A stretch of 64,000 nt of DNA from Halorubrum tebenquichense DSM 14210 (GTDB taxonomy: Archaea; Halobacteriota; Halobacteria; Halobacteriales; Haloferacaceae), in the NCBI RefSeq assembly GCF_000337415.1, contig NZ_AOJD01000077.1, positions 1-64,000 on the forward strand. Direction: 5' to 3'. Numbering within the stretch: position 1 is the stretch's first letter; each line of letters opens with the position of its first letter. The notes under the pieces were generated by a model. That model worked only from the letters and a program-made list of their open reading frames with translations. It was not told the DNA's origin and searched no databases. Shown one piece after another: positions 1 through 64,000 of this stretch. A program made the translations under genes and the position numbers.

Positions 1-75
1 CTCGACGAACTTACAACAGCGATCGACAGTGCTCTTGATCAGCTCTCGATTCCAAAAGTGAGTAATTATTTCTAG
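1..75 (+). CDS. C-terminal end of an IS630-type transposase (partial)
   Basis: The first 24 codons read in frame from the window edge to a TAG at 73-75, ending in the residues SIPKVSNYF. This C-terminal style (an acidic helix followed by a short hydrophobic tail) matches DDE_3/IS630-family transposases of haloarchaea as I remember them; the catalytic domain lies outside the window. It converges on the truncated phoU. The likely end of the element is the TA at 100-101, since IS630 elements insert at TA. Only the tail is visible, so the family is an inference. Confidence 0.5.
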   Translation, partial: LDELTTAIDSALDQLSIPKVSNYF

Positions 76-81
76 TAACTA

Positions 82-666
82 CTATAGCAGAACGATGGAT
101 ACGTCATCAAGCACCTGTTCAACACTCCACGGATCCTCCCCTGTTGCTTCCCGTTCGATGAGATCACGAACAACGCGTTGGCTCGCGCTGTGACAGAGAG
201 AGTCAATTTCGTCATCGCGTTCAGCAACCCGATAGCACATCGTAACATCCTCTGTCACGTACGCATCAAGCGAATCGGCGACCAATTCATGAGCCGCTGC
301 TCCGATATCGTAGAGTGCGACGTCCGAGACGGATTCTTGCTTCGCTGAGAGGGCATACCGCCCCAGATTCGTCGCTAAATCTCCAATTCGCTCAATATCG
401 GTGAGGATCTTGAACGAGGCGGCAATAAATCTGAGATCGCTTGCCACGGGTTGCTGGAGGGCAAAGAGATCGATACACGTTGACTCCAGTTCCAGATAGC
501 GCTGATTGATCTCCTCGTCCCCTTCGATAACGCTCTTTGCGGTCTCAGTATCGGTGTGTTCGAGTGCTGAAAGACTCTGATCGAGTCGCTCCAGCACCAG
601 TTCGCCCAGCTGCTGGACATCCTCTCGGAATTCGTTGAGCGACTCCTGGTAGTTCTCGCGGGGCAT
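82..666 (-). pseudogene. phoU: PhoU phosphate-signalling regulator, C-terminus lost to IS insertion
   Basis: PhoU binds metal through two helical-bundle repeats and modulates Pst uptake and phosphate signalling. The first repeat with its ERIGD...N metal motif (about residues 92-99) is intact. The second repeat stops at LDDVS followed by four foreign residues and TAG, exactly where family members continue with a second RDLERVGDHAVN-type motif. About 30-35 residues are therefore missing (194 aa against roughly 220-230). The start abuts the pstB stop with no gap, so it is the last gene of the pst operon. The junction lies beside the IS630-type tail at 1-75. Loss of the second metal site probably inactivates it. 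Confidence 0.85.
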
Positions 667-1503
667 CTACCCGAATTTGCCGGTGATGTAGTCCTCGACG
701 CGCTGTTCTTCGGGGTCCTCGAAGATCTTCGCCGTGTTGTCGTACTCGACAAGCTCACCGCCGGTGAGGAACACCGCCGTGCGGTCGGAGATCCGCGCCG
801 CCTGCTGCATGTTGTGGGTGACGATGATCACCGTGTACTCTTCGGCGAGGTCGTCGATGAGGTCCTCGATCTTCGAGGCTGCGACGGGGTCTAACGCCGA
901 GGTCGGCTCGTCCATCAGGATGACTTCTGGGTCGGGCGCGATCGCCCGGGCGATACAGAGCCTCTGTTGTTGCCCGCCGGAGAGGTCGAGCCCCGAGGAG
1001 CCGAGCTGGTCTTTTACCTCGTCCCACAGCGCCGCGCGCTTCAGCGACTCCTCGACGCGGGCGTCGATGTCGCCGTCGAACCCCTGTATCTTCAGGCCGT
1101 ACGCGACGTTCTCGCGGATCGACTTCGGGAACGGGTTCGGCTTCTGGAACACGATTCCGATCTTTCGACGCAGGGCGACAGGGTCGACGTCGTCGTCGTA
1201 CACGTTTTTCCCGTCGAACTCGATGTCGCCCTCGACCCGGCAGACATCGATCATGTCGTTCATTCGGTTGATACACCGGAGGAACGTCGACTTGCCGCAG
1301 CCCGACGGACCGATCAGCGCGGTCACGTCGTGTTCGTTTATCTCCATCGAGACGTCGTTGATCGCCTGTTCCTCGCCGTAGTAGACGTCGAGATTTCGCG
1401 CCTCGATGACGGTGTCTCGGGCGTTGAGGGGAGCCTCTCCGCGGCCCTCGTCACCTGTCTCGATTGTCGTCTGAATCTTTGGGGAAGTGTCTGATTCGCT
1501 CAT
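667..1503 (-). CDS. pstB: Phosphate ABC transporter ATPase PstB
   Basis: ATP-hydrolysing subunit of the high-affinity phosphate importer, cytoplasmic face. Visible motifs: Walker A GPSGCGKS (residues 65-72), the PstB-typical Q-loop FQKPNPFP (about 119-126), ABC signature LSGGQ (174-178), Walker B VILMDEP (194-200) and switch His230. At 278 aa it is slightly longer than bacterial PstB because of a 30-residue acidic N-terminal extension common in haloarchaea. It follows pstA with a 3-nt gap and directly abuts phoU, so it is co-transcribed with both. Confidence 0.97.
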
Positions 1504-1506
1504 TGG

Positions 1507-3129
1507 TTAGTTCTCGCGTCCGTATTTGTTCCGGATAACGATCGCCGTCGCGTTCATCAGCAGCATCAGTATCAGTAACACCACAGCCGCCGCGGGAACG
1601 ACCCCGTGCCGGAACTCGGGCTTCGCGTTCGCCGACGCAGCGAAGATCTGGAGTGGGAGTGCCGTCCCGCTGGAGAACAGCCCGCTCGGCGGGCTGTACG
1701 TCGTCGTGGCTATCGCGATGATGACGAGTGGGGCGGTCTCACCGATCGCCCGTGCCAACGCGAGGATCGTCCCGGTGAGGGTGCCGGGGATCGCCTCCGG
1801 CAAGACGACTTCGCGGAGCGTCTGCCACCGACTCGCCCCCATGCCGTACGACCCCTGCCGAAGGTCGTCGGGGACGGACCGCAGTGCCTCCTGCGTCGAG
1901 ACGATGACGATAGGGAGGATGAGCAGTCCGAGGGTCCCGGACGCTGTGACGACGATCCCAGTTCCGAACCCAAGCGTCCGCCGGAAGAGCGCGAGTCCGA
2001 GCAGCCCGTACACGACCGACGGAACACCGGCCAGGTTCGAGATGTTCACCTCCAAGATCGTCGCGAGTCGCCCGCGAAGCCCGGTGTCCGGCGCGTACTC
2101 CTCCAAGTAGATGGCTGCGCCGATCCCGACCGGGAACGCGAGAACTGCCATGAAGCCGACGATGATGATAGATCCGACGATCTGTGGATAGACCCCCGCG
2201 TTACTCGCAGTCAGCCCGTCCCACGACTGTAAGAGGAGGTTCGGCGTGAGGAAGGAGTCCGGACTCCGGATCCCGAATTGGTCAACGACCGCGGCACCGA
2301 GCAGCGTGCCGCCGAGGAGGACGAACGGTCCCGCGACGCCGACACGTCCCTCCGGGTCCGTCCGGACCGACCGCCAGAGGACGTAGCCGGTGGGAACGAT
2401 GAACGCCGAATAAAGGACGACCAGAAGCGACGCGTTGGCCCCGGTAACGATCGACGCCACGGCGACGGCGAGGCCACCGGCAGCGACAATCCCTCCGGCG
2501 AGAGCACCGGAACGGCGACCGCGACGGGATGCGGTCAACGTCCAGACGAGGAGCGCCGCCGGAACGGTGACGAGGCCGAAGTACAGGATCCACTCCGCGG
2601 CGACGCCGATCGGCCCCCGGACAAAGTCGTACAGTAGCGCCGCGACGGCGACACCGACGATGATCGACGCGGGGATGGCCGGCCCGGTGTATGTCCGGTC
2701 CTCCGTCGTCCGGTCGTACGCTAAGACGAGTGCCGGCGGAAGCGATGCGAAGAAGGCGTAGGTGAACACGTCGTAGGGACTGAGCGAGTCGACGACGGCA
2801 TAGGTGACGAGAGCCAGAAGGAGCCCGCCGAACACCGCCGCGAACGCCTTCGCGTTCGTCTCCCGGACTGCCGGTCTCCGACGGGCGTACAGCGTGAACG
2901 CGGCCGTCGGCCCAACGAGTGTACCGAGGTAGACGAGGAACCACGCGGGCGACGCGGTTTCGGGCTGGAACGCGTCACTCGAGATCTGTACGAACAACGC
3001 GAGCACCGCGAGGATGCCGACGAGCGTCGCCGCGACGAGCGCGACCTCGAAGAGCTGTCCCTTCAGCTGCTGGAGCCGGAGTGCCGTGCTTCGTCCGAGT
3101 TGGTCGCTGGTAGTTTCTTCCGTTTCCAT
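1507..3129 (-). CDS. pstA: Phosphate ABC transporter permease PstA
   Basis: Inner permease of the Pst importer. The C-terminal half (about residues 310-540) is the canonical binding-protein-dependent permease domain, with the conserved loop around GMGASRWQTLREVVLPEAIPG. The N-terminal 250 residues add several further hydrophobic segments, making the protein (540 aa) nearly twice the bacterial length of about 290; long PstA proteins are known in haloarchaea. It starts 1 nt after the pstC stop, which indicates tight operon coupling. High GC and intact. Confidence 0.95.
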   Translation of the reverse strand: METEETTSDQLGRSTALRLQQLKGQLFEVALVAATLVGILAVLALFVQISSDAFQPETASPAWFLVYLGTLVGPTAAFTLYARRRPAVRETNAKAFAAVFGGLLLALVTYAVVDSLSPYDVFTYAFFASLPPALVLAYDRTTEDRTYTGPAIPASIIVGVAVAALLYDFVRGPIGVAAEWILYFGLVTVPAALLVWTLTASRRGRRSGALAGGIVAAGGLAVAVASIVTGANASLLVVLYSAFIVPTGYVLWRSVRTDPEGRVGVAGPFVLLGGTLLGAAVVDQFGIRSPDSFLTPNLLLQSWDGLTASNAGVYPQIVGSIIIVGFMAVLAFPVGIGAAIYLEEYAPDTGLRGRLATILEVNISNLAGVPSVVYGLLGLALFRRTLGFGTGIVVTASGTLGLLILPIVIVSTQEALRSVPDDLRQGSYGMGASRWQTLREVVLPEAIPGTLTGTILALARAIGETAPLVIIAIATTTYSPPSGLFSSGTALPLQIFAASANAKPEFRHGVVPAAAVVLLILMLLMNATAIVIRNKYGREN

Positions 3130-3130
3130 G

Positions 3131-4132
3131 TCAGTATTCCTCCCGGAACCGCCGGCGGACCAGTTCTGCGAGGACGTTCATCGTTAGCGTGATCGCGAAC
3201 AGTGTCATGCCGAGCGCGAACATCGCCTCGTAGGTGGGACCGGTGCCGAGGGAGTCCGCACCGGCGATCTGGACCATCGCTGCCGTGATGGTCTGGCTCG
3301 ACTCTGCGAGGTTGCGGAGGACGTTCGGGAAGTACGGCATCTGCGGGCTCATGCCCATCGCCATCGTGACGGCCATCGTCTCGCCGATCGCCCGCGAGAT
3401 CGCGAGCACGTACGACGCGACAATGCCGGAGGTCGCCGACGGAACGACGATCCGCGTCGAGACATCGAACTTCGTCGATCCGAGCCCGTACCCGCCCTGT
3501 CGGAGGCTGTCCGGGACCGCACTCAATGCGTCCTCGCTGATAGAGGAGACCATCGGGATGATCATGATCCCGACGACGACGCTCGCCGACAGCGCGTTGA
3601 ACGTGCCGAGCGACGGCATGACGAACGTGAACTCCGGGAGAACGGGGACGCCCGGCGGAATAATCTGTGCGGAGAACGGGAGAAAGCGGTCGATCATCGG
3701 CGTGACGTACACGAGCGCCATGTAGCCGTAAATGACGGTCGGCACGCCGGCAAGGATCTCCAGAGACGGTTTCAGTATCGACCGCGCCTTGTCGCTCGCG
3801 TACTCGCTGAGATATATCGCCGCCGCCAGGCCGATCGGCAGCGCGATCACCGCCGAAAAGACGGTGACGATGAGCGTCCCGCTTATCAGCGGAAGCACGC
3901 CGTAGTCTTGGGCGATGACAGGACTCCAACTCGTGCCAGTGAAGTACATGATCGGCGATATCTCCGACCAGAACGAGAGGGCACGTCCCGACAGTGCTAG
4001 GATAATTCCGACAGTCACGACGATCGTCAAGACGGCACACGCCGCGATCAGGCGGCCGTAGAGCCGCTCCTTACGGACGACGAATCCGCTTCGTTGGAGC
4101 GACCCGACCCCGCTCTCCGGTTCGTTGCTCAT
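3131..4132 (-). CDS. pstC: Phosphate ABC transporter permease PstC
   Basis: Partner permease of PstA. It has about six hydrophobic segments and the conserved EAA-type loop near GLGSTKFDVSTRIVVPSA (about residue 215-235), which contacts PstB. Length 333 aa is normal. It sits 47 nt after pstS and 1 nt before pstA on the same strand. The short N-terminal tail before the first membrane segment contains RKERL, consistent with an inside-positive orientation. Nothing is missing. Confidence 0.95.
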   Translation of the reverse strand: MSNEPESGVGSLQRSGFVVRKERLYGRLIAACAVLTIVVTVGIILALSGRALSFWSEISPIMYFTGTSWSPVIAQDYGVLPLISGTLIVTVFSAVIALPIGLAAAIYLSEYASDKARSILKPSLEILAGVPTVIYGYMALVYVTPMIDRFLPFSAQIIPPGVPVLPEFTFVMPSLGTFNALSASVVVGIMIIPMVSSISEDALSAVPDSLRQGGYGLGSTKFDVSTRIVVPSATSGIVASYVLAISRAIGETMAVTMAMGMSPQMPYFPNVLRNLAESSQTITAAMVQIAGADSLGTGPTYEAMFALGMTLFAITLTMNVLAELVRRRFREEY

Positions 4133-4179
4133 ATGATTGGTGAAATATAACGTGTGTACACAGCGTTCCCCTTCGGGTT

Positions 4180-5259
4180 CTACGCGCTGTACTCGTAGTC
4201 GCCGGCGATCGCCTCTTCGAGGGCGGCGAGGTTGTCCTCGACCATCTGGTCGTTGGCCGGGACGTAGCCGATATCGTTGGCGATGTAGTCCTCGTCGGAC
4301 TCGTTGATGTAGTACTCGATGAACTCCTGGAGGTGATTCTTCTCCTGGATCTTGCCCATGTGGCCGTAGGTGAACAGCGGGCGAGCGAGCGGGTAGTTCC
4401 CGCTCTTCGCGCCTTCGAGGCTCGGTTCGACCGGGTCACTGCCGCCCTCAATGAGGCTGAGCGCCTTGACGGAGTCCGGGTTGTTCACGTAGTACGCGAA
4501 GGGGAGGTACCCGAACGCATACTCGTTGCCCTGAACGCCCTGCGCGATCAGGTCGTCCTCCTCGGTGCCCTCGAAGTCCTCGCGGATCGGCTGGTCCGCT
4601 TCCGTCTCTCCGATGACCGTCTCGGTGAAGTAATCGTACGTCCCCGACGTGCTCGCCGGTCCGTAGAGGTCGAACGGCTCGTCGGGCCAGTCCGAGTTGA
4701 CGTCGCTCCACATTTCCGGCGCGGTGTCCGGCGACCAGATGGTCTTGAGGTCCTCCAGCGAGATCGAGTCGATGAAGTCGGCCTCGTTGTTGACGACCAC
4801 GGTGAGCGCGTCCTGCGCGAGGAAGAACTCGACCGGTTCGATGCCGTTGTCGCGGCACCGCTGGAGCTCGTCGTCTTGGATCGGTCGACTCGCGTTGTTC
4901 ATGTCGCTGTCACCGGGGATGAAGACGTTCTCGAACCCGCCACCGCTGCCGTCGCGAGTGAGGTTGAAGCCTACGTCCGGGTTCTGCTCGGCGAACTGAC
5001 GAGTGACCTCTTGGGCGACCGGGTAGACGGTACTGCTCCCGGAGATTCGGATATCGCCGGAGAGCGTCTCGGAGCCGCCGTCAGAGCCGTCAGAGCCGTC
5101 AGAGCCGTCGGAGCCGTCAGAGCCGTCAGAGCCGTCGGAGCCGTCGCCGCCGCTGTCAGACGTACAGCCCGCGACCGCTAGCGCCCCCGCACCGGCGAGC
5201 GCCGCGAGCGATTTCCGCCGTGTGATACTGTTCGCGTCCGCGTCATGGCTTGGTGCCAT
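4180..5259 (-). CDS. pstS: Phosphate-binding lipoprotein PstS
   Basis: Extracellular phosphate-binding component. With the ATG at 5259 the protein begins with a Tat signal (SITRRKSLAALAGAG) and a lipobox ending AVAGC, then a flexible linker of repeated Gly-Ser-Asp, then the PBP-like_2 domain with SGSSTVYP (the phosphate-binding N-terminus seen in PstS) and a DGSGGG motif. An in-frame GTG at 5283 would add eight residues before the signal, so I prefer 5259. First gene of pstS-C-A-B-phoU. Lipid-anchored binding proteins are the rule in haloarchaea. Confidence 0.95.
   Translation of the reverse strand: MAPSHDADANSITRRKSLAALAGAGALAVAGCTSDSGGDGSDGSDGSDGSDGSDGSDGSDGGSETLSGDIRISGSSTVYPVAQEVTRQFAEQNPDVGFNLTRDGSGGGFENVFIPGDSDMNNASRPIQDDELQRCRDNGIEPVEFFLAQDALTVVVNNEADFIDSISLEDLKTIWSPDTAPEMWSDVNSDWPDEPFDLYGPASTSGTYDYFTETVIGETEADQPIREDFEGTEEDDLIAQGVQGNEYAFGYLPFAYYVNNPDSVKALSLIEGGSDPVEPSLEGAKSGNYPLARPLFTYGHMGKIQEKNHLQEFIEYYINESDEDYIANDIGYVPANDQMVEDNLAALEEAIAGDYEYSA
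5081..5144. repeat. 9-nt tandem repeat encoding the Gly-Ser-Asp linker of PstS
   Basis: About seven units of TCAGAGCCG or TCGGAGCCG lie in tandem inside pstS and encode repeated GSD tripeptides. Such acidic, flexible linkers separate the lipid anchor from the binding domain in haloarchaeal lipoproteins. The near-identical DNA units make the linker prone to length change by slippage. Confidence 0.8.
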
Positions 5260-5283
5260 TGACTGAATGCGAGCAGAGTACAC

Positions 5284-5312
5284 TTAAGTCATTTAATATG
5301 AGTGATATATGC
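5284..5312 (-). promoter_or_regulatory. Candidate pstS promoter
   Basis: Upstream of the preferred pstS ATG the minus strand carries AT-rich stretches, CATATTAAAT and CATATATCA, about 30-50 nt before the start. That spacing suits an archaeal TATA box with a short or absent leader. No Shine-Dalgarno sequence precedes the ATG. Placement is by eye only. Confidence 0.35.
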
Positions 5313-5417
5313 CCGTCATGAGCCACAGATACGGGTCACGTGTCCCACATAGTGATGATATATCTACGTAGTCGTATAGAGGAACATAGTCCACTCTGGA
5401 TTACTATTTCGGGAAAA

Positions 5418-5916
5418 TTGACATCCTCCTCCGCCTGAAGGCGGAGGAATCCCGGAGCGTTGGGAGTTTCAGGTTCGCAACCATGGACGCCAGTTTCTTC
5501 TTCGGGAACCCGTTTAACCCATCACGAAACGGTGGCTGACTAGCCGTGCCAAGCGACTGTTACTCCTATCCTCAGCGTTGTTGACTCTCATCTGTTGTTT
5601 TTGCCAGCAGGGAGCCAACACCGCTTCGACAGACTCGGAGTTACCTTTGAGGCTTACTCAACCAACAGGCACAAGACGAACGCTTCTAGCATTCGCGTTC
5701 ACCGTGTTGGCGTTTCGGATACTGTCTCATTAGTGGCGGATAGACCGCCTCCGAAGGCCGTTCGGAATCGCTCCGTTCCGACCTAACCTTACACCCTATT
5801 ACGGAGTGGCATTACTTGAAATTACGGATTGGAAACTCGGGAGGCATCGACTAGTGGTTCGTGTCGAGGAGTGTCGGATTCATCCTGCGGCTAAAGCCGC
5901 AGGTATTTTGCTTGAT
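5418..5916. mobile_element. IS200/IS605-type end pair without a transposase (MITE-like remnant)
   Basis: Two strong hairpins bracket a stretch of about 450 nt: 5427-5448 (stem TCCTCCGCC, loop TGAA) and 5884-5903 (stem CCTGCGGC, loop TAAA). Both hairpin types are what I remember at the two ends of haloarchaeal IS200/IS605 (TnpB-carrying) elements, where single-stranded palindromes are recognised by the Y1 transposase. No TnpA or TnpB reading frame survives between them; the longest frame, 5595-5786, shows no domain. It separates pstS from the next genes and fills most of the 670-nt gap. Confidence 0.5.
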
Positions 5917-5954
5917 TCTGTGTAAACGGATAGCTACACGGCCACAGATAACGA

Positions 5955-6149
5955 ATGGCTACGATTGGCAAGTACACGATTTTATCTCAGGATGGATTTT
6001 TCGGATGGGCTGAGACCGGGTTTTCCGGCTGTGAGATGGAAATTAAACGCATAAAACCTACAGACGGTACACTTTGGCTCTACTTCTTGAACGGATCCTG
6101 TGAAGCTAGTGTGGTTCTTGAGTCTGCAATGCAGAACTCACAGGAGTGA
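5955..6149 (+). CDS. Small hypothetical protein (64 aa)
   Basis: An ATG at 5955 opens a 64-residue frame ending in an acidic tail. The sequence has an alternating hydrophobic pattern (ATIGKYTILSQ, LWLYFLNG) suggestive of a small beta-rich fold and contains two Cys. I do not recognise the family. It lies between the IS200/IS605 remnant and the AbrB-PhoU gene on the same strand as the latter, 220 nt away. An alternative is that this is spurious sequence flanking the IS. Confidence 0.4.
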   Translation: MATIGKYTILSQDGFFGWAETGFSGCEMEIKRIKPTDGTLWLYFLNGSCEASVVLESAMQNSQE

Positions 6150-6369
6150 TCAGTAGCAACTGGATCACGTGTACGAAGTGAGTATATCGAGTTTCGAGTG
6201 CCCTCTCGTACTAAGAGTATATGCCACTATGTACTCATCAGAACCATATGTTTGTATCATAGCAGCAATTAACACAGAACTCCTGAATTCTGTATATGAA
6301 TCTCAAACCATCGCTCCATAGAGGGCCACAGAAATATGAACAATTACACGTTAGTTTGATCAACCAGCT

Positions 6370-7365
6370 ATGGAAACACGCAAGGTACAAATTACGGGCG
6401 GATCCACATTCACGGTTTCGCTCCCGAAAGAATGGGCAACAGAAATTGATCTTGAGACGGGCGATACGCTTCATCTCTTTCCACGTGATCGAACACTAAT
6501 TATTGAACCAGATAGGGGCGATGAATTCTGGGACACGGAAGTCGATATTGATGATTTTTCGAAAACGCAAGTTCGACGAACGATCCAAGCACTGTATACG
6601 ACCGGATTTAATCGTATCACCCTCTCTGCCTCGACAGATCTGAGCAGTAATCGAAGAGTGATTTCTGTGACAGCTCGAAACCTGATCGGTCTCGAAACAT
6701 TCGAATCAACGGAGACACAAATCACACTTCAGAGTCTCCTCGACTCGACGACTGTCTCCGTTGAACAATCGGCGATTCAACTTCGGCAAATAGCACTCTC
6801 TATGCACGAGGATGCAGTTACTGCACTTCTCGAACAGGACGGTAATCTTGCTGAACACATCGTCGAACAAGATAATCAAGTTGACCGGTTGTATGCCATG
6901 ATTTCTCGACACTTCCAGCGGTCGCTGGTCAGTCTTCAGGAAACCGAGGAGCTTGAGTTAGACCAGTCTGAGCTCTACGACTACCAGACGACAGCCCGAC
7001 AGTTGGAACGGGTGGCCGATCACGCCGAAAAAATAGCGAACCTTGTGACACAGTTCGAGAACCCACCATCGACTAATTTTGCCGAAGAGATTGAGATAAA
7101 AGCTGAAGCGTCCAGGAGGATCGTTGAACAGGCCACGAGTACGATCATCGGAGAGGCTGATATTGAAACTGCTCACAACGCACTTGACCGTCGAGATGAT
7201 CTCACCACAGAACTCCAAAACCTCGAACGAAAACTCCATAATCAAGATATTCCTGAAAGTCACCTGATCGCGCTCATGCTCGACAGTCTGACGCGAACTG
7301 CCGAATACGGCGGGAATATCGCCGAAACAGCACTCCAGACTGCCGCCCGAGAACGCCGCCTCTGA
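6370..7365 (+). CDS. AbrB-PhoU phosphate uptake regulator
   Basis: Residues 1-48 form a SpoVT-AbrB swapped-hairpin DNA-binding domain (METRKVQITGGSTFTVSLPKEW, then GDTLHLFPRD). The rest is PhoU-like helical repeats, with acidic metal-site motifs such as LERVADHAEKIANL near residue 215. Haloarchaeal proteins of this layout are considered transcriptional regulators of phosphate genes, with PhoU sensing and AbrB binding DNA. Length 331 aa is typical. Its place between pst and ppk supports that role. It may partly compensate for the truncated phoU. The stop codon lies in a 12-bp palindrome (7361-7372). Confidence 0.85.
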   Translation: METRKVQITGGSTFTVSLPKEWATEIDLETGDTLHLFPRDRTLIIEPDRGDEFWDTEVDIDDFSKTQVRRTIQALYTTGFNRITLSASTDLSSNRRVISVTARNLIGLETFESTETQITLQSLLDSTTVSVEQSAIQLRQIALSMHEDAVTALLEQDGNLAEHIVEQDNQVDRLYAMISRHFQRSLVSLQETEELELDQSELYDYQTTARQLERVADHAEKIANLVTQFENPPSTNFAEEIEIKAEASRRIVEQATSTIIGEADIETAHNALDRRDDLTTELQNLERKLHNQDIPESHLIALMLDSLTRTAEYGGNIAETALQTAARERRL

Positions 7366-7372
7366 TATCAGA
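7361..7372. repeat. 12-bp palindrome TCTGATATCAGA, copy 1
   Basis: Perfect palindrome overlapping the stop of the AbrB-PhoU gene. The identical 12-mer recurs at 25441-25452, downstream of the first ArsC-like gene, with a partial copy at 25398-25405. It is not GC-rich and lacks a T tract, so a classical terminator is unlikely. Confidence 0.5.
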
Positions 7373-7440
7373 TCCGCTAAACGATATAAAACGCCGTCAA
7401 ACTACAGATCCCGGATGCAATATATAGCGTCCAATAGTGG

Positions 7441-7477
7441 TTTAACCCCGTATATACATCAATTATAATGGGTTAAA
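7441..7477. repeat. Inverted repeat TTTAACCC / GGGTTAAA upstream of the DUF7260-like gene
   Basis: TTTAACCC at 7441-7448 pairs perfectly with GGGTTAAA at 7470-7477 across a 21-nt AT-rich spacer that itself holds TATA-like sequence. It lies 36 nt before the first possible codon of the DUF7260-like gene, a plausible operator and promoter position. Function is inferred from position only. Confidence 0.35.
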
Positions 7478-7512
7478 TCCCCGTAATTATAGATGGCTAT
7501 TCAGGGATAGTA

Positions 7513-8340
7513 GTGACAATCACACTCGAAGAGCAGTCACTTGACGAGACGTTTGACTAGATCTACCAAGTACTTCGTAGGGAGCGAAACCGCACGGAAA
7601 CCGAGTGTGAAGCGTTTGAGGCGTTCGCGAACAGAATCGCTGAATTACAGCCGTCGAACGCGCCGTCAACAGCGAATCCAGTATCCGATGGATTCAACGC
7701 AGTAGGTGGTGCTAGAGCACTCGAATCACGCCCGCTGTCTACACCATCTACTACTGATTATCTCGCTACGATCAGGGACGCCTACGAAGAGACAGTTATG
7801 AGCGTCCCATTCTACGAGACGGAATACGACGACACGTACGAGAAAAGTGTGTATGAAGAATTCGGTCAAGAAGTTGCAATAGTACTAACACAAGGATCCC
7901 AATTCAATCGCACGGTCAAACAAATTCTCCTCGAAAAAGTCGAGAAAGCTCAAGCAGAACGAGAAGCGTTGATCGACACCTGCGACCACGAACACGAATC
8001 GGTCACTCAAGCGGCTTCCGTTCTGGAACCGATTTACAATGAACTCCGATCTTACGATTCCATCCCGTTAGACAAGCAAGAATTCGGCGCGCTAGATGCC
8101 TATCGGACCCGACTACAGACGATGAAGGATAAATGTGAACAAGCGGCCGCCGCACGTCAAGCCACAATCAACCACCACCGGACAGAATATAACCTGTCTG
8201 TTGAGATTCCAGATATCTGTACGTATTTGTACAAAACGTTCGAAACGGACTATCCCGTCTTATTTCTCTGTAGCGAACTCACTCGGAAAATCAAGAATTA
8301 TCGCCACCAAGTAGAACACGCAATGAGTACTTGCCCGTGA
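7513..8340 (+). pseudogene. DUF7260-like haloarchaeal protein with an in-frame amber codon
   Basis: From a GTG at 7513 one reading frame runs to 8340 (275 codons), interrupted by a single TAG at 7558-7560 (codon 16). Residues on both sides fit the haloarchaeal DUF7260-type coiled-coil family I remember: an N-terminal helix with RRERNRTETE, a variable linker, the AYEETVMSVPFYETEYDD block and long acidic helices. Either the gene is dead, or translation restarts downstream; the first ATG is 7798, giving a 180-aa C-terminal protein lacking 95 residues. Function of the family is unknown. Confidence 0.65.
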
Positions 8341-8403
8341 ACTACCCCTGCCTACTCCTTGTGGACGAAGAAACCCAAAATAGCCGTCAATAGACCTCTG
8401 TAT

Positions 8404-8416
8404 CGGGTTATTTGTA
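8404..8416 (+). promoter_or_regulatory. Shared 13-mer CGGGTTATTTGTA, copy 1
   Basis: The motif sits 23 nt before the ATG at 8439 and recurs exactly upstream of ppk1 at 9255-9267. TTATTTGTA resembles a haloarchaeal TATA region and the preceding CGGG could be a BRE-like or regulator site. Two identical 13-mers in front of neighbouring genes suggest co-regulation; this is inference. Confidence 0.4.
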
Positions 8417-8438
8417 TCTTGCACGTATTCACTCGCGT

Positions 8439-8786
8439 ATGCCACGCGCCCTTCTCATCGGGTGTCCAGTCTGTGGTTCGGTTCGAGCGCTTAAGGGCAA
8501 GCGAAGCGGGCATTCGAAAAGTACCCTGTGCGCGACCGCTCGAGAACACCTCCGCGACCACAATCTCACCGAAAGCAAGACCGCAATTCGGAAACACCAA
8601 CTGATTGCGGAATCAGTTGAACTCCTCGTCACAGCGACCGAGTTCGATCAGCTTCCGATCGAGGAGTGGCAGCCCCGTACCGCCACGGAACTTCCGAATA
8701 AGGTCTTGACAGGTGGAGACACATCCGCCACCACGAACGCATCACCGGATAAAGCGTCGGCATCTCTGTCCTTCGGCCGAGAGTAA
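8439..8786 (+). CDS. Haloarchaeal protein with N-terminal CPVC motif
   Basis: ATG at 8439 gives 115 aa. The N-terminus holds CPVCGS followed later by a lone Cys (TLCATARE), which looks like part of a metal site, then a basic helical segment (REHLRDHNLTESKTAIRKHQ) and a low-complexity Thr/Ser/Ala tail. I do not recognise a named family. An upstream in-frame codon at 8412 would overlap the putative promoter motif, so 8439 is preferred. It lies between the DUF7260-like gene and ppk1, both plus strand, and shares a promoter-like 13-mer with ppk1. Confidence 0.55.
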   Translation: MPRALLIGCPVCGSVRALKGKRSGHSKSTLCATAREHLRDHNLTESKTAIRKHQLIAESVELLVTATEFDQLPIEEWQPRTATELPNKVLTGGDTSATTNASPDKASASLSFGRE

Positions 8787-8830
8787 GTATCAACTGAACC
8801 ACTTCAAATGATCACCGCCTCAAACAGAAC

Positions 8831-9091
8831 ATGACAGACAGAGAGAAACAAGGAACATACACTGTCATCTCCGAACAGACCGATCATGGGTGTACTACCG
8901 TTCGTGCCCATCCGCGAAACGCGACGTACCACATCGTCGATTACCCCGATGAGGAGGCCCGCGAGCGAGTCGCCAACCTCTCAGCGGGCTCGGTTGTGAC
9001 GCTCGAACTGTCGCGTGCCGGTCGCCGAAGCAACGTCTGGCGTGCTGAATCGGTGTCGACCACTCAGACCGACGGCGGTATCTCCCGATAA
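8831..9091 (+). CDS. Small haloarchaeal beta-rich protein (86 aa)
   Basis: ATG at 8831. The sequence alternates polar and hydrophobic residues (TYTVISEQ, TTVRAHP, TYHIVDYPD, GSVVTLELSRAG, NVWRAESV), suggesting a small beta-barrel or OB-like fold. A shorter relative is encoded at 19849-20058; the two share the pattern TVx..P.NATYHIVD/RYTVSPTD and V(V)TLELSR/VNLELAR. It is 44 nt downstream of the CPVC-motif gene and upstream of ppk1. Function is unknown; repeated occurrence inside the phosphate island hints at a linked role. Confidence 0.6.
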   Translation: MTDREKQGTYTVISEQTDHGCTTVRAHPRNATYHIVDYPDEEARERVANLSAGSVVTLELSRAGRRSNVWRAESVSTTQTDGGISR

Positions 9092-9254
9092 CACCCTAAC
9101 GGCGTCTCGTGTGCTGCTGTAAGAGACAACTCAAATGGGTCGCATGAGGATTCGATCCCCCAAGACACTCAGCCTGCTTCAACCGTGAAGAGCGAATAGA
9201 TATCGGTTCTCTATAGGTACTACCTGCTATATACCTAAAAATAGGGCTATTAAG

Positions 9255-9267
9255 CGGGTTATTTGTA
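9255..9267 (+). promoter_or_regulatory. Shared 13-mer CGGGTTATTTGTA, copy 2 (ppk1 upstream)
   Basis: Identical to 8404-8416. It ends 9 nt before an in-frame GTG (9277) and 108 nt before the ATG (9376) of ppk1. If it is the TATA region, the transcript would begin close to 9290, giving ppk1 a leader of about 80-90 nt when translation starts at 9376. Confidence 0.4.
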
Positions 9268-9375
9268 CAATTCGGGGTGCCTTCTGATCGTGTCTCGAGC
9301 AATGCGTTCCCGGAGTCTGATCTGGTGCGTTGTCGGCTCGGCCAACGGAACACAAGCCGACTGTCGGGTGAACCA

Positions 9376-11745
9376 ATGAGCGAGCGTGACCTGACGAGTC
9401 CCGAGTACTACCTTAATCGGGAGCTTTCGGAGCTCGCATTTCAGGAGCGCGTCCTCCGCGAGGGGATGGACGATCGAAACCCTCCCCTCGAGCGACTCCG
9501 ATTTCTCGCGTTCTTCACCAAAAACACCGACGAGTTCTTCATGAAACGAGTCGGCGGGCTCAAACAACAGATCGATGCCGGTGTGACCCAGACAACCCCT
9601 GACGGACGAACACCCAAACAACAGTGGCGAGAGGTGTTTGACGCCGCACGCCCTCTCTTTCGTGACCAGTCGGAGCACTGGCAGACGACGCTCAAACCAC
9701 ATCTTGCCGACGTGGGGATCGATATCTGTGATTTTGAGACCCTCTCGAAATCCGATCGCAAGCAATTACGGACGTACTTTGAGGAGTCGATCCTCCCGAC
9801 GTTGACACCGCTCGCGTTCGACCCTGCTCACCCATTCCCGTTCATCTCAAACCTCTCGCTGTCCCTTGCGGTTCTCTCGTCAGACGAAACCGGTGAATCG
9901 ACGTTCACCCGCATCAAGATTCCCTCGAACCAGCCCCGACTGATATCGATCCCCGACGAAAGGACCCAGTACGTCCTCATCGAAGATCTCATCGAGGCGA
10001 ATCTCGATCTGCTGTTGCCGGATCTCGACGTCAGCGATGTCTCGAAGTTTAAGGTAACCCGCAATGCGGAAGTGCGACGTGACGAGGAGGTCGCCGAAGA
10101 CCTCATCGACATGGTCGAGGAAGTGCTCGAACAGCGTCGCTTCGCGACGGTTGTCCGGCTCGAAGTCGACGCCAACATGCCGGACGAATCCGTCTCGATA
10201 CTCAAAGAGCAGCTCGATCTGGCTGATCGGGAGGTATTCTACCGACAAGGACCGATCGATTACACAGATTTCTTCGAACTCACAGACCTCGACCGTCCCG
10301 ATCTCAAACCGTCGCCGTGGATTCCACGCCCCCATCCACGGTTGGCATCACTGACGACCGACTCTCAGGACGGGGCGTCAAACATCTTCGGCGAGATCCA
10401 GAAGGACGATATCCTCGTACATCACCCGTATCACTCGTTTGAGGGGACGGTCCAGCAGTTCCTCGATGCGGCAGCAAATGACCCCGACGTACTCGCGGTG
10501 AAAGCGGCGATCTATCGGACCGCAAGTGACTCAAAGGTGATCCAGAGTCTCATCGATGCCGCGGACAACGGCAAACAGGTGGCAGTGATGGTTGAGCTTA
10601 AGGCCCGCTTCGACGAGAAGAACAACCTTGAGTGGGTCCGCCGCCTTGAGGAGGAGGGAATCCACGTCGCCTACGGGACTGTCGGGCTGAAAACACACAC
10701 TAAGACTGCACTCGTAGTGCGTCGGGAAGACGATGGCGTCCAGCTATACTCTCACGTGGGCACGGGTAATTACCACTCGGGAACGGCGAAGGGATACTCA
10801 GATCTAGGCTTGTTGACCGCCGATCGAGACATCGGTCTCGATCTCACTAAGGTATTTAACTTCTTTACATGACCGACGCTTGACGACCGCTTCCAGAAGC
10901 TCCTCATCGCCCCGGTGACGATGCGCGAGCGGTTCACGGAGATGGTCAGACGCGAGGCCGAACACGCTCGATCCGGGGAACGGGCTCGGATCGTCGTGAA
11001 AGTAAACGGCCTCGAAGACCCCTCGATGGTCGAGGAACTCTACCGGGCCTCGATAGCCGGGGTCGAGATCGACTTGATCGTCAGGGATATCTGCCGGCTT
11101 CGACCCGGTCTCGAAGAGATAAGCGAGAACATCACCGTCCACTCCATCGTCGGTCGCTTCCTCGAACACGCGCGGATCTTCTACTTCGAGAACGGCGGCG
11201 ATCCCGAGTGGTACATCGGCTCGGCCGACTGGATGACACGCAACCTCGATTACCGTGTTGAGGCGGTCACGCCTGTCGAAAACAGACAACTACGCATCCA
11301 GTTACGGTTCATCTTGGAGGCCTCGCTGACCGATAACCGTCGCCGCTGGGTGATGCAACCCGACGGAGAATACGAGCAGGTCACCCCCGATAACGAGCCG
11401 ATTCGGGACATCCAAGAGATACTGATGTCGGCGACGGAAACCGCCGTCGAACGCGGGTACGGGACGGGGATGGAGGTCGATACGGACCTGATCGAGGAAT
11501 CCCTTCTCGTTGAGGACCGCGTAGCGAAGGAACCGGACACTACGTCTGAGGAGTTCGATGTCGACGAAGGCGACGAGGCTCACCCGGACGGCGGAGACGC
11601 GTCAGTGTTCGAGACACATGCCGAACACTGGTATCACCCTGACAGCGAGACATACGACTGGGCGGTTCGCACGACTGACGGCGACCGCCGGTACTTTAAG
11701 ACGCGCGACGGCGCAGAAGAACGTCTTCGCTCCGAGTATTCCTGA
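9376..11745 (+). pseudogene. ppk1: Polyphosphate kinase PPK1 interrupted by an in-frame TGA
   Basis: PPK1 polymerises the gamma-phosphate of ATP into polyphosphate. From ATG 9376 (a GTG at 9277 is in frame but adds residues unlike the family) one frame of 789 codons reaches 11745, broken only by TGA at 10870-10872 (codon 499). Upstream: the N-domain NRELSELAFQERVL, the head domain, and the catalytic GLKTHTKTALVVRRE His motif. Across the stop, KVFNFFT[TGA]PTLDDRFQKLLIAPVTMRERF matches the family, where a Gly follows FxxLT. A single GGA-to-TGA change explains it. The second PLD-like half (SIVGRFLEHARIF, NGGDPEWYIGSADWMTRNLDYRVE) and a haloarchaeal C-terminal extension are intact. The truncated product would lack half the active site. 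Confidence 0.9.
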
Positions 11746-11775
11746 GCGACGGGGGAAAGTCCGGATTAGCTCGCT

Positions 11776-12462
11776 TCAGACCGGCGTGACGATCTTCGAA
11801 TCGGCTCGCTCTTGGTGAGTCGTCGTCGGATCTGTGGCAACAAAATCGTCGTGACAGTAGCGGTACGCGGTGAGCGCCCCGCCGTAGACACACCCGGTAT
11901 CGAGGCCAACGGCGTACTGGCGGTCGACCGGTGAGTCGTGAACGGTATGGCCGAAAAACATTCGATACGGGCCATCGTAGTTGTCGTACCAGAACGGGCC
12001 GTCGTACCCGTCTCCGTGTGGGGACCGCATCGTCAATAGCTCCTCGAGGGTGTGGTCTTCGAGCGGCCGTTCGGGGTCGACACCGCCATGGACCACGAGC
12101 GCGTCGTCGAACGAGATGGCAACGGGAAGCGACTCGAAGTACGGCTTGTCGCCATCGCGGAGCCACTCCGGATCTTTGTCTCCGCGGACGATCTTCTGTT
12201 CGTTGTTTCCGCGGACGCTGACGAACCGTGAATCGCGACGGACGATGTCGACGACACCGGGGCTGTCCGGTCCCTTCCGTACTAGGTCACCAACGAACAC
12301 CACGAGGTCGTCGTCAGTCACTCCGAGATCCGCGAGGAGTTCTTCTAATGCTGCCCGACTCCCGTGGACGTCGCCGATGATATAGACCTCATCATATTCG
12401 TTGATGTCGATCCGTCGGTGGTATTTTTCGATGTCGTCGCTGAACTGGGGTATCTCGTTCAT
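11776..12462 (-). CDS. PPP-type metallophosphatase (ApaH/PrpE-like)
   Basis: Calcineurin-like phosphoesterase, 228 aa from ATG 12462; an upstream in-frame start at 12573 would add 37 residues outside the fold. Motifs in order: GDVHG (30-34), GDLVRKGPDS (58-67), GNNE (85-88), VVHGGVDP (about 122) and FFGHTVH (about 170). It departs from the consensus GDxVDRG and GNHE: the second Asp is Arg and the catalytic His of GNHE is Asn. Candidate substrates are phosphoproteins, dinucleoside polyphosphates or polyphosphate. It converges on ppk1 and is divergent from the histidine kinase, fitting a phosphate-metabolism role. Confidence 0.8.
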   Translation of the reverse strand: MNEIPQFSDDIEKYHRRIDINEYDEVYIIGDVHGSRAALEELLADLGVTDDDLVVFVGDLVRKGPDSPGVVDIVRRDSRFVSVRGNNEQKIVRGDKDPEWLRDGDKPYFESLPVAISFDDALVVHGGVDPERPLEDHTLEELLTMRSPHGDGYDGPFWYDNYDGPYRMFFGHTVHDSPVDRQYAVGLDTGCVYGGALTAYRYCHDDFVATDPTTTHQERADSKIVTPV

Positions 12463-12622
12463 TAGCGTTGTGTGACGCACCGTTTCGAGTCGTCGCGGGG
12501 CGTTCAGCTGTGAATCCGCCGTAGACCGCTTAAGCACTTTATAATTGTGGACAATATGGCTATTGAGTCGCATATAGGAATCTTAGCAGCGAATAATAGA
12601 CGATCTTTAGAGCGGACACTTG

Positions 12623-13666
12623 ATGTCTCACGTTGGTATCGGATTACCTGAAGAATACGAAACGTTGCACATCGGCATTGCGATGTACGATCCGGAAACA
12701 GGAGTGATTTTAGATGCTAACGAACGCCTGGAATCCCTGCTCGGATACGCTACCCGAGAACTCCGAGATCTCCCTGTAGAAACCTACACAGCAAACACGT
12801 ACTCGTTGTCCGAGACCATGTTTGTTGACCGCCTTCAAGCAAGTGCGCGAGGGTCACCACAACAATTCAATTGGCGAATCAAACAAGCAGATGGTACATT
12901 GATCTGGGTACGGATTCATCTTACTAGAACTTCATTTGACGGACAGACATACGTCCTAGCAGAGATACAAGATGTTACTGAAGATTATAACGCGCGCCAT
13001 CGTGAGGAGTTATTCTGGCGTATCCTGCGACACAATCTGCGACATAAGGCGAATGTCCTCATCGGCTACGGTGAATTCCTTGCGGAAACTGCTGAAAAGG
13101 ACGAAATAGCCAAACCTGTGAGAAAGATACAATCGAACGCGACAGAGCTCGGTAGACTAACGGAGTCAATTAACCAGATCAAGCACGCGGTGGAACAGGC
13201 GAACACACTTCGGATTCCGCAAACAGCAACGAAAGCTGTGAGAAACGTTGTAGATGAAGTGGCGGCAGACTATCCGGACGCCGAGGTCTCACTTGAACAG
13301 AGAGAACGGATGTGGATTAGAGTTGACGAGGCGTTTCACTACGCGCTTACTCACGCACTAGAGAACGCGATCATCCATAGCGAAGCGGAGGCCCCTGTGG
13401 TGACCGTATCTATCGGCCCATCTCCGAATACCGGTCGCGTGGAAATACGTATAAAAGATAGAAACGCACCGATTGCGGATACTGAGATTGAGAGTATCTT
13501 TACCCGCGGTAATGTTACAACCACGTCTCATGGATCTGGCGTCGGTTTGTTCGTGATGAAGTGGTGTATCGAATCACTTGGCGGCGAGCTCACATTCAAG
13601 AGAAACGATTTGGGAGGAAATACTGTGTATTTTTATTTACCACCAGGGGATCGACCCAAAAAGTAG
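12623..13666 (+). CDS. PAS-domain sensor histidine kinase
   Basis: 347 aa, no membrane segment, so a cytoplasmic sensor. PAS domain about residues 15-125 (GIAMYDPETGVILDANERLESLLGY with the PAC end ILAEIQDVTEDY). The H-box is the haloarchaeal variant FWRILRHNLRHKANVL (about 133-148), the N-box LTHALENAIIHS, and a G-box TSHGSGVGLFVMKW. A TTG at 12620 precedes the ATG at 12623. No response regulator is adjacent, as is common for haloarchaeal orphan kinases. It lies divergent from the phosphatase gene, with 160 nt between. Ligand unknown. Confidence 0.9.
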   Translation: MSHVGIGLPEEYETLHIGIAMYDPETGVILDANERLESLLGYATRELRDLPVETYTANTYSLSETMFVDRLQASARGSPQQFNWRIKQADGTLIWVRIHLTRTSFDGQTYVLAEIQDVTEDYNARHREELFWRILRHNLRHKANVLIGYGEFLAETAEKDEIAKPVRKIQSNATELGRLTESINQIKHAVEQANTLRIPQTATKAVRNVVDEVAADYPDAEVSLEQRERMWIRVDEAFHYALTHALENAIIHSEAEAPVVTVSIGPSPNTGRVEIRIKDRNAPIADTEIESIFTRGNVTTTSHGSGVGLFVMKWCIESLGGELTFKRNDLGGNTVYFYLPPGDRPKK

Positions 13667-14097
13667 GTAACCTTCAACGATCGGCTGTTTCATGTGATAC
13701 TATGTCTAGAAAAAAGAGTTCACCTATGAAAGCCTGCTAGCGTAGAGGGTGTCATACAACAGTTCACACACTCGTTCTTCACTTCCTCAATTCGTTCAAT
13801 ACAGAGGTTAGATGTGATAATTCGTGTCCTGTACATGGTTTTTACTCGTCAAAATGTACTGTCTCACGTCGGTCTGTGTTATTATTCTGGGATGGCTCTG
13901 TTGAAATACTTATCAAATGACATATTCTGACCCAGTCGCGGTCAGTACTGTACCAACCAGAACCCAGCTCAGATATATCACTTTATGACTATGTACTTGA
14001 GGACTTAGCAGGTTTTCATCCCATCAGAGCCTACCATACATACCGCTCAATAGCTCACATACCAGCGGCTATCTACGTAGCAGCCTCTTAGGAATGC
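13667..14097. other. Gene-poor gap with an IS-end-like GGCTCTGTTGAAA
   Basis: No convincing gene. At 13894-13906 lies GGCTCTGTTGAAA, resembling the terminal sequence of haloarchaeal IS elements and related to GGCTCTATTGAAA at 21034. From about 13925 to 14092 a plus-strand frame without a start codon reads like protein (LYDYVLEDLAGFHPIRAY... ending VAAS and TAG) and may be a decayed gene tail. The stretch also serves as the upstream region of the phosphodiesterase gene. Confidence 0.3.
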
Positions 14098-15207
14098 GTG
14101 TTCAACACCCACCCTCATACGGATCCGGCGTGTGAGTCAGCCATCTCGGCACAGACTAACAAACCCACCAGAGCTCTGCGAAGAGACCTAGGTGTGGTAG
14201 CTGACGAGCTACCTCACTTCGCCGAGCGGGTTATAAACGAGAGGCTCCTCACAGCCATTGATTCTCGGCGGCGGGCCGTGTTACTGGGGGCTGCGACCGT
14301 AGCTGCGGGAGTTGTTGGGGTTACATCTGTCTCACTCCCTCGAACCGATGGTGGAACCGCTACTCCGATCGACCAGGGCTCTCCCGACCCCACAACAGAT
14401 CCGACGCTGATCGCTCATCGAGGGTTTGCGGGTGAGAACCCGGAAAATACGCGTCTAGCTGCACGGGCAGCGACGCGAGAGAACGGGCCTGGTCGACGGG
14501 CTGATCTCGTTGAGATTGATGTCGTCCCGACCGCCGACGGTGATGTGGTGGTGTTTCACGACGACGACCTTGCAGGCCGCGACGGTGAGGGAATGGGGCT
14601 TACCGAGACGTCCGGTGTCGTTTGGAAGACGGATACAGAAACGGTCACAAGCGCAGAGGTGCTCCAAAGTGGGGAGACAGTGCCGCGGCTTGAAGAACTA
14701 CTCTCGTCGATCCCATCGGCTGTCGGCGTGAATATCGAGTTGAAGAATCCTGGGAGTACCTCGCTCCAGTTTGGCGAGAAGCTGTCCGACGAGGCGCTCG
14801 ACACGCAGAAAGCGGTCTGGCGTCCCTTCGTTGATCGCGTCGTCGATATCGTAGATGCCCACGACCACGAGATTCTCTTTTCATCGTTCCATGAAGCAGC
14901 GCTTGCCGTCGTAGCTGAACAATTAACGGCGTCTGTCGCACCGATTCTCTGGGAATCAGTCGACGACGGGATCGCAATTGCCGAGGCGTACGACGCCGAT
15001 GCGATTCACCCACCCGTAGCGATGATCCGTAACACTCCGTTCTTCGACCATGGACGCTTCGGTGAGACGGATCTGGTGCGAACGGCGCAGAGCCACAGCT
15101 GGGATGTCAACGTTTGGACTGTCGACTCGTGGTATCAGGCTGATCGCCTCCTTGACGCGGGGGTCGACGGGCTCATCGCCGACTACTCCACCCTTCTTTC
15201 GAAGTGA
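14098..15207 (+). CDS. Secreted glycerophosphodiester phosphodiesterase
   Basis: Hydrolyses glycerophosphodiesters to sn-glycerol 3-phosphate and an alcohol. The GDPD TIM barrel starts near residue 100 with LIAHRGFAGENPENT, then the EIDVVPTADGDVVVFHDDDL metal and catalytic block, IELKNP, and the C-terminal WDVNVWTVDSW...GVDGLIADY. A twin-arginine segment SRRRAVLLGAATVAAGVVG (about residues 59-77) precedes it, so the enzyme is probably exported by Tat or anchored. The first 58 residues are poorly conserved-looking; the GTG at 14098 is uncertain and GTG 14194 is an alternative. It directly precedes the Ugp importer, which would take up its product. Confidence 0.9.
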   Translation: MFNTHPHTDPACESAISAQTNKPTRALRRDLGVVADELPHFAERVINERLLTAIDSRRRAVLLGAATVAAGVVGVTSVSLPRTDGGTATPIDQGSPDPTTDPTLIAHRGFAGENPENTRLAARAATRENGPGRRADLVEIDVVPTADGDVVVFHDDDLAGRDGEGMGLTETSGVVWKTDTETVTSAEVLQSGETVPRLEELLSSIPSAVGVNIELKNPGSTSLQFGEKLSDEALDTQKAVWRPFVDRVVDIVDAHDHEILFSSFHEAALAVVAEQLTASVAPILWESVDDGIAIAEAYDADAIHPPVAMIRNTPFFDHGRFGETDLVRTAQSHSWDVNVWTVDSWYQADRLLDAGVDGLIADYSTLLSK

Positions 15208-15348
15208 GTGATCGGCCGATGATAGTCTCGGCTGCTCGTGGTTACCATTGAGTCGCACGGAGAAATATATAGCCCCATTGTTTAATCTTTGTTGACATAT
15301 ACTACTATTAGCAGCAGTTATTACCGAAGTTTGGATGTTCAGACATGT

Positions 15349-16707
15349 ATGGCGCCACATGCCGAGAAGTCGACCGGGATCTCACGTCGCAACACACTCA
15401 CGACAACTGGTGCCGCGCTCGCGGCGGCGACCGGCCTTGCGGGATGTCTAGGCGGGAGCAGCGGCGACGGCGGCGCGCAGTTCTCACCGATCAACGAGGA
15501 ACTCACCGTGTGGCACGCGATGGGTGGGACGAACGGCGAGACCCTCAATCAGATTGGGACTGACTTCGAAGAGGAGTTCGGGACCGGCGTGAACATGGAG
15601 TTTCAGGACTCCTACGAGAACGTCCTCACGAACACGCTCTCGGCGTTTGACTCCGGGAACGTCTCGGACATGCTGCAGGTCGATTCGCTGTTCGCGCAGC
15701 AAGTCCTCGACACCGATCAGGTACGGCCGGTCGAGGAGATTCTCCCTGACGATTTCGACGCCGATATCTTTCTCGACAACGTCGCGGAGTTCTTCACCGT
15801 CGACGGCGACCTCGCCTCGCTCCCGTTCAACAACTCGAACGCGATCATGTACATCAACCGGGATGCCTTCGAGGAGGCCGGGCTCGATCCCGATGATCCG
15901 CCGCAGACGCTGGCGGAAGTCCGCAGTGCATCGGAACAGCTCGTCGACCAAGGCGTGACGCAGTACGGGATCACGTGGCCGAACCACGTCTGGTTCGTCG
16001 AGACGTGGTACGGATTCGAGGGAGAACTGCTGACGGACGCAGAGAACGGCCACGCCGGGGAGCCGTCAGAACTTCGGACCCCTGATGCGGCCTACGACCT
16101 CTACGACTGGTGGAAGGGCATGGCCGACGACGACCTCTACACGAACCCGGGGATCGAGGCGTGGGGCGAAGCGACCTCGCTGTTCATCGAGCAGGAGGCG
16201 GCGATGGTACTCACGAGCACCGCCTCGGTCGCAGGCCTCATCGCAGACTCCGAGGACTTCACTGTCGATGCTGCGCCGTATCCGAGTATCAGCGAGACTC
16301 GTGTCGGCCCAGTGATCGGCGGTGCCTCCTTCTACGTCCCCGACGGGCTCCCCGAGGAGCGATATGAAGAAATCGGACAGTTGCTCGAATACATGGCCCA
16401 GCCGGAGGTCCAAACGGAATGGCACAAGGGGTCTGGGTACTACCCGATCACGCAGCCGTCGGTCGACGCGCTCCGTGAGGAGGGCTGGTTCGAAGAGAAC
16501 CCGATGTACCAGGTTGCGCTCGACCAGCTCCAAAACGGCGACGCGAGCGACCCGGCGACCAAGCGAGCCCTGCTCGGTCCGGCGCGGAACGTCCAAACGG
16601 TCATCCAAAACAAGTCGGTGGACATCCTGAACGCCGACAGCATCGACGCCGAGATTGAGGCGCTCAAGACCGAGGTCGACGATGTGCTGACCGAGTACTA
16701 CAACTGA
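15349..16707 (+). CDS. ugpB: UgpB-type ABC transporter binding lipoprotein
   Basis: Family 1 extracellular solute-binding protein, 452 aa from ATG 15349. The N-terminus is a Tat lipoprotein signal (SRRNTLTTTGAALAAATGLAGC). The body has the SBP_bac_1/8 pattern: ELTVWHAMGG, FEEEFGTGVNMEF, the ligand-pocket region NNSNAIMYINRDAFEEAGLDP, and a C-terminal GSGYYPITQPSVDAL. GGSGYYP-like motifs are typical of UgpB. Context (phosphodiesterase upstream, two permeases and an ATPase downstream) supports glycerol 3-phosphate or glycerophosphodiester binding, though a sugar cannot be excluded. A start at 15289 would put 20 residues before the signal. Confidence 0.88.
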   Translation: MAPHAEKSTGISRRNTLTTTGAALAAATGLAGCLGGSSGDGGAQFSPINEELTVWHAMGGTNGETLNQIGTDFEEEFGTGVNMEFQDSYENVLTNTLSAFDSGNVSDMLQVDSLFAQQVLDTDQVRPVEEILPDDFDADIFLDNVAEFFTVDGDLASLPFNNSNAIMYINRDAFEEAGLDPDDPPQTLAEVRSASEQLVDQGVTQYGITWPNHVWFVETWYGFEGELLTDAENGHAGEPSELRTPDAAYDLYDWWKGMADDDLYTNPGIEAWGEATSLFIEQEAAMVLTSTASVAGLIADSEDFTVDAAPYPSISETRVGPVIGGASFYVPDGLPEERYEEIGQLLEYMAQPEVQTEWHKGSGYYPITQPSVDALREEGWFEENPMYQVALDQLQNGDASDPATKRALLGPARNVQTVIQNKSVDILNADSIDAEIEALKTEVDDVLTEYYN

Positions 16708-16725
16708 CCGCGGAGTCACACACGC

Positions 16726-17610
16726 ATGTCCACACGCGAGATTTTTGACAGCCGGATCGAGTCCGGGTTGCTGCTGTTGCCGACGCTGCTCGTCTCGATC
16801 GTCTTCCTGTACTATCCGACGGCGCTCGCCGTGCGAACCAGCTTCTTCGACTCGAGTTTCGGGCAGGCAGACGAGTTTGTCGGCTTAGAAAACTACGTCA
16901 CGCTACTGACCGACTCGGGATATCATTCGAGTCTACTTCTCTCAGTGTTGTTTGCTGCCGTCGTGGTGATCGGCGTCATCGCTGTTTCGCTGTACCTCAC
17001 CTTCCTCATCCACGAGGTCGACACCGGCCAGGGGCTGTACCTGATCTCCGTGATCTGGCCGTACGCCCTTCCGCCTGCGGTGGGTGCGCTCGTCTTCCTG
17101 TTCATCGCACATCCGACGCTGGGCGTGTTGACCGGTCCGATTGAGGCGCTCGGCGTCGACGTCGACTGGTTCAACAACGGTCCGCAAGCGTTCGTCGTCG
17201 TCGCACTCGCGGCGATATGGAAACAGATCGGCTACAACGTGATCTTCATGATCGCGGCGATGAACAACATCCCGGACACGCTCACAGAGACGGCGGAACT
17301 CGACGGTGTGAGTGGGATCCGACGGCTCATGTCCGTGTACGTGCCGATCATGACGCCGACGCTGTTTTTCCTCGTCATCATCAACACCATCTACGCGTTC
17401 TTCGGGACGTTCGCGTTCGTGGATCTACTCACGAGCGGTGGGCCGTCGAACGCGACGAACATCCTGATTTTCGACCTGTATCGGGAAGGGTTCTCCTTCT
17501 TCAATTTCGGCGTCGCTTCGACGAAGTCTGTCGTGTTGTTCCTCGTCGTTGGCGTGCTGATGTTCGTACAGTTCCGTGTGACTGACAAATACTCCTACTA
17601 CGGTGGCTAA
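16726..17610 (+). CDS. ugpA: UgpA-type ABC transporter permease
   Basis: 294 aa with six hydrophobic segments. The MalF/UgpA-type EAA loop is ETAELDGVSGIRRLMSVYVPIMTPTLF (about residues 188-214). It begins 18 nt after ugpB and its end overlaps the in-frame GTG of ugpE by 8 nt, so the genes are translationally coupled. Role: one of the two membrane channels of the importer. Confidence 0.93.
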   Translation: MSTREIFDSRIESGLLLLPTLLVSIVFLYYPTALAVRTSFFDSSFGQADEFVGLENYVTLLTDSGYHSSLLLSVLFAAVVVIGVIAVSLYLTFLIHEVDTGQGLYLISVIWPYALPPAVGALVFLFIAHPTLGVLTGPIEALGVDVDWFNNGPQAFVVVALAAIWKQIGYNVIFMIAAMNNIPDTLTETAELDGVSGIRRLMSVYVPIMTPTLFFLVIINTIYAFFGTFAFVDLLTSGGPSNATNILIFDLYREGFSFFNFGVASTKSVVLFLVVGVLMFVQFRVTDKYSYYGG

Positions 17611-18496
17611 GATGGTCCAACTACTCCAATACGCCAAGCGACAGGCCAACGCGCTCCGAGGAAACCAAGTAACAGAAACCACCCACGACGCGCGTCCCGG
17701 GACGCATCTCCAACTGTGGTTCCTCGTGTTGCTCGTGGTGTTCCCAATCGTTGTCGCAGTGATCGTCAGTACCAAAGAGACAGGTGTAGTGACCAGTCTC
17801 GGCGATCTGCTGCCCGGGAGCTACGCGGTCGAGAACTACCGCGAAGCTCTCGTCGATTACCGGTTCGGCCGCTTCATGTGGAACTCACTGGCGATGTCGC
17901 TCGTGATCGTCGTCGGCAAGCTCATCGTCTCAGTGTTCGCGGCGATGGCGATCGTCTACTATCGGGTTCCATACAAGGACCTCGTGTTCTTGTTCATCCT
18001 ATTTACGCTGTTGTTGCCCGTCCCCGTTCGGTTCATCCCGCTGTTCCAACTCATGAACGACCTCGGGTGGAGCAACACGATTCTCGCCATTACCGTTCCG
18101 TACATCGCCAGCGCAACGACAGTGTTTATTCTCCGTCAGCATTTCCTGTCGATTCCGACATCGATCGTCGAAACGGCGAAAATCGACGGCGTCGGGCCGC
18201 TCCGATTCATGCTGTTCGTGTTGTTGCCAATGTCGAAAGGCGTCCTCGTCGGCGTCTCTATCATCATGTTCGTCTACGCGTGGAACCAGTACCTCTGGCC
18301 GCTGATAATCATCGACTCCGAGGCCAATCAGGTCGCCCAAGTCGGGCTCCAACTGCTACAGGGCGACGTTCAGGGCGGACAGCTCTCGTGGTCGCTCGTG
18401 ATGGCCGGTTCGACGTTGACTCTGCTACCGCCGCTACTGTTGATGATCGTGTTCCGTAAACCACTGTTAGAGACGTTCAGCATCCAACAAAAGTAA
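17603..18496 (+). CDS. ugpE: UgpE-type ABC transporter permease
   Basis: About 295 aa with six hydrophobic segments and the MalG-type loop VETAKIDGVGPLRFMLFVLLPMS (about residue 190). The longest frame starts at GTG 17603, overlapping ugpA by 8 nt; ATG 17612, right after the ugpA stop, is equally possible. It pairs with UgpA to form the translocation pore. A 2-nt gap precedes ugpC. Confidence 0.93.
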   Translation: MAKMVQLLQYAKRQANALRGNQVTETTHDARPGTHLQLWFLVLLVVFPIVVAVIVSTKETGVVTSLGDLLPGSYAVENYREALVDYRFGRFMWNSLAMSLVIVVGKLIVSVFAAMAIVYYRVPYKDLVFLFILFTLLLPVPVRFIPLFQLMNDLGWSNTILAITVPYIASATTVFILRQHFLSIPTSIVETAKIDGVGPLRFMLFVLLPMSKGVLVGVSIIMFVYAWNQYLWPLIIIDSEANQVAQVGLQLLQGDVQGGQLSWSLVMAGSTLTLLPPLLLMIVFRKPLLETFSIQQK

Positions 18497-18498
18497 CA

Positions 18499-19668
18499 AT
18501 GACAACCGTAACACTACAGAACCTACAGAAGGCGTTCGGCGATGTCGTCGCCGTCAATGGTATCGACCTCGAAATCGAAGACGGAGAGTTTCTCGTCATC
18601 GTCGGCCCGAGCGGATGCGGCAAAAGCACGACGCTGCGGCTGCTTGCCGGTCTTGAGGCGACGACTGACGGTCGGATCGAGATGGGTGGACGGGATGTCA
18701 CCGGCGTTGAACCCAAAGATCGGAACGTGGCAATGGTGTTTCAAAACTATGCGTTGTACCCACACATGACTGGGCGGCGCAACATCACCTTCGGAATGAA
18801 ATCGAGCGGCGATTTCAGCGACGCGGAGATCGAGAGTCGGGTCGAAGACGCGGCCGACACTCTCGACATCGAAGACCTCCTCGATCGGAAACCGGAGGCA
18901 ATGTCCGGCGGTGAACGGCAGCGGGTGGCGCTCGGTCGCGCCATCGTCCGCGATCCGGACGTCTTCCTGATGGATGAGCCGCTGAGCAATCTCGACGCGA
19001 AGCTCCGGATCCAAATGCGTGCTGAGCTGGCTCAGCTTCACTCCGCGCTTGAGACGACGACAGTCTATGTCACGCATGACCAGACCGAAGCGATGACGCT
19101 CGGAGAGCGGGTTGTCGTCATGAACGACGGACAGATCATGCAGGTTGACGAGCCGCAGGTGCTGTACGACTTTCCGGCGAACCGGTTCGTTGCGGAGTTC
19201 ATCGGCGACCCGGCGATGAACATGATCCCCGTCGATATCGAGGACGGCCACGCCGTCCACGACGCGTTTACCCTTCCGCTTCCGTCCGTGGACGATTCTC
19301 CCTCGGCTGAGCGGAATGGTACAGGGGACACGCGAATCGGAGATACACGGCACGCGATTCTCGGTATTCGCCCGGAAGATTTCCATCTCTCGGATACACA
19401 GGCAGTTGACGGGCAACCGACAATCGATGCCGAGGTAAATGTGCGGGAGCCGCTCGGAGACAGTCTGCTCTTACACTGTTCGATCGGATCCACACCGTGT
19501 AACATACAGGCGGAGCCGCGAACAGACGTCCGTGCCGGTGAGACGGTGTCTGTGACGTACGACCCTGCGCGGCTTCATCTGTTCGACACTGAGACCGGGG
19601 ACGCGTTCTATCATTCAGAGTCACATATCTCATCTGATGACCAAGTAGTCTCCCAGGTTTCGAAATAG
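18499..19668 (+). CDS. ugpC: UgpC-type ABC transporter ATPase
   Basis: 389 aa of the MalK/UgpC class. Walker [10 protein letters not shown] (36-44), Q-loop FQNYALYPHMT, signature MSGGERQRVALGRAI (about 134-148), Walker B VFLMDEPLSNLDAKLR and switch His in YVTHDQTEAM; the C-terminal 130 residues form the OB/TOBE regulatory domain (GIRPEDFHLSD). It closes the ugpBAEC operon. The ATPases of this class can be regulated through the C-terminal domain. Confidence 0.95.
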   Translation: MTTVTLQNLQKAFGDVVAVNGIDLEIEDGEFLVIVGPSGCGKSTTLRLLAGLEATTDGRIEMGGRDVTGVEPKDRNVAMVFQNYALYPHMTGRRNITFGMKSSGDFSDAEIESRVEDAADTLDIEDLLDRKPEAMSGGERQRVALGRAIVRDPDVFLMDEPLSNLDAKLRIQMRAELAQLHSALETTTVYVTHDQTEAMTLGERVVVMNDGQIMQVDEPQVLYDFPANRFVAEFIGDPAMNMIPVDIEDGHAVHDAFTLPLPSVDDSPSAERNGTGDTRIGDTRHAILGIRPEDFHLSDTQAVDGQPTIDAEVNVREPLGDSLLLHCSIGSTPCNIQAEPRTDVRAGETVSVTYDPARLHLFDTETGDAFYHSESHISSDDQVVSQVSK

Positions 19669-19848
19669 CGCTCCAAGAGAAAACGAGATCTTACGTAGTG
19701 GTAGATCAATCCTTTTGTCTTACGTCCGTACGAGTTGTTATAGACTCCTATGTGACGACAAGGAGAGCTCTGGAGTACTTCTTCCTCGCAAGGAGGTTTC
19801 ATATAAGTGTTCAAGTATCGCTAAGCGAGACTTTTAGCTGAAACGTCA

Positions 19849-20058
19849 ATGTCTAAAACCGATCAGTGGGAGAGGACCAAGGCTCGTTCCGACAGTTATG
19901 AACACGAACACAGATGGCTGTGTCACCAGGTCATCAGCCAACCTAATGGTCCAGACAGGTACACCGTGTCTCCAACTGATGCGACTGAGGAGCAGAACCT
20001 AACGAAATGGCTGACAGTCAATGCCAGTTGTGTTGTTAACCTTGAATTGGCCCGATAG
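19849..20058 (+). CDS. Small protein related to the 8831-9091 product
   Basis: 69 aa. Its C-terminal two thirds resemble the small protein at 8831-9091 (PDRYTVSPTDATEEQNL..WLTVNASCVVNLELAR), but it ends right after the last shared strand whereas the relative has about 17 more residues. It could be a truncated duplicate or a divergent functional copy. An AT-rich region with CATATAAG 45 nt upstream could be its promoter. Function unknown. Confidence 0.5.
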   Translation: MSKTDQWERTKARSDSYEHEHRWLCHQVISQPNGPDRYTVSPTDATEEQNLTKWLTVNASCVVNLELAR

Positions 20059-20165
20059 CAAGTAGCAAATGATAGGAGACAGCGCTGGAACCGCTGACGC
20101 CTCCACCGACACACATCAACAACGGCTGTCCAGTCACCCGATCAGCCTTCGGTTTAGATACATCC

Positions 20166-21032
20166 ATGCGCCGACGAACCTTCCTTAACGAGACGCTTGA
20201 TCGGATCGGACCGTATCTCATCGCTGCTGTCGCTGTCAATCCGATCTGGATCGCTCGCTCCGCTAGTTCAGCATACTCAGACATGAGAACTGAAACACCG
20301 GCTCCACTTCCGAACGAGTCTCCTACAGCCGTCACTCGGACGACAAGCGGTGATGACTACCAAATGAAGTATCACTGGAACGGGAGAAAGACGCCCGGCT
20401 GGGAGCTTCAATTCACAGTTCCACAATCTACATACCACCGTGCTGTCCAGCGATCACTCGGCTATGCTACTGCGTTCGATGCTGCCCGCCAGAACTTTAC
20501 TGCCAGTAGAATCGGGACAAAGCTTGAAAACTCTGAACCAACATCCTCGTTTTCCGCTTCGCACCCGTCTCCAGTTGTCAGATTCGATCGTGCGGTGGAG
20601 TTCGTCCGTTCACTGACGTATATGACCGATCACGACTCACGGAATTTCCCTGACTATCATCGAACTGTAGAGGAGACACTCGTCGATGGCGGAGGTGACT
20701 GTAAGGATCACACATATCTGATGGCAGGAATTCTCTCCCAACCTCCATTCGAGTATCAGACTGCGATGGTGTTTTCGCCTGGACATATGCTGCTCGGCGT
20801 TCACAAAGGCGATTTACCTCCAGAGTACAGTGGATTACCAACGCTTGTAGACACTGATTACCTCGCAGTCGAAACTGTCACGAGCGACCCCATCGGCGTT
20901 TTCGATGAGGGGGTTGTCCTCGCGATATACAACGACGGGTTCGAGTATCTCGATCGGACAGCTATCGCGGAAACAACCATTGATTTTCTTCGTGATCCAA
21001 CCGAATCCCAGATCATTTCGAATATGGATTAG
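20166..21032 (+). CDS. Exported transglutaminase-like cysteine protease superfamily protein
   Basis: 288 aa. The N-terminus MRRRTFLNETLDRIGPYLIAAVAV is a Tat-like or membrane-anchoring signal. A transglutaminase-like core follows: catalytic Cys in GGGDCKDHTYLMAGIL (about residues 178-193), His in FSPGHMLLGVHKG and Asp in LVDTDYLAVE, the usual Cys-His-Asp order. Proteins of this fold act as peptidases or peptide N-glycanase-like hydrolases; the substrate here is unknown. Gene-proximal IS-end-like sequence follows immediately. Confidence 0.75.
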   Translation: MRRRTFLNETLDRIGPYLIAAVAVNPIWIARSASSAYSDMRTETPAPLPNESPTAVTRTTSGDDYQMKYHWNGRKTPGWELQFTVPQSTYHRAVQRSLGYATAFDAARQNFTASRIGTKLENSEPTSSFSASHPSPVVRFDRAVEFVRSLTYMTDHDSRNFPDYHRTVEETLVDGGGDCKDHTYLMAGILSQPPFEYQTAMVFSPGHMLLGVHKGDLPPEYSGLPTLVDTDYLAVETVTSDPIGVFDEGVVLAIYNDGFEYLDRTAIAETTIDFLRDPTESQIISNMD

Positions 21033-21033
21033 C

Positions 21034-21090
21034 GGCTCTATTGAAACCTTCAAACAGTGATAAGTTTCAGAGTCTGTGCTGAATAGAGCG
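21034..21090. repeat. Palindromic IS-end-like fragment
   Basis: Two nucleotides after the transglutaminase stop, GGCTCTATTGAAA begins an imperfect palindrome closing with AATAGAGC (arms 21035-21042 and 21082-21089) and inner arms GAAAC/GTTTC. The sequence resembles termini of haloarchaeal IS elements as I remember them and echoes 13894-13906. No gene is inside. Confidence 0.4.
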
Positions 21091-21218
21091 CGCGCTTAGC
21101 GATCCGTCTACCAAAATTTTGTTGAGTTTACTCGTAACTACGTACTATAATGATATCTACACTTTCCTGCCCAAGATACTCCAAATTTTTAGAGTTTTTT
21201 CACTCAAAAACTTCTATT

Positions 21219-21226
21219 ATATAACT
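21219..21226. repeat. Target-site duplication ATATAACT (left copy; right copy 22811-22818)
   Basis: Exact 8-bp direct repeat abutting both terminal inverted repeats of the IS66 element. Confidence 0.85.
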
Positions 21227-22810
21227 GTACGTGTTTACCCCGAGGCCTCGACGGCCGGCACAGCGTGAGCGCGTGAAATCATCTCATTGCTGCTGACGAC
21301 TCGACGAAGCTCTTCGTAGGGATTGCGTCCCTGCTGGCGCCATGTCGCCAGCAGGGACAAGACCGTCTCGTGAACGAACATTCCTCGATCATTACGGAGC
21401 GTTCCGATGTTTTTCCGGAGAACAACAGGTTCACGAAGTGCGTTCTCAGCCGCGTTATTCGTCGGGGAGACCGCTGGCTCACCGACAAAGGTGAGCCAGT
21501 GGTCGAGCCCACCTTCGATCTTCCCGAGCAGTGTTGCCACTGGTTCGGCGGTCACTGACCGATCAACGAGCGATTTGAGTCCATCCTGGCATGAGCGATG
21601 CATCTGCGCTCGTTCACGAGGGCTTGGGTCGGTCTCCAGCCAGGACTGGAGACCGACGAACATCTGCTTGAGATACCTACAAATCAGTTCTGCTTCCTCG
21701 TAGTCACTCGCAACGTCTTCGGCTTCCCGGAGAAGATGTGCCCAGCACCGCTGAAGCTTCTCGCTAAAGGCTGGATATGCCGTCCACCCATCACAGATGA
21801 CCGTTCCCGCGAAGTCCTCGCCGAGGACTTCCGCGGGAACATCACTCCCACGACTCTCTCTGACCGCGTATAGCGTGTGTTTGCCCGTCCGAAACGTCCA
21901 GATCCACGCTTGCTCACCGTCGCGTTTGATGCCTGTTTCGTCGATGTGAACCACGTCAGCAGCTTGAATCGCTTGCCGGAGTTGCTCGTACTCGCAGCGA
22001 CCGGCGCGCGCAGCGCGCTCGGTCGCGTGCCACGCGGACGCGCCCGAGAGTTCCAGTCCATGGAGTTGCTCGAATCGATCAGCGATCTTCCGGTAGGGAA
22101 GGCGGTGATCGTACCGAGACAGTGCTGCTTGGGCGATGACGTTCACCCCGAACTGCCCCTCATCGGGGCAGTTGGGGTGTGTCGCAACTGTCTCTGTTCC
22201 ACAGGAATGGCAGTGGTAGCAGTGGCGGTTGTACTGGGTGATTTCTGGGGGCTGGGGATCAGGGATCTCCTCGACGAGTCGGGGGCTGACGCCCACCGAC
22301 TCGTCGAAGTGGTCGCCACACTCGGGACAACAGTCACAGGTGACCTCGATTTCTTTGTCGGGATCGGCTGTCGAACGCCACTCCGGGTCGTGACCGTCCT
22401 TCCGACCGGGAGTGCCACCGTCAGTTCGGACATCGTCGTCTTCGTCGTCTTGCTCGGTCGGGGACTCGTCGGTCCCCGACCGTCGCTTGCTGGGTGGAGT
22501 GTGTGGATTCTCGTATTTGCGAAGACGTGTTTCGAGTTCTTCGATTCGTTCGTTCTTCTCTTTGAGTTTTTCCTCCAGCTCGTCGACCTGCTCTTCCATT
22601 TGTAGAAACCGTGAGAGAAGCTCGTCTTTGCTGAGGTCTTGCCTATCCACTATGACCACCTCAGCGTTACCTCAGCAGGGTCACCGGGATGGTCTCCGCG
22701 CGGAGACCATCCCTGAAGTGGATCAACTAGCCCTTGCTGAGGGCACATATCTCTCTGCTTGGCTGCCTGCTACGAGAGAGTGCCGAAATCCACTCGGGCT
22801 AAACACGTAC
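21227..22810. mobile_element. Complete IS66-family insertion sequence with 8-bp target duplication
   Basis: Terminal inverted repeats of 18 bp: GTACGTGTTTACCCCGAG at 21227-21244 and, inverted, GTACGTGTTTAGCCCGAG at 22793-22810 (one mismatch). The element is flanked by the identical 8-mer ATATAACT at 21219-21226 and 22811-22818, the duplication length known for IS66. One transposase gene fills it (1,584 bp), which makes it an IS66-like element without tnpA/tnpB, as in haloarchaeal ISH10-type elements. The intact duplication indicates a recent insertion into AT-rich intergenic DNA. Confidence 0.9.
21235..22659 (-). CDS. IS66-family transposase
   Basis: 474 aa. Domains in order: N-terminal coiled coil (leucine-zipper-like, about residues 10-48), a zf-IS66 zinc-binding region (CDCCPECGDHFD and CYHCHSCGTE), and the DDE catalytic core with Asp in VHIDETGIKRDG, Asp in VICDGWTAYP and Glu in SPTNNAAENALREPVV, plus an IS66 C-terminal segment. 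No frameshift or stop, so probably active. The frame nearly fills the element. Confidence 0.93.
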   Translation of the reverse strand: MVIVDRQDLSKDELLSRFLQMEEQVDELEEKLKEKNERIEELETRLRKYENPHTPPSKRRSGTDESPTEQDDEDDDVRTDGGTPGRKDGHDPEWRSTADPDKEIEVTCDCCPECGDHFDESVGVSPRLVEEIPDPQPPEITQYNRHCYHCHSCGTETVATHPNCPDEGQFGVNVIAQAALSRYDHRLPYRKIADRFEQLHGLELSGASAWHATERAARAGRCEYEQLRQAIQAADVVHIDETGIKRDGEQAWIWTFRTGKHTLYAVRESRGSDVPAEVLGEDFAGTVICDGWTAYPAFSEKLQRCWAHLLREAEDVASDYEEAELICRYLKQMFVGLQSWLETDPSPRERAQMHRSCQDGLKSLVDRSVTAEPVATLLGKIEGGLDHWLTFVGEPAVSPTNNAAENALREPVVLRKNIGTLRNDRGMFVHETVLSLLATWRQQGRNPYEELRRVVSSNEMISRAHAVPAVEASG

Positions 22811-22818
22811 ATATAACT

Positions 22819-23003
22819 AATTATATAAGATGTTGTATATACGCTGTCACAGTCGCGAACGGACGCAGACAACGGCGCATCTACCTCCTGAACGGTCAAG
22901 GGATGGCGGTGGCCCGAGGAACGGGCACCGGTCGAGTCAGCCGCGACGGTCCAGGGAGCCGTTCCGAGACCAAAGGGACGACTTGATGGCTACCGGGTCG
23001 GCG
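22819..23003. other. Short gap between the IS66 element and the anchor-I gene
   Basis: AT-rich at first, then GC-rich towards 23003. It is the 3' side of the minus-strand gene at 23004. No hairpin terminator or gene could be supported. Confidence 0.3.
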
Positions 23004-24845
23004 TCACCGACCGCGGCCGTTACCCTTCCCGTTGCCGTTACCAGGGCCCTTCCCGTTACTGCGGTCCTCATTGCCATTTCCGCGGTCGTCATCCTCGCGT
23101 TCGTCATCGCCGTCGCCCTCCTCTTCGCTAGTCACGCGGAACACCGCTGTCGTCCCGCTGATCTCGTGGCCGACGAACACGAGCGGGTCGTCGGTAGGAC
23201 TCTCCTCGACAGTCGCGAAGTCGAGCCCTTCGGGGCCGAGGTCGCCGGCGGCACTCGCCTTGGCGTCGCCGTTGGCGATCTCGCCCTGGATGTCGAAGTC
23301 GAAGTCCCGGTTATTGACGTAGTCGACGAACGCGGCTTCCTCGGGGTCGGTGATGTCGTAAACCATGACCCCGCCGACGCGCTCGAGGCCGATGAACGCA
23401 TAGTGGCGGTCGCCCACCTGGCCGAGCGCGAGCCCTTCGGGTTCGGGACCCTTGTTGTCGCTGCGGCTGTCGCCCGTGTTCTCCGTATTGTCGTTGTTGA
23501 AGTCCCCGCCGAACCGCTCGCCCGTGATGTCCTCGAAGTCGCTCCCGCTGTCAAACACCAGCTTGCCGTTCGTGGTGAAGATGCTGAACGACCGCCCGCC
23601 GAAGATGTAGAGCTCCTCGTAGAGCCCGTCTCCGTCAATGTCGCCGAGCGTCGTCGTCGCGTTCTTGTTCCCGAGGCTCTCGGGGGCCTGGAGTTCTTCG
23701 ACGCTGTCGATGCCCTCGATCTCGTCGAATTCGAAGGCGTCGGGGTCGAGTCGTAGCTCCGACACCTCCACCTCCTCGCTGAACGAGTCGTAGTCGCGAC
23801 TGTCCCCCTCGTTCGCCGTGACGATGTAGGTCTGCCCGTTCGGGCTGTACGCGCCGATCGCGTCGGGCTGGAGGATGCCGTTGATCGGCCAGTTGCGGGT
23901 ATTCACACCACCGTCCTCGTTGCTGGCATCGAGTTCGTTCCCTGCCAGGCTGAAGTCCTTGAACCCCAGCGGCAGGAGGCGTGTGACCCGCGCCTGCCGG
24001 ATGTCGATCTCGGCGATGGCGTTGTTCTCCTGGAGTGAGACCCACGCCGTCCGCGAGTCGTCGCTAATCGTGACGTACTCCGGCTCGAAGTCCTGCGAGG
24101 CGCTCGCGTTCGGCCCGAAGATGCGGATGCCCTGCTGGCGGAGCTGGTCCTCTCGGCCGTTGAACCGCTGGAATCCCGCGGTGTCGACCGTAGCGTCGTC
24201 AACGTCCTCGGAGAGGTCGACGATGCTAACCGAGCCTTGCGGGTCATACGCGTAGTTCTCCGTGGGCTCACCCTCGTTTGCGACGAGAACCCGCTCGCCA
24301 TCGGGAGTGAAGGTAACCTTGTCCGGGAGCGGGCCGACAGGCGCGGTACCTAGGAAATCGAGCGTCTCAGGGTCGTAGAAGCCGACCAGCCCGGGGTCCT
24401 GTGCGACGGTCGCCTCGAGCGCGACGGCGACGAGCTCCTCAGACGTTGCCACGCTGTTCGCAGATCCCACGGCATCGAGAGAGCCCACGGCGTCGATCGG
24501 ACTGTTCTCCACGGGCGTCGGATCGGACGGGTCCGCGACGTCGAGCACCTCGACGCCGCCAATGTTGGCGTTGATCACGAACAGCCGCTCGGTCGGGGCG
24601 TGATAGGCGACGATCTCCGCGCCACCCTCGTCGAAAATATCCTGTCCCTCGTAGCGACCGATCTGTTCCAGCTTGACGGCCTGTGAGCCGTCGAACGCAC
24701 TCGCCGCGTCGGCACCTGACGCCCCACTCATCACCTCCGACTCGCTCGCACCGGCCGTGCCCGCGAGCAGTCCCAGAACGGTCCCACCAGCCAGACCGAG
24801 GACGGTCCGGCGTTTCAAATCGTTCGTCTGTTGTGGTTGCTCCAC
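23004..24845 (-). CDS. Tat-exported choice-of-anchor I domain protein
   Basis: 613 aa with GTG start at 24843-24845. Tat signal NDLKRRTVLGLAGGTVLGLLAGTAGA, then a beta-propeller-like body with the hallmarks of choice-of-anchor-I proteins: EIVAYHAPTERLFVINAN, GLVGFYDP, KVTFTPDGERVLVANEGEP, the YIVTANEGDSRDY metal-like block, GPEPEGLALG and GPEGLDF. The C-terminus is a low-complexity DDxRGNGN tail. The family is often annotated beside alkaline phosphatases, and the calcium-rich acidic loops suit an extracellular phosphatase or adhesion role; enzymatic activity is not proven. Location beside ugp and pst genes favours organic phosphate use. Confidence 0.85.
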   Translation of the reverse strand: MEQPQQTNDLKRRTVLGLAGGTVLGLLAGTAGASESEVMSGASGADAASAFDGSQAVKLEQIGRYEGQDIFDEGGAEIVAYHAPTERLFVINANIGGVEVLDVADPSDPTPVENSPIDAVGSLDAVGSANSVATSEELVAVALEATVAQDPGLVGFYDPETLDFLGTAPVGPLPDKVTFTPDGERVLVANEGEPTENYAYDPQGSVSIVDLSEDVDDATVDTAGFQRFNGREDQLRQQGIRIFGPNASASQDFEPEYVTISDDSRTAWVSLQENNAIAEIDIRQARVTRLLPLGFKDFSLAGNELDASNEDGGVNTRNWPINGILQPDAIGAYSPNGQTYIVTANEGDSRDYDSFSEEVEVSELRLDPDAFEFDEIEGIDSVEELQAPESLGNKNATTTLGDIDGDGLYEELYIFGGRSFSIFTTNGKLVFDSGSDFEDITGERFGGDFNNDNTENTGDSRSDNKGPEPEGLALGQVGDRHYAFIGLERVGGVMVYDITDPEEAAFVDYVNNRDFDFDIQGEIANGDAKASAAGDLGPEGLDFATVEESPTDDPLVFVGHEISGTTAVFRVTSEEEGDGDDEREDDDRGNGNEDRSNGKGPGNGNGKGNGRGR

Positions 24846-25497
24846 GGGTGGGGACTCCTAGAGTGACGTATTAATTTTATATAATTTATATGTTTTGAGA
24901 TATAGAGATAACGGGTTGTCTACTGTCCATATCAAACGCTATATTTCTCTTATAACATCTCAAGTGGGGTGTGGAGACCGGCAGCAAGCGATTTGAAGCT
25001 GTCCACGGTTATCCCACCGGACGGCACGCTCGGTCGTCGGAGCGGTAGCCGATGACGCTCACTGTTAGATCAAATAAGTGACCACGGCCATAGCTACGGT
25101 CTTGAGGTGTACGTTGGACATGACCCGGATGGGTCATCTGTTTTCCGACTGGACGCGAACTGCCAGTGCGTTACTGTCAAGGCGAGCGACTTAGCGGCGA
25201 ACGCTCCACACCGTAGCGACCAGAATCTTGGGTACAATCCCTACCGAGGAACGTTAGCTGGCGTGCTGCATCTACGCTCTATATTTTGCACGGATCACTT
25301 ACCAACTGGTGTATGAGTCACCATTTTACTGGGAGGCTGCTCACGAGTACGACCCTAATCCTTAACATTTCATAATATTGGAAAATAGTCCCGGATATGA
25401 TATCAGAGTAATATAGCAATAAGGCGAAAACTACGCGAAATCTGATATCAGAACTAATCAATATGATTAATGAGCGACAAATTCTACTCCGGTAACG
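24846..25497. other. 650-nt gap: promoter of the anchor-I gene and palindromes
   Basis: Close to 24846 the minus strand carries an AT-rich TATA-like tract (24866-24890) suited to the anchor-I gene. From 25080 to 25320 there is a weak protein-like frame (VGHDPDGSSVFRLDANCQCVTVK...) starting at 25107, but no RBS, promoter or recognised domain supports it. The rest is AT-rich and holds TGATATCA palindromes at 25398-25405 and 25441-25452. Nothing else is visible. Confidence 0.3.
25441..25452. repeat. 12-bp palindrome TCTGATATCAGA, copy 2
   Basis: Identical to 7361-7372. A partial copy (TGATATCAGA) occurs 43 nt upstream at 25398. It is 46 nt beyond the stop of the first ArsC-like gene. Confidence 0.45.
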
Positions 25498-26004
25498 TTA
25501 GAGTGACAATGCGTCCCGGATCGACCCGACAATGCCATTCGAAGAATCTGCAGTGGCTCGCATCTCCTTTGCTTGACGTTCAACATCATCGAACAGTGTT
25601 TCTACTCTCGTCTCGATCGCGTCTCGAACTTCTCGTACTGTCTCCATATCCTGACCATCAGGGTTAGCGAGATCCCAGCTCTGCGACTCCACGCCGTACT
25701 GTTCGGGGTTGAACGTGCTAATGGAACATCCCATCGTGATCAGATACTGGGTCTCCTTCAAGTACTCAAGGTCGGCGACGTATCGCGGCGTTTGATCCGA
25801 GATATCGATTCCGACCTCTGCCATTGCCTCGACGACTTCTTCGTGGACAACGTTAGCTGGGTCTGTTCCTCCAGAATGAATTTCGACGATATCCTCAAGC
25901 CCTCGTTCGCTGCGCTCGTGCTCCGCGAACGCCGCAGCCATCTGGCTTCGCCCCGCATTATGAACACAAACGAAATCGATCCGGAGTTTTTCAGTTACTG
26001 CCAT
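25498..26004 (-). CDS. Low-molecular-weight tyrosine phosphatase / ArsC-like protein 1
   Basis: 168 aa from ATG 26004. The phosphatase P-loop C-x5-R is FVCVHNAGRSQMAAAF (Cys about residue 12), with the ArsC-like IHSGGTDPANVVHEEVVEAMAEVGIDIS block. Thioredoxin-coupled arsenate reductases need two more Cys in MGCSxSxxCP; here the block is MGCSISTFNPE, so the final resolving Cys is replaced by Asn. It may use another thiol partner or act as a phosphatase. Compared with the neighbour at 26568, GC is lower and the C-terminus longer. Upstream 15 in-frame codons from 26049 look non-coding. Confidence 0.8.
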   Translation of the reverse strand: MAVTEKLRIDFVCVHNAGRSQMAAAFAEHERSERGLEDIVEIHSGGTDPANVVHEEVVEAMAEVGIDISDQTPRYVADLEYLKETQYLITMGCSISTFNPEQYGVESQSWDLANPDGQDMETVREVRDAIETRVETLFDDVERQAKEMRATADSSNGIVGSIRDALSL

Positions 26005-26069
26005 AGTTAATCTCGGCTGAGGCGGATAAAAATGCTTTATATATGTCAACTATACCCATATTTACCTAC

Positions 26070-26297
26070 ATGGGTATCGACCCCGAACTCACAGTACCTG
26101 GCTCTGAGGCAGCGCCCTATCTTTACGGTTATAGAGAGCTGTAGGAAACCAAGTCGGAGCTGTCGGACAACCAGACGATCCAACGCTAGCAGGCCAGACA
26201 GACCGAGTTCATCGAGCTCTTCCAGCGGACGAACGACGTCATTAGCGAGGAGAGCGGCGAGGAGTTCGCGCGGTCCACCGGAGGTGGATGCTGTTGA
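26070..26297 (+). pseudogene. Cys-ended small gene with two in-frame amber codons
   Basis: From ATG 26070 a single frame of 75 codons reads MGIDPELTVPGSEAAPYLYG... through a helical, Glu/Gln-rich segment to GGGCC and TGA. It is broken by TAG at 26142-26144 and 26187-26189; both would be repaired by a TAG-to-CAG or similar single change. The coherent helical pattern on each side suggests a decayed gene. The C-terminal Cys pair and position between two ArsC-like genes hint at a metalloid-binding protein. I do not recognise the family. Confidence 0.4.
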
Positions 26298-26503
26298 GCG
26301 TCCCCGAGCACGGTTCCGATGCGGAGGGAGCCACCGACGAGGAGGTCGTCGCCGCCGAGGCGTCCGGCGAGGAACTCGCCGCCGCGAAAGACGAATCGTC
26401 GGAGTTCGCATTCACTACGATGGTGATGCAGTGTAACGAGGCGATCGGCGACGAGACGAGGATCGATTACGGCAGCGTCTGCGACGACGACGGCTGCTGG
26501 TAG
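26288..26503 (+). CDS. Acidic small protein with C-terminal Cys motif (71 aa)
   Basis: ATG at 26288 overlaps the end of the preceding broken gene by 10 nt in another frame. The N-terminal half is Glu/Ala-rich; the C-terminal half has TTMVMQCNEAIGDETRIDYGSVCDDDGCW, three Cys that could bind a soft metal or metalloid. Convergent with the second ArsC-like gene (65-nt gap). Not recognised; could be the C-terminal fragment of a longer protein that once included the preceding frame. Confidence 0.4.
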   Translation: MLLSVPEHGSDAEGATDEEVVAAEASGEELAAAKDESSEFAFTTMVMQCNEAIGDETRIDYGSVCDDDGCW

Positions 26504-26567
26504 TGGAGATCGACTGCCGGTAGCGGCGTTCGATAGGAGCCGAGTCGGGTCAACTACCCTCCCCGTC

Positions 26568-27023
26568 TCACTCCGTAGACGGTGTCTCCGATAGGAGTTC
26601 GTCGAACAAGGCGACGACGCGCGCTTCGATCTCGTCGCGGATCTCGCGGACCTCCTCAATCGGACGCTCGTGGGGGTCGTCGAGTCCCCAGTCGCGGTTC
26701 TCACCGTTCCACGTCGCTGGGCACACGTCCGAGGCCGAACAGCCCATCGTGACGACGAGGTCGACCGCCTGGAGCTCCTCGGGCGTCACCTCTCGGGGCG
26801 TCCGGTCGCTAATGTCGATGTCCACTTCTGCCATCGCCTCGATGACGATGTCGTGAACGTGATCGGCGGGCTGTGTCCCGCCGGTGATGATCCCGATCCG
26901 ATCGGCTGCGTCGCGACGGTCACGCTCTCGCTCGGCGAACGCGGCAGCCATCTGGCTCCGTCCCGCGTTCTGGACACAGACGAACGCGATCTGGTGGCTC
27001 GACTGATCGCTGTGTTGAGTCAC
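26568..27023 (-). CDS. arsC: Arsenate reductase, thioredoxin-coupled LMW-PTP type
   Basis: 151 aa. Reduces arsenate to arsenite through a Cys cascade. P-loop FVCVQNAGRSQMAAAF (nucleophile Cys near residue 16), the GGTQPADHVHDIVIEAMAEVDIDIS block and the redox pair in MGCSASDVCP, so all three Cys of the thioredoxin-dependent mechanism are present. This distinguishes it from the neighbour at 25498. No arsenite efflux pump or ArsR gene lies in the window. Confidence 0.85.
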   Translation of the reverse strand: MTQHSDQSSHQIAFVCVQNAGRSQMAAAFAERERDRRDAADRIGIITGGTQPADHVHDIVIEAMAEVDIDISDRTPREVTPEELQAVDLVVTMGCSASDVCPATWNGENRDWGLDDPHERPIEEVREIRDEIEARVVALFDELLSETPSTE

Positions 27024-27146
27024 AACTTCCTATGCGAGAGGTGCCAGTATAGTCGTTACTTCACACCCATATAGAGCCCTATAGAGCGATATACAACGAG
27101 AATTTCACCGGCCTAATTTGTTCACAGAAAAACCATCCGATTATAA
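27024..27146. other. Gap upstream of arsC and the IS
   Basis: AT-rich sequence with CATATAGAG repeats upstream of arsC (minus strand), a plausible TATA region for that gene. It joins the IS end at about 27147. No gene seen. Confidence 0.3.
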
Positions 27147-27162
27147 GGCACGCATCAGATCC

Positions 27163-27200
27163 ATCCTCCGAGGTTGTGGATGTTCACACTTTCGGAGGAT
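27163..27200 (-). other. Conserved hairpin in the IS 3' non-coding end, copy 1
   Basis: ATCCTCCGA (27163-27171) pairs with TCGGAGGAT (27192-27200) across a 20-nt loop. The same stem flanks a different loop in copy 2 (47738-47777). Stem conservation with loop divergence suggests a structural role, either transposase recognition or RNA. Confidence 0.5.
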
Positions 27201-27373
27201 AAGCTAGTTTTGGATCGAATCGCCATCAAGTTGTGGTGATTCTCAGCAGCCAGGGACCGATTTTGAATTCTTACTCTCGAACTACCGGACGAGCGTACGA
27301 AATTGCGTGGATTTTGGTACTGCTGAATACGGTTGTCACTCTTGAGCGGCGGACCCAGCAAGAGTTCAGCCGA

Positions 27374-28999
27374 TTAGTCGTGCGGGATCAACGCCGAGGC
27401 AACGAGCTCAACACACTCGCCCGCAGTAATTACAGGTGCGTAGTGCATCTCGCCGTCGATGTCCGCTTTCAGCAGGAAGTCGGTGAGCCGCCAGATATTG
27501 TACAACAGGACCGCGAACACGAAATAGAACAAGCGAACGCGGTAGTCTTTCGAGGAAGTCTTCGCGAGAAAATCACCTTTGATCGATTTGTACTCACTCT
27601 CGATCTGCCACCGACGGCTGTAGCGCTGACAGAATGTCTCAGCTTCCTCGGGAGCGACTCGGAGATTCGTCGCGAAGACGGCCGTCCCCTCACCGCTTGT
27701 CGACGGCACGTACAGCAGCCGCATTGGATGCGATCCAGATTCTACATGGACAGAAGCCGACTCAACGGCCACCTCTTGGTCGTCTTCCTCCATCTGTTCG
27801 AGTACATCCTGTTCGGAGCTGGAGACCCGCTTGGGTATGAGGTAGTTCACATCGAGGTTTGAGAGTGTCTGGAACACTTGTATCGAGTCGAACTCCCGAT
27901 CACACAGCACTGTCTCGATTGGAACATGCTCTTTCGCTCGTCGAACGAGCTGTCGCACAGTACGATGGATCTGATTCGACGGGTTCTCATCCCACTCAGA
28001 GCTCTCTCGAACCGGTTCCACGGCGAGAACGAGTGGGATATTCTGTCCGATGATCGAGAGCGTTGCGAATTTGAAGGCTCGACTGTCTCTGTCTTTGGTC
28101 CCGCTGACCATCGGCATCTCCTCGGTATCCCCGTAGTAGGGAATGGCGGTGATATCGATCGCGGCAGTGACTGGCCGGCGGAACGATGCTTCTGAGGCGA
28201 TCACGGAGAGCAAGCGGTCCGTTGTCTCATTGAAGCTGTTTATGAGCTCGTCAGGTTCGAACTGCTTGACGGTGCGGAGGTGGGTGTCGCCATGCGGTCC
28301 GTACTCTTCGCCACGACGATATTGGAAGCGAGTCGCCCCCTGTGCGGTTCCGCACCGAACCATCCCCATGAACGTCTGTAGCTCGAAAAATTGTGTGTCC
28401 TCGTACGAGGCGTTCGACGCCCGACCAGAGTCGAAGTGTCCGTAGGCGTGATCACGCGCGAGGCGTGTCGTCTGGATAATCTCGTCCTGTGAGAAGGATT
28501 CGTCTTCTACTGGGTCTGTATCTTCTTGCGTGTCGTCGACGATCTCTGCCTTTGGCCGCACCTCCGGCGCTGAGATGTCGCGATCGTGGACTTCTTTGAC
28601 AACGAAGTGGGCAGCAGCGCGGGCGTATTCGTGGGCTGTGTCGTCGAATCGGTTTTTCCACGCTCGCGAGAACGCTGATTCGTCGGGCACTCGACTGAAG
28701 CCGAGGATAGTCGCTGCTTCCGGTTGTCGGGTGAGTCGTCGAGTGAAGTCGGCGTACGAACCCCCAGTGACCTCCATGAACACGAATGAGAGGATTATCG
28801 CGCGAAAGGAGAGTGGCGCAGGATGCCACGCTGGATACCCATCTTCGATCGTGTCTATCGAGTGATCGAGGTTTTCGAACGCGGTGACGAGATTGACTTT
28901 TTTGAGTTCGTTTCGGATAGTGATCCCCAGCTGGTACGCTTCACACAGGTAACGCATTCGAGGATTCTCATTAGGAGATGAATCGTCAGAGGTACTCAT
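27374..28999 (-). CDS. IS4-like DDE transposase (541 aa)
   Basis: N-terminal helical region (about 1-120), then DDE core: first Asp in AAIDITAIPYYGD (about residue 280), second in VLCDREFDSIQ (about 365) and the IS4-type Y-x2-R-x3-E-x6-K signature as YSRRWQIESEYKSIK near residue 465. An acidic insertion (DTQEDTDPVEDESF) follows residue 155. The frame is open and likely functional. Its product is about 90 percent identical by eye to the copy at 47951. Confidence 0.88.
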   Translation of the reverse strand: MSTSDDSSPNENPRMRYLCEAYQLGITIRNELKKVNLVTAFENLDHSIDTIEDGYPAWHPAPLSFRAIILSFVFMEVTGGSYADFTRRLTRQPEAATILGFSRVPDESAFSRAWKNRFDDTAHEYARAAAHFVVKEVHDRDISAPEVRPKAEIVDDTQEDTDPVEDESFSQDEIIQTTRLARDHAYGHFDSGRASNASYEDTQFFELQTFMGMVRCGTAQGATRFQYRRGEEYGPHGDTHLRTVKQFEPDELINSFNETTDRLLSVIASEASFRRPVTAAIDITAIPYYGDTEEMPMVSGTKDRDSRAFKFATLSIIGQNIPLVLAVEPVRESSEWDENPSNQIHRTVRQLVRRAKEHVPIETVLCDREFDSIQVFQTLSNLDVNYLIPKRVSSSEQDVLEQMEEDDQEVAVESASVHVESGSHPMRLLYVPSTSGEGTAVFATNLRVAPEEAETFCQRYSRRWQIESEYKSIKGDFLAKTSSKDYRVRLFYFVFAVLLYNIWRLTDFLLKADIDGEMHYAPVITAGECVELVASALIPHD

Positions 29000-29189
29000 A
29001 CAATGTGTTGAGAGGAGATTACAAAATCAATACTTTGAGTGGATTAAAGGTGTCAAAATCAGAAGATGACATTATAAGCAGCTACACAGACCTTGATCTA
29101 GCAATTTACTGATATCTAGGCAACATCATGGAGGAACCGGCTATAGAAGAGCTTGGTTCGATATTTGAACGAACCGAACTAGGCTTTGA

Positions 29190-29886
29190 GGTAGTGTTCA
29201 GATAAGCTGGTTCCATGCGAAGGCGAGAGCTTGAAGCCAATTTTCGACGGTATCTGCTTCAGCGTGGCTAAAACAGTTTGAGAATTGATTAGTACGGCGT
29301 TTTACTTCACGGAAGACACGTTCGACGCTATTCCGATTCCCATGTGTGACGTGTTGGAATCGGAGCCCGTGACGATGACAGGCGGCGTGAAGCCAAGGCG
29401 CGCCATCAACGAGAAAGACCGCATTGTCGACCTGATGTTTCTCGCGGAGTTCGGAGAGAAACATCGAAGAGATCGCAGAATTTCTCGTCGGAGAGAGCTT
29501 GATGTGTAGCAAGCGGTTCGTTGCGGGATCGACGGCAGCGTACAGCCAGTATCGTCTGTCGTTGAGCTGGATCACAGTTTCATCAACCGCAACGTGATCC
29601 GGGTTAGCACCTCTACGCGGCTGTAGATCGGCCTTCTGAACCCAATTATGGACGGTAGTTCGACACCGATCGACACCCAACCTATCAAGAATCGAGACTG
29701 TATCCGAAAGTGAGAGTCCAGCTAAATGGAGTCGGATACCGAGCTTCATCGCCGGCTCGGGTGTCGCTTCTCGCTCCACAAAATCTAACTCGAAGCAATC
29801 GCTACCTCCGTTGAGGCGGGCGATTTCTGGCATGAACCACTAGAAGATCGTTCCGCCTCATTCTTCATCCTTATCTGAACACCGCC
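29190..29886. mobile_element. IS6-family insertion sequence
   Basis: Inverted repeats GGTAGTGTTCAGATAAG (29190-29206) and, inverted, GGCGGTGTTCAGATAAG (29870-29886) with two mismatches bracket a single transposase gene. The 697-bp size and TGTTCAGATAA-type ends fit haloarchaeal IS6 (ISH14/15-like) elements. The flanking 8-mers do not match, so no target duplication is retained, consistent with IS6 cointegrate events or deletion. Confidence 0.85.
29198..29833 (-). CDS. IS6-family transposase
   Basis: 211 aa with Asp in HVAVDETVIQLNDRRYWLYAAVD, Asp in VFLVDGAPWL and Glu in VERVFREVKRRTNQFSNCF, the complete DDE triad of IS6/IS26 enzymes. An N-terminal helix-turn-helix (SLSDTVSILDRLGVDRCRTTVHNW) precedes it. 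The stop lies within the left inverted repeat. Intact. Confidence 0.93.
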   Translation of the reverse strand: MPEIARLNGGSDCFELDFVEREATPEPAMKLGIRLHLAGLSLSDTVSILDRLGVDRCRTTVHNWVQKADLQPRRGANPDHVAVDETVIQLNDRRYWLYAAVDPATNRLLHIKLSPTRNSAISSMFLSELREKHQVDNAVFLVDGAPWLHAACHRHGLRFQHVTHGNRNSVERVFREVKRRTNQFSNCFSHAEADTVENWLQALAFAWNQLI

Positions 29887-30140
29887 CCGAAAAGGTTTAT
29901 ACCAGCCCTCGAAAAGTCTCAACTGAACGATTTCATTCGTTCGTACACTGGGGAGCATACTGTATCGAGCTTTCTCACCTCAGCGTGGTGGGGAAGTCGC
30001 GGAGAGCAGCGATCAGTGAATGTTTCCCACAACTCGAAAATCTATGGCCATGGAGTTCCCTCAGCAGCCGATATCCTCGTCGACAGATGGATATATTTGT
30101 AGTATAGCCAATCACTTAGAAAATAAACTCTCGCCCAAAT

Positions 30141-32060
30141 ATGAGTACTGACGACAACGTCAATTCACTCGATCGTGTACAGTCTCAGATAGAGGATGAG
30201 ATTCCGGACGATCTTGATATCTCACGGGTAACCTACGAGGGCCCCGAACTTGTCATCTACACTGAGACACCACGGAAGTTTGCCGAGCAGGATGGATTAA
30301 TCCGGAAACTCGCGAGTACGGTTCGCAAACGAATCACGGTTAGACCCGCTGCGGGCACGCAGGCGAGCCCGTCAGATGCCAAACCCAGAATTCTCGATCT
30401 CATCCCGGAAGATGCCGGTATTACGAATCTAGAGTTCTATCCTGCGACCGGTGAGGTGCTCATCGAAGCCGAAAAGCCGGGGCTCGTGATTGGTCGTCGC
30501 GCGAGCACCCTCCGTGAAATCACACAGGAAGTTGGCTGGACGCCCGAAGTGCTCCGAACACCGCCGATGGAATCGTCGACAGTCGATAACGTCCGGAATT
30601 TCCTGATGCAGGAGCGCGACGAGCACCGCAAGTTTCTCGAACGGGTGGGGGATCAAATCCACCGCGAACCGATGCACGACACCGAGTGGGTTCGCGTCAC
30701 GACACTCGGCTGCTGTCGTGAGGTCGGACGAGCGAGTTTTATTCTCAGTACTCCAGAATCGCGAATTCTCGTCGACTGCGGTGATAAACCCGGTGCGGAG
30801 GGTGAGGTTCCGTACCTCCAGATTCCGGAGGCAAATCCGATCGCAGATCTCGACGCTGTCGTCTTGACTCATGCCCATCTCGACCACAGTGCGTTGCTCC
30901 CGCTCCTATTCAAGTACGGGTACGATGGCCCGGTGTACACGACACAAGCGACCCGCGACTTGATGGGTCTACTCCAACTCGACTACCTCGATGTCGCGGC
31001 CAAGGAGGGGCGTACTCCACCGTACGAGAGTGCGATGGTTCGGGAAGAACTCAAACACACGATTACGGTCGACTATGGCAACGTCACCGACATTGCGCCG
31101 GATATCAAGCTCACCCTCCACAATGCCGGCCATATTCTCGGCAGCGCAGTCGCACACTTTCACGTCGGCGACGGCTTCCACAACGTGGTCTTCTCGGGAG
31201 ACATTCACCATACGGATACACGCCTGTTCAACGGGGCATCAAACGACTTTCCTCGCGTCGAGTCACTTATCATGGAGTCGACGTATGGACGGCGCAACGA
31301 CTACCAGACCGACCAGGAAGACAGCGAGCGAAAAGTTACCGAGCTAATCAACGACACATACGAACAAGACGGGATAGTCGTGATTCCAGCGTTCGCCGTC
31401 GGTCGATCACAGGAATTGATGCTCGTTCTAGAGGAAGCAATGCGTGAGGATCGACTCCGAACGATGCCGATCTATCTCGATGGAATGATTCGGGAGGCGA
31501 CGGCGATCCACACGGCTTATCCGGAGTTCCTCCGCGACGGACTCCGTCAACGAATTCTTCACGATGACGAGAATCCGTTCCTTGCCGACCAGTTCCAACA
31601 GGTCGACGGTGGTCAGGAGATGCGGGAAGATATTGCAGGTGGCGAGCCCTGTATCATCCTCTCGACCTCCGGGATGGTGACGGGCGGACCAATAATGTCG
31701 TGGCTAGAATTACTTGGAAATGACCCAAAGAATACGCTCATTTTCGTTGGCTACCAAGCCCAAGGTACGTTGGGACGACGTATTCAGAGTGGCCGACGTG
31801 AGATCCCGTTCAGTGATCGTGGAAGTCGCAGCGAGCAATTGACACTCCGCTTCGACGTCGAATCGGTGAGTGGATTTTCTGGCCATGCTGACCGGAACGG
31901 CCTCGAGGACTTCGTGGGAACGATGAACCCCCGTCCAGAGAGAGTTCTCTGTGTCCACGGCGATGAATCGTCGACAGATCAGTTCTCGTCCGGGCTGTAT
32001 CAGAAATTCAATATCAGAACCCAATCACCAAAGAATATGGAAACATTCCGATTTGATTGA
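30141..32060 (+). CDS. KH-beta-CASP ribonuclease/termination factor, aCPSF1 (FttA) family
   Basis: 639 aa. aCPSF1/FttA cleaves nascent RNA and terminates archaeal transcription. Domains: two N-terminal KH domains (about 1-70 and 70-145), metallo-beta-lactamase core with HxHxDH in LTHAHLDHSAL (about 245), NAGHILGSA, FSGDIHH, then beta-CASP motifs MESTYG, LSTSGMVTGG and GFSGHADR. Catalytic residues are all present. The KH loop reads IGRRAS where I expect a GxxG loop (second Gly to Ala). Compared with my memory of the core haloarchaeal protein it is diverged, so it may be a second copy. Flanked by IS6 upstream. Confidence 0.92.
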   Translation: MSTDDNVNSLDRVQSQIEDEIPDDLDISRVTYEGPELVIYTETPRKFAEQDGLIRKLASTVRKRITVRPAAGTQASPSDAKPRILDLIPEDAGITNLEFYPATGEVLIEAEKPGLVIGRRASTLREITQEVGWTPEVLRTPPMESSTVDNVRNFLMQERDEHRKFLERVGDQIHREPMHDTEWVRVTTLGCCREVGRASFILSTPESRILVDCGDKPGAEGEVPYLQIPEANPIADLDAVVLTHAHLDHSALLPLLFKYGYDGPVYTTQATRDLMGLLQLDYLDVAAKEGRTPPYESAMVREELKHTITVDYGNVTDIAPDIKLTLHNAGHILGSAVAHFHVGDGFHNVVFSGDIHHTDTRLFNGASNDFPRVESLIMESTYGRRNDYQTDQEDSERKVTELINDTYEQDGIVVIPAFAVGRSQELMLVLEEAMREDRLRTMPIYLDGMIREATAIHTAYPEFLRDGLRQRILHDDENPFLADQFQQVDGGQEMREDIAGGEPCIILSTSGMVTGGPIMSWLELLGNDPKNTLIFVGYQAQGTLGRRIQSGRREIPFSDRGSRSEQLTLRFDVESVSGFSGHADRNGLEDFVGTMNPRPERVLCVHGDESSTDQFSSGLYQKFNIRTQSPKNMETFRFD

Positions 32061-32335
32061 ACTGGAAGCTATACACCCAAGGAACTTGAATAATCTTTTG
32101 AGAGATGTACAGTCCATTACAATAGGTGTCCGAAACCTATTTATCCCACACACTACGAGTTTGTGTCGTACTAAGGGCTCCGTCCCGTCCTTTCTTCGCT
32201 CGCCCATCGGTTCGCCGCCACTACGGGGGCGTCCCTCGATGGCACTGCTCTGAGATGCGCCGTGCCGGATGCCGACCCGTCTGCGGTGGCCCTGGGTCTC
32301 CCTGACGGGACTGGGCACGACCCACGTATCCACCA
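32061..32335. other. Gap after the KH-beta-CASP gene
   Basis: AT-rich for 80 nt, then a GC-rich stretch 32165-32335 unlike its surroundings, possibly a fragment of inserted DNA. No gene or clear hairpin was seen. Confidence 0.25.
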
Positions 32336-32544
32336 TGAATGAAATAGATATACCCTGTGCGGAGTGTGACACGGAGCTTATCGAACAAACGGTCCACGCA
32401 CGGGACCTTCCGGTCACGACGAGTTGGCAAGGTCAGGTCCGTATCGCCGAGTGTCCGGCATGTGAAGCTCGATATTACCCTGAACAGACGCTGTCTCAGC
32501 TGACGGGTTCAACGAACAATCCGCAGCCTCGTGGTGACAGCTGA
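32336..32544 (+). CDS. Small zinc-ribbon protein
   Basis: 69 aa from ATG 32336. Two knuckles, CAECDTEL near residue 8 and CPACEARYYP near residue 43, form a typical zinc ribbon; the tail is polar. It ends 3 nt before the KaiC-like gene and is probably co-transcribed with it. Role unknown; such proteins often bind nucleic acid or partner proteins. Confidence 0.65.
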
Positions 32545-32547
32545 CCA

Positions 32548-33237
32548 ATGGGAGGAGACTCCGATAGTCCCGTCGAGATAGAGACCTTACAAGTTGAATC
32601 AGTTCCAGCCAGCCTCAGCGGTGGGTCGACCGTTCTCGTCGCGACCGCGGGTGACCCATCACAGTACGCCGTGTGTCTCCGTCTTCTCTGTGAGCAAGGG
32701 ACCGAAGAGGATACAGCTTTTGTCGTCACGACGACAGAGAGTGCCGATCGAACGATTACGGTCTATGACCGTCTGGGGGAGAAGACTAAACAGCCATTGA
32801 TCGATATCGTCGACACAGTTTCAGAGCACCAATCCGTCTCAGCGCTCTATGGCGAGACACACGTCGTCTTCACACCTTCGCCGAGCGATCTTGAACGGCT
32901 GGTTATGGCTCTCTCCGACCTCTCCGACAGTTCGGCACCGAGTAATGGAGCGCAGCACCTCCTCATCCGGTCGCTCACGCCGATTCTCGAGGCGTCGTCT
33001 CTCACTCGTGTAAGTGCTGTTTTCGAGCGAGTCACTGGTTTTCGTTCTGAATCTGGCTTCTGTCTCCTCGGAATCGACTACACAGCCCACGATGAGGAGA
33101 CGATGGCAGCGATTGCTACCCTCGTTGATGGAGTACTCTGGGTCACTCGTCCCTCACCTGATCGTCTCACGTTCGACTATCAGCCGACAAGGGGACGACA
33201 CAGTCGATCCGTTCTCGACGGTGGTACTGATGACTAA
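32548..33237 (+). CDS. RecA/KaiC-like protein without a P-loop (DUF7504-like)
   Basis: 229 aa. The layout of hydrophobic strands (VLVATAGDPSQYAVCLRLL, TAFVVTTTES, THVVFTPSPSDL, HLLIRSLTPIL, GFCLLGIDY) follows a RecA/KaiC fold, but the Walker A position reads ATAGDPSQY with no Gly-Lys-Thr. I associate this with the haloarchaeal DUF7504 family, often found with signalling proteins. ATP binding is therefore unlikely. It overlaps the next gene by 8 nt, so the two are coupled. Confidence 0.65.
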   Translation: MGGDSDSPVEIETLQVESVPASLSGGSTVLVATAGDPSQYAVCLRLLCEQGTEEDTAFVVTTTESADRTITVYDRLGEKTKQPLIDIVDTVSEHQSVSALYGETHVVFTPSPSDLERLVMALSDLSDSSAPSNGAQHLLIRSLTPILEASSLTRVSAVFERVTGFRSESGFCLLGIDYTAHDEETMAAIATLVDGVLWVTRPSPDRLTFDYQPTRGRHSRSVLDGGTDD

Positions 33238-33628
33238 TATTGGCATTCCAACAGCGTGGACAAAGAAACGCGAGGAAGGAAGGTATAGCGCTGCTGTCGT
33301 CGAGTATCACCACGAAATAGCAGATGAAACGTTGTTTGTTGTCTCGGTGATACCAAAAATAGACGATGGGAAATTTGAGCTCCGCTTATTGGCGATTAAT
33401 CGAACGTCAACACATGTCCGGCACGATTACCCTATCGACGAATACGACACAGTCGAAGATGCTGTGGAAGGCGCAGAGTCGTTCATCGAAATGCTCTCTC
33501 AGCGGCTAGCGGAGGGATCACTCTCGCCTTCTGACCCTCAAATCGAGGCCATACGCGAAACGATTACGACGTTCAGAGGAGATCGATCTCTCCCTACAAT
33601 CGGGCGATTAATCCGACGATTTAGGTGA
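33230..33628 (+). CDS. Hypothetical protein coupled to the KaiC-like gene (132 aa)
   Basis: ATG at 33230 lies inside the end of the previous gene (overlap 8 nt). The N-terminal half is beta-rich (YSAAVVEYHHEIADETLFVVSVIPKI, FELRLLAINRTS), the C-terminal half helical (TVEDAVEGAESFIEMLSQRLAEG). Not recognised. The overlap argues that it acts with the KaiC-like protein and zinc ribbon as a unit. Confidence 0.6.
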   Translation: MTNIGIPTAWTKKREEGRYSAAVVEYHHEIADETLFVVSVIPKIDDGKFELRLLAINRTSTHVRHDYPIDEYDTVEDAVEGAESFIEMLSQRLAEGSLSPSDPQIEAIRETITTFRGDRSLPTIGRLIRRFR

Positions 33629-33928
33629 TGTATTTCTAGATATTCCTGCGTGAGCGCCAATAATTTAATAATCGATTTATTACCGTCTGAGAAGTCATCA
33701 ACAGAGATAGATCGTGATACGAGCCGAATCTAGAAAGGAAAACTGAATACAGCCGGTCGAAAAGAGATGCTTGAGTGCGGCGATGACGATCCATTTACCC
33801 CCGCACTGAGCCCTTTGTGATGACAGCCATAACCGAGCCGCACTTGTTCTCGGAACCCCCAGTGACAGCTGTTGCCAAGTTCTGACGCTTCGGGTGCCTT
33901 TTATCGACGATCACTCGTAGGGCCACAT
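33629..33928. other. 300-nt gap with a promoter-like CTTTTATCG
   Basis: No gene. CCTTTTATCG at 33897-33906 is a reasonable TATA region for the gene starting at 33929, which would give a nearly leaderless transcript. Confidence 0.3.
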
Positions 33929-34789
33929 ATGCCTCGGGAGTTCATTTCTGAGTACGGACTCGACCCAGGAGATTACGTCCAACATCTGGTCGATACCTTC
34001 TGTGAGCGCTGTCCGAAATTCACCGAGCAGCCCGTTGAAGAAGCCATCTTCGTCGACGACGGCCCAGTCGATTACCTCGTCTGGTTTGCGCTTAAGGACT
34101 ACGAGACACACACCTTTTTTTACCACGATGACGCGCCCGATCGGGAGGTACTTCAACGCTTCATTTTCCTCTCTCCATCACGCGAAGAGATATCGAAATT
34201 CAAACTTTTCCTCCGGACGCAGTATGGTGTGTACAGAGAACTCGAGATTGCCCGACTTCTCGAACTCCCAGATGTTTATCAGCCACAATTAGGTGAACGT
34301 CCACGAGCGAATTTCGGTGTGTGTTACGAGCCAGAAGACGATCAGATCGTCTCAGGAATCAGTGGAACGCCACAGATTCGAGAGCAAGAGATCTTCGAGG
34401 ACATCGACAAGATCGTCCCGGACAAGACGCTGGAGAAGTTCATCTCGCAAACAGTCCGGACGGTAAACACGCGAATCGAGGAAGATGCTGACCGACACAC
34501 GATCACAGCGGATATTCGGGAGGAGCTCGAGACAGATCCGGACTTCAGACAGGAGACAACGAACCCTCTTCCTAAGGGAATTCATCCGAAATACACCGGC
34601 GAACCGGCTGAGCTCTGGCAGAAACCGGCCTCGAAAGTCGGGTACATGGACGGTGCGCAGGGGTTTCTCCAAATCTGGATTCCAGTCGACGAAGACGACA
34701 TCGCACTCGTAAGCGCAACTGCAGGAGACTACGATCGAGAGGCGATCGTGGATACGATTCGTGAGGAGTTCCAGAGTACTATCGTGTGA
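33929..34789 (+). CDS. Hypothetical protein (286 aa)
   Basis: ATG at 33929; an upstream in-frame codon at 33872 would run through the putative promoter. The protein is soluble, starts with a helical region containing CERCPKF, has a predicted alpha/beta middle with repeated acidic patches, and ends in a beta-rich segment (VGYMDGAQGFLQIWIPVDEDDIALVSATAGDY). I do not recognise a family or catalytic motif. It stands alone between the KaiC-like operon and the macrodomain gene, convergent with the latter. Confidence 0.65.
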   Translation: MPREFISEYGLDPGDYVQHLVDTFCERCPKFTEQPVEEAIFVDDGPVDYLVWFALKDYETHTFFYHDDAPDREVLQRFIFLSPSREEISKFKLFLRTQYGVYRELEIARLLELPDVYQPQLGERPRANFGVCYEPEDDQIVSGISGTPQIREQEIFEDIDKIVPDKTLEKFISQTVRTVNTRIEEDADRHTITADIREELETDPDFRQETTNPLPKGIHPKYTGEPAELWQKPASKVGYMDGAQGFLQIWIPVDEDDIALVSATAGDYDREAIVDTIREEFQSTIV

Positions 34790-34847
34790 CCAGTGTCCCC
34801 CAATATTTGTGGCTGAAAATGGCGGAACCAAGCGAGAGGGCTACGTA

Positions 34848-35354
34848 TTATGACTGTAACTGATCCGCGATATCAGTAACTGTCTGATATTCCGGCTCCG
34901 AATACGCGATCACACGAACATCGGTGAGCGACGTGGGCTCGTACGACCAGACTTCTTCACAGATCAGCTGTGCGCCCGTCTCGAAGTCGAAGCCGGCAGC
35001 TCCGGTCCCGAGTATCGGAATGACGAGTGACTCACAGCCGAGTTCGTCGGCTTTCTCGAGTGTGTTTCGAGTGGCTTCGCGAATGCTTTCGGCGGTCGCT
35101 CGACCGTCTCCATAGTGGGGCATCGTCGCTGCGTGAATCACGTAGTCGGCATCGAGGTCGTACGCATCAGTGATGGCCACGCCACCGAGGTCAACGGGAC
35201 CTTTCGAGACGGCCTCCTCGTTGATCGGTCCGTTTGCACCACGTCGGAGTGCACCAGCGACACCGCTCCCCATCTGTAAGCTCGTTCCGGCGGCGTTCAC
35301 CAGTGCATCCGCACTCTCGGCTGCGACATCGCCTTGAATGACGGTGAACTCCAT
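34848..35354 (-). CDS. Macrodomain (ADP-ribose-binding) protein
   Basis: 168 aa. Macrodomains bind or hydrolyse ADP-ribose, O-acetyl-ADP-ribose or ADP-ribosylated nucleic acid or protein. Visible: the IQGDVAAESADALVNAAG strand and helix with the catalytic-loop Asn (about residue 20), MGSGVAGAL (the GxGVAG phosphate loop), YVIHAATMPHY and ILGTGAAGFD (second phosphate loop). Complete and of normal length. A role in ADP-ribose repair or in defence-linked NAD chemistry is possible. Confidence 0.9.
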   Translation of the reverse strand: MEFTVIQGDVAAESADALVNAAGTSLQMGSGVAGALRRGANGPINEEAVSKGPVDLGGVAITDAYDLDADYVIHAATMPHYGDGRATAESIREATRNTLEKADELGCESLVIPILGTGAAGFDFETGAQLICEEVWSYEPTSLTDVRVIAYSEPEYQTVTDIADQLQS

Positions 35355-35483
35355 ACGCAGAGGTACACAGACTAGACAGTAAAATCCACCCGGTAATCTT
35401 CATACCACTAATTCAGATATCGAAGCGAAATGCCACTCCGAGAGAGGCGAGTTCGACTTCGAGACGACACTATCAGCAGATAA

Positions 35484-36389
35484 TTATTCTTTATCTTTGC
35501 CCTGTCGCTTAATCTCGTGACGCCCGAACCCATACCGGAGACGGTTGGCAAGCCGCCGTGAGAATCGCGTGTCGCGACTACTGAAGCGTTCAGCTAGGGC
35601 ACCATAGATGAGTGGAACCGGGACTTCCTGTTCGAGCGCTTCTTGGACGGTCCAGGTACCTGTTGAGCCACCCGCGACGTAGTCCGCAACGTCCCCCAAG
35701 TCGTTACCTTCCTCACGGAACGCTTCCTCACAGAGTTCGAGTAGCCACGATCGGATGACTGCACCGTTGTTCCACGTCTTCGCGACCGCTTCGAGGTCGA
35801 GATCGTAGCGACCGTTCGCGAGCAGTTCGAATCCTTCACCGTACGCCTGCATGAGCGCGTATTCAACGCCGTTGTGAACCATTTTCACGTAGTGACCTGC
35901 TCCCGACGGGCCGAACCGGTCGTGGCCGTCTGGGCCGGTTGCGATCGCATCGAAGACCGGTGTGAGTTCGTCGTACGCCCACTGCGGGCCACCGATCATG
36001 AGTGAAAATCCGAGTTCAGCACCGGCAGGCCCACCACTCGTTCCGCAGTCGAGATACGCCGCATCAGTGTTCTCAGCACGACGGCTCGAGTCGCGAAAGT
36101 TCGAGTTACCACCGTCGACGACGATATCATCAGCAGCGAGCGATGGTTCCAGTTCATCGAGCGCAGCGTCAACCGGATCGCCTGCAGGTACCATGAGCCA
36201 GATGCGCTTCTCATCACCGAGTTGGGCGGCAACGTCTGGAATGGAAGTAGCTCCTGTTGCACCCCGTTCGACAGCGGTGGCAACCGCATCGTCGTCAATA
36301 TCGAAGGCGACGACCTCGTGGTCAGCGGCGAGCACTCGATCGACAACGATCTGTCCCATCCGTCCGAGTCCAATCACTCCGAGTTTCAT
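35484..36389 (-). CDS. gnd: 6-phosphogluconate dehydrogenase, archaeal/YqeC type
   Basis: 301 aa from ATG 36389 (GTG 36395 is also in frame). Rossmann start KLGVIGLGRMG, nucleotide-discriminating region AFDIDDDAV, substrate-site DGGNSNFRDS (the NS..D motif), GTSGGPAGAELGFSLMIGG and the catalytic Lys in HYVKMVHNGVEYALMQAYGEG (about residue 170). The enzyme oxidatively decarboxylates 6-phosphogluconate to ribulose 5-phosphate, the pentose supply route in haloarchaea. Close to other sugar-acid genes. Confidence 0.93.
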   Translation of the reverse strand: MKLGVIGLGRMGQIVVDRVLAADHEVVAFDIDDDAVATAVERGATGATSIPDVAAQLGDEKRIWLMVPAGDPVDAALDELEPSLAADDIVVDGGNSNFRDSSRRAENTDAAYLDCGTSGGPAGAELGFSLMIGGPQWAYDELTPVFDAIATGPDGHDRFGPSGAGHYVKMVHNGVEYALMQAYGEGFELLANGRYDLDLEAVAKTWNNGAVIRSWLLELCEEAFREEGNDLGDVADYVAGGSTGTWTVQEALEQEVPVPLIYGALAERFSSRDTRFSRRLANRLRYGFGRHEIKRQGKDKE

Positions 36390-36451
36390 ATTCACTCTAC
36401 GTACGCGTCGTCACGGTCGGGTCTCGACTGTTTCGATACTGGATTGAGATT

Positions 36452-36571
36452 TTAGACGCGTTTCATCGTGTATTGACAGACGGGGCACTTGCGCTCGTTT
36501 CCATCCACTTCGAAGTCAGACTCGTGTCCGGTCCACCCGCATTCCGGACACTGTGTAATGTTATCAGTCAT
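36452..36571 (-). CDS. Tiny zinc-ribbon protein (39 aa)
   Basis: The minus strand from ATG 36569-36571 encodes MTDNITQCPECGWTG...KCPVCQYTMKRV, 39 residues with CPEC and CPVC knuckles about 20 residues apart, a complete small zinc ribbon. It lies upstream of gnd and in the same direction (63-nt gap). Too short for routine gene finders, but the paired Cys knuckles and clean start and stop support it. Haloarchaea encode many such microproteins. Confidence 0.65.
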   Translation of the reverse strand: MTDNITQCPECGWTGHESDFEVDGNERKCPVCQYTMKRV

Positions 36572-36687
36572 TCTCTCTCGAGATGGAAAGCGCAGCCCCA
36601 TCTATCTTGGTATCGTATAGTGAGCCTTACGTAACTGACAGCTAGCACACCGGTTGTTTTTAGTTCACAGCGCCGATATTGTTATAT

Positions 36688-36873
36688 ATGGGTTTTGGGA
36701 GCTACGATGAATCCGAGCAGCAGAACCAGGACGTCAGCGCCGATGATGACAGTGAAGGCGTAAGTGTTCACGAAAACCAACACGAGGGTGAGATCACGTT
36801 CGAAACAGACGCGGATACAGATGACCTCGTTGACCAACTCGCAGAAATCAAAGACGGCGCTGACGAAGAGTAA
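36688..36873 (+). CDS. DUF5786-like small acidic protein
   Basis: 61 aa from ATG 36688, beginning MGFGSYDESEQQNQ, which is the start I remember for the haloarchaeal DUF5786 family, and ending in a helical acidic stretch (DDLVDQLAEIKDGADEE). A TATATATG tract abuts the start, so the message is leaderless. Function unknown; the family is widely conserved in haloarchaea. Confidence 0.75.
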   Translation: MGFGSYDESEQQNQDVSADDDSEGVSVHENQHEGEITFETDADTDDLVDQLAEIKDGADEE

Positions 36874-36985
36874 AATCGACACCAAGCGCTATTCTCCGCT
36901 ATTACGCACTGGTCAACTGTATTGTGTCCTTGACATCCTCTCAAAGCACTTCGATAAACTGCTCACCGTCGACTTCGAGTAGTTT

Positions 36986-37192
36986 ATGACAATTCAACAA
37001 AACTCCGACGACGGTGGCCACCATATTACATTGGCGTCGCAAGAAGCTCCGTCCAATGGCGACGCACTACTCGAACCACTCATCCGTGATGGAGAGATCG
37101 TTCGAGATTTCGATCTCGATACCGCTATCGAACACGTACGCGTCGATGTCGATAGAACTGGATTCCCGAAAATCGACGAAGAAAGGACATAG
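36986..37192 (+). pseudogene. Possible C-terminal fragment of nicotinate phosphoribosyltransferase
   Basis: 68 aa. The segment LLEPLIRDGEIVRDFDLDTAIEHVRVDVDRTGF resembles the C-terminal end of haloarchaeal nicotinate phosphoribosyltransferase, where RDGExVRxFDxDAA..RARADAERVGF is usual. The catalytic barrel is absent and the N-terminal 27 residues do not match, so this looks like a leftover tail captured by new upstream sequence. Identity is from memory of the family. Confidence 0.4.
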
Positions 37193-37208
37193 ATCCGGGA
37201 TACCGAAT

Positions 37209-37439
37209 TCATTCGAAGCGGCTCAATCGGTCGTATGAAATCACGTTTCCGGCGAATTTGGTGATTCTGATGCGATGGGTATGTGTATCGGAGAGCGTGT
37301 GGGTCTCAAATTCGATTTGCCACTCCGCGTCGCGTTCTTCGATGTCAGTAATATCACCGAGTTGACCGACACACTCATTATCGGCATATTCTTTCGCAAG
37401 TTCACTCGCAGTCTCTTGATCTGGGACATCTTCACTCAT
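37209..37439 (-). CDS. Small hypothetical haloarchaeal protein (76 aa)
   Basis: ATG at 37439. Acidic N-terminal helix (SEDVPDQETASELAKEYADN) followed by a beta-rich region (AEWQIEFETHTLSDTHTHRIRITKFAGNVISYDRL), suggesting a small alpha-beta fold. Convergent with the preceding fragment (17 nt). No family recognised, but codon pattern and acidity are like its neighbours. Confidence 0.5.
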   Translation of the reverse strand: MSEDVPDQETASELAKEYADNECVGQLGDITDIEERDAEWQIEFETHTLSDTHTHRIRITKFAGNVISYDRLSRFE

Positions 37440-37514
37440 ACAAAGAACTATATCGCGGTGAAGTGGTTACGGGGATCAGATGGACACTTGAATTTAGATT
37501 GTATTACTTTGTTA

Positions 37515-38521
37515 AACGCTCTTGGGGAGAGGATTGTTGGTGAGTTCTCAGCAGTCGCTGGAAGTCACAGCAGGCAGGGGTGACGCGGTCACGTCACCCG
37601 ACGAACGATGTTCCCTATCAAGACGTTCGTCTCGGAGCGTCGCGCCGCGAACCTGCTTGAACAGGTTCGCTGGCGCGACGGCGTCTATTGCCCGCGCTGC
37701 CGTGGCGAATCTATGATTCGGTACGGCAGCTATCGCGTGTTTCAACGATATCTCTGTAAGGATTGCGACCGCACGTTCAACGATCAGACCGGCACGATCT
37801 TCGAACACTCAGCGGTCGAACTCAAGAAATGGTTTCTTGCGGTCTACATGTACATCCGCTTCAACACGAGTGTTAGGCTGTTAGACGTAGAGATTGACGT
37901 TTCGTACAAGACGTCTACCGACGCGTCCAGCGCTTCCTACGAGCGCTGGACGCGCCTCGACTCCATCTCAAAGGTCCTGTTGAGATCGACGAATTCTACG
38001 TGAAAGCGGGGCTCAAAGGCCGCGAGCGCGACCAGCCGTCGCGCTCGTGTGGCCTGTCTACGCGCGGACGTGGAACATAGGCTGAGGACAAGCCCCCTGT
38101 ATTTGTTCTCGCAGACCGTGGCAGCGGTGAGCGATGCGTGGTCCCGGCTCAAACCGCGACCGAATCGCGGATCCGACTCCAGCTGGCAGTCGGCCAGCAG
38201 GAGTCGTTAACCGTCTATACTGACGGCTTTCGAGCGTACAAACCGCTAGAGGAGGCCGACGAATTCACTCGTGAATATGTCGTCCACGGTGACGGTGAGT
38301 ACGTCGATGGAGACGTTCACGTGAACACCTGCGAGAGCCACGCGTCGCTGGCGCGACGGTGGCTCTCGCCGCATCAAGGCGTCTCTAAAGACAGACTTAC
38401 ACCGTGTCACCGAGCGTTTCAGCTCCGTCGTGACGTGTTCCGAAAACCGGGGAAAGAAGCGCTCAAAACCATCCTCGAAACTGCGCTATGACTCACCAAC
38501 AATCTCCGCCACAAGAGCGTT
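37515..38521. mobile_element. Degenerate IS1595-family element
   Basis: Outer arms AACGCTCTTG (37515-37524) and its inverse CAAGAGCGTT (38512-38521), and inner arms GATTGTTGGTGAGT (37532-37545) and inverse (38491-38504), give an imperfect inverted repeat of about 30 bp around a broken transposase. No target duplication seen. The right end provides the last codons and stop of the isomerase gene at 38520. Confidence 0.65.
37608..38491 (+). pseudogene. IS1595-family transposase, frameshifted
   Basis: N-terminal zinc ribbon (CPRC...CKDC) and the DDE-like core (EIDEFYVKAGLKGR, YTDGFRAYKPL, VNTCESHASLARRWLSPH) are recognisable as IS1595. A one-base deletion near 37913 shifts the frame after VSYKT, and a TAG at 38079-38081 interrupts the second half after RGRGT. 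The transposase is dead; the element could only move if helped in trans. Confidence 0.85.
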
Positions 38522-39446
38522 AAGATATACTCTTGCGGTGTACCGGTTCGGTCGTCGTGGATTGTTCGCCGAGCATTCGATCGAAGAATCGTCGACCGTC
38601 GTCGATTTTCTCCTCTGGGGGCGTGTCCAGTTCGTTCTCGTACACGACCCATTCGACATCGGTATCGTCTGCAATCTCGAGTATCCGTTCCATATCCACG
38701 ACGCCATCACCGTGTGGGACGCTCTCGTGGTCGTCGAGCCCGGAGCCCGGGGCTACGTCGCGGAGATGGATCATCTCCACTCGACGACCGAGCAACGACA
38801 GCGCCTCGCTCGGCGCAACGCCGCCGGCGTGGAGTTCGGCCACCTCGAGTTCGAACCAGATGGCAGCATCCGTCTCTGCGATGAGCTGCCAGAGCGGAGT
38901 CCTGCGGGCGACACCGCCGGTGTTTTTGGCCCGAAGTCGCCGGCCGGCCTCTTGGATGTAATCGACCGCTCCGTCCGGTATCGACGTCGCCTCGATGAGC
39001 GTTTCGACGCTACCCGGCAGCAACGGGTACAGCCATCGCCGGTCGTTGTGGAGTCCCAGTTCCAGTCCCCGATCGTTTAGTGCCGTCGCCGCGTCGTTCA
39101 GGCGCTCTACGAGTGTGCGAACGGACTCTCGGGTCTGAAAGTGCGCCGAGTCGGGGTGCGCGACGACGAGCCGATCACAGCCGACGGTCGCACACCGCTC
39201 CAACAGGTCTGTCTTGCCGGCGAGCGAGTCTTCGATGGCCGGGAGGTCAGCGTGTACCGCGGCCGGCTCAATCCCGGTCTCGTCGAGCGCAACGGCGATC
39301 TCTTCGGGAGACTCCCGCCGAAATCGGTGAGCGAACTCCACACCCTCGTATCCGGCCGCCGCGACTCGACGAACTATCTCGGGAAGCGAATCGGGATGCG
39401 ACCGGACACTGTACAACTGAAAAGCGGTGCGCGGCGATGTAGTCAT
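38520..39446 (-). CDS. Sugar phosphate isomerase/epimerase (AP-endonuclease-2-like TIM barrel)
   Basis: 308 aa. Xylose-isomerase-like TIM barrel: TAFQLYSVRSHP, the PAAVHADLP strand with His, DRLVVAHPD, GLELGLHNDRRW, WFELEVAEL, IHLRDVAPG and VVYENEL with a conserved Glu, the usual metal ligands Glu, Asp/His and Glu of the family. Substrate cannot be told; inositol or keto-sugar phosphates are usual. The last residues (KSIS) and stop come from the IS1595 end, so the natural C-terminus may have been replaced. Confidence 0.85.
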   Translation of the reverse strand: MTTSPRTAFQLYSVRSHPDSLPEIVRRVAAAGYEGVEFAHRFRRESPEEIAVALDETGIEPAAVHADLPAIEDSLAGKTDLLERCATVGCDRLVVAHPDSAHFQTRESVRTLVERLNDAATALNDRGLELGLHNDRRWLYPLLPGSVETLIEATSIPDGAVDYIQEAGRRLRAKNTGGVARRTPLWQLIAETDAAIWFELEVAELHAGGVAPSEALSLLGRRVEMIHLRDVAPGSGLDDHESVPHGDGVVDMERILEIADDTDVEWVVYENELDTPPEEKIDDGRRFFDRMLGEQSTTTEPVHRKSIS

Positions 39447-39760
39447 ATCTGAAACTCAAACAGAGAAACAAATTAGTATACGGCTCCTACCGCCGATACT
39501 TCGACCCGTACAGCCCCATGACATCCGGAACCTATGGGTCGCAGGCCTCGTTTTCGACGACTGTGACGACGTTGAGCGGTCGAAACAGCCCTCAGAGCCC
39601 GGACGCTCTAACACGGACACACTTCGGTCGTCCGCGTAGTGCCGAGTAAGAGCCGTTTATCGTCTGATAAGTCCTGAATACCTATACTCACGATGTAATA
39701 TGTCTCCCACATGAAACGGAACCGTACGAATTTCGTTCGGCTCGGGAGTCTCCGACGGCG
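39447..39760. other. 314-nt gap before the flippase gene
   Basis: No gene supported. TATGTCTCCC and AATATG stretches around 39690-39700 are weak promoter candidates for the flippase gene. A short plus-strand frame without a start or domain was not kept. Confidence 0.25.
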
Positions 39761-41269
39761 ATGAGGGATCGATTTCGAGAACTCATCAAGAAGTTGGTCC
39801 CGAGGGGCTCTGTCGTCCAGCAGGCCGCAAAAGGGGGCGTCTGGATGACCATGATCCGATTCCTCAGTCAGGGCTCGTATCTCCTGATGCTCCTCGTCCT
39901 CGCGCGGTTGCTCTCCCCGCGCGACTTCGGCATACTCGGCGTCGCGTTGTTGACGCTGAGCGCGATGAAGCGGTTCAGCGACGTCGGCATAAACACCGCG
40001 CTCGTCCAGCAGAAGGCGGAGGACATCGACGAGTATCTGAACACCGCGTGGATGCTAGCGATCGGTCGGGGGGTACTGATCGCCGTCGTGCTGTTCCTCG
40101 CAGCGCCGTACATCGCGCGGTTCTTCGGCGAGGCGAACTCGGAGTTGACGGCCATCATTCGCGTTATCGCTTTCTCGCCGCTTCTGTCTGGATTACAGAA
40201 TCCCGCCGTCGTCTACTTCCAGAAGGATCTTGAGTTCCACAAGGAGTTCGTCTACCAGACGACCAGCAGCTTCGCCCGCTTCTTCGTTGGTATCGGGTAC
40301 GCGCTCGTCAGCCCGACCGTGTGGGCGCTTGTCGCCGGATTTGTCAGCGTGAGCGCGTCGAAAGTGGTGCTGTCGTACGTCCTTCACGACTACCGCCCGC
40401 GGCCGTCGGTGGACCGCGAGACGCTGTGGGAACTCGTCCACTTCGGGAAATGGATCACGGGGTCGTCCATCACGCAGTTCCTCCACAGCGAGGGTGACGA
40501 CGTGTTCGTGGGGTGGTTTCTGTCCGCGACCGCGCTCGGATTCTACCAGTACGCCCACCGGATCGCCGACATGCCCGCCTCGCAGTTCACAGCGGTGATC
40601 TCGTCAGTCACCTTCCCGGCGTACTCGAAGCTACAGGACGACCCCGCGGCGCTCAGGGACGCACTGCTGGGGACGACCCGACTGGTCGCTGTGGTCGTCT
40701 TTCCCGTTTCGGCCGGCATGGCACTCATCGCGCCGTCGTTCGTGCCCGTCGTTCTCGGTGAGCAGTGGACGCCGATGATTCTCCCGCTCCAGCTACTGTC
40801 GGTGTTCGGGCTCTTGCACGGGATAACGCGGTACTTCGGCGGCGTGTTCAACGCGCTCGAACGTCCCGACTACAACATGAAACTCGACACGATCCGCATC
40901 GCCTGTCTCGCGGTCGTCATCTGGCCGGCGACGGCGCAGTGGGGCGTCGCCGGGACCGCGGGCGCTATCATCGGCGTCTACCTCTTCCCGATGTTCCCGC
41001 TCGACGTCTACGCCGTCTCGACGCTCACGCGAGCCCACCCCCTCGAGATCCTCCACGAGTACCTTTACCCGACGGTCGGGTCGGCAGTCATGTTCGGGAC
41101 TCTCTGGTACGCGCACGGGCTACTCGATGTCACTCCGCTGTTCGAGCTGCTCTTTACCGTACCCGCTGGGGCCGTCGTGTACACCCTCTCGGTGCTGTTG
41201 CTCGACGAGCTGTTCAGTTGGGGAATTAAACGGGACCTCCGGTACGTCGTCGCCGAAGTACAGAGCTAA
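39761..41269 (+). CDS. Oligosaccharide flippase (Wzx/RfbX-like, MATE-superfamily-related)
   Basis: 502 aa with about 12-14 hydrophobic segments. The N-terminus AAKGGVWMTMIRFLSQGSYLLMLLVLARLLSPRDFGILGVALL is the classic Polysacc_synt/RfbX start, with the F(Y)xQYAHRIADMP segment and LGEQWTPMILPLQLLS in the middle. It moves lipid-linked glycans across the membrane for S-layer glycosylation or exopolysaccharide. No glycosyltransferases flank it, which is unusual. GC is higher than the genes on either side (about 60 percent by eye). Confidence 0.9.
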   Translation: MRDRFRELIKKLVPRGSVVQQAAKGGVWMTMIRFLSQGSYLLMLLVLARLLSPRDFGILGVALLTLSAMKRFSDVGINTALVQQKAEDIDEYLNTAWMLAIGRGVLIAVVLFLAAPYIARFFGEANSELTAIIRVIAFSPLLSGLQNPAVVYFQKDLEFHKEFVYQTTSSFARFFVGIGYALVSPTVWALVAGFVSVSASKVVLSYVLHDYRPRPSVDRETLWELVHFGKWITGSSITQFLHSEGDDVFVGWFLSATALGFYQYAHRIADMPASQFTAVISSVTFPAYSKLQDDPAALRDALLGTTRLVAVVVFPVSAGMALIAPSFVPVVLGEQWTPMILPLQLLSVFGLLHGITRYFGGVFNALERPDYNMKLDTIRIACLAVVIWPATAQWGVAGTAGAIIGVYLFPMFPLDVYAVSTLTRAHPLEILHEYLYPTVGSAVMFGTLWYAHGLLDVTPLFELLFTVPAGAVVYTLSVLLLDELFSWGIKRDLRYVVAEVQS

Positions 41270-41554
41270 CGGCGGCTCCGCGTCCCGCCTGGTCACGCGG
41301 AACTCGGAGCCGACGGCGCTCCCGCGTTTCGCCCTAGATCCCCAGTGAATCCACGACCGAACAGATGGGAGGCGAGCCGGTCGGGAGAGTAGTTCGAGGG
41401 GAAAACATACTCACACCGCCTCCGAAGGCTCCCTCTTCCGGCGATTCCGAGGCTTCCGACGGTACACTCGGACAGGCCGGCGCGACCATCGGCGAAATAA
41501 ACTCGGGCGATCGAAGCCGGAACAGCTTTTTTTCCTCCTTCAAATTGTGTTTGT
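41270..41554. other. Gap before the dehydratase gene
   Basis: GC-rich, 285 nt. The last 30 nt (TTTTTTTCCTCCTTC...) contain a pyrimidine tract 20 nt before the ATG at 41555. No gene, no strong hairpin. Confidence 0.25.
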
Positions 41555-42706
41555 ATGCGAGTTACTGATGTGGAGACGTTCGTCGTCGACGCCGACTGGC
41601 GGAACTGGTTCTTCGTCCAGGTCAAAACAGACGAAGGCATCACCGGTGTCGGTGAGGCACTAAGTGGTGAGGGCCTGACCCCAGCTCTCGAAGCCACCGC
41701 AGAAGCACACAAGCACTACGTGATCGGCGAGGACCCGCTGAATCGGAAACAAATCAATCGAAAGCTCCGGCGCTATCCCTTCGCGTGGCGAGCCGGCAAG
41801 CTCATCAACGCGGTCGCTGCGGCGATCGATATCGCACTGTGGGATATCGCGGGCAAGTACTACGGTGAACCAGTCTGGAAGCTCCTCGGCGGGAAGGTAC
41901 ACGACGAGATTCCAGTCTATGCGAATGGCTGGCACATTGGTGAGCGTACACCAGAAAACTACGCACATCATGCTAAGAAGGCAGTTGGCGAACAAGGGTA
42001 TCCAGCGCTAAAGTGTGACCCGTTCGCTCACTACGAGTACTCGCTGACAGACTCACAGATCGACGAAGTTGCCAACCTCCTCGAAGCCGTTCGAGATGCC
42101 GTAGGATGGGATGTCGGTGTCGCTCTCGACTGTCACGGTCGATTCACCCGGCGCGGAGCGATCGAGGTCGCAAACGCACTCGAAGAGTACAACATTATGT
42201 TTCTCGAAGAGCCTGTCGAGCTTGAAGACCGTGAGGTAATGGCCAACGTCACTCAGCACGTCAACATGCCGGTCGCAACGGGCGAACGTATCTACAACAA
42301 TGAAACCATGGAGGACCTCGTCCGAAAGCAGGCTTGTGACATCATCCAGCCGGATGTGACCAACTACGGAAGTCTTCAAGAGGTTCAGCACGCAGCTTCG
42401 ATGGCGAAATCACGGTATATGACCATTGCACCCCATAACCCGAATGCCGGCGTCAGTACGGCCGCATCGGTCCACCTCTGTGCCGGTCTCGAGAATCTCG
42501 AGGTCCTCGAACACATGAGTCGAGACGTGGAGTGGGCCGACGAGATTATCGAACACGATTACACCGTCGAAGATGGAGTTATTGAGGTCCCAGATGATCC
42601 GGGACTGGGTGTGACATTCCATCCAGACGCTGCTCGCGAACATCCCGGGGAACCAAAAGATAGTCACAGCCTCTTCGATGAGGAAGGGGCACTCAAACGT
42701 CCATAG
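41555..42706 (+). CDS. Enolase-superfamily sugar-acid dehydratase (mandelate racemase/galactonate dehydratase type)
   Basis: 383 aa. Capping domain 1-115 (TDVETFVVDADW, DEGITGVGEALSGEGLTPAL) followed by the barrel: Lys-containing YPALKCDPF (about 150), metal ligands Asp in VALDCHGRF, Glu in MFLEEPVELED and Glu in VATGERIY, then TIAPHNPNAGVSTAASVHL. The KxD and HxxN features are those of galactonate or gluconate dehydratases (as in haloarchaeal GnaD-like proteins). The product would be a 2-keto-3-deoxy sugar acid. The GfcR gene follows 75 nt downstream. Confidence 0.88.
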   Translation: MRVTDVETFVVDADWRNWFFVQVKTDEGITGVGEALSGEGLTPALEATAEAHKHYVIGEDPLNRKQINRKLRRYPFAWRAGKLINAVAAAIDIALWDIAGKYYGEPVWKLLGGKVHDEIPVYANGWHIGERTPENYAHHAKKAVGEQGYPALKCDPFAHYEYSLTDSQIDEVANLLEAVRDAVGWDVGVALDCHGRFTRRGAIEVANALEEYNIMFLEEPVELEDREVMANVTQHVNMPVATGERIYNNETMEDLVRKQACDIIQPDVTNYGSLQEVQHAASMAKSRYMTIAPHNPNAGVSTAASVHLCAGLENLEVLEHMSRDVEWADEIIEHDYTVEDGVIEVPDDPGLGVTFHPDAAREHPGEPKDSHSLFDEEGALKRP

Positions 42707-42781
42707 CTCCGTTCAAACCCCGCTAATAGAGTGAGCATTCAGGACGGTACATATAACACTCCGCACTCTAAGTTCCACAAA

Positions 42782-43411
42782 ATGAAGAACGTTGATGATC
42801 TCATCTCAGATGCCGCTTCTTTAGCTAATCGGGGGATGTCAAAAGGGGAAATCGCAGATGAACTGAACGTCTCTCGTGAAACTGCTAGCTGGCTGGTCGC
42901 TCGAAATAAATCGACAAACTGGGATTCCAAATCAGTAGAGCAAAAGAAACCACACGATATTCATGTCGATTGGAGTGCCATCGGGCGTGATAGCACGCGA
43001 TTAACGAACGTTGGGAATGCGATGGCAGATATAATCGCAAACCAACATGAAAACCTATCACTCACAGTCGGTATTGAGAAAGCTGGGACACCGCTTGCAA
43101 CTACCGTAGCCCAAACACTTGATACCAGCCTCGCTGCGTACACGCCACGAAAACATCAATGGGAGAAGGGTAATATCGAGAGACATGACGGTAGTTTCTC
43201 CCGAAATTTTGCTCGTGTCAGTGGACGCGAGTGCTGTATAATTGATGATACGATTACGAGTGGCACGACGATGTATGAAACTATTGAGTCGATTAACGAC
43301 TCAGGGGGAAATCCAGTTGCTGCAGCTGTACTAATTGATAAGCAGGGAGTGGATAGTATCGATGGAGTTCCAGTATACTCCCTTATTGATGTTCTATCGA
43401 TTACTGCTTGA
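42782..43411 (+). CDS. gfcR: GfcR-type transcriptional regulator (PyrE-like domain)
   Basis: 209 aa from ATG 42782 (the 17 upstream codons from 42731 are not needed). N-terminal helix-turn-helix MKNVDDLISDAASLANRGMSKGEIADELNVSRETASWL, then a phosphoribosyltransferase-fold domain with the PRPP loop CCIIDDTITSGTTMYE. GfcR proteins regulate glycolytic and semi-phosphorylative Entner-Doudoroff genes in Haloferax. Position next to the dehydratase and near gnd supports control of sugar-acid catabolism. Whether another GfcR exists elsewhere cannot be seen. Confidence 0.88.
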   Translation: MKNVDDLISDAASLANRGMSKGEIADELNVSRETASWLVARNKSTNWDSKSVEQKKPHDIHVDWSAIGRDSTRLTNVGNAMADIIANQHENLSLTVGIEKAGTPLATTVAQTLDTSLAAYTPRKHQWEKGNIERHDGSFSRNFARVSGRECCIIDDTITSGTTMYETIESINDSGGNPVAAAVLIDKQGVDSIDGVPVYSLIDVLSITA

Positions 43412-43787
43412 ATACCCACAGATTATGATATTCTGCCTCTGTTGACTCTATGGAAATGGTGCTATATCCCCTATACTCCTCAATTGTACAACCGAACAGT
43501 ATCAACAAGCACCGACCAAAACACGAAGTACACACAGAAAGCAAGTGTAGGCGTGGATCTGGTCTTCTGACTCGCTGATTAACCGGAGTCCGGACCCACG
43601 AGTATTTACGTGACGCCGTCAGTCATTATATAACCGAAAGACGCGTTGTCCCCGAGAAGGCTGTGTAACCGAGATACCTCGACTGTTCTGGTCGTTCTGA
43701 CCGGCTGTCGAAGTTCGGTTCACACCGACTCTCCCTCACTAGGCGGGCTCTTACAAGTTCTGGGATCACTCTGATCGGACCCCAACT
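43412..43787. other. 376-nt gap before RNase J
   Basis: No gene. AT-rich TATATAACC at 43628-43636 could be a TATA element but is 150 nt from the ATG; a long leader or an unseen promoter is implied. Several dispersed short inverted repeats, none convincing as a terminator. Confidence 0.3.
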
Positions 43788-45125
43788 ATGGAAATCGAAA
43801 TTGCGACTATTGGCGGCTATGAGGAAGTCGGACGACAGATGACAGCTGTCCGTGCCGGCGACGACATCGTTATCTTCGACATGGGCCTCAACCTTTCGAA
43901 GGTACTGATTCATGACGACATCCAGACAGAACGGATGCACTCGCTCGATCTTATCGATATGGGCGCGATCCCAGACGACCGGATTATGAGCGAACTCGAC
44001 GGCGACGTGCGAGCGATCGTCCCGACGCACGGTCACCTCGATCACATCGGCGCGATCGGAAAACTCGCACACAGATACGACGCACCCGTCGTCGCATCCC
44101 CCTACACGCTCGAACTCGTCCGTGAGGAGATCGATGACGAGGGGAAGTTCACAGTCGAAAACGAGCTCATCGAAATGGACGCCGGTGGGACGATGGCCGT
44201 CGGCGATCGATGCCAGCTCGAGTTCGTCAACGTCACGCACTCTGTTGTCGGTGCGATCAACCCGATCCTCCATACGCCGGAGGGCGCAATCGTCTATGGC
44301 CTCGACAAGCGGATCGATCACACGCCAGTCGTTGGCGATCCGATCGATCTGAAACGATTCCGCGAGATCGGCCGGGACGGCGTTCTCTGTTACATCGAAG
44401 ACTGCACAAATGCCAATCGAAAGGGACGGACACCGAGCGAGTCAGTCGCTCGGAACCAGCTTCAGGATGTCATGCATAGTATGGAGGATTACGACGGGGG
44501 TATTGTCGCAACAACGTTCGCCAGTCATATCGCTCGCGTCACGAGCCTCGTCGAATTCGCTGAGGAGATCGGACGCGAACCGATCCTGCTGGGACGGTCG
44601 ATGGAAAAGTACTCCGGGGCTGCAGAGCGCATTGGTGCGGTGACATTCCCGAACGACCTCGACATGTACGGCCATCGAAAGAGCGTCGATCGTGCGTTCA
44701 AACGCATCATGAATGAGGGGAAAGAGAACTTTTTCCCCATCGTAACCGGACATCAGGGCGAACCGCGAGCGATGTTGACCCGGATGGGTCGCGGCGAGAC
44801 ACCGTACGACCTCGATAACGGCGACAAGGTAATCTTCTCCGCGGGGATCATTCCGGAACCAACAAACGAGGGGCAGCGCTATCAGTCCGAACAGCTACTC
44901 CGGATGCAGGGTGCGCGCATCTACGACGACGTCCACGTCTCTGGACACCTTCGCCAGGAGGGTCACTACGAGATGCTTGATGCACTCCAACCACAGCACG
45001 TAATCCCGTCACACCAAGATATGCAGGGGTACTCCGGCTATATCGATCTCGCAGCAAAGCAGGGCTACAAGCTGGGTCGTGATCTCCACGTGAGTTCGAA
45101 CGGGAATATCCTCCAGCTGGTCTAA
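43788..45125 (+). CDS. rnj: Archaeal RNase J-like metallo-beta-lactamase ribonuclease
   Basis: 445 aa. Metallo-beta-lactamase core with HxHxDH in [13 protein letters not shown] (about 80-92), [13 protein letters not shown] for the following metal ligands, and a beta-CASP half with [32 protein letters not shown] (typical of RNase J) and [15 protein letters not shown], with PSHQDMQGY at the end. The enzyme performs 5'-3' exonuclease decay of RNA. Compared with remembered haloarchaeal sequences it has substitutions (PSH for PAH, RID for RMD), so it may be a second copy. hisI follows 66 nt away. Confidence 0.9.
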
Positions 45126-45191
45126 CCTCAAGCGAAGAGATCGACTCAGGAAATAATAACTGGTTTCCCGAGTCTGTCGTATCGTAAGAAC

Positions 45192-45569
45192 ATGCAAGAC
45201 GAACGCTTCGATGTCGAACTCGACTTCGGCGAGGATGGACTAATTCCCGCGATTGCACAGGACGCCAAGACAGGTGACGTGCTGATGCTCGCATATGTGT
45301 CCCCTGAGGCACTCACAGAAACCCAGAAAACAGGGCTCGCTCACTACTACTCGCGGAGTCGCGACGAGCTCTGGCAGAAAGGCGGCTCCAGTGGACACGT
45401 CCAACAGGTAAAAGAAATCCGCGTCGATTGTGATGGTGATGCATTGCTCTATCGAATCGACCAGGAAGGTGGGGCGTGTCACACGGGCTACCGCTCCTGC
45501 TTCTATCGAACGGTCGAAGGCGAGACCGTCGGCGAGAAGGTCTTTGATCCCGACGACGTCTACGAATAA
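45192..45569 (+). CDS. hisI: Phosphoribosyl-AMP cyclohydrolase HisI
   Basis: 125 aa. Opens the purine ring of phosphoribosyl-AMP, third step of histidine biosynthesis. Visible: [63 protein letters not shown] with the metal/catalytic Asp and Cys residues. Complete single-domain form. It is alone among non-histidine genes, between RNase J and the tRNA; haloarchaeal his genes are commonly scattered. Confidence 0.95.
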
Positions 45570-45608
45570 TCACCGCACCGACCACTTACGAGATTGTCGT
45601 GCGAGAAT

Positions 45609-45682
45609 AGCAGGAGGTGGATTTGAACCACCGATCTCCAGGTCATGAGCCTGGTGGAATCTCCGAGCTATCCTATCCCGCT
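45609..45682 (-). tRNA. tRNA-Met (CAU), initiator-like but atypical
   Basis: 74 nt on the minus strand fold as a cloverleaf: acceptor AGCGGGA/TCCTGCT with A1:U72 and a G4:U69 wobble, D-arm GGATAGC..., anticodon stem CCAGG/CCTGG around loop CTCATGA (anticodon CAT) and T-arm GGTGGTTCAAATCCACC. The A1:U72 pair and overall sequence match archaeal initiator tRNA. Yet positions 29:41 are A:U (initiators have three G:C pairs, 29-31:39-41) and base 37 is G instead of A. CCA is not encoded. Lies convergent with hisI (39-nt gap). Confidence 0.85.
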
Positions 45683-45936
45683 ACATACTACTCGACGAAA
45701 GTTACGGATAAGCGTTGAGAAATTGTCTCTGTGTGCGAACGATCATCTGATTTGTTGATCGGCTACTTCCTTCGTCACAGCCCGATTCAAATCCCCAGAA
45801 AGTGGTACTGACCGGAGTGCGGTCAGTACAGAGGGATCATAAATAGCGTAGTACAACCAGTGTAAGCAGCTACCTAAAATTCACGGCGGATCGAAAGTTA
45901 ACACATATATCCGACACCCGTGTACTCCTACGTTAT
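45683..45936. other. Gap between tRNA and TFS gene
   Basis: Contains the tRNA upstream region on the minus strand and the TFS promoter on the plus strand: TACGTTATATGC runs into the TFS ATG at 45937. TACTGACCGGAGTGCGGTCAGTA at 45809-45831 is a 9-bp inverted repeat hairpin (TACTGACCG/CGGTCAGTA) with a short GAGTG loop, of unknown role. Confidence 0.45.
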
Positions 45937-46254
45937 ATGCAATTCTGTGACGAGTGTGGTTCGATGATGCGCACGGAGGGCGACACGTGGGTGTGCCGCT
46001 CCTGTGCGAACGAGGAACCGCGGGACTCGCAAGCAGAAGCAGCGATGACGACCCAGGATGGACAGCAGGACGGCGGGGCACCCGCCGTAGCCGATTCGAC
46101 CCAGAACTCCACCGAAACGATGCAGGAACCCTGTCCGGCGGACAACTGTGACAGCGACCGGGCCTACTACGAGATGATGCCGAAGCCGGGCGGCTCCTAC
46201 GAGGTTCGGCTATTCACCTGCGTCGAGTGCGGCCACAAGTGGCGCGAGTCCTGA
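45937..46254 (+). CDS. Transcription factor S (TFIIS/RPB9-like) paralogue
   Basis: 105 aa. N-terminal ribbon CDECGSMM...CRSCANE, an acidic linker and C-terminal ribbon CPADNCDSDRAYYEMMPKPGGSYEVRLFTCVECGHKW. TFS rescues backtracked RNA polymerase by inserting the C-terminal hairpin, whose tip normally carries adjacent Asp-Glu (ADEPxT). Here the tip reads KPGGSYEV with no DE pair, so cleavage stimulation is doubtful; similar tips may exist in other haloarchaeal paralogues. Leaderless, TATA-like TTATATG at the start. Confidence 0.85.
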   Translation: MQFCDECGSMMRTEGDTWVCRSCANEEPRDSQAEAAMTTQDGQQDGGAPAVADSTQNSTETMQEPCPADNCDSDRAYYEMMPKPGGSYEVRLFTCVECGHKWRES

Positions 46255-46279
46255 CGGTGCATCAGGCTAACCCCACGGC

Positions 46280-46441
46280 TTACGATGCACCGGGGTGAAT
46301 AGCCTCGTATCGTACCTCACTCGCTAGAATCTTGAGTATATAGCTTCCGTCGTCAGACTCAACAGTCACAGTGAATACCGAGCGAAGTATGTCCGGGATG
46401 TCGATCATCACCAGAAGTCCAACTCCGACACAGATAGTCAT
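46280..46441 (-). CDS. Possible small protein downstream of the 46453 gene (53 aa)
   Basis: The minus strand from ATG 46439-46441 encodes 53 residues, starting MTICVGVGLLVMIDIPDILRS with a hydrophobic N-terminal helix and then a beta-like TVTVESDDGSYILKI. It begins 11 nt after the stop of the preceding minus-strand gene, as an operon partner would. No family recognised and no RBS, so support is mostly positional. Confidence 0.35.
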   Translation of the reverse strand: MTICVGVGLLVMIDIPDILRSVFTVTVESDDGSYILKILASEVRYEAIHPGAS

Positions 46442-46452
46442 TCCTCACATCG

Positions 46453-47037
46453 TCAGTCAGGCACGTAGGCGTTCTTTACACAGTCACGAAGATCCTCGGG
46501 TGTCGTCCACGAGTACGCACGATCCACGCGCTCCATCGAAAGCAGATAATGTGCGAACATACCGTCGTAGGCCGCGTACTGTACCTCTTCAGTCTCATAG
46601 GTCCGGTAAAACACTCGTGTCCGATCCCGATAGATCGGCTGATCGATGTAGCCCGCTTCCCATGCGTGCCCGCCCTGAGAGTGTTCGTACACCCCCACGA
46701 TATGATCCGCATAGCTGATCAGTAACTTAAATTTCGACGTGAAGAACTCCGAGACATCTAGAATATCGTCCATCAGGAACGCGTCGACCCCGTCATCGGA
46801 GTTCGAGACTATGGCATCACTTGCGAGTTGGTCGCGAACAGCTTCCAATCGTGGCCGCTCTTCCTCACCGTAGGAACCGAGAACGAAATAGGACGTGTTG
46901 TTGATAAATCGTCCGAGGCCCTCATGCATCGCGGTCTGAATCGACTCGATCCGGTCCGGTGTGAGTGTCTCGCCCGGCTGGCCACCCAATTTGTCGATCA
47001 CTATACGGGTTGCGTCGTCGTTAGTCATACTGGACAT
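46453..47037 (-). CDS. Rossmann-like, nucleoside deoxyribosyltransferase-like protein
   Basis: About 194 aa (ATG 47040, 47037 or 47028). The pattern SYFVLGSYG...RPRLEAVRDQL, then FLMDDI, KLLISYADHIVGVYEHSQGGHAWEAGYI is that of TIR/nucleoside 2-deoxyribosyltransferase-like folds, where a Gly-rich loop and a Glu (here WEAGYI) form the N-glycosidase site. I associate it with the haloarchaeal DUF7509 family; activity is not known. Divergent from a winged-helix gene, 121-nt shared promoter region. Ribosyl-cleaving or defence roles are possible. Confidence 0.6.
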   Translation of the reverse strand: MSSMTNDDATRIVIDKLGGQPGETLTPDRIESIQTAMHEGLGRFINNTSYFVLGSYGEEERPRLEAVRDQLASDAIVSNSDDGVDAFLMDDILDVSEFFTSKFKLLISYADHIVGVYEHSQGGHAWEAGYIDQPIYRDRTRVFYRTYETEEVQYAAYDGMFAHYLLSMERVDRAYSWTTPEDLRDCVKNAYVPD

Positions 47038-47158
47038 CATTTTCCACCGCCACCTAACGGTACGGAAATACGATCGGAAGGAATACACAAGCACTCTGGC
47101 TATCATTTCGAGTTTCACCGAAATGGTTATCCGACCGGGGGGCAAACACCTGTACACA

Positions 47159-47590
47159 ATGTCCCGGCCTGACGCGACCCCGCTCACGCCAGCCGAGAAC
47201 TCGGCCGGCCTCGATCCGATCGCAGCGTTGAGTGTCCTCGACGACACGACCCGTGCGAATATCATCGGGACTATCGTCGGTCACCCGAAAGGCTCACCCT
47301 CGAAGAAGGAACTCGAATACTACAATCCGAGTATCGCAGCGTCGACGCTCACCGATCACCTCATCCGGCTGGAGGAAGTGGGACTGATCGAGGCCATCGA
47401 ACGAGATCGTGAAGGGCTCGAACGGGGCCAGCCGTACCGGTTCTTTCAGCTGACCGACGCCGCCCGCGAGTTGTTCGATCGGAACAACCTCTTCGAGCCC
47501 GGCGCATACCGAGAGCTATTCGCCGAAGTCGAGAAAACAGACAAAATCAAGGCCGCCGAGGACGTCGAGCGGCCGAACGGCCGAAACTGA
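47159..47590 (+). CDS. Winged-helix (MarR/ArsR-like) regulator
   Basis: 143 aa from ATG 47159. Central wHTH: ALSVLDDTTRANIIGTIVGHPKGSPSKKELEYYNPSIAASTLTDHLIRLEEVGLIEAI, then wing RDREGLERGQPYRFFQLTDAAREL. No effector domain or Cys sensor. Divergent from the deoxyribosyltransferase-like gene and likely controls it. Upstream codons from 46961 are antisense to that gene and non-coding. Confidence 0.8.
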   Translation: MSRPDATPLTPAENSAGLDPIAALSVLDDTTRANIIGTIVGHPKGSPSKKELEYYNPSIAASTLTDHLIRLEEVGLIEAIERDREGLERGQPYRFFQLTDAARELFDRNNLFEPGAYRELFAEVEKTDKIKAAEDVERPNGRN

Positions 47591-47720
47591 AACTACCCTC
47601 GGAGAGTACGTTTTGTCAGACGGAGAACTCGACCTCCAGGATATTCCAGAAGCGTAACCAGCGCAAAGCCGCCAAAAGAGATCAGTCTCGATTTCTATTC
47701 AGAACAGATAAATCGAACAG
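47591..47720. other. Short gap to the IS end
   Basis: No gene; after the regulator stop the sequence leads straight into the IS non-coding end near 47721. Confidence 0.25.
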
Positions 47721-47737
47721 AAGGCACGCATCAATTC

Positions 47738-47777
47738 TATCCTCCGAGTTTGTGCGCTGCCACAGTTTCGGAGGATA
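47738..47777 (-). other. Conserved hairpin in the IS 3' non-coding end, copy 2
   Basis: TATCCTCCGA (47738-47747) pairs with TCGGAGGATA (47768-47777) around a 20-nt loop whose sequence differs from copy 1. Distance to the transposase stop is about the same (174 nt). Confidence 0.5.
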
Positions 47778-47950
47778 GGACAGTGTTGGGCCGAATTGTC
47801 ACCAAGTCGTGGTACTTCTCACCGATCAGATACCGATTTAGGGCCCTCTTGGTCGTATCTATCAGGCGAACGTGCGAAATTGCGTGGATTTTGGCTCTGC
47901 TGAGCAGGGTTGTCACTCCCGAACGGCAGACTCAGAGAAGGTTCAGCCGA

Positions 47951-49531
47951 TTAGTCGTGCGGGATCAACGCCGAGGCAACGAGCTCAACACACTCACCCG
48001 CAGTCAACACGGGTGCGTAGTCCATCTCACCATCCACGCCCGCTTTCAGCAAGAAGTCGGTGAGCTGCCAGATATTGTACAAAAGTACCGCGAACACGAA
48101 GTAGAACAGGCGAACGCGGTAGTCTTTCGAGGAGGTCTTGGCGAGAAAGTCACCTTTGATCGATTTGTACTCACTCTCGATTTGCCACCGGCGGCTGTAG
48201 CGCTGACAGAACGACTCGGCCTCCTCCGGACCGACTCGGAGATTCGTCGCAAAGACGGCCGTCCCCTCACCACTCGTCGACGGCACGTACAGGAGCCGCA
48301 TTGGATGCGATCCGGATTCCACATGGATAGAAGCCGACTCAACGGCCACCTCTTGGTCGTCTTCCTCCATTTGTTCGAGTACATCCCGTTCGGAGCTGGA
48401 GATCCGCTTCGGAATGAGATAGTTCACATCGAGGTTTGAGAGTGTCTGGAACACTTGTATCGAGTCAAACTCTCGATCACACAGCACTGTCTCGATTGGA
48501 ACATGCTCTTTCGCTCGTCGAACGAGCCGCCGCACGGTACGATGAATCTGATTCGACGGATTCTCATCCCACTTGGAGCTCTCTCGGACCGGCTCAACAG
48601 CCAAGATCAGTGGGATGTTCTGTCCGATGATCGAGAGCGTCGCAAATTTAAACGCTCGACCGTCTCTGTCCTTCGTTCCACTGACCATCGACATTCCTTC
48701 GACCTCTCCGTAATAGGGAATCGTCGTGATGTCGATCGCGGCAGTGACTGGACGCCGGAACGACGCTTCAGAGGCGATCACGGAAATCAAGCGATCCGTT
48801 GTCTCGTTGAAGCCGTCGACGAGATCGTCAGGATCGAACTGCTTGACTGCGCGGAGATGAATATCACCGTGGGGACCGTACTCTTCACCACGGCGATATT
48901 GGAAGCGAGTCGCTCCCTGCGCGGTGCCACAGCGGACCATCCCCATGAACGTCTGTAACTCGAAGAATTGCGTGTCCTCGTACGAGGCGTTTGTTGCCCG
49001 ATCAGAGTCGAAGTGTCCAAAGGCGTGATCACGCGCGAGTCGCGTCGTCTGGATAATCTCCTCCTGTGAGAAGAGTTCGTCTTCTACTGGGTCTGTATCA
49101 TCTTGCTCATCGTCGACGATCTCTGTCTTAGGCCGCACCTCCGGCGCTGAGATGTCGCGATCGTGGACTTCTTTGACAACGAAGTGGGCGGCAGCGTGGG
49201 CGTATTCGTGAACAGTGTCGTCGAATCGATTCCGCCACGCCCGCGAGAACGCTGATTCGTCAGGCACTCGACTGAAGCCGAGGATACTGGCTACTTCTGG
49301 TTGCCGTGTAAGTCGCCGAGTGAACTCGGCGTAGGAATCACCGGTGATTTCCATGAAGACAGACGAAAAGACCATCGCGCGGAAGGAGAGTGGCGCAGGA
49401 TGCCACGCTGGATACCCGTCTTCGACCGCGTCAATCGAGTGGTCAAGGTTCTCGAACGCAGTGACAAGGTCTGATCCTTCGAGTTCGTTCCGGATGGCGA
49501 TCCCGAGTTGGTACGCTTCGCACCGCCTCAC
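47951..49531 (-). pseudogene. IS4-like DDE transposase, N-terminus lost
   Basis: Frame of 526 codons homologous to the copy at 27374-28999 from CEAYQLG onwards; the first about 19 residues (acidic, ending in MRYL) are replaced by a GTG-RR start. The DDE residues and the acidic insertion are conserved. It overlaps the stop of the glutaredoxin gene by 4 nt. Loss of the upstream IS end means it cannot form an independent transposon. Confidence 0.8.
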
Positions 49532-49767
49532 GAGTACGTGTTCTCAAGGTATGTGACGATGTCGTCGCTCTCCGCCATTCCTTCGACCCCATGCTCGGAG
49601 TCGACAAGAACCGGGACCCCGGATTGACCGCTCACCGATTTCACTTTGAACCGGAGGAACCGGAAAGGGAGGACGTTGTGAGATTTGTAGTCGAGACCGA
49701 GCCCCTCCAGCTTCCGTTCGACTTTTGCGCAGTACGGACAGCCGGGGAGTCGATAGAGTTCCAGCAT
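49528..49767 (-). CDS. Glutaredoxin-like protein
   Basis: 79 aa from ATG 49767. Thioredoxin-fold start LELYRLPGCPYCAKVERKLEGLGL with the CPYC active site (residues 9-12), SGVPVLVD (cis-Pro) and the GMAESDDIVTYLENTY end. Reads through TGA at the IS junction, so a few C-terminal residues may be missing. Upstream codons to 49824 would add a non-homologous N-terminus. Next to the mercuric-reductase-like gene but 290 nt away. Confidence 0.85.
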   Translation of the reverse strand: MLELYRLPGCPYCAKVERKLEGLGLDYKSHNVLPFRFLRFKVKSVSGQSGVPVLVDSEHGVEGMAESDDIVTYLENTYS

Positions 49768-49824
49768 TGAATCTCGATCGAGAGGAGAAAGGGTAACAGT
49801 AAAATTCCGTTGCTGATCCGACAT

Positions 49825-50059
49825 TCAGTCGCACGAGCGTGGATGACGGTTCGATAGCAAGACGAAGAGACTGAACGGCCCCGATCTGTTTCCGGACCGA
49901 GGCTCGAGAAGGACTGTCCCGAGACACACTCCTTCTGTGAGGGACTGAAAACGGGTTTCAGCCTGTTGAAAAGGCCGAACGGCTCGAAGGCAACATCGAC
50001 TCTCGTGAGCTGGGTAGCTTCGAGGTCAACCACCGGGTCCTGGAGGACCGAACGGCAAC
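49825..50059. other. Gap between glutaredoxin and the flavoprotein gene
   Basis: No gene. Sequence is GC-rich and contains the upstream region of the glutaredoxin on the minus strand. No obvious hairpin. Confidence 0.25.
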
Positions 50060-51514
50060 TCACTCGACGCAACAGCTCATCGTTGACGTATCTCGGCGGA
50101 ACGCCTGACAGGCCTGCTTGAACGCCTCGGAGAATGTCGGGAACGGGTGGACGGTGTCGATGATGTCGTCGATGGTGAGGCCGAACTTCACGGCCAACGT
50201 CGCTTCCATGATCATGTCCGCCGCACGGGGGCCGACCATGTGGACGCCGACAATCTCGTCGGTCTCGTGGTGTTTGACGACTTGGACGAGCCCGTCCGTG
50301 TTCTTGACTGCCTTCGCTCGGGGGACATCCTCCATCTGAACGGTTCGGCAGGCACAGGTGCCGTGCTCGTCCATGTACTCCAGTTCGGTCGTGCCGACGG
50401 CGGCGACCTCGGGACTGGTGAACACGACCGCCGGGACGGCGTCGTAGTCGATGGTGACGCCCTCCTCACCGAAGGCGTTCTTGACGGCGTGATTGCCCTC
50501 CTTGGCGGCGACGGTCTCCAGTTCAGGCGCGCCGATCACGTCGCCGGCGGCGTACACGTCGGGATTGGTCGTCTGGAAGTGCTCGTCGACGTGGATCGTC
50601 CCGTCGTCGTTCGTCTCGACGCCGACCGCGTCGAGGCCGACGTTCTCGCTGTTCGGTTGTACGCCGGTCGCGACGAACAGCGCATCCGCGGTGAACACCT
50701 GCGAGTCGCCATCGACGACAGTTTCGACGGTGGCGCCCTGCGGGACGGCTTCGGCGCTGCCGTCGGTCGCCGGCGACCGAACTCGCTCGAACTCGTTGCC
50801 GGTCACCACATCGATGCCCTCCTCGCGGAAGGCCTGTTGTATCTCCCGGCCGAGCTGGCCCTCCATCCCGGAGAGCACGCGCTCGGAGCGCTGGAGGATC
50901 GTCACGTCGACGCCGACGCGGTGGAGGATCTGGCCCCATTCGAGCGCGATGTACCCGCCACCGATCATAATAATGCTCTCAGGGAGGTTGCGCTCTTCGA
51001 GAATGGTCTCGCTCGTGTAGTAGTCGACGGCATCGAGGCCGTCGATGGGCGGCGCCCAAGGAGAACTGCCGGTCGCGACGAGCGCCGTCTTCCCGGTGAT
51101 GCGCGTGCCTTCGTCGGGGCCGTCGACGATTTCGATGGTCGTGTCCTCGACCAACTCGCCGTATCCTTCGTAGATATCGGTCTCGAAGTGCTCGGCGACG
51201 TCGACGTAGTTCTCCCGTCGGAACCGTCCGACGAGGTCGTCGGTGCCGTCGAGTGCCTCGCCCCAGTCGACGGTCGGTTCCTCGGAATACGTGACGGCGT
51301 CGAACGGATTCTCCGACGCTGCGGCCCCGCTTTCGGCGAGGGCGAGCAGATGCTTGCTCGGGACGCAGCCGACGTTGACGCAGGTACCGCCGATCGGCAG
51401 CCCGGTGTTCACAATCGCCGTCGAGAGGTCCCGCCGGCTGGCTTCGGTGATCGCCGCGAACGCTGCGGCACCCCCACCGAGAATTACGAGATCGTAGCCT
51501 GTCGTGCTGGTCAT
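50060..51514 (-). CDS. merA: Mercuric-reductase-like flavoprotein disulfide oxidoreductase
   Basis: 484 aa from ATG 51514. FAD motif YDLVILGGGAAAFAAI, redox-active GTCVNVGCVPSK (Cys pair, about residues 42-47), NAD(P) motif MIGGGYIALEWGQ, FAD second motif YAAGDV and dimerisation domain HPFPTFSEAF. The C-terminal MSCCVE carries the vicinal Cys pair characteristic of MerA, which hands Hg(II) to the active site. No N-terminal HMA domain, no mer transport genes. Divergent from the HxlR regulator. Mercury reduction is likely, but a general disulfide reductase role is not excluded. Confidence 0.88.
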   Translation of the reverse strand: MTSTTGYDLVILGGGAAAFAAITEASRRDLSTAIVNTGLPIGGTCVNVGCVPSKHLLALAESGAAASENPFDAVTYSEEPTVDWGEALDGTDDLVGRFRRENYVDVAEHFETDIYEGYGELVEDTTIEIVDGPDEGTRITGKTALVATGSSPWAPPIDGLDAVDYYTSETILEERNLPESIIMIGGGYIALEWGQILHRVGVDVTILQRSERVLSGMEGQLGREIQQAFREEGIDVVTGNEFERVRSPATDGSAEAVPQGATVETVVDGDSQVFTADALFVATGVQPNSENVGLDAVGVETNDDGTIHVDEHFQTTNPDVYAAGDVIGAPELETVAAKEGNHAVKNAFGEEGVTIDYDAVPAVVFTSPEVAAVGTTELEYMDEHGTCACRTVQMEDVPRAKAVKNTDGLVQVVKHHETDEIVGVHMVGPRAADMIMEATLAVKFGLTIDDIIDTVHPFPTFSEAFKQACQAFRRDTSTMSCCVE

Positions 51515-51526
51515 TCGTGTTTCCAC

Positions 51527-51540
51527 TTTATAATGGGAAG
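51527..51540 (+). promoter_or_regulatory. Divergent merA/hxlR promoter region
   Basis: TTTATAATGG at 51526-51535 is a TATA-like element lying 12 nt from the merA start (minus) and 58 nt before ATG 51593. The intergenic space is only 78 nt, so both genes probably share one operator. Confidence 0.4.
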
Positions 51541-51556
51541 TTCTTATACTTCGAAG

Positions 51557-51596
51557 TCCAAAGCTATGGAGTACGTTGGAGGCTCCAAAGCTATGG
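51557..51596. repeat. Direct repeat TCCAAAGCTATGG around two possible hxlR starts
   Basis: The 13-mer is at 51557-51569 and 51584-51596, exactly 27 nt apart. Each copy contains an in-frame ATG (51566 and 51593). Only the second has a GGAGG 10 nt upstream (TTGGAGGCTCC), favouring it as start and leaving the first as operator or duplicated start. Confidence 0.55.
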
Positions 51597-51937
51597 CAGA
51601 TTCCACCCCACAGGCGCCCGTCTGCGACGTCGACGGTACGTGCTACTGTCCTCTCACGGGCGTTATCGACACGTTGAGTCAAAAATACGCGATGCAACTG
51701 GTCAGTATCATCGGCGCGCACGATTCGCTCCGATTCGCGGAGATAGAGGACCACCTGCCGACGGCGAGCACTTCGACCATCTCGAAACGGCTCGACGAGT
51801 TCGAGGAAGCCGGACTAATCGACCGAACCCAGTACAACGAGATACCGCCTCGCGTCGAGTACTCGCTGACCGAAAACGGGGCCGAGTTACGGACGCGGCT
51901 CGAACCGCTCCTGGAGTGGGCCGCATTGAGCGAGTGA
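51593..51937 (+). CDS. HxlR-family regulator with N-terminal Cys cluster
   Basis: 114 aa from ATG 51593 (51566 possible). After PQAPVCDVDGTCYCPLTGVI, which offers three Cys, comes the HxlR wHTH: IDTLSQKYAMQLVSIIGAHDSLRFAEIEDHLPTASTSTISKRLDEFEEAGLI and wing YNEIPPRVEYSLTENG. Divergent from merA, so it may sense a soft metal through the Cys cluster and control merA. No other regulator is near. Confidence 0.85.
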   Translation: MADSTPQAPVCDVDGTCYCPLTGVIDTLSQKYAMQLVSIIGAHDSLRFAEIEDHLPTASTSTISKRLDEFEEAGLIDRTQYNEIPPRVEYSLTENGAELRTRLEPLLEWAALSE

Positions 51938-52091
51938 CCGCTCCCGGCGAGTGCCCCCCGACGCGCGGCGAACGATAGCTCGCGCCCGACGAGCCCGTAT
52001 GAGACTTTCTACCGGCCACGGCTTCGGCCGTGCGATAGATTCACACAACCACTCGGCAACTAAGCCGATCGCGCCGCTACGTTCACGTATC

Positions 52092-52349
52092 GTGACGGAC
52101 GAAACCACACTCTCGGGCCAGTCAGCGCCGGATGTACTCCGTGATCTCTCGCCCAGCGCGAAACTGATCGCGAAGACTCTCGAATACGAAGGTGAGGGCA
52201 CGCAGTCGGATCTTGCCGAGTCGACGCTCCTTCCTTCGCGGACCGTTCGGTACGCGCTCGATCAGCTCGAGGAGGCCGAGATCGTCTCGTCGCGGATCTC
52301 CTTCGCTGACGCTCGAAAGCGGATCTACACGCTCGAACCGGAGAGTTGA
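52092..52349 (+). CDS. MarR-like winged-helix protein (85 aa)
   Basis: GTG start at 52092. Compact wHTH: LRDLSPSAKLIAKTLEYEGEGTQSDLAESTLLPSRTVRYALDQLEEAEIVSSRISFADARKRIYTL. No effector domain. Widely seen haloarchaeal class of single-domain regulators; target unknown. Upstream in-frame codons overlap hxlR 3' flank and appear non-coding. Confidence 0.8.
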   Translation: MTDETTLSGQSAPDVLRDLSPSAKLIAKTLEYEGEGTQSDLAESTLLPSRTVRYALDQLEEAEIVSSRISFADARKRIYTLEPES

Positions 52350-52373
52350 CCGCCGTAGTCTCTCACTGACCTG

Positions 52374-52646
52374 TTATTTACAGTTCGTCTCGCAGTCGTA
52401 GGTCTTGCTGTACACCCAGTATCCCTCGTCGCTCGGCGGCGTCAGCGTTGCGAGATCGAGCGAGACCCGCAGATCGGCCTCGGCGTCGTGCGTCTCGACG
52501 AACCGCCAGCTTCCGTCCGGATCGCGGACATCGACGCGGTACTGCCACACGTCGACGCCTTGGTCGTTCACGTAGATCGCGTACGAGTCGGGTATTGCGT
52601 TACTACGCTCCGGAGCGGGGCTCGGTTGAGTGACGTTTTCGGCCAT
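52374..52646 (-). CDS. Small hypothetical protein (90 aa)
   Basis: ATG at 52646, convergent with the wHTH gene. Soluble, with a beta-rich middle (SYAIYVNDQGVDVWQYRVDVRDPDGSWRFVETHDAEADLRVSLDLATL) and YSKTYDCETNCK at the end, two Cys. I do not recognise a named family. Codon usage resembles its neighbours, so probably real. Confidence 0.6.
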   Translation of the reverse strand: MAENVTQPSPAPERSNAIPDSYAIYVNDQGVDVWQYRVDVRDPDGSWRFVETHDAEADLRVSLDLATLTPPSDEGYWVYSKTYDCETNCK

Positions 52647-52799
52647 ACTCGACAGTAGTTCATCAAAAATTAATATGTACTGCGCGTCGTCGTCGGGTGG
52701 ACACGCGTGAGATACATTTATATTGTTCAAATTCCGCCGCCGCGATTCGCGACACCCGACGCGACCCGACCGGCCCGAAGTGCCGCTCGAAGCGACGGC

Positions 52800-53894
52800 T
52801 CACTCGCTCGTCCGAACGCCGGCGACCTCGAACCGTGCCCCGCCGTCCGCCGACTCTTTGAGACCGATCTCCCACCCGTGTGCGTCCGCAATCTCGTCGA
52901 CGATCGCCAGCCCAAACCCGGTTCCGTCTCCCGTCGTCGTGTGACCCCATTCGAAGACGGTCTCCCGGTCCTCCGGCGGGACTCCCGTCCCGTTGTCCTC
53001 GACGTAAAATCCACGCTGTCCTTCCTCGTCCAGTGTGCCGACGCGGACCGTCACGTCGGAGCCACCGTGGTTGCGAGCGTTTTCGAAGAGGTTCACGAGC
53101 AGTTCGTGGAGCCGATCTCGGTCCGCTCGGAGCGTCGTCGTCGACTCGACGTCGAGAATCGCCGGGTCCATCTCGCAGTCGGCCCACACGTCTCGCGCGA
53201 TCGTCGCCAGGTCGATTTCGGTCCGCTCGCCGACCAAATCGCCCTCGCGGGTGAGCCGAAGGAGGTCCGACAGCATCTCCTCCATGCGAGCGGCAGCGTC
53301 CTCGACGGCGTCGAAGTGCTTGGAGTCGCCCGTCTCGCGGGCGAGTTCCGCGTGACCCTGGATGATGGACAGCGGGTTCCGGAGATCGTGGGAGACAATG
53401 CCGGCGAATCGGTCGAGTCGTTCGACCTTCTCCTCGAGCCGCTGCCGGTTCCGGGCGCGACCGGAGATATCGCGGAGCATCGCGACCATTCGGGTGGGCT
53501 CGGCATCCGTCGCGGTCTCCCCTCTCGCTGGGTCCAGTGTCGCCCCGGAGATCTCCGTCGGGATTTCGTCCCCGCCCTTCGTCAGACACATCAGGTCGTC
53601 GGTGAAGCCGGATCCCTCTGCTCTGACCTGTGAGACGAACTCCTCCCGTACCCGATCGAAGTCGTCCGGATGGATGTCTTCCGGGTTCATCGAGAGGAGC
53701 TCCTCCCGAGAGTATCCCAGTAGCTCACACGCCGTCGGGTTGACATCGACGAACGACTCGGTCTCGAAGTCGACGACCATGACGGCGTCGTTGCTGTGCT
53801 CGAAGACCTTCCGGTACCGTTCCTCGACGGGCGGTCGCCGGTCGTCCGCTGCCGACTCACGAGCGCCTCGGTCGTCGGCCGGTTCGTTACTCAT
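52800..53894 (-). CDS. PAS-domain sensor histidine kinase
   Basis: 364 aa, soluble. PAS (about 25-145) with VFEHSNDAVMVVDFETESFVDVNPTACELLGYS; HisKA H-box FAGIVSHDLRNPLSIIQGHAEL (His near 167), N-box LHELLVNLFENARNHG, G1 DNGTGVPPEDRETVFEWGHTT and G2 GTGFGLAIVDEIADAHGW. All kinase boxes intact. No response regulator nearby. Short N-terminal low-complexity region. Confidence 0.93.
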   Translation of the reverse strand: MSNEPADDRGARESAADDRRPPVEERYRKVFEHSNDAVMVVDFETESFVDVNPTACELLGYSREELLSMNPEDIHPDDFDRVREEFVSQVRAEGSGFTDDLMCLTKGGDEIPTEISGATLDPARGETATDAEPTRMVAMLRDISGRARNRQRLEEKVERLDRFAGIVSHDLRNPLSIIQGHAELARETGDSKHFDAVEDAAARMEEMLSDLLRLTREGDLVGERTEIDLATIARDVWADCEMDPAILDVESTTTLRADRDRLHELLVNLFENARNHGGSDVTVRVGTLDEEGQRGFYVEDNGTGVPPEDRETVFEWGHTTTGDGTGFGLAIVDEIADAHGWEIGLKESADGGARFEVAGVRTSE

Positions 53895-54119
53895 GTGTCG
53901 GGTCCCCCCCTGGAGCGCTCGGCCGGTCGCGGTCCTCCGAGCCGAACGACGAAGTGACCACCACCGGACGGTATAGCGACCGAGTTCGTTCTCTATTGAT
54001 AAAATACCCGTCGGTCACTGTCGGCCCGTCCCTTCGACCGAGCGTCGTTCCCGGACGGCACGGTCCGCACCGGCTGACCACTCCGGAGCCCGGCTCGACC
54101 GATCCGCCGCGGCTCCGGC

Positions 54120-54266
54120 TCACTCCGGCTTCCGGGCGTCCTCGTCGATGAACTCTCCGCAGGTGAGACAGTACTCGCGCTCTTCTTTCAGTTCCGAGGG
54201 TTCGATTATCGCGAGCCGGCTCTCCGTCTCGTCGCCGCAGGTCGGGCACGTGGCGTCTCCGCTCAT
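54120..54266 (-). CDS. Tiny zinc-ribbon protein (48 aa)
   Basis: ATG 54264-54266 to TGA at 54120. Sequence MSGDATCPTCGDETES... and EYCLTCGEFIDEDARKPE gives two CxxC knuckles 26 residues apart. Operon-like with the C2H2 gene upstream (22-nt gap). A zinc-binding microprotein of unknown role. Confidence 0.7.
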   Translation of the reverse strand: MSGDATCPTCGDETESRLAIIEPSELKEEREYCLTCGEFIDEDARKPE

Positions 54267-54288
54267 CGTTCAGTGCGTCGATCCTCCG

Positions 54289-54423
54289 TCACTCCTCGTC
54301 TCCGAACTTCTCCTCGTACGCGTCGGGGTGGTTCTCCTTGGCGTGGTCTTTCAGCTCGTCGAGCGTGTCGAACGTCGCGCCGCAGTTACAGGCGTGAACG
54401 TCGCCCTCGTCATGGTCTGACAT
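54289..54423 (-). CDS. Tiny C2H2 zinc-finger protein (44 aa)
   Basis: ATG at 54421-54423. [44 protein letters not shown] has a C-x-C...H-x4-H finger typical of short haloarchaeal C2H2 proteins; the upstream codons to 54504 lack a matching pattern. Divergent from the chemoreceptor-like gene. Could act in DNA or protein binding. Confidence 0.7.
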
Positions 54424-54526
54424 CGCATCTGATAATGTGCGGACTATAATTAAATACCCTCGGCGGAAGTGTGTCTCAACCGCGCTCCTGGGAAAGCTAA
54501 TCACAGCTCCGGGGTCACGACCGACT

Positions 54527-55333
54527 ATGTCTCAGAGATCACGCAACTCCGACGAACAGGTCGACCGGGGGGTACAGACCGATCGAGAGAGCCAGACCGA
54601 GTCGGACGGTCGCGATGATCCGGACGACGACCCACCGCTCTCGACGTTGACGACGGAGCACGCGAAGCTCCTGTCGGAGATCGGGACGGAACTGAGCGAG
54701 TCCGGCGACGCGATCGACTCGTTGTCTCGCGGCGCTGCGGAGGCGAACGCGTCCAGTTCCGACACGGCCTCGTTGGCAGAGACGGCGCGGGGGTCGGCCC
54801 GCGACGCGACCGACGACGTCGACGAGGCCCAAGTCGCGGCCGCCGCGGCCGAAAAGAAGTTGGAGGCGCTCCGTGAGACCGTCACGGAGATCGACGACAT
54901 CGTCGAGATGTTGAACGAGATCGCCGACCAGACGAATATGCTCGCGCTCAACGCGTCGATCGAGGCTGCCCGCGTCGGCGAGGCGGGGTCGGGCTTCGCC
55001 GTCGTCGCCGACGAGGTCAAGGACCTCGCCGAGCAGGCCCAAGAGCGGGCGACCGAGATCGAGGCGACCGTCGAAGAGGTCCGGTCGACCGCAGACGAGA
55101 CGATAGATCAGATCGAGACCGTCGACACGCGGACCGACACCGCGGCGGCGTCGATCACGGATGCCGTGGACGACTTGGACGGGATCGCCGACAGCGCAGT
55201 TCGAACCTCGGAGAACGTCGACGATGTGACCGAAACAACGCAGGCGTACGCGGACGACCTCGACGGGATCGCCAGAGACGTGATCGACGCGATCAGTCAG
55301 GCGAACGAGATCGACGAGCGGACGGACGGGTAG
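54527..55333 (+). CDS. Soluble methyl-accepting chemotaxis-like (HTR) protein
   Basis: 268 aa from ATG 54527. No membrane segment or ligand domain; the N-terminal 50 residues are acidic and disordered. The signalling hairpin core [41 protein letters not shown] (about 140-180) is the invariant MCP tip that contacts CheA/CheW; long coiled coils flank it, with [15 protein letters not shown] before it. A cytoplasmic transducer, but much shorter than usual; a sensor partner may dock to it. Confidence 0.88.
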
Positions 55334-55422
55334 GTCGCGTGTGGTAGTGCGCACGTATCGACGGAACTCGTCCTAACGGATCCACCGACTGCCGTCTCAG
55401 GCTTCCGGTTTCCCGTCCATCG

Positions 55423-57477
55423 TCACTCGGACGTTCCGTCCGGTGCGAGCCCGAACGCCTCGTCGCGGACGTGGTTCTCGACGAGCAGGAGGTACGTCGC
55501 TTGGCTCCACTGGAGGTTCGAGTTCCACCGGACCCGCCCGCTTCCGTCGACGCGCTCGGGCAGCAGGCCGGCGGTCGTCGTCCACTCGCGGGCGTCCTCG
55601 AACACGTGGTCGGCGACCGCGTCGGGGTCGTGTCCGCCGAGCCGGCGCGCGACATCGGCGTACGCCTCACAGAGCGGCCACCCGCCGTCCTCGACGGTCC
55701 CGGTTGGGGTGTAGCGGTCGCCGGGATAGCGACCGAGACAGGGGGTATCGCCCGCGACCCACGCCTCGTCGTCGGTAGCGGCGAGGGTCGCGGCGACGGC
55801 GTCGCCCTCCGCGTCGACGACGTTCCACGGCCAGACGCTCATGAACGCGGCCGCGTCGGGCCGGGCGTCGGCCGGCGGGTCAGACGGGGTCTCCGGGCTG
55901 TCCGCGGTGACGAGCGCGTCGCCGTACGGCGTGGATTTGAAACAGTACTTTTCGAAGTTGCTCGCCCACACGGCCGCCCGCTCGCGGCACTCCTCCGCGA
56001 ACGTATCATCGCCGTGCGCGTCGGCGAGCTCGCCCATCGCGCGCAGTCCCGCGATCGCCGCGGCCGTGCCCTCGGTGCTGTGCCCCCAGATCTCTTCCCA
56101 CGGATCTTGGTGCTTCTCCGGGAAGCCGTAGCCGTTGTCGTACGAAAGCAGGAACTCGGCCGCCCGTCGAGACATGTCGTAGTGCTCGTCCAGCAGGTCG
56201 TCGTCGCCGGTCTCACGCCAGACGAGCCAGTGGGCGTATATCGGCCCGCCAACCTGATCCAGTTGGAGCGCTCGCCAGTGGGGTTCTCCGGTGACGAAGT
56301 AGTTCTGCCACCACGTTCCGTGCCGGTCGATCCCGCGGTCGTCGACGACGTCACCGGTGATCTGGTTCTCGTCGAACCACCGGAGCGCGAGCCGCGCCTC
56401 CCGTTCGGCTCCCGCCGCGATCAGCGCCTGTGTGATGATCACCTGATCGCGCGGCCAAATGAACTTGTACGTCATGTCGCTCGGCTTGAACGCGCCCGCG
56501 ATGACGCCGCAGCAGCCGTCCTGCGCGCACTTCATCGCCGTCAGAGACCGCTCGTACAGGTCGTTGACGGCGGGGTCGTCGGTCGGGCCGTCCGAGACCG
56601 TCTCGTGCCACTCCTCCCACGCCGCCGCGAACGACTCTCGCTCCGACTCGTACCCTCTGTCGAGGAGTTCCAGCGCGTGTTCGACCGCCGAATCCTCGCC
56701 GTAGCCGAAGCCGACAGCCGTGAGCCACGACGCCGCGTCGGTCTCGCCGACGTACAGCCCGACGCCCACGTCGAGGTTCCCCTCGGCCCGTTCGTTGTCG
56801 TCGACGAACCCGTCGTTCCCCTCGTAGATGTCCGCCCACGCGCTCCGGTCCGGCCCGGCCGCGACGCCGGTGTGACCGATCCGTCGGCCGTCGAATCTCC
56901 GGCCCTCGTCGCGCTCCTGCGCGAGCGCCAGCCACCGGTCACCGTCGGTCGCAACGATCAGCTCCGCGCCGTCCCGCTCCGTGACGAACGCCTCCTGGAC
57001 CGCGTTGGGATCCTCGTGGTCGTGCCCGTGAATGCCGAGGTCGGCGACGGTGTAGAACGTCCGCTCCGCGACCGTCTCGAACTCCGCGTCGGTCCGGATC
57101 AGGAGTCCGCAGGTGTCGACGCTCCCGACGACTCGCTGCGTGATCGTCCCCGTCGACCCCGGCTCCTCGAAGCGGTTCTCAAGGGTTATCTCCGGGACGC
57201 GGCTCGACGCGTACGACACGTCGCCCTCGACGGCGTCGTCTCTGGCGTCTAAGGTGTGCTCTTCGTCGGCGTTCCACGCGAGCGCGTGGAGGTCGTAGAA
57301 CAGCTCGACGTCCGACCGGAACGCCGACGTCTCCTCGATGATCGCCCCGTGACGGTCGCGCTCGGAGTCGTCGTAGCTGTTCGCCGTCAACAAGACGTTC
57401 GCGCCCTCCTCGCGCGGCGCGCTGAGGATTGCGTCCTTGTCGCTCGGGACCGACGGCGCGTTGGATTCAACGGGCAT
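55423..57477 (-). CDS. Glycoside hydrolase family 15 glucoamylase
   Basis: 684 aa from ATG 57477; 22 codons upstream are non-homologous. Hydrolyses terminal alpha-1,4-glucose of starch/glycogen-like glucans. N-terminal beta-sandwich (about 1-270), then the (alpha/alpha)6 barrel with KFIWPRDQVIITQALIAAG, PWEEIWGHSTEG (general acid Glu region), EKYCFKSTPYG, and WSQATYLLLVE near the C-terminus (base Glu region). No signal peptide, so intracellular glycogen turnover is likely. GC-rich, intact. Confidence 0.9.
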   Translation of the reverse strand: MPVESNAPSVPSDKDAILSAPREEGANVLLTANSYDDSERDRHGAIIEETSAFRSDVELFYDLHALAWNADEEHTLDARDDAVEGDVSYASSRVPEITLENRFEEPGSTGTITQRVVGSVDTCGLLIRTDAEFETVAERTFYTVADLGIHGHDHEDPNAVQEAFVTERDGAELIVATDGDRWLALAQERDEGRRFDGRRIGHTGVAAGPDRSAWADIYEGNDGFVDDNERAEGNLDVGVGLYVGETDAASWLTAVGFGYGEDSAVEHALELLDRGYESERESFAAAWEEWHETVSDGPTDDPAVNDLYERSLTAMKCAQDGCCGVIAGAFKPSDMTYKFIWPRDQVIITQALIAAGAEREARLALRWFDENQITGDVVDDRGIDRHGTWWQNYFVTGEPHWRALQLDQVGGPIYAHWLVWRETGDDDLLDEHYDMSRRAAEFLLSYDNGYGFPEKHQDPWEEIWGHSTEGTAAAIAGLRAMGELADAHGDDTFAEECRERAAVWASNFEKYCFKSTPYGDALVTADSPETPSDPPADARPDAAAFMSVWPWNVVDAEGDAVAATLAATDDEAWVAGDTPCLGRYPGDRYTPTGTVEDGGWPLCEAYADVARRLGGHDPDAVADHVFEDAREWTTTAGLLPERVDGSGRVRWNSNLQWSQATYLLLVENHVRDEAFGLAPDGTSE

Positions 57478-57614
57478 GGTCGATAGACGACGAAGGAGCG
57501 GATAAAGACGTGGCGAGCGTGTATCTGCGTTACCATTCGGCACGGAGAGACGAGTTCGGTTCGTCGCTCGGTGACCCGTCGGTAACCCGCTTACCGTCCG
57601 GTTCGGGAAGAGGT

Positions 57615-57986
57615 ATGTCCTCGCAGGGCGTACTCCCGTCTATGTCATCTGACGCGGCTTCTGGAAACGACACTGGAGCGGGCGGAATCGCGGACGTGGA
57701 GAGTGCGGAGTCGTTCCGCGAGACCGTCGCGAACAACGAACAGGTCGTCGTCGACTACTTCGCAGACTGGTGTGGCCCCTGTAAGCAGCAGACGCCCATC
57801 CTCGAAGAGCTCGCAGGTACCATCGACGCGCCGGTGCTCGGCGTTGACACCGACGAGCACAACGACCTCGCCGCGGAGGCGGGCGTCCGGTCGATTCCCA
57901 CGGTCGCGATCTATCGCGACGGCGAGGAAGTCGAGCGGTTCGTCGGCGTGACGGGCGCCGACGAGATCCGGGCCGTACTGGAATAG
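57615..57986 (+). CDS. Thioredoxin
   Basis: 123 aa from ATG 57615 (ATG 57642 is an alternative). Acidic 35-residue N-terminal extension, then the thioredoxin fold: VVVDYFADWCGPCKQQTPILEEL with WCGPC (about residues 59-63), VDTDEH and SIPTVAIYRDGEEVERFVGV (cis-Pro). General disulfide reductant; the nearby flavoprotein (58595) is a possible reductase partner. Confidence 0.95.
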   Translation: MSSQGVLPSMSSDAASGNDTGAGGIADVESAESFRETVANNEQVVVDYFADWCGPCKQQTPILEELAGTIDAPVLGVDTDEHNDLAAEAGVRSIPTVAIYRDGEEVERFVGVTGADEIRAVLE

Positions 57987-58171
57987 ATCGAGACGGCGCC
58001 GAATCGACGTCCTCCCCGTTCCGAAGCACGTCGAGAGGGATCCGCCGAGTCGGGGGACGAATTCCAGAAAGCGGTCCCGCCAAGGGGGGCTGACCGCCGC
58101 CCCCAACCGTCGAGGCTTCGGCTCGCTACCGTCGGGGTCGACCGACGACGCCGGCGGCCGCCGGTCGGGGA
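57987..58171. other. GC-rich gap between thioredoxin and zinc-ribbon gene
   Basis: 185 nt, no coding signal and no clear hairpin. Confidence 0.25.
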
Positions 58172-58351
58172 CTACTTCCCCATCCCTAACGGGTTCTTAC
58201 AGTTCTTACACAGGAACAGGTCTCTGTTCCTGAAAAGCGAGAACGAACCGTCGTCCTCGACTTCGATTTCGGGCACTTCGTGACCCTCTTCAAGTTGCTC
58301 GACCGAATCGACTTCCTCACCGCACTCGGGGCAGGTAATGGTATCAGACAT
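58172..58351 (-). CDS. Small zinc-ribbon protein (59 aa)
   Basis: ATG at 58349-58351, stop at 58172. MSDTITCPECGEEVDSVEQL...RDLFLCKNCKNPLGMGK has CPEC and CKNC knuckles separated by 40 residues including an acidic helix. Convergent with thioredoxin. A typical haloarchaeal zinc microprotein, function unknown. Confidence 0.7.
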   Translation of the reverse strand: MSDTITCPECGEEVDSVEQLEEGHEVPEIEVEDDGSFSLFRNRDLFLCKNCKNPLGMGK

Positions 58352-58594
58352 TGGTAAACGTTAAATAAACAATAATAAAAAAGTATCGTGGACGTGTGAC
58401 ACTAACGCATTGTCAAGCGGCTGTCGCGACGACGCCCGCATCTGGACAGGTTTCGAGTTCGCAGACGAGTCCGACACCGACCTACGCGGGACGGTGACCG
58501 GCTGATACGAGTCTCACGTCAAACGACCGTCACGCCCATCGCATTCCCTTCCGGTCGCGGAATCGTTAAGAGACGGCGACCGGCATCGGACACT

Positions 58595-60001
58595 ATGCCC
58601 ACACACGTGGCGGTCGTCGGTGCGTACGGAAGCGCAGGCGCGGCTGTGGCCGAGCGGCTCGCGGACGACCCGGAGATCACGTTGACGCTTATTGACGACG
58701 GCGAGCCGGGCGGCGGCCTCTGTATCCTCCGCGGTTGTATGCCCTCGAAGGAGGTTCTCTCCGCCGCTGAGCATCGGTTCGCCGCCCGTCACGACGACCG
58801 ACTCACGGGAGCGATGCCGGACGTCGACCTCGAGGCCGTCGTCAGCCGCAAGAACGAACACACGTCGAACTTCGCGGCGCATCGTCGCGCTGCGGTCGAA
58901 AGACTCACCGAACGCGACGGCGTCAGCTTCGTTCACGACACCGCGCGGTTCGTCGACGACGGTCGGCTCGCCGTCGGCGAGCGGACGATCGATCCGGATT
59001 ACGTGGTGATCGCCACCGGCTCGACGACGAGGCTCCCCTCGCTCCCCGGAATCGACGACGTCGAGGTGCTGACGAGCGCGGACGTGCTCGACGCCACGTC
59101 GTTCGGCGACTCGGGCGTCGTCATGGGGTTCGGCTACGTCGGCATGGAGCTCGTGCCGTACCTCAGCGAGGCCGCGGGGATGGACCTGACCGTGATCGAA
59201 CACGACGAGCGACCGCTCGACGAGGCGGACGCCCCGTTCGGCGACGCGCTCCTCGAGTATTACCGGGACGCCTTCGACATCGACGTGCTCACGCGGACCG
59301 ACGAACAGCGGGTCGAACCCACCGAATCAGGCGGCGTCAGGCTTCACGTTACGCGTGACGGCGTCGAAGAGACGGTCGAGGCCGACCAGCTGTTCGCGTT
59401 CACCGGTCGTCGCCCGACGCTCGATCGGCTGGGGCTCGACGAGACGGGCCTCGGCCCCGGTCGGGGATGGGTCGAGGCGACAATGCAGGCCCGCGACGAC
59501 GACCGAGTCTTCGTCGCGGGCGACGCCAACGGCAGGGAGCCGATCCTCCACGTCGCGAAAGAGCAGGGGTTCGTTACCGCGACGAACGTTCGAAACCACC
59601 GCGACGGGGAGCCACTCGAGGAGTACGCCAACGTCCATCACCACGTGGTGTTCTCGGGACTGGGCGTCCTGCCGTTCGCTCGGGTCGGTCACTCGGCGGC
59701 CTCGGCCGAGGCGGCGGACCTCGATCACCTGGTCGTCACCCGCGACGCGTCGAGTGACGGCGTGTTCAAGACGAAGAACGTCCCGGAGGGTCTCGCCCGG
59801 CTCGTCGTCGGGACCGACGGGACCGTCCTCGGCTATCAGGGCCTCCACTACCACGCCGACGCGATGGCCAAGACGATGCAGGTGATCGTCGAGACGGGAC
59901 TGGACGTGCGGGAGGTTCCCGACCGAGCGTATCACCCGACGACGCCCGAGATACTCGACGGACTGTTCCGGGAGGCGGTAACTGCCCTCTCGGAGGAGTA
60001 A
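58595..60001 (+). CDS. Class I pyridine nucleotide-disulfide oxidoreductase (dihydrolipoyl-dehydrogenase-like)
   Basis: 468 aa. FAD N-terminus HVAVVGAYGSAGAAVAERL is imperfect (GAYGSAG rather than GGGPGG). Redox motif GGLCILRGCMPSK keeps the C-x4-C pair (Cys about 42 and 47). NAD(P)-binding VVMGFGYVGMELVPYL, second FAD motif FVAGDAN, and dimerisation with His in YHPTTPEI, where HPTxxE is normal. Substrate unknown; thioredoxin or dihydrolipoamide-like. Its neighbour thioredoxin and the GC-rich context support redox homeostasis. Confidence 0.85.
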   Translation: MPTHVAVVGAYGSAGAAVAERLADDPEITLTLIDDGEPGGGLCILRGCMPSKEVLSAAEHRFAARHDDRLTGAMPDVDLEAVVSRKNEHTSNFAAHRRAAVERLTERDGVSFVHDTARFVDDGRLAVGERTIDPDYVVIATGSTTRLPSLPGIDDVEVLTSADVLDATSFGDSGVVMGFGYVGMELVPYLSEAAGMDLTVIEHDERPLDEADAPFGDALLEYYRDAFDIDVLTRTDEQRVEPTESGGVRLHVTRDGVEETVEADQLFAFTGRRPTLDRLGLDETGLGPGRGWVEATMQARDDDRVFVAGDANGREPILHVAKEQGFVTATNVRNHRDGEPLEEYANVHHHVVFSGLGVLPFARVGHSAASAEAADLDHLVVTRDASSDGVFKTKNVPEGLARLVVGTDGTVLGYQGLHYHADAMAKTMQVIVETGLDVREVPDRAYHPTTPEILDGLFREAVTALSEE

Positions 60002-60077
60002 ACCGGGTCGTTTCGCCGCTGTCACCCTCGCGATTCCGCGGAAAAATAATAACTCGTCGTTACTTAGTTGTGATACG

Positions 60078-60188
60078 GTGACAAACGACACATCAGACGA
60101 ACCGTACGTTTGTGCGATCTGTGACGAACCGTTCGAGACCGAGTCCGAACTGACGCGTCACGTCCGTGACGTCGGTATCGTCGACTGA
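60078..60188 (+). CDS. Tiny C2H2-type zinc-finger protein (36 aa)
   Basis: GTG at 60078, stop TGA at 60186. Sequence has CAICDEPFETESELTRHVRDVGIVD, one CxxC, one conserved His and the VRDVGIV end seen in short haloarchaeal C2H2-like proteins; the fourth ligand may be a carboxylate or absent. AATAATAACTCG just upstream is AT-rich, compatible with a promoter. Convergent with the peptidase gene downstream. Confidence 0.6.
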   Translation: MTNDTSDEPYVCAICDEPFETESELTRHVRDVGIVD

Positions 60189-60283
60189 GCGAGGCTCTTC
60201 AGTCGGTCGCGATGGGATCGATACGAGAGACGAGATACACCGGCGTGCCGACGCGACCGACTGACGTTCACGGCGGGACCGAC

Positions 60284-61564
60284 TCAGCCCTCGTGGGGCC
60301 CGTTATCGTCGATCTGCGTGGCGTACTCGCCGACCAGCCGCGCGTACGCCTCGGCGTTCCGCACGAGCGCCTCAACCGTCGTGTACTCGTCGGCCGCGTG
60401 GGCGGTATCCGTCCCGAAGCCGAACTCCACGGTCGGAATCCCGTCGTGACGGAGGTCCTTGGCGTCGCCGCCGCCGGTCGCGCTCCGACGGTACACCCGC
60501 CCGTCGACAACGGACGCCGCCGCGGCCGCAGTCGCTTCCACCAGCGGCGAGTCGACGGGCTCGTGGCTCCCGCGACTCCACGAGACGTCGGCGATCGAGA
60601 CTCCCTCGATACCCCCGAGACAGTCCCGGATCGAGCGGAGCGCGTCGCGGGTCTCGACGGTCGCGGTCAGCCGCACATCGACCTCGGCGCGCGCCGACGC
60701 CGGGACGGCGTTGACCGCGCTGCCGCCCTCGATGGTCCCGAGGTTGATCGTCGGGTACCGGAACAGGTCGCGGACGGTCTCCGCGTCGAGCTCTCCCGCG
60801 TGGAAGCCGACCGACTCCTCGACGATCGGGGCGATCTCGGGGGCGACTTCCAGCTCGCGCGTCCCGAACTCGCGTTTCAGCCGGTCGACTGCGGCCGTCA
60901 GTCGGTCGATCGCGTTGACGCCGAGCATCGGCCGCGAGCCGTGTGCCGCCTCGCCGGTCGCCTCCAGCGTCAGCCAGATCGCGCCTCGGTCGGCGATAGA
61001 CACCGCGCAACGCCCGTTCCGCGAAGTTGTCTCGCCGATGACGCAGGCGTCCGGCGCGAACTCGATCGACTCCCTGACGCTCGGCAGCCCGGCGTCGCCG
61101 TCGGTCTCCTCGTCGCTCACGAACGCGAACCGGAGGTCGACGGGCGGTTCCGCGTCGGTCCCCGCGTACGCGAGCGCGACGTGGACCATCGCGGTGACGG
61201 CGCCTTTCATGTCGGTCGCCCCCCGGCCGTAGAGCCGGTCGCCGTCGCGCTCGCCGAGCGGGTCGCGCGACCACTCGGACGCGTCGTACGGGACCGTGTC
61301 GAGGTGGCCGACGAAACACAGCGTCCCGTCCGTCTCTCCCGGCAGCGTCGCGACGAGGTTCGGCTTCTCCGGGTCGACCGCAATCTGTTCGACGTCGACG
61401 CCGGCGTCGGTCAGCCGCGACGCGATACACGAAGCGACCGCCGCGGTGTGACCCGGCGGGTTCGCGGTGTCGTGACTTATCAGCCTCTCCGCGGTCGAGA
61501 CGAGTTCCTCTCGGTTCGCGTCGAGGTGCGTCTCGACGGCGTCAGGGAGACGTGACGACGGCAT
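60284..61564 (-). CDS. M20-family peptidase/deacetylase (ArgE/DapE-like)
   Basis: 426 aa from ATG 61564. Di-metal M20 motifs: His in FVGHLDTVPYD, bridging Asp in YGRGATDMKGA (about 113), Glu pair in SDEETDGDAG, Asp region and His in GTDTAHAADEYT at the end; dimerisation domain in between with GEAAHGSRP. Such enzymes hydrolyse N-acyl amino acids or small peptides. Starts 4 nt after the cupin gene stop, so the two are co-transcribed. Longer upstream frames to 61867 are antisense-like. Confidence 0.9.
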   Translation of the reverse strand: MPSSRLPDAVETHLDANREELVSTAERLISHDTANPPGHTAAVASCIASRLTDAGVDVEQIAVDPEKPNLVATLPGETDGTLCFVGHLDTVPYDASEWSRDPLGERDGDRLYGRGATDMKGAVTAMVHVALAYAGTDAEPPVDLRFAFVSDEETDGDAGLPSVRESIEFAPDACVIGETTSRNGRCAVSIADRGAIWLTLEATGEAAHGSRPMLGVNAIDRLTAAVDRLKREFGTRELEVAPEIAPIVEESVGFHAGELDAETVRDLFRYPTINLGTIEGGSAVNAVPASARAEVDVRLTATVETRDALRSIRDCLGGIEGVSIADVSWSRGSHEPVDSPLVEATAAAAASVVDGRVYRRSATGGGDAKDLRHDGIPTVEFGFGTDTAHAADEYTTVEALVRNAEAYARLVGEYATQIDDNGPHEG

Positions 61565-61568
61565 CGGC

Positions 61569-62090
61569 TCAGGGCACCTCCCCGTCCATCGAGCCCTCGT
61601 ACCACCGTCCGGTCTCGGCCCCGCACTCGACGCACTCTGCGACGACGGCGTCCCGGCCGTTCTCGTCTCCGTCACCGTCCTCGTCCGAGACGGCGCGCAG
61701 GTCCGCGTCCGTCTCGGCGTCGCAGTCCGGACAGTACCGGAGCTTGACTTGGGTCCCGTACTCCAGCGGCGCGCCGATAGCGAGCGCCCGAACGGGCTCG
61801 TCGCCGCGGTTCCACCCGCGCTGGAACTCCCCGCGGTCGAACCGCACGATCTCGTTCGCTCCGACATCGACCGGGCCGTCCGCCGTCTCGAACGTCGCGA
61901 CGCCCGAGACGACGAAAAACGCCTCCTCTTGAACTTCGTGGCTGTGGTACGCGAACGCGAAGCTGTCGCCCGGTTCCAGCTCGTAGTAGTTGACCGCGAC
62001 GTCGGTCAGCCCTAACGCGTCGGTGAGCGGTCGCATCGTCGCGGCGGGCTGAACCGAGTTCTCGACATTGTCGACGCTGACGCGTTTCAT
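61569..62090 (-). CDS. Cupin protein with C-terminal zinc-ribbon region
   Basis: 173 aa. Cupin motif HSHEVQEEAFFVVSGVATFET (metal ligands His, His, Glu) and the second motif FQRGWNRGDEPVRALAIG; then CPDC...CVEC, a Cys-ribbon tail separated by an acidic stretch. The fold suggests a metal-dependent dioxygenase, isomerase or sensory protein. It lies in an operon with the M20 peptidase, 4-nt gap, and follows the Rieske-GltS gene by 97 nt. Reaction unknown. Confidence 0.85.
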   Translation of the reverse strand: MKRVSVDNVENSVQPAATMRPLTDALGLTDVAVNYYELEPGDSFAFAYHSHEVQEEAFFVVSGVATFETADGPVDVGANEIVRFDRGEFQRGWNRGDEPVRALAIGAPLEYGTQVKLRYCPDCDAETDADLRAVSDEDGDGDENGRDAVVAECVECGAETGRWYEGSMDGEVP

Positions 62091-62187
62091 GATCGGTCCT
62101 TCGTAGCCGGCCGACTAAACGGGGCGGGACGGACTGCGGGATCGGAGGGCCCCCTGCCGCCGGTCGTCCTCGACCGGTGGAGGTCGG

Positions 62188-63903
62188 TCACCGCCGACTC
62201 CCGCCACGTCCGACGCCCGCGTATTCGACCCCCGTCAGATCGGCGACGTCGCGCTTCCACGTCGTCAGGTCGCGGCGTTCGAAGCCGGCGAGGTCGTCGT
62301 GGCCGCACGCCCGGGCCATCACCTTCATGAGCTTGACCGTGGCGGCGAAGTAGTTCGCGAGCCCCTCCGCGGCAGAGTCGATCACGAGTCGACTTCGGAG
62401 GTCCTCCCGCTGGCTCGCGATCCCGACCGGGCAGTTGTTCGAGTCGCACGCACGCATCCCGAGACAGCCGATCGCCTGCATCGCGGCGTTCGCGACCGCG
62501 ACGCCGTCCGCGCCGAGCGCGAGCGCCTTGATGAAGTCCGACTCGGTCCGGAGTCCACCCGTCGCGATCAGCGTCACGTCGGTCGCGTCGCGGGCGTCGA
62601 GGTGCCTGCGGGCCCGCGGGATCGCCGCGATCGTCGGCACAGAGATGTTGTTCTTGAACACGTCCGGCGCCGCGCCCGTCCCGCCGCCGCGGCCGTCGAG
62701 GATGAGGTAGTCCGCGCCCGCCTCTAACGCGAAGTCGATGTCGTCCTCAACGTGTTGAGCGGAGAGCTTGAACCCGACCGGGATGCCGCCGCCGACCTCG
62801 CGGACGCGGTCCGCCATCGCCGCGAAGTCCGCGGGCGTCTCTAAGTCGTCGAACCGCGAGGGGCTGACGGCGTCGGTACCCGGTTCGAGATCGCGCACCT
62901 CGGCGATCTTCCCTTGGACCTTCTCGCCCGGCAGGTGGCCGCCGGTCCCCGTCTTCGCGCCCTGGCCGGCCTTGAAGTGGAACGCCTGCACGTCGGCGAC
63001 CTTCTCGATGTCCCAGCCGAACTTCCCCGTGGCGTACTCGTAGAAGTACCGCGAGTTGACCGCCTGCTCCTCGGGAAGCATTCCCCCCTCGCCGGAGCAG
63101 ACCCCCGTCCCCGCGGCGTCCGCGCCCTTCGAGATAGCGACCTTCGCCTCCTCGCTGAGCGCGCCGAAGCTCATGTCGCTGACGAACACCGGGATCTCGA
63201 GTTCGAGCGGATTCTCCGCGTTCGGGCCGATCACCAGCCCGGAGTTGACGGGGTGGTCGTCGATCAGGGGTGTGCGGTCGAGCTGTGCGGTGAGGATCTG
63301 GAGGTCGTCCCAGCTCGGCAGCTCCGCCAGCGGGACGCCCATCGCGGAGACGCTCCCGTGCTCGCCGATCCCCTCGGGTCCCTCGCGGGCGAGCTTCTGG
63401 ATGTGGTGGGTGTACGGCTCGGTCTCCGCCTCCGGCTCCCCGTAGAACTCGGGGTCGACGGACCCACCGTCAACGTCATCCGCCGCCCCCCGCATCGCGC
63501 CGTCGACTGCCTCGCCGGCTTCGGGGTCGCCGTACGACTGTGGGTTCTCCTCGGCCCACGCCGCCACTTCGTCGGCGTCGACGTAGACGGCGTCCTCGCT
63601 CTCGTCGACCCACGCCGTGAACGTCGCCAACACCTCCGAGTTGTCGTACTCGCTGACGCCCGTGTCGACCCGGTAGTCCCAGCCGTGAACGCCGCAGATG
63701 AGGTCGTCGCCCTCGACGTGGCCGTCTCCGAGGAGCACGCCGCGGTGGAGACACCGGCCGTACAGCACGGACACCTCGCCGTCGTACCGGACCACCACGA
63801 GGTCGACGCCCTCGACGCGCGCGTGGGCCGGATCGCGGTCGTCGAGGTCGCTCCAGGCGGCCACCCGGCTCGGGGACCCGACGTCGGCCGGCATCCCAGT
63901 CAT
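62188..63903 (-). CDS. Rieske-domain / glutamate synthase-like FMN protein fusion
   Basis: 571 aa. N-terminal Rieske [2Fe-2S] domain, C-x-H...C-x2-H as YGRCLHRGVLL and LICGVHGWDYR (about residues 48-75), then a glutamate-synthase alpha-type FMN barrel: VFVSDMSFGALSEEAK, GTGVCSGEGGMLPEE, QGAKTGTGGHLPGEKV, ADYLILDGRGGGTGAAP and the [3Fe-4S]-type Cys region CLGMRACDSNNCPVGI. Residues 110-170 link the domains. Transfers electrons to FMN for glutamate-forming chemistry, but no glutamine amidotransferase domain is present, so ammonia or another substrate is likely. ATG 63894 is an alternative start. Confidence 0.9.
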   Translation of the reverse strand: MTGMPADVGSPSRVAAWSDLDDRDPAHARVEGVDLVVVRYDGEVSVLYGRCLHRGVLLGDGHVEGDDLICGVHGWDYRVDTGVSEYDNSEVLATFTAWVDESEDAVYVDADEVAAWAEENPQSYGDPEAGEAVDGAMRGAADDVDGGSVDPEFYGEPEAETEPYTHHIQKLAREGPEGIGEHGSVSAMGVPLAELPSWDDLQILTAQLDRTPLIDDHPVNSGLVIGPNAENPLELEIPVFVSDMSFGALSEEAKVAISKGADAAGTGVCSGEGGMLPEEQAVNSRYFYEYATGKFGWDIEKVADVQAFHFKAGQGAKTGTGGHLPGEKVQGKIAEVRDLEPGTDAVSPSRFDDLETPADFAAMADRVREVGGGIPVGFKLSAQHVEDDIDFALEAGADYLILDGRGGGTGAAPDVFKNNISVPTIAAIPRARRHLDARDATDVTLIATGGLRTESDFIKALALGADGVAVANAAMQAIGCLGMRACDSNNCPVGIASQREDLRSRLVIDSAAEGLANYFAATVKLMKVMARACGHDDLAGFERRDLTTWKRDVADLTGVEYAGVGRGGSRR

Positions 63904-64000
63904 CGGCCGATCACCCGAGTCCGGATTCCCCGCGCAGCCGGCCGAATCCTCCCGCGATAGGACCGTCGTTCCTCAGTCCTTCCGTTCGTCGACGTACTCA
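63904..64000. other. Upstream edge of the window
   Basis: GC-rich sequence ahead of the Rieske-GltS start. Nothing recognised. Confidence 0.2.

Follow-up and report, generated by a model that had tools for sequence, protein, structure and literature searches.

Probable recent loss of the only known polyphosphate kinase in Halorubrum tebenquichense through an in-frame TGA in ppk1

The polyphosphate kinase gene ppk1 of Halorubrum tebenquichense DSM 14210 was probably inactivated recently by a real nonsense mutation, which would have removed the strain's only known polyphosphate-synthesising enzyme. The gene lies in bases 1-64,000 of contig C77 (the stretch of DNA analysed here, hereafter the window), which belongs to a 3.33-Mb draft genome of 93 contigs that is 99.7% complete. 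In the proposed mechanism, a G-to-T change would have turned GGA, the codon of an invariant Gly at the junction of the C1 and C2 domains, into TGA. Translation would then halt after 498 residues, and the product would retain the N, middle and C1 domains with the phospho-accepting His441. Lacking the C2 half, it would be unable to make polyphosphate, and with no PPK1 or PPK2 to substitute for it, polyphosphate synthesis by the known routes would be lost. The cell is thus predicted from its gene content to make no polyphosphate. Such an event would be an ordinary, very young gene loss that adds to the picture of repeated loss of polyphosphate synthesis in Halorubrum, and it would provide a natural PPK1-negative strain.

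The interrupted ppk1 gene

The ppk1 reading frame starts with the ATG at 9376 and ends at a TGA that forms codon 499. The same frame resumes at 10873 without a frameshift and continues up to a stop codon at 11743-11745. The features of the gene are as follows.

9376..10872, + strand: 5' part of ppk1, 498 codons plus TGA, encoding the N, middle and C1 domains
10696..10698, + strand: His441 codon, aligned with the phospho-histidine His435 of E. coli PPK1; retained in the truncated product
10870..10872, + strand: in-frame TGA, codon 499, at the C1/C2 domain junction; Gly in all relatives
10873..11745, + strand: rest of ppk1 in the same frame (290 codons and a stop), encoding the C2 domain and a haloarchaeal C-terminal tail; orphaned or no longer translated
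11083..11085, + strand: Arg570 codon (counterpart of R564 in E. coli); missing from the truncated product
11167..11169, + strand: His598 codon (counterpart of H592 in E. coli); missing from the truncated product

Profile matches placed PP_kinase_N, the PP_kinase middle domain and PP_kinase_C_1 (to residue 498) upstream of the TGA, and PP_kinase_C (profile positions 1-167 of 172) downstream of it in the same frame. All four domains are therefore present in order only when the TGA is read through, and no single uninterrupted frame carries both catalytic halves. With the TGA read as a residue, the protein is 789 amino acids long and scores 1013 bits on the NCBIfam PPK1 subfamily model PRK05443, versus 705 and 286 for the separate pieces. 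Of the 7092 possible single substitutions in ppk1, 260 create a stop. We found no second stop and no frameshift along the whole gene, so that the damage amounts to one discrete lesion. A first-pass annotation, made from the sequence letters, had described PPK1 as intact on either side of a single in-frame TGA, and the domains on both sides, the shared frame and the lack of any other lesion bear this out.

To place the catalytic residues, the protein was aligned to the E. coli PPK1 structure 1xdo. The two proteins (1xdo/1xdp for E. coli) are homologous over residues 10-654, with His435, R564 and H592 corresponding to H441, R570 and H598 of the window protein. Of these three counterparts the translated part includes H441 alone, whereas those of R564 and H592, residues with roles in the other half of the active site, lie in C2. 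A chain ending at the C1/C2 junction would thus have half an active site and is expected to be inactive; with these two counterparts missing, the truncated product presumably cannot make polyphosphate. The phospho-histidine is essential in the PPK1 of M. tuberculosis (PMC3215733).

Origin and age of the stop

The read-through protein was aligned to 39 named ppk1 loci, drawn from a set covering 84,980 species, and to relatives with whole genomes. In all 37 named loci that span the site the residue is Gly, encoded by GGA, GGG, GGC or GGT and usually found in the context VFNFFTGPTLDDRF, and the same holds for the further whole genomes. None of these relatives has a stop there, which makes the TGA private to this genome. 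Most Halorubrum copies carry GGA at the site, one G-to-T step from TGA, and the first-pass proposal that the stop replaces a GGA glycine codon therefore fits the comparison well. Other haloarchaeal PPK1s (Halorubrum, Natrialba and Halobellus; NF003921 / TIGR03705) have the same domains in the same full order, and the Halorubrum homologues share ~80% full-length identity with the window protein and commonly the convergent phosphoesterase neighbour. The window gene differs from them in having a TGA at the invariant Gly499, where the others are uninterrupted. No match to the ppk1 site turned up in viral contigs.

The sequence beyond the stop has seen little or no decay. When the window gene was compared with ten relatives, mean pN/pS was 0.15 upstream of the stop and 0.17 in the downstream C2; among the ten relatives themselves the values were 0.13 and 0.125, respectively. 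Pairs including the window gene and other pairs had the same after/before ratio of dN (0.093/0.106 and 0.068/0.077, respectively). On a fixed tree, the terminal branch of the window gene took up 0.063 of the tree length before the stop and 0.059 after it at codon positions 1+2, and 0.054 and 0.061, respectively, at codon position 3. A neutral gene of the composition of ppk1 is expected to gain ~87 stops per substitution per site, and from the lack of a second stop it follows that a pseudogene would be younger than ~0.035 neutral substitutions per site. The undiminished constraint means that the stop is very young, or that it is not real, or that the gene is still used, since the absence of relaxation is equally expected from a sequencing error or a fully expressed gene.

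The main rival reading is a base-calling error, in which the TGA arose in the consensus of the draft assembly and the organism itself carries GGA and a functional PPK1. A single substitution with no surrounding decay and full constraint past it is what such an error would leave behind, and an assembly in 93 contigs is compatible with it. However, comparison with Pfam or NCBIfam families showed no break in ~30 other window genes, which is mild evidence against poor sequence, and the site is distant from a contig end (ppk1 lies 9-12 kb inside the 163-kb contig). In addition, real PPK1 lesions occur at a few percent in relatives, and a real mutation is therefore not rare a priori. Altogether we regard an assembly error as unlikely, and infer from this one draft assembly that the TGA is present in the organism.

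A further alternative, also raised in the first-pass annotation, is that the TGA is decoded by programmed or leaky readthrough or by a suppressor tRNA, so that some full-length PPK1 is made. The full constraint downstream would be explained in this way, and the base after the TGA is C, a context in which stops are leaky in other organisms. This alternative is nevertheless very improbable, given that TGA is the commonest terminator (166 of the 244 gene-like frames examined), that no relative has a stop at the site, whereas a recoded gene should show a conserved one, and that the 47 tRNA genes recovered include none with a UCA anticodon. tRNA-Trp, whose gene has a long intron in haloarchaea, is not among these 47; for two intron-bearing tRNAs, Gln-TTG and Glu-TTC, the anticodon was read by eye. 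Selenocysteine decoding was rejected, as matches to the tRNA-Sec model stayed below the cut-off and overlapped ordinary tRNAs. Demonstrated stop readthrough in Archaea was limited to selenocysteine and pyrrolysine in a 2021 review (PMC8211752). A codon-usage scan for in-frame stops over 317 kb of the genome returned mostly gene boundaries or shadow frames, and missed ppk1 at the thresholds used.

The TGA coincides closely with the C1/C2 junction, C1 extending to residue 498-500 and C2 beginning at 509, and an in-frame GTG (10915) and ATG (10921) lie 43-50 bases 3' of it. This raises the possibility of a two-piece enzyme, composed of the 498-residue N-terminal chain and a C2 half restarted at one of these codons. 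Both are, however, ordinary conserved PPK1 codons, and no well-spaced ribosome-binding site is visible. The sole ATG that overlaps the stop, at 10869, belongs to another frame, which ends after four codons, and no relative is split at this site. Only 3 of the 225 one-step stops in residues 1-690 would fall in the linker, which is unlikely by chance, yet this is a single event. We consider a two-piece enzyme extremely improbable.

Recent inactivation by a real nonsense mutation is thus the reading that we prefer. It agrees with the first-pass view that the strain makes no full-length PPK1 and lost it very recently: the second half is cut off, constraint is kept, there are no further lesions, and neither a PPK1 nor a PPK2 is available as a substitute. 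The partner phosphoesterase, which is still intact, counts against it.

Polyphosphate kinases in this genome and in other haloarchaea

As the first-pass annotation had suggested, the genome was searched for another ppk. At 99.7% completeness it gave one PPK1 match in all, with one TGA inside, and no second PPK1. No PPK2 was found either, by a search that does detect it in control genomes, Haloferax volcanii among them. These known routes to polyphosphate would consequently be lost. The search for a backup kinase covered the PPK1 and PPK2 families; a distinct crenarchaeal PPK family was reportedly described in a 2026 paper. Ppx-GppA was also absent from the genome. Haloarchaea normally lack Ppx (PMC13318637).

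PPK1 is present in 15 of 34 congeneric genomes and absent from the other 19, and it is found in 103 of 243 genomes of the order. PPK1 is therefore dispensable, and its loss is ordinary in the genus. H. lipolyticum and H. sodomense are examples with an intact ppk1. Another case of PPK1 loss in Halorubrum is that of Halorubrum rubrum YC87, in which two contig ends each carry a part of ppk1 and the break lies at residues 136-140 (L061 6401-6540 and L063 1-135). At the break are inverted ends, GCTYTGTTGAATCC, and the 8-bp sequence GAGGAGTC is repeated at the junction; the gene was apparently broken by an insertion element. In contrast to the window, the break lies near residue 140 and the partner phosphoesterase is cut down to a 73-aa fragment. 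Elsewhere, ppk1 has a frameshift at about residue 385 (G170), is truncated after residue 234 with only residues 3-234 left (G062), or is present as a C2 fragment only (G159).

Stops inside the PPK1 of two further genomes (G134 and G192) turned out to be outside the core once realigned. Halorubrum distributum JCM 10118 (L032/L003) has a separate TGA at ppk1 codon ~752, a Trp position. As a core lesion this TGA was ruled out, since it lies in the variable C-terminal tail past the catalytic core; the tail is poorly conserved (pN/pS ~0.48 vs 0.13 in the core) and tolerates truncations. In Halorubrum sp. Boch-26 (L055 1-26), ppk1 starts at a contig end at residue 157, and its N-terminal part was not found elsewhere. 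This may be another disrupted copy.

The neighbouring phosphoesterase and its setting

Around ppk1, the window holds the following genes.

82-666: PhoU-domain gene, after the phosphate ABC transporter genes
667..5283, - strand: phosphate ABC transporter genes (substrate-binding protein, two permeases, ATPase), a phosphate-related setting
6370..7365, + strand: PhoU-like protein with an AbrB-like N-terminus
7798-8340, + strand: DUF7260 protein, between the PhoU-like gene and ppk1
11776..12462, - strand: ApaH-like metallophosphoesterase, intact, 228 aa from the ATG at 12462, convergent with ppk1

The phosphoesterase gene adjoins ppk1 in most of the named loci. In a set of 59 genomes (this one and relatives), all 20 with PPK1 also matched the phosphoesterase strongly (in H. 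rubrum as a fragment), versus none of those without PPK1. Among the 243 haloarchaeal genomes, 102 have both genes, one has the phosphoesterase only (G205), one has a PPK1 fragment only (the G159 genome mentioned above) and 139 have neither, so that both occur together in 102 of the 104 genomes that have either. The Fisher value for this co-occurrence, 3e-67, overstates the evidence because the genomes are related; the match between the two genes nonetheless persists within genera that are variable for both. In 96 of the 102 genomes the genes lie less than 2 kb apart, and in 83 of these 96 they share a strand, the phosphoesterase lying upstream. A literature search for this pairing found no report among the papers covered.

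The motifs GDVHG, VGDLvRKGP, GNNE, HGG and GHT are kept in 49 aligned homologues of the phosphoesterase, and the best solved match is the trypanosome ApaH-like protein 2qjc. Like the ApaH-like phosphatases (ALPHs), which include the yeast endopolyphosphatase Ppn2, the protein has the PPP-superfamily motifs GDxHG, GDxxxKG, HGG and GHT. Unlike them, it has GNNE instead of GNHE, as seen in 49 of 49 homologues. Its GDxxDRG-type motif reads GDLVRKG, and Arg occupies a position at which ALPHs have a neutral residue (criteria from PMC8220851). Yeast Ppn2, a member of the wider ApaH-like group, is an endopolyphosphatase that is active with Zn2+ and Co2+ (PMC8220851). In Haloferax volcanii, a Mn2+/Co2+-dependent and probably cytosolic polyphosphatase, seen as a ~45 kDa zymogram band, was reported in 2026 (PMC13318637).

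Judging from its gene partnership and its family, the neighbour is a candidate haloarchaeal polyphosphatase. We tentatively propose, as an idea with somewhat less than even chances, that haloarchaeal PPK1 and the GNNE-type phosphoesterase form a two-gene module in which the phosphoesterase is the missing polyphosphatase that degrades the product of PPK1. If this is true, the present genome would be a natural example of the module losing its synthesis half first. The phosphoesterase offers a concrete candidate for the polyphosphate-degrading enzyme reported in haloarchaea, and in this respect it is a more useful lead than the TGA itself.

On the other side of the gene pair, a glycerophosphodiesterase gene followed by an ugp-like sugar-phosphate ABC transporter occupies 14098-19668 on the + strand. 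Several Halorubrum relatives also have ugp-like genes close to ppk1, on the opposite strand. Between ~6000 and ~50000 the G+C content of the window is ~0.50-0.60, compared with ~0.70 in most chromosome samples, and this low-G+C stretch holds an IS66-type transposase gene (21235-22659) and two DDE transposase genes (27374-28999 and 47951-49531). By its composition and content, the stretch resembles an island containing ppk1 and the glycerol-3-phosphate uptake genes.
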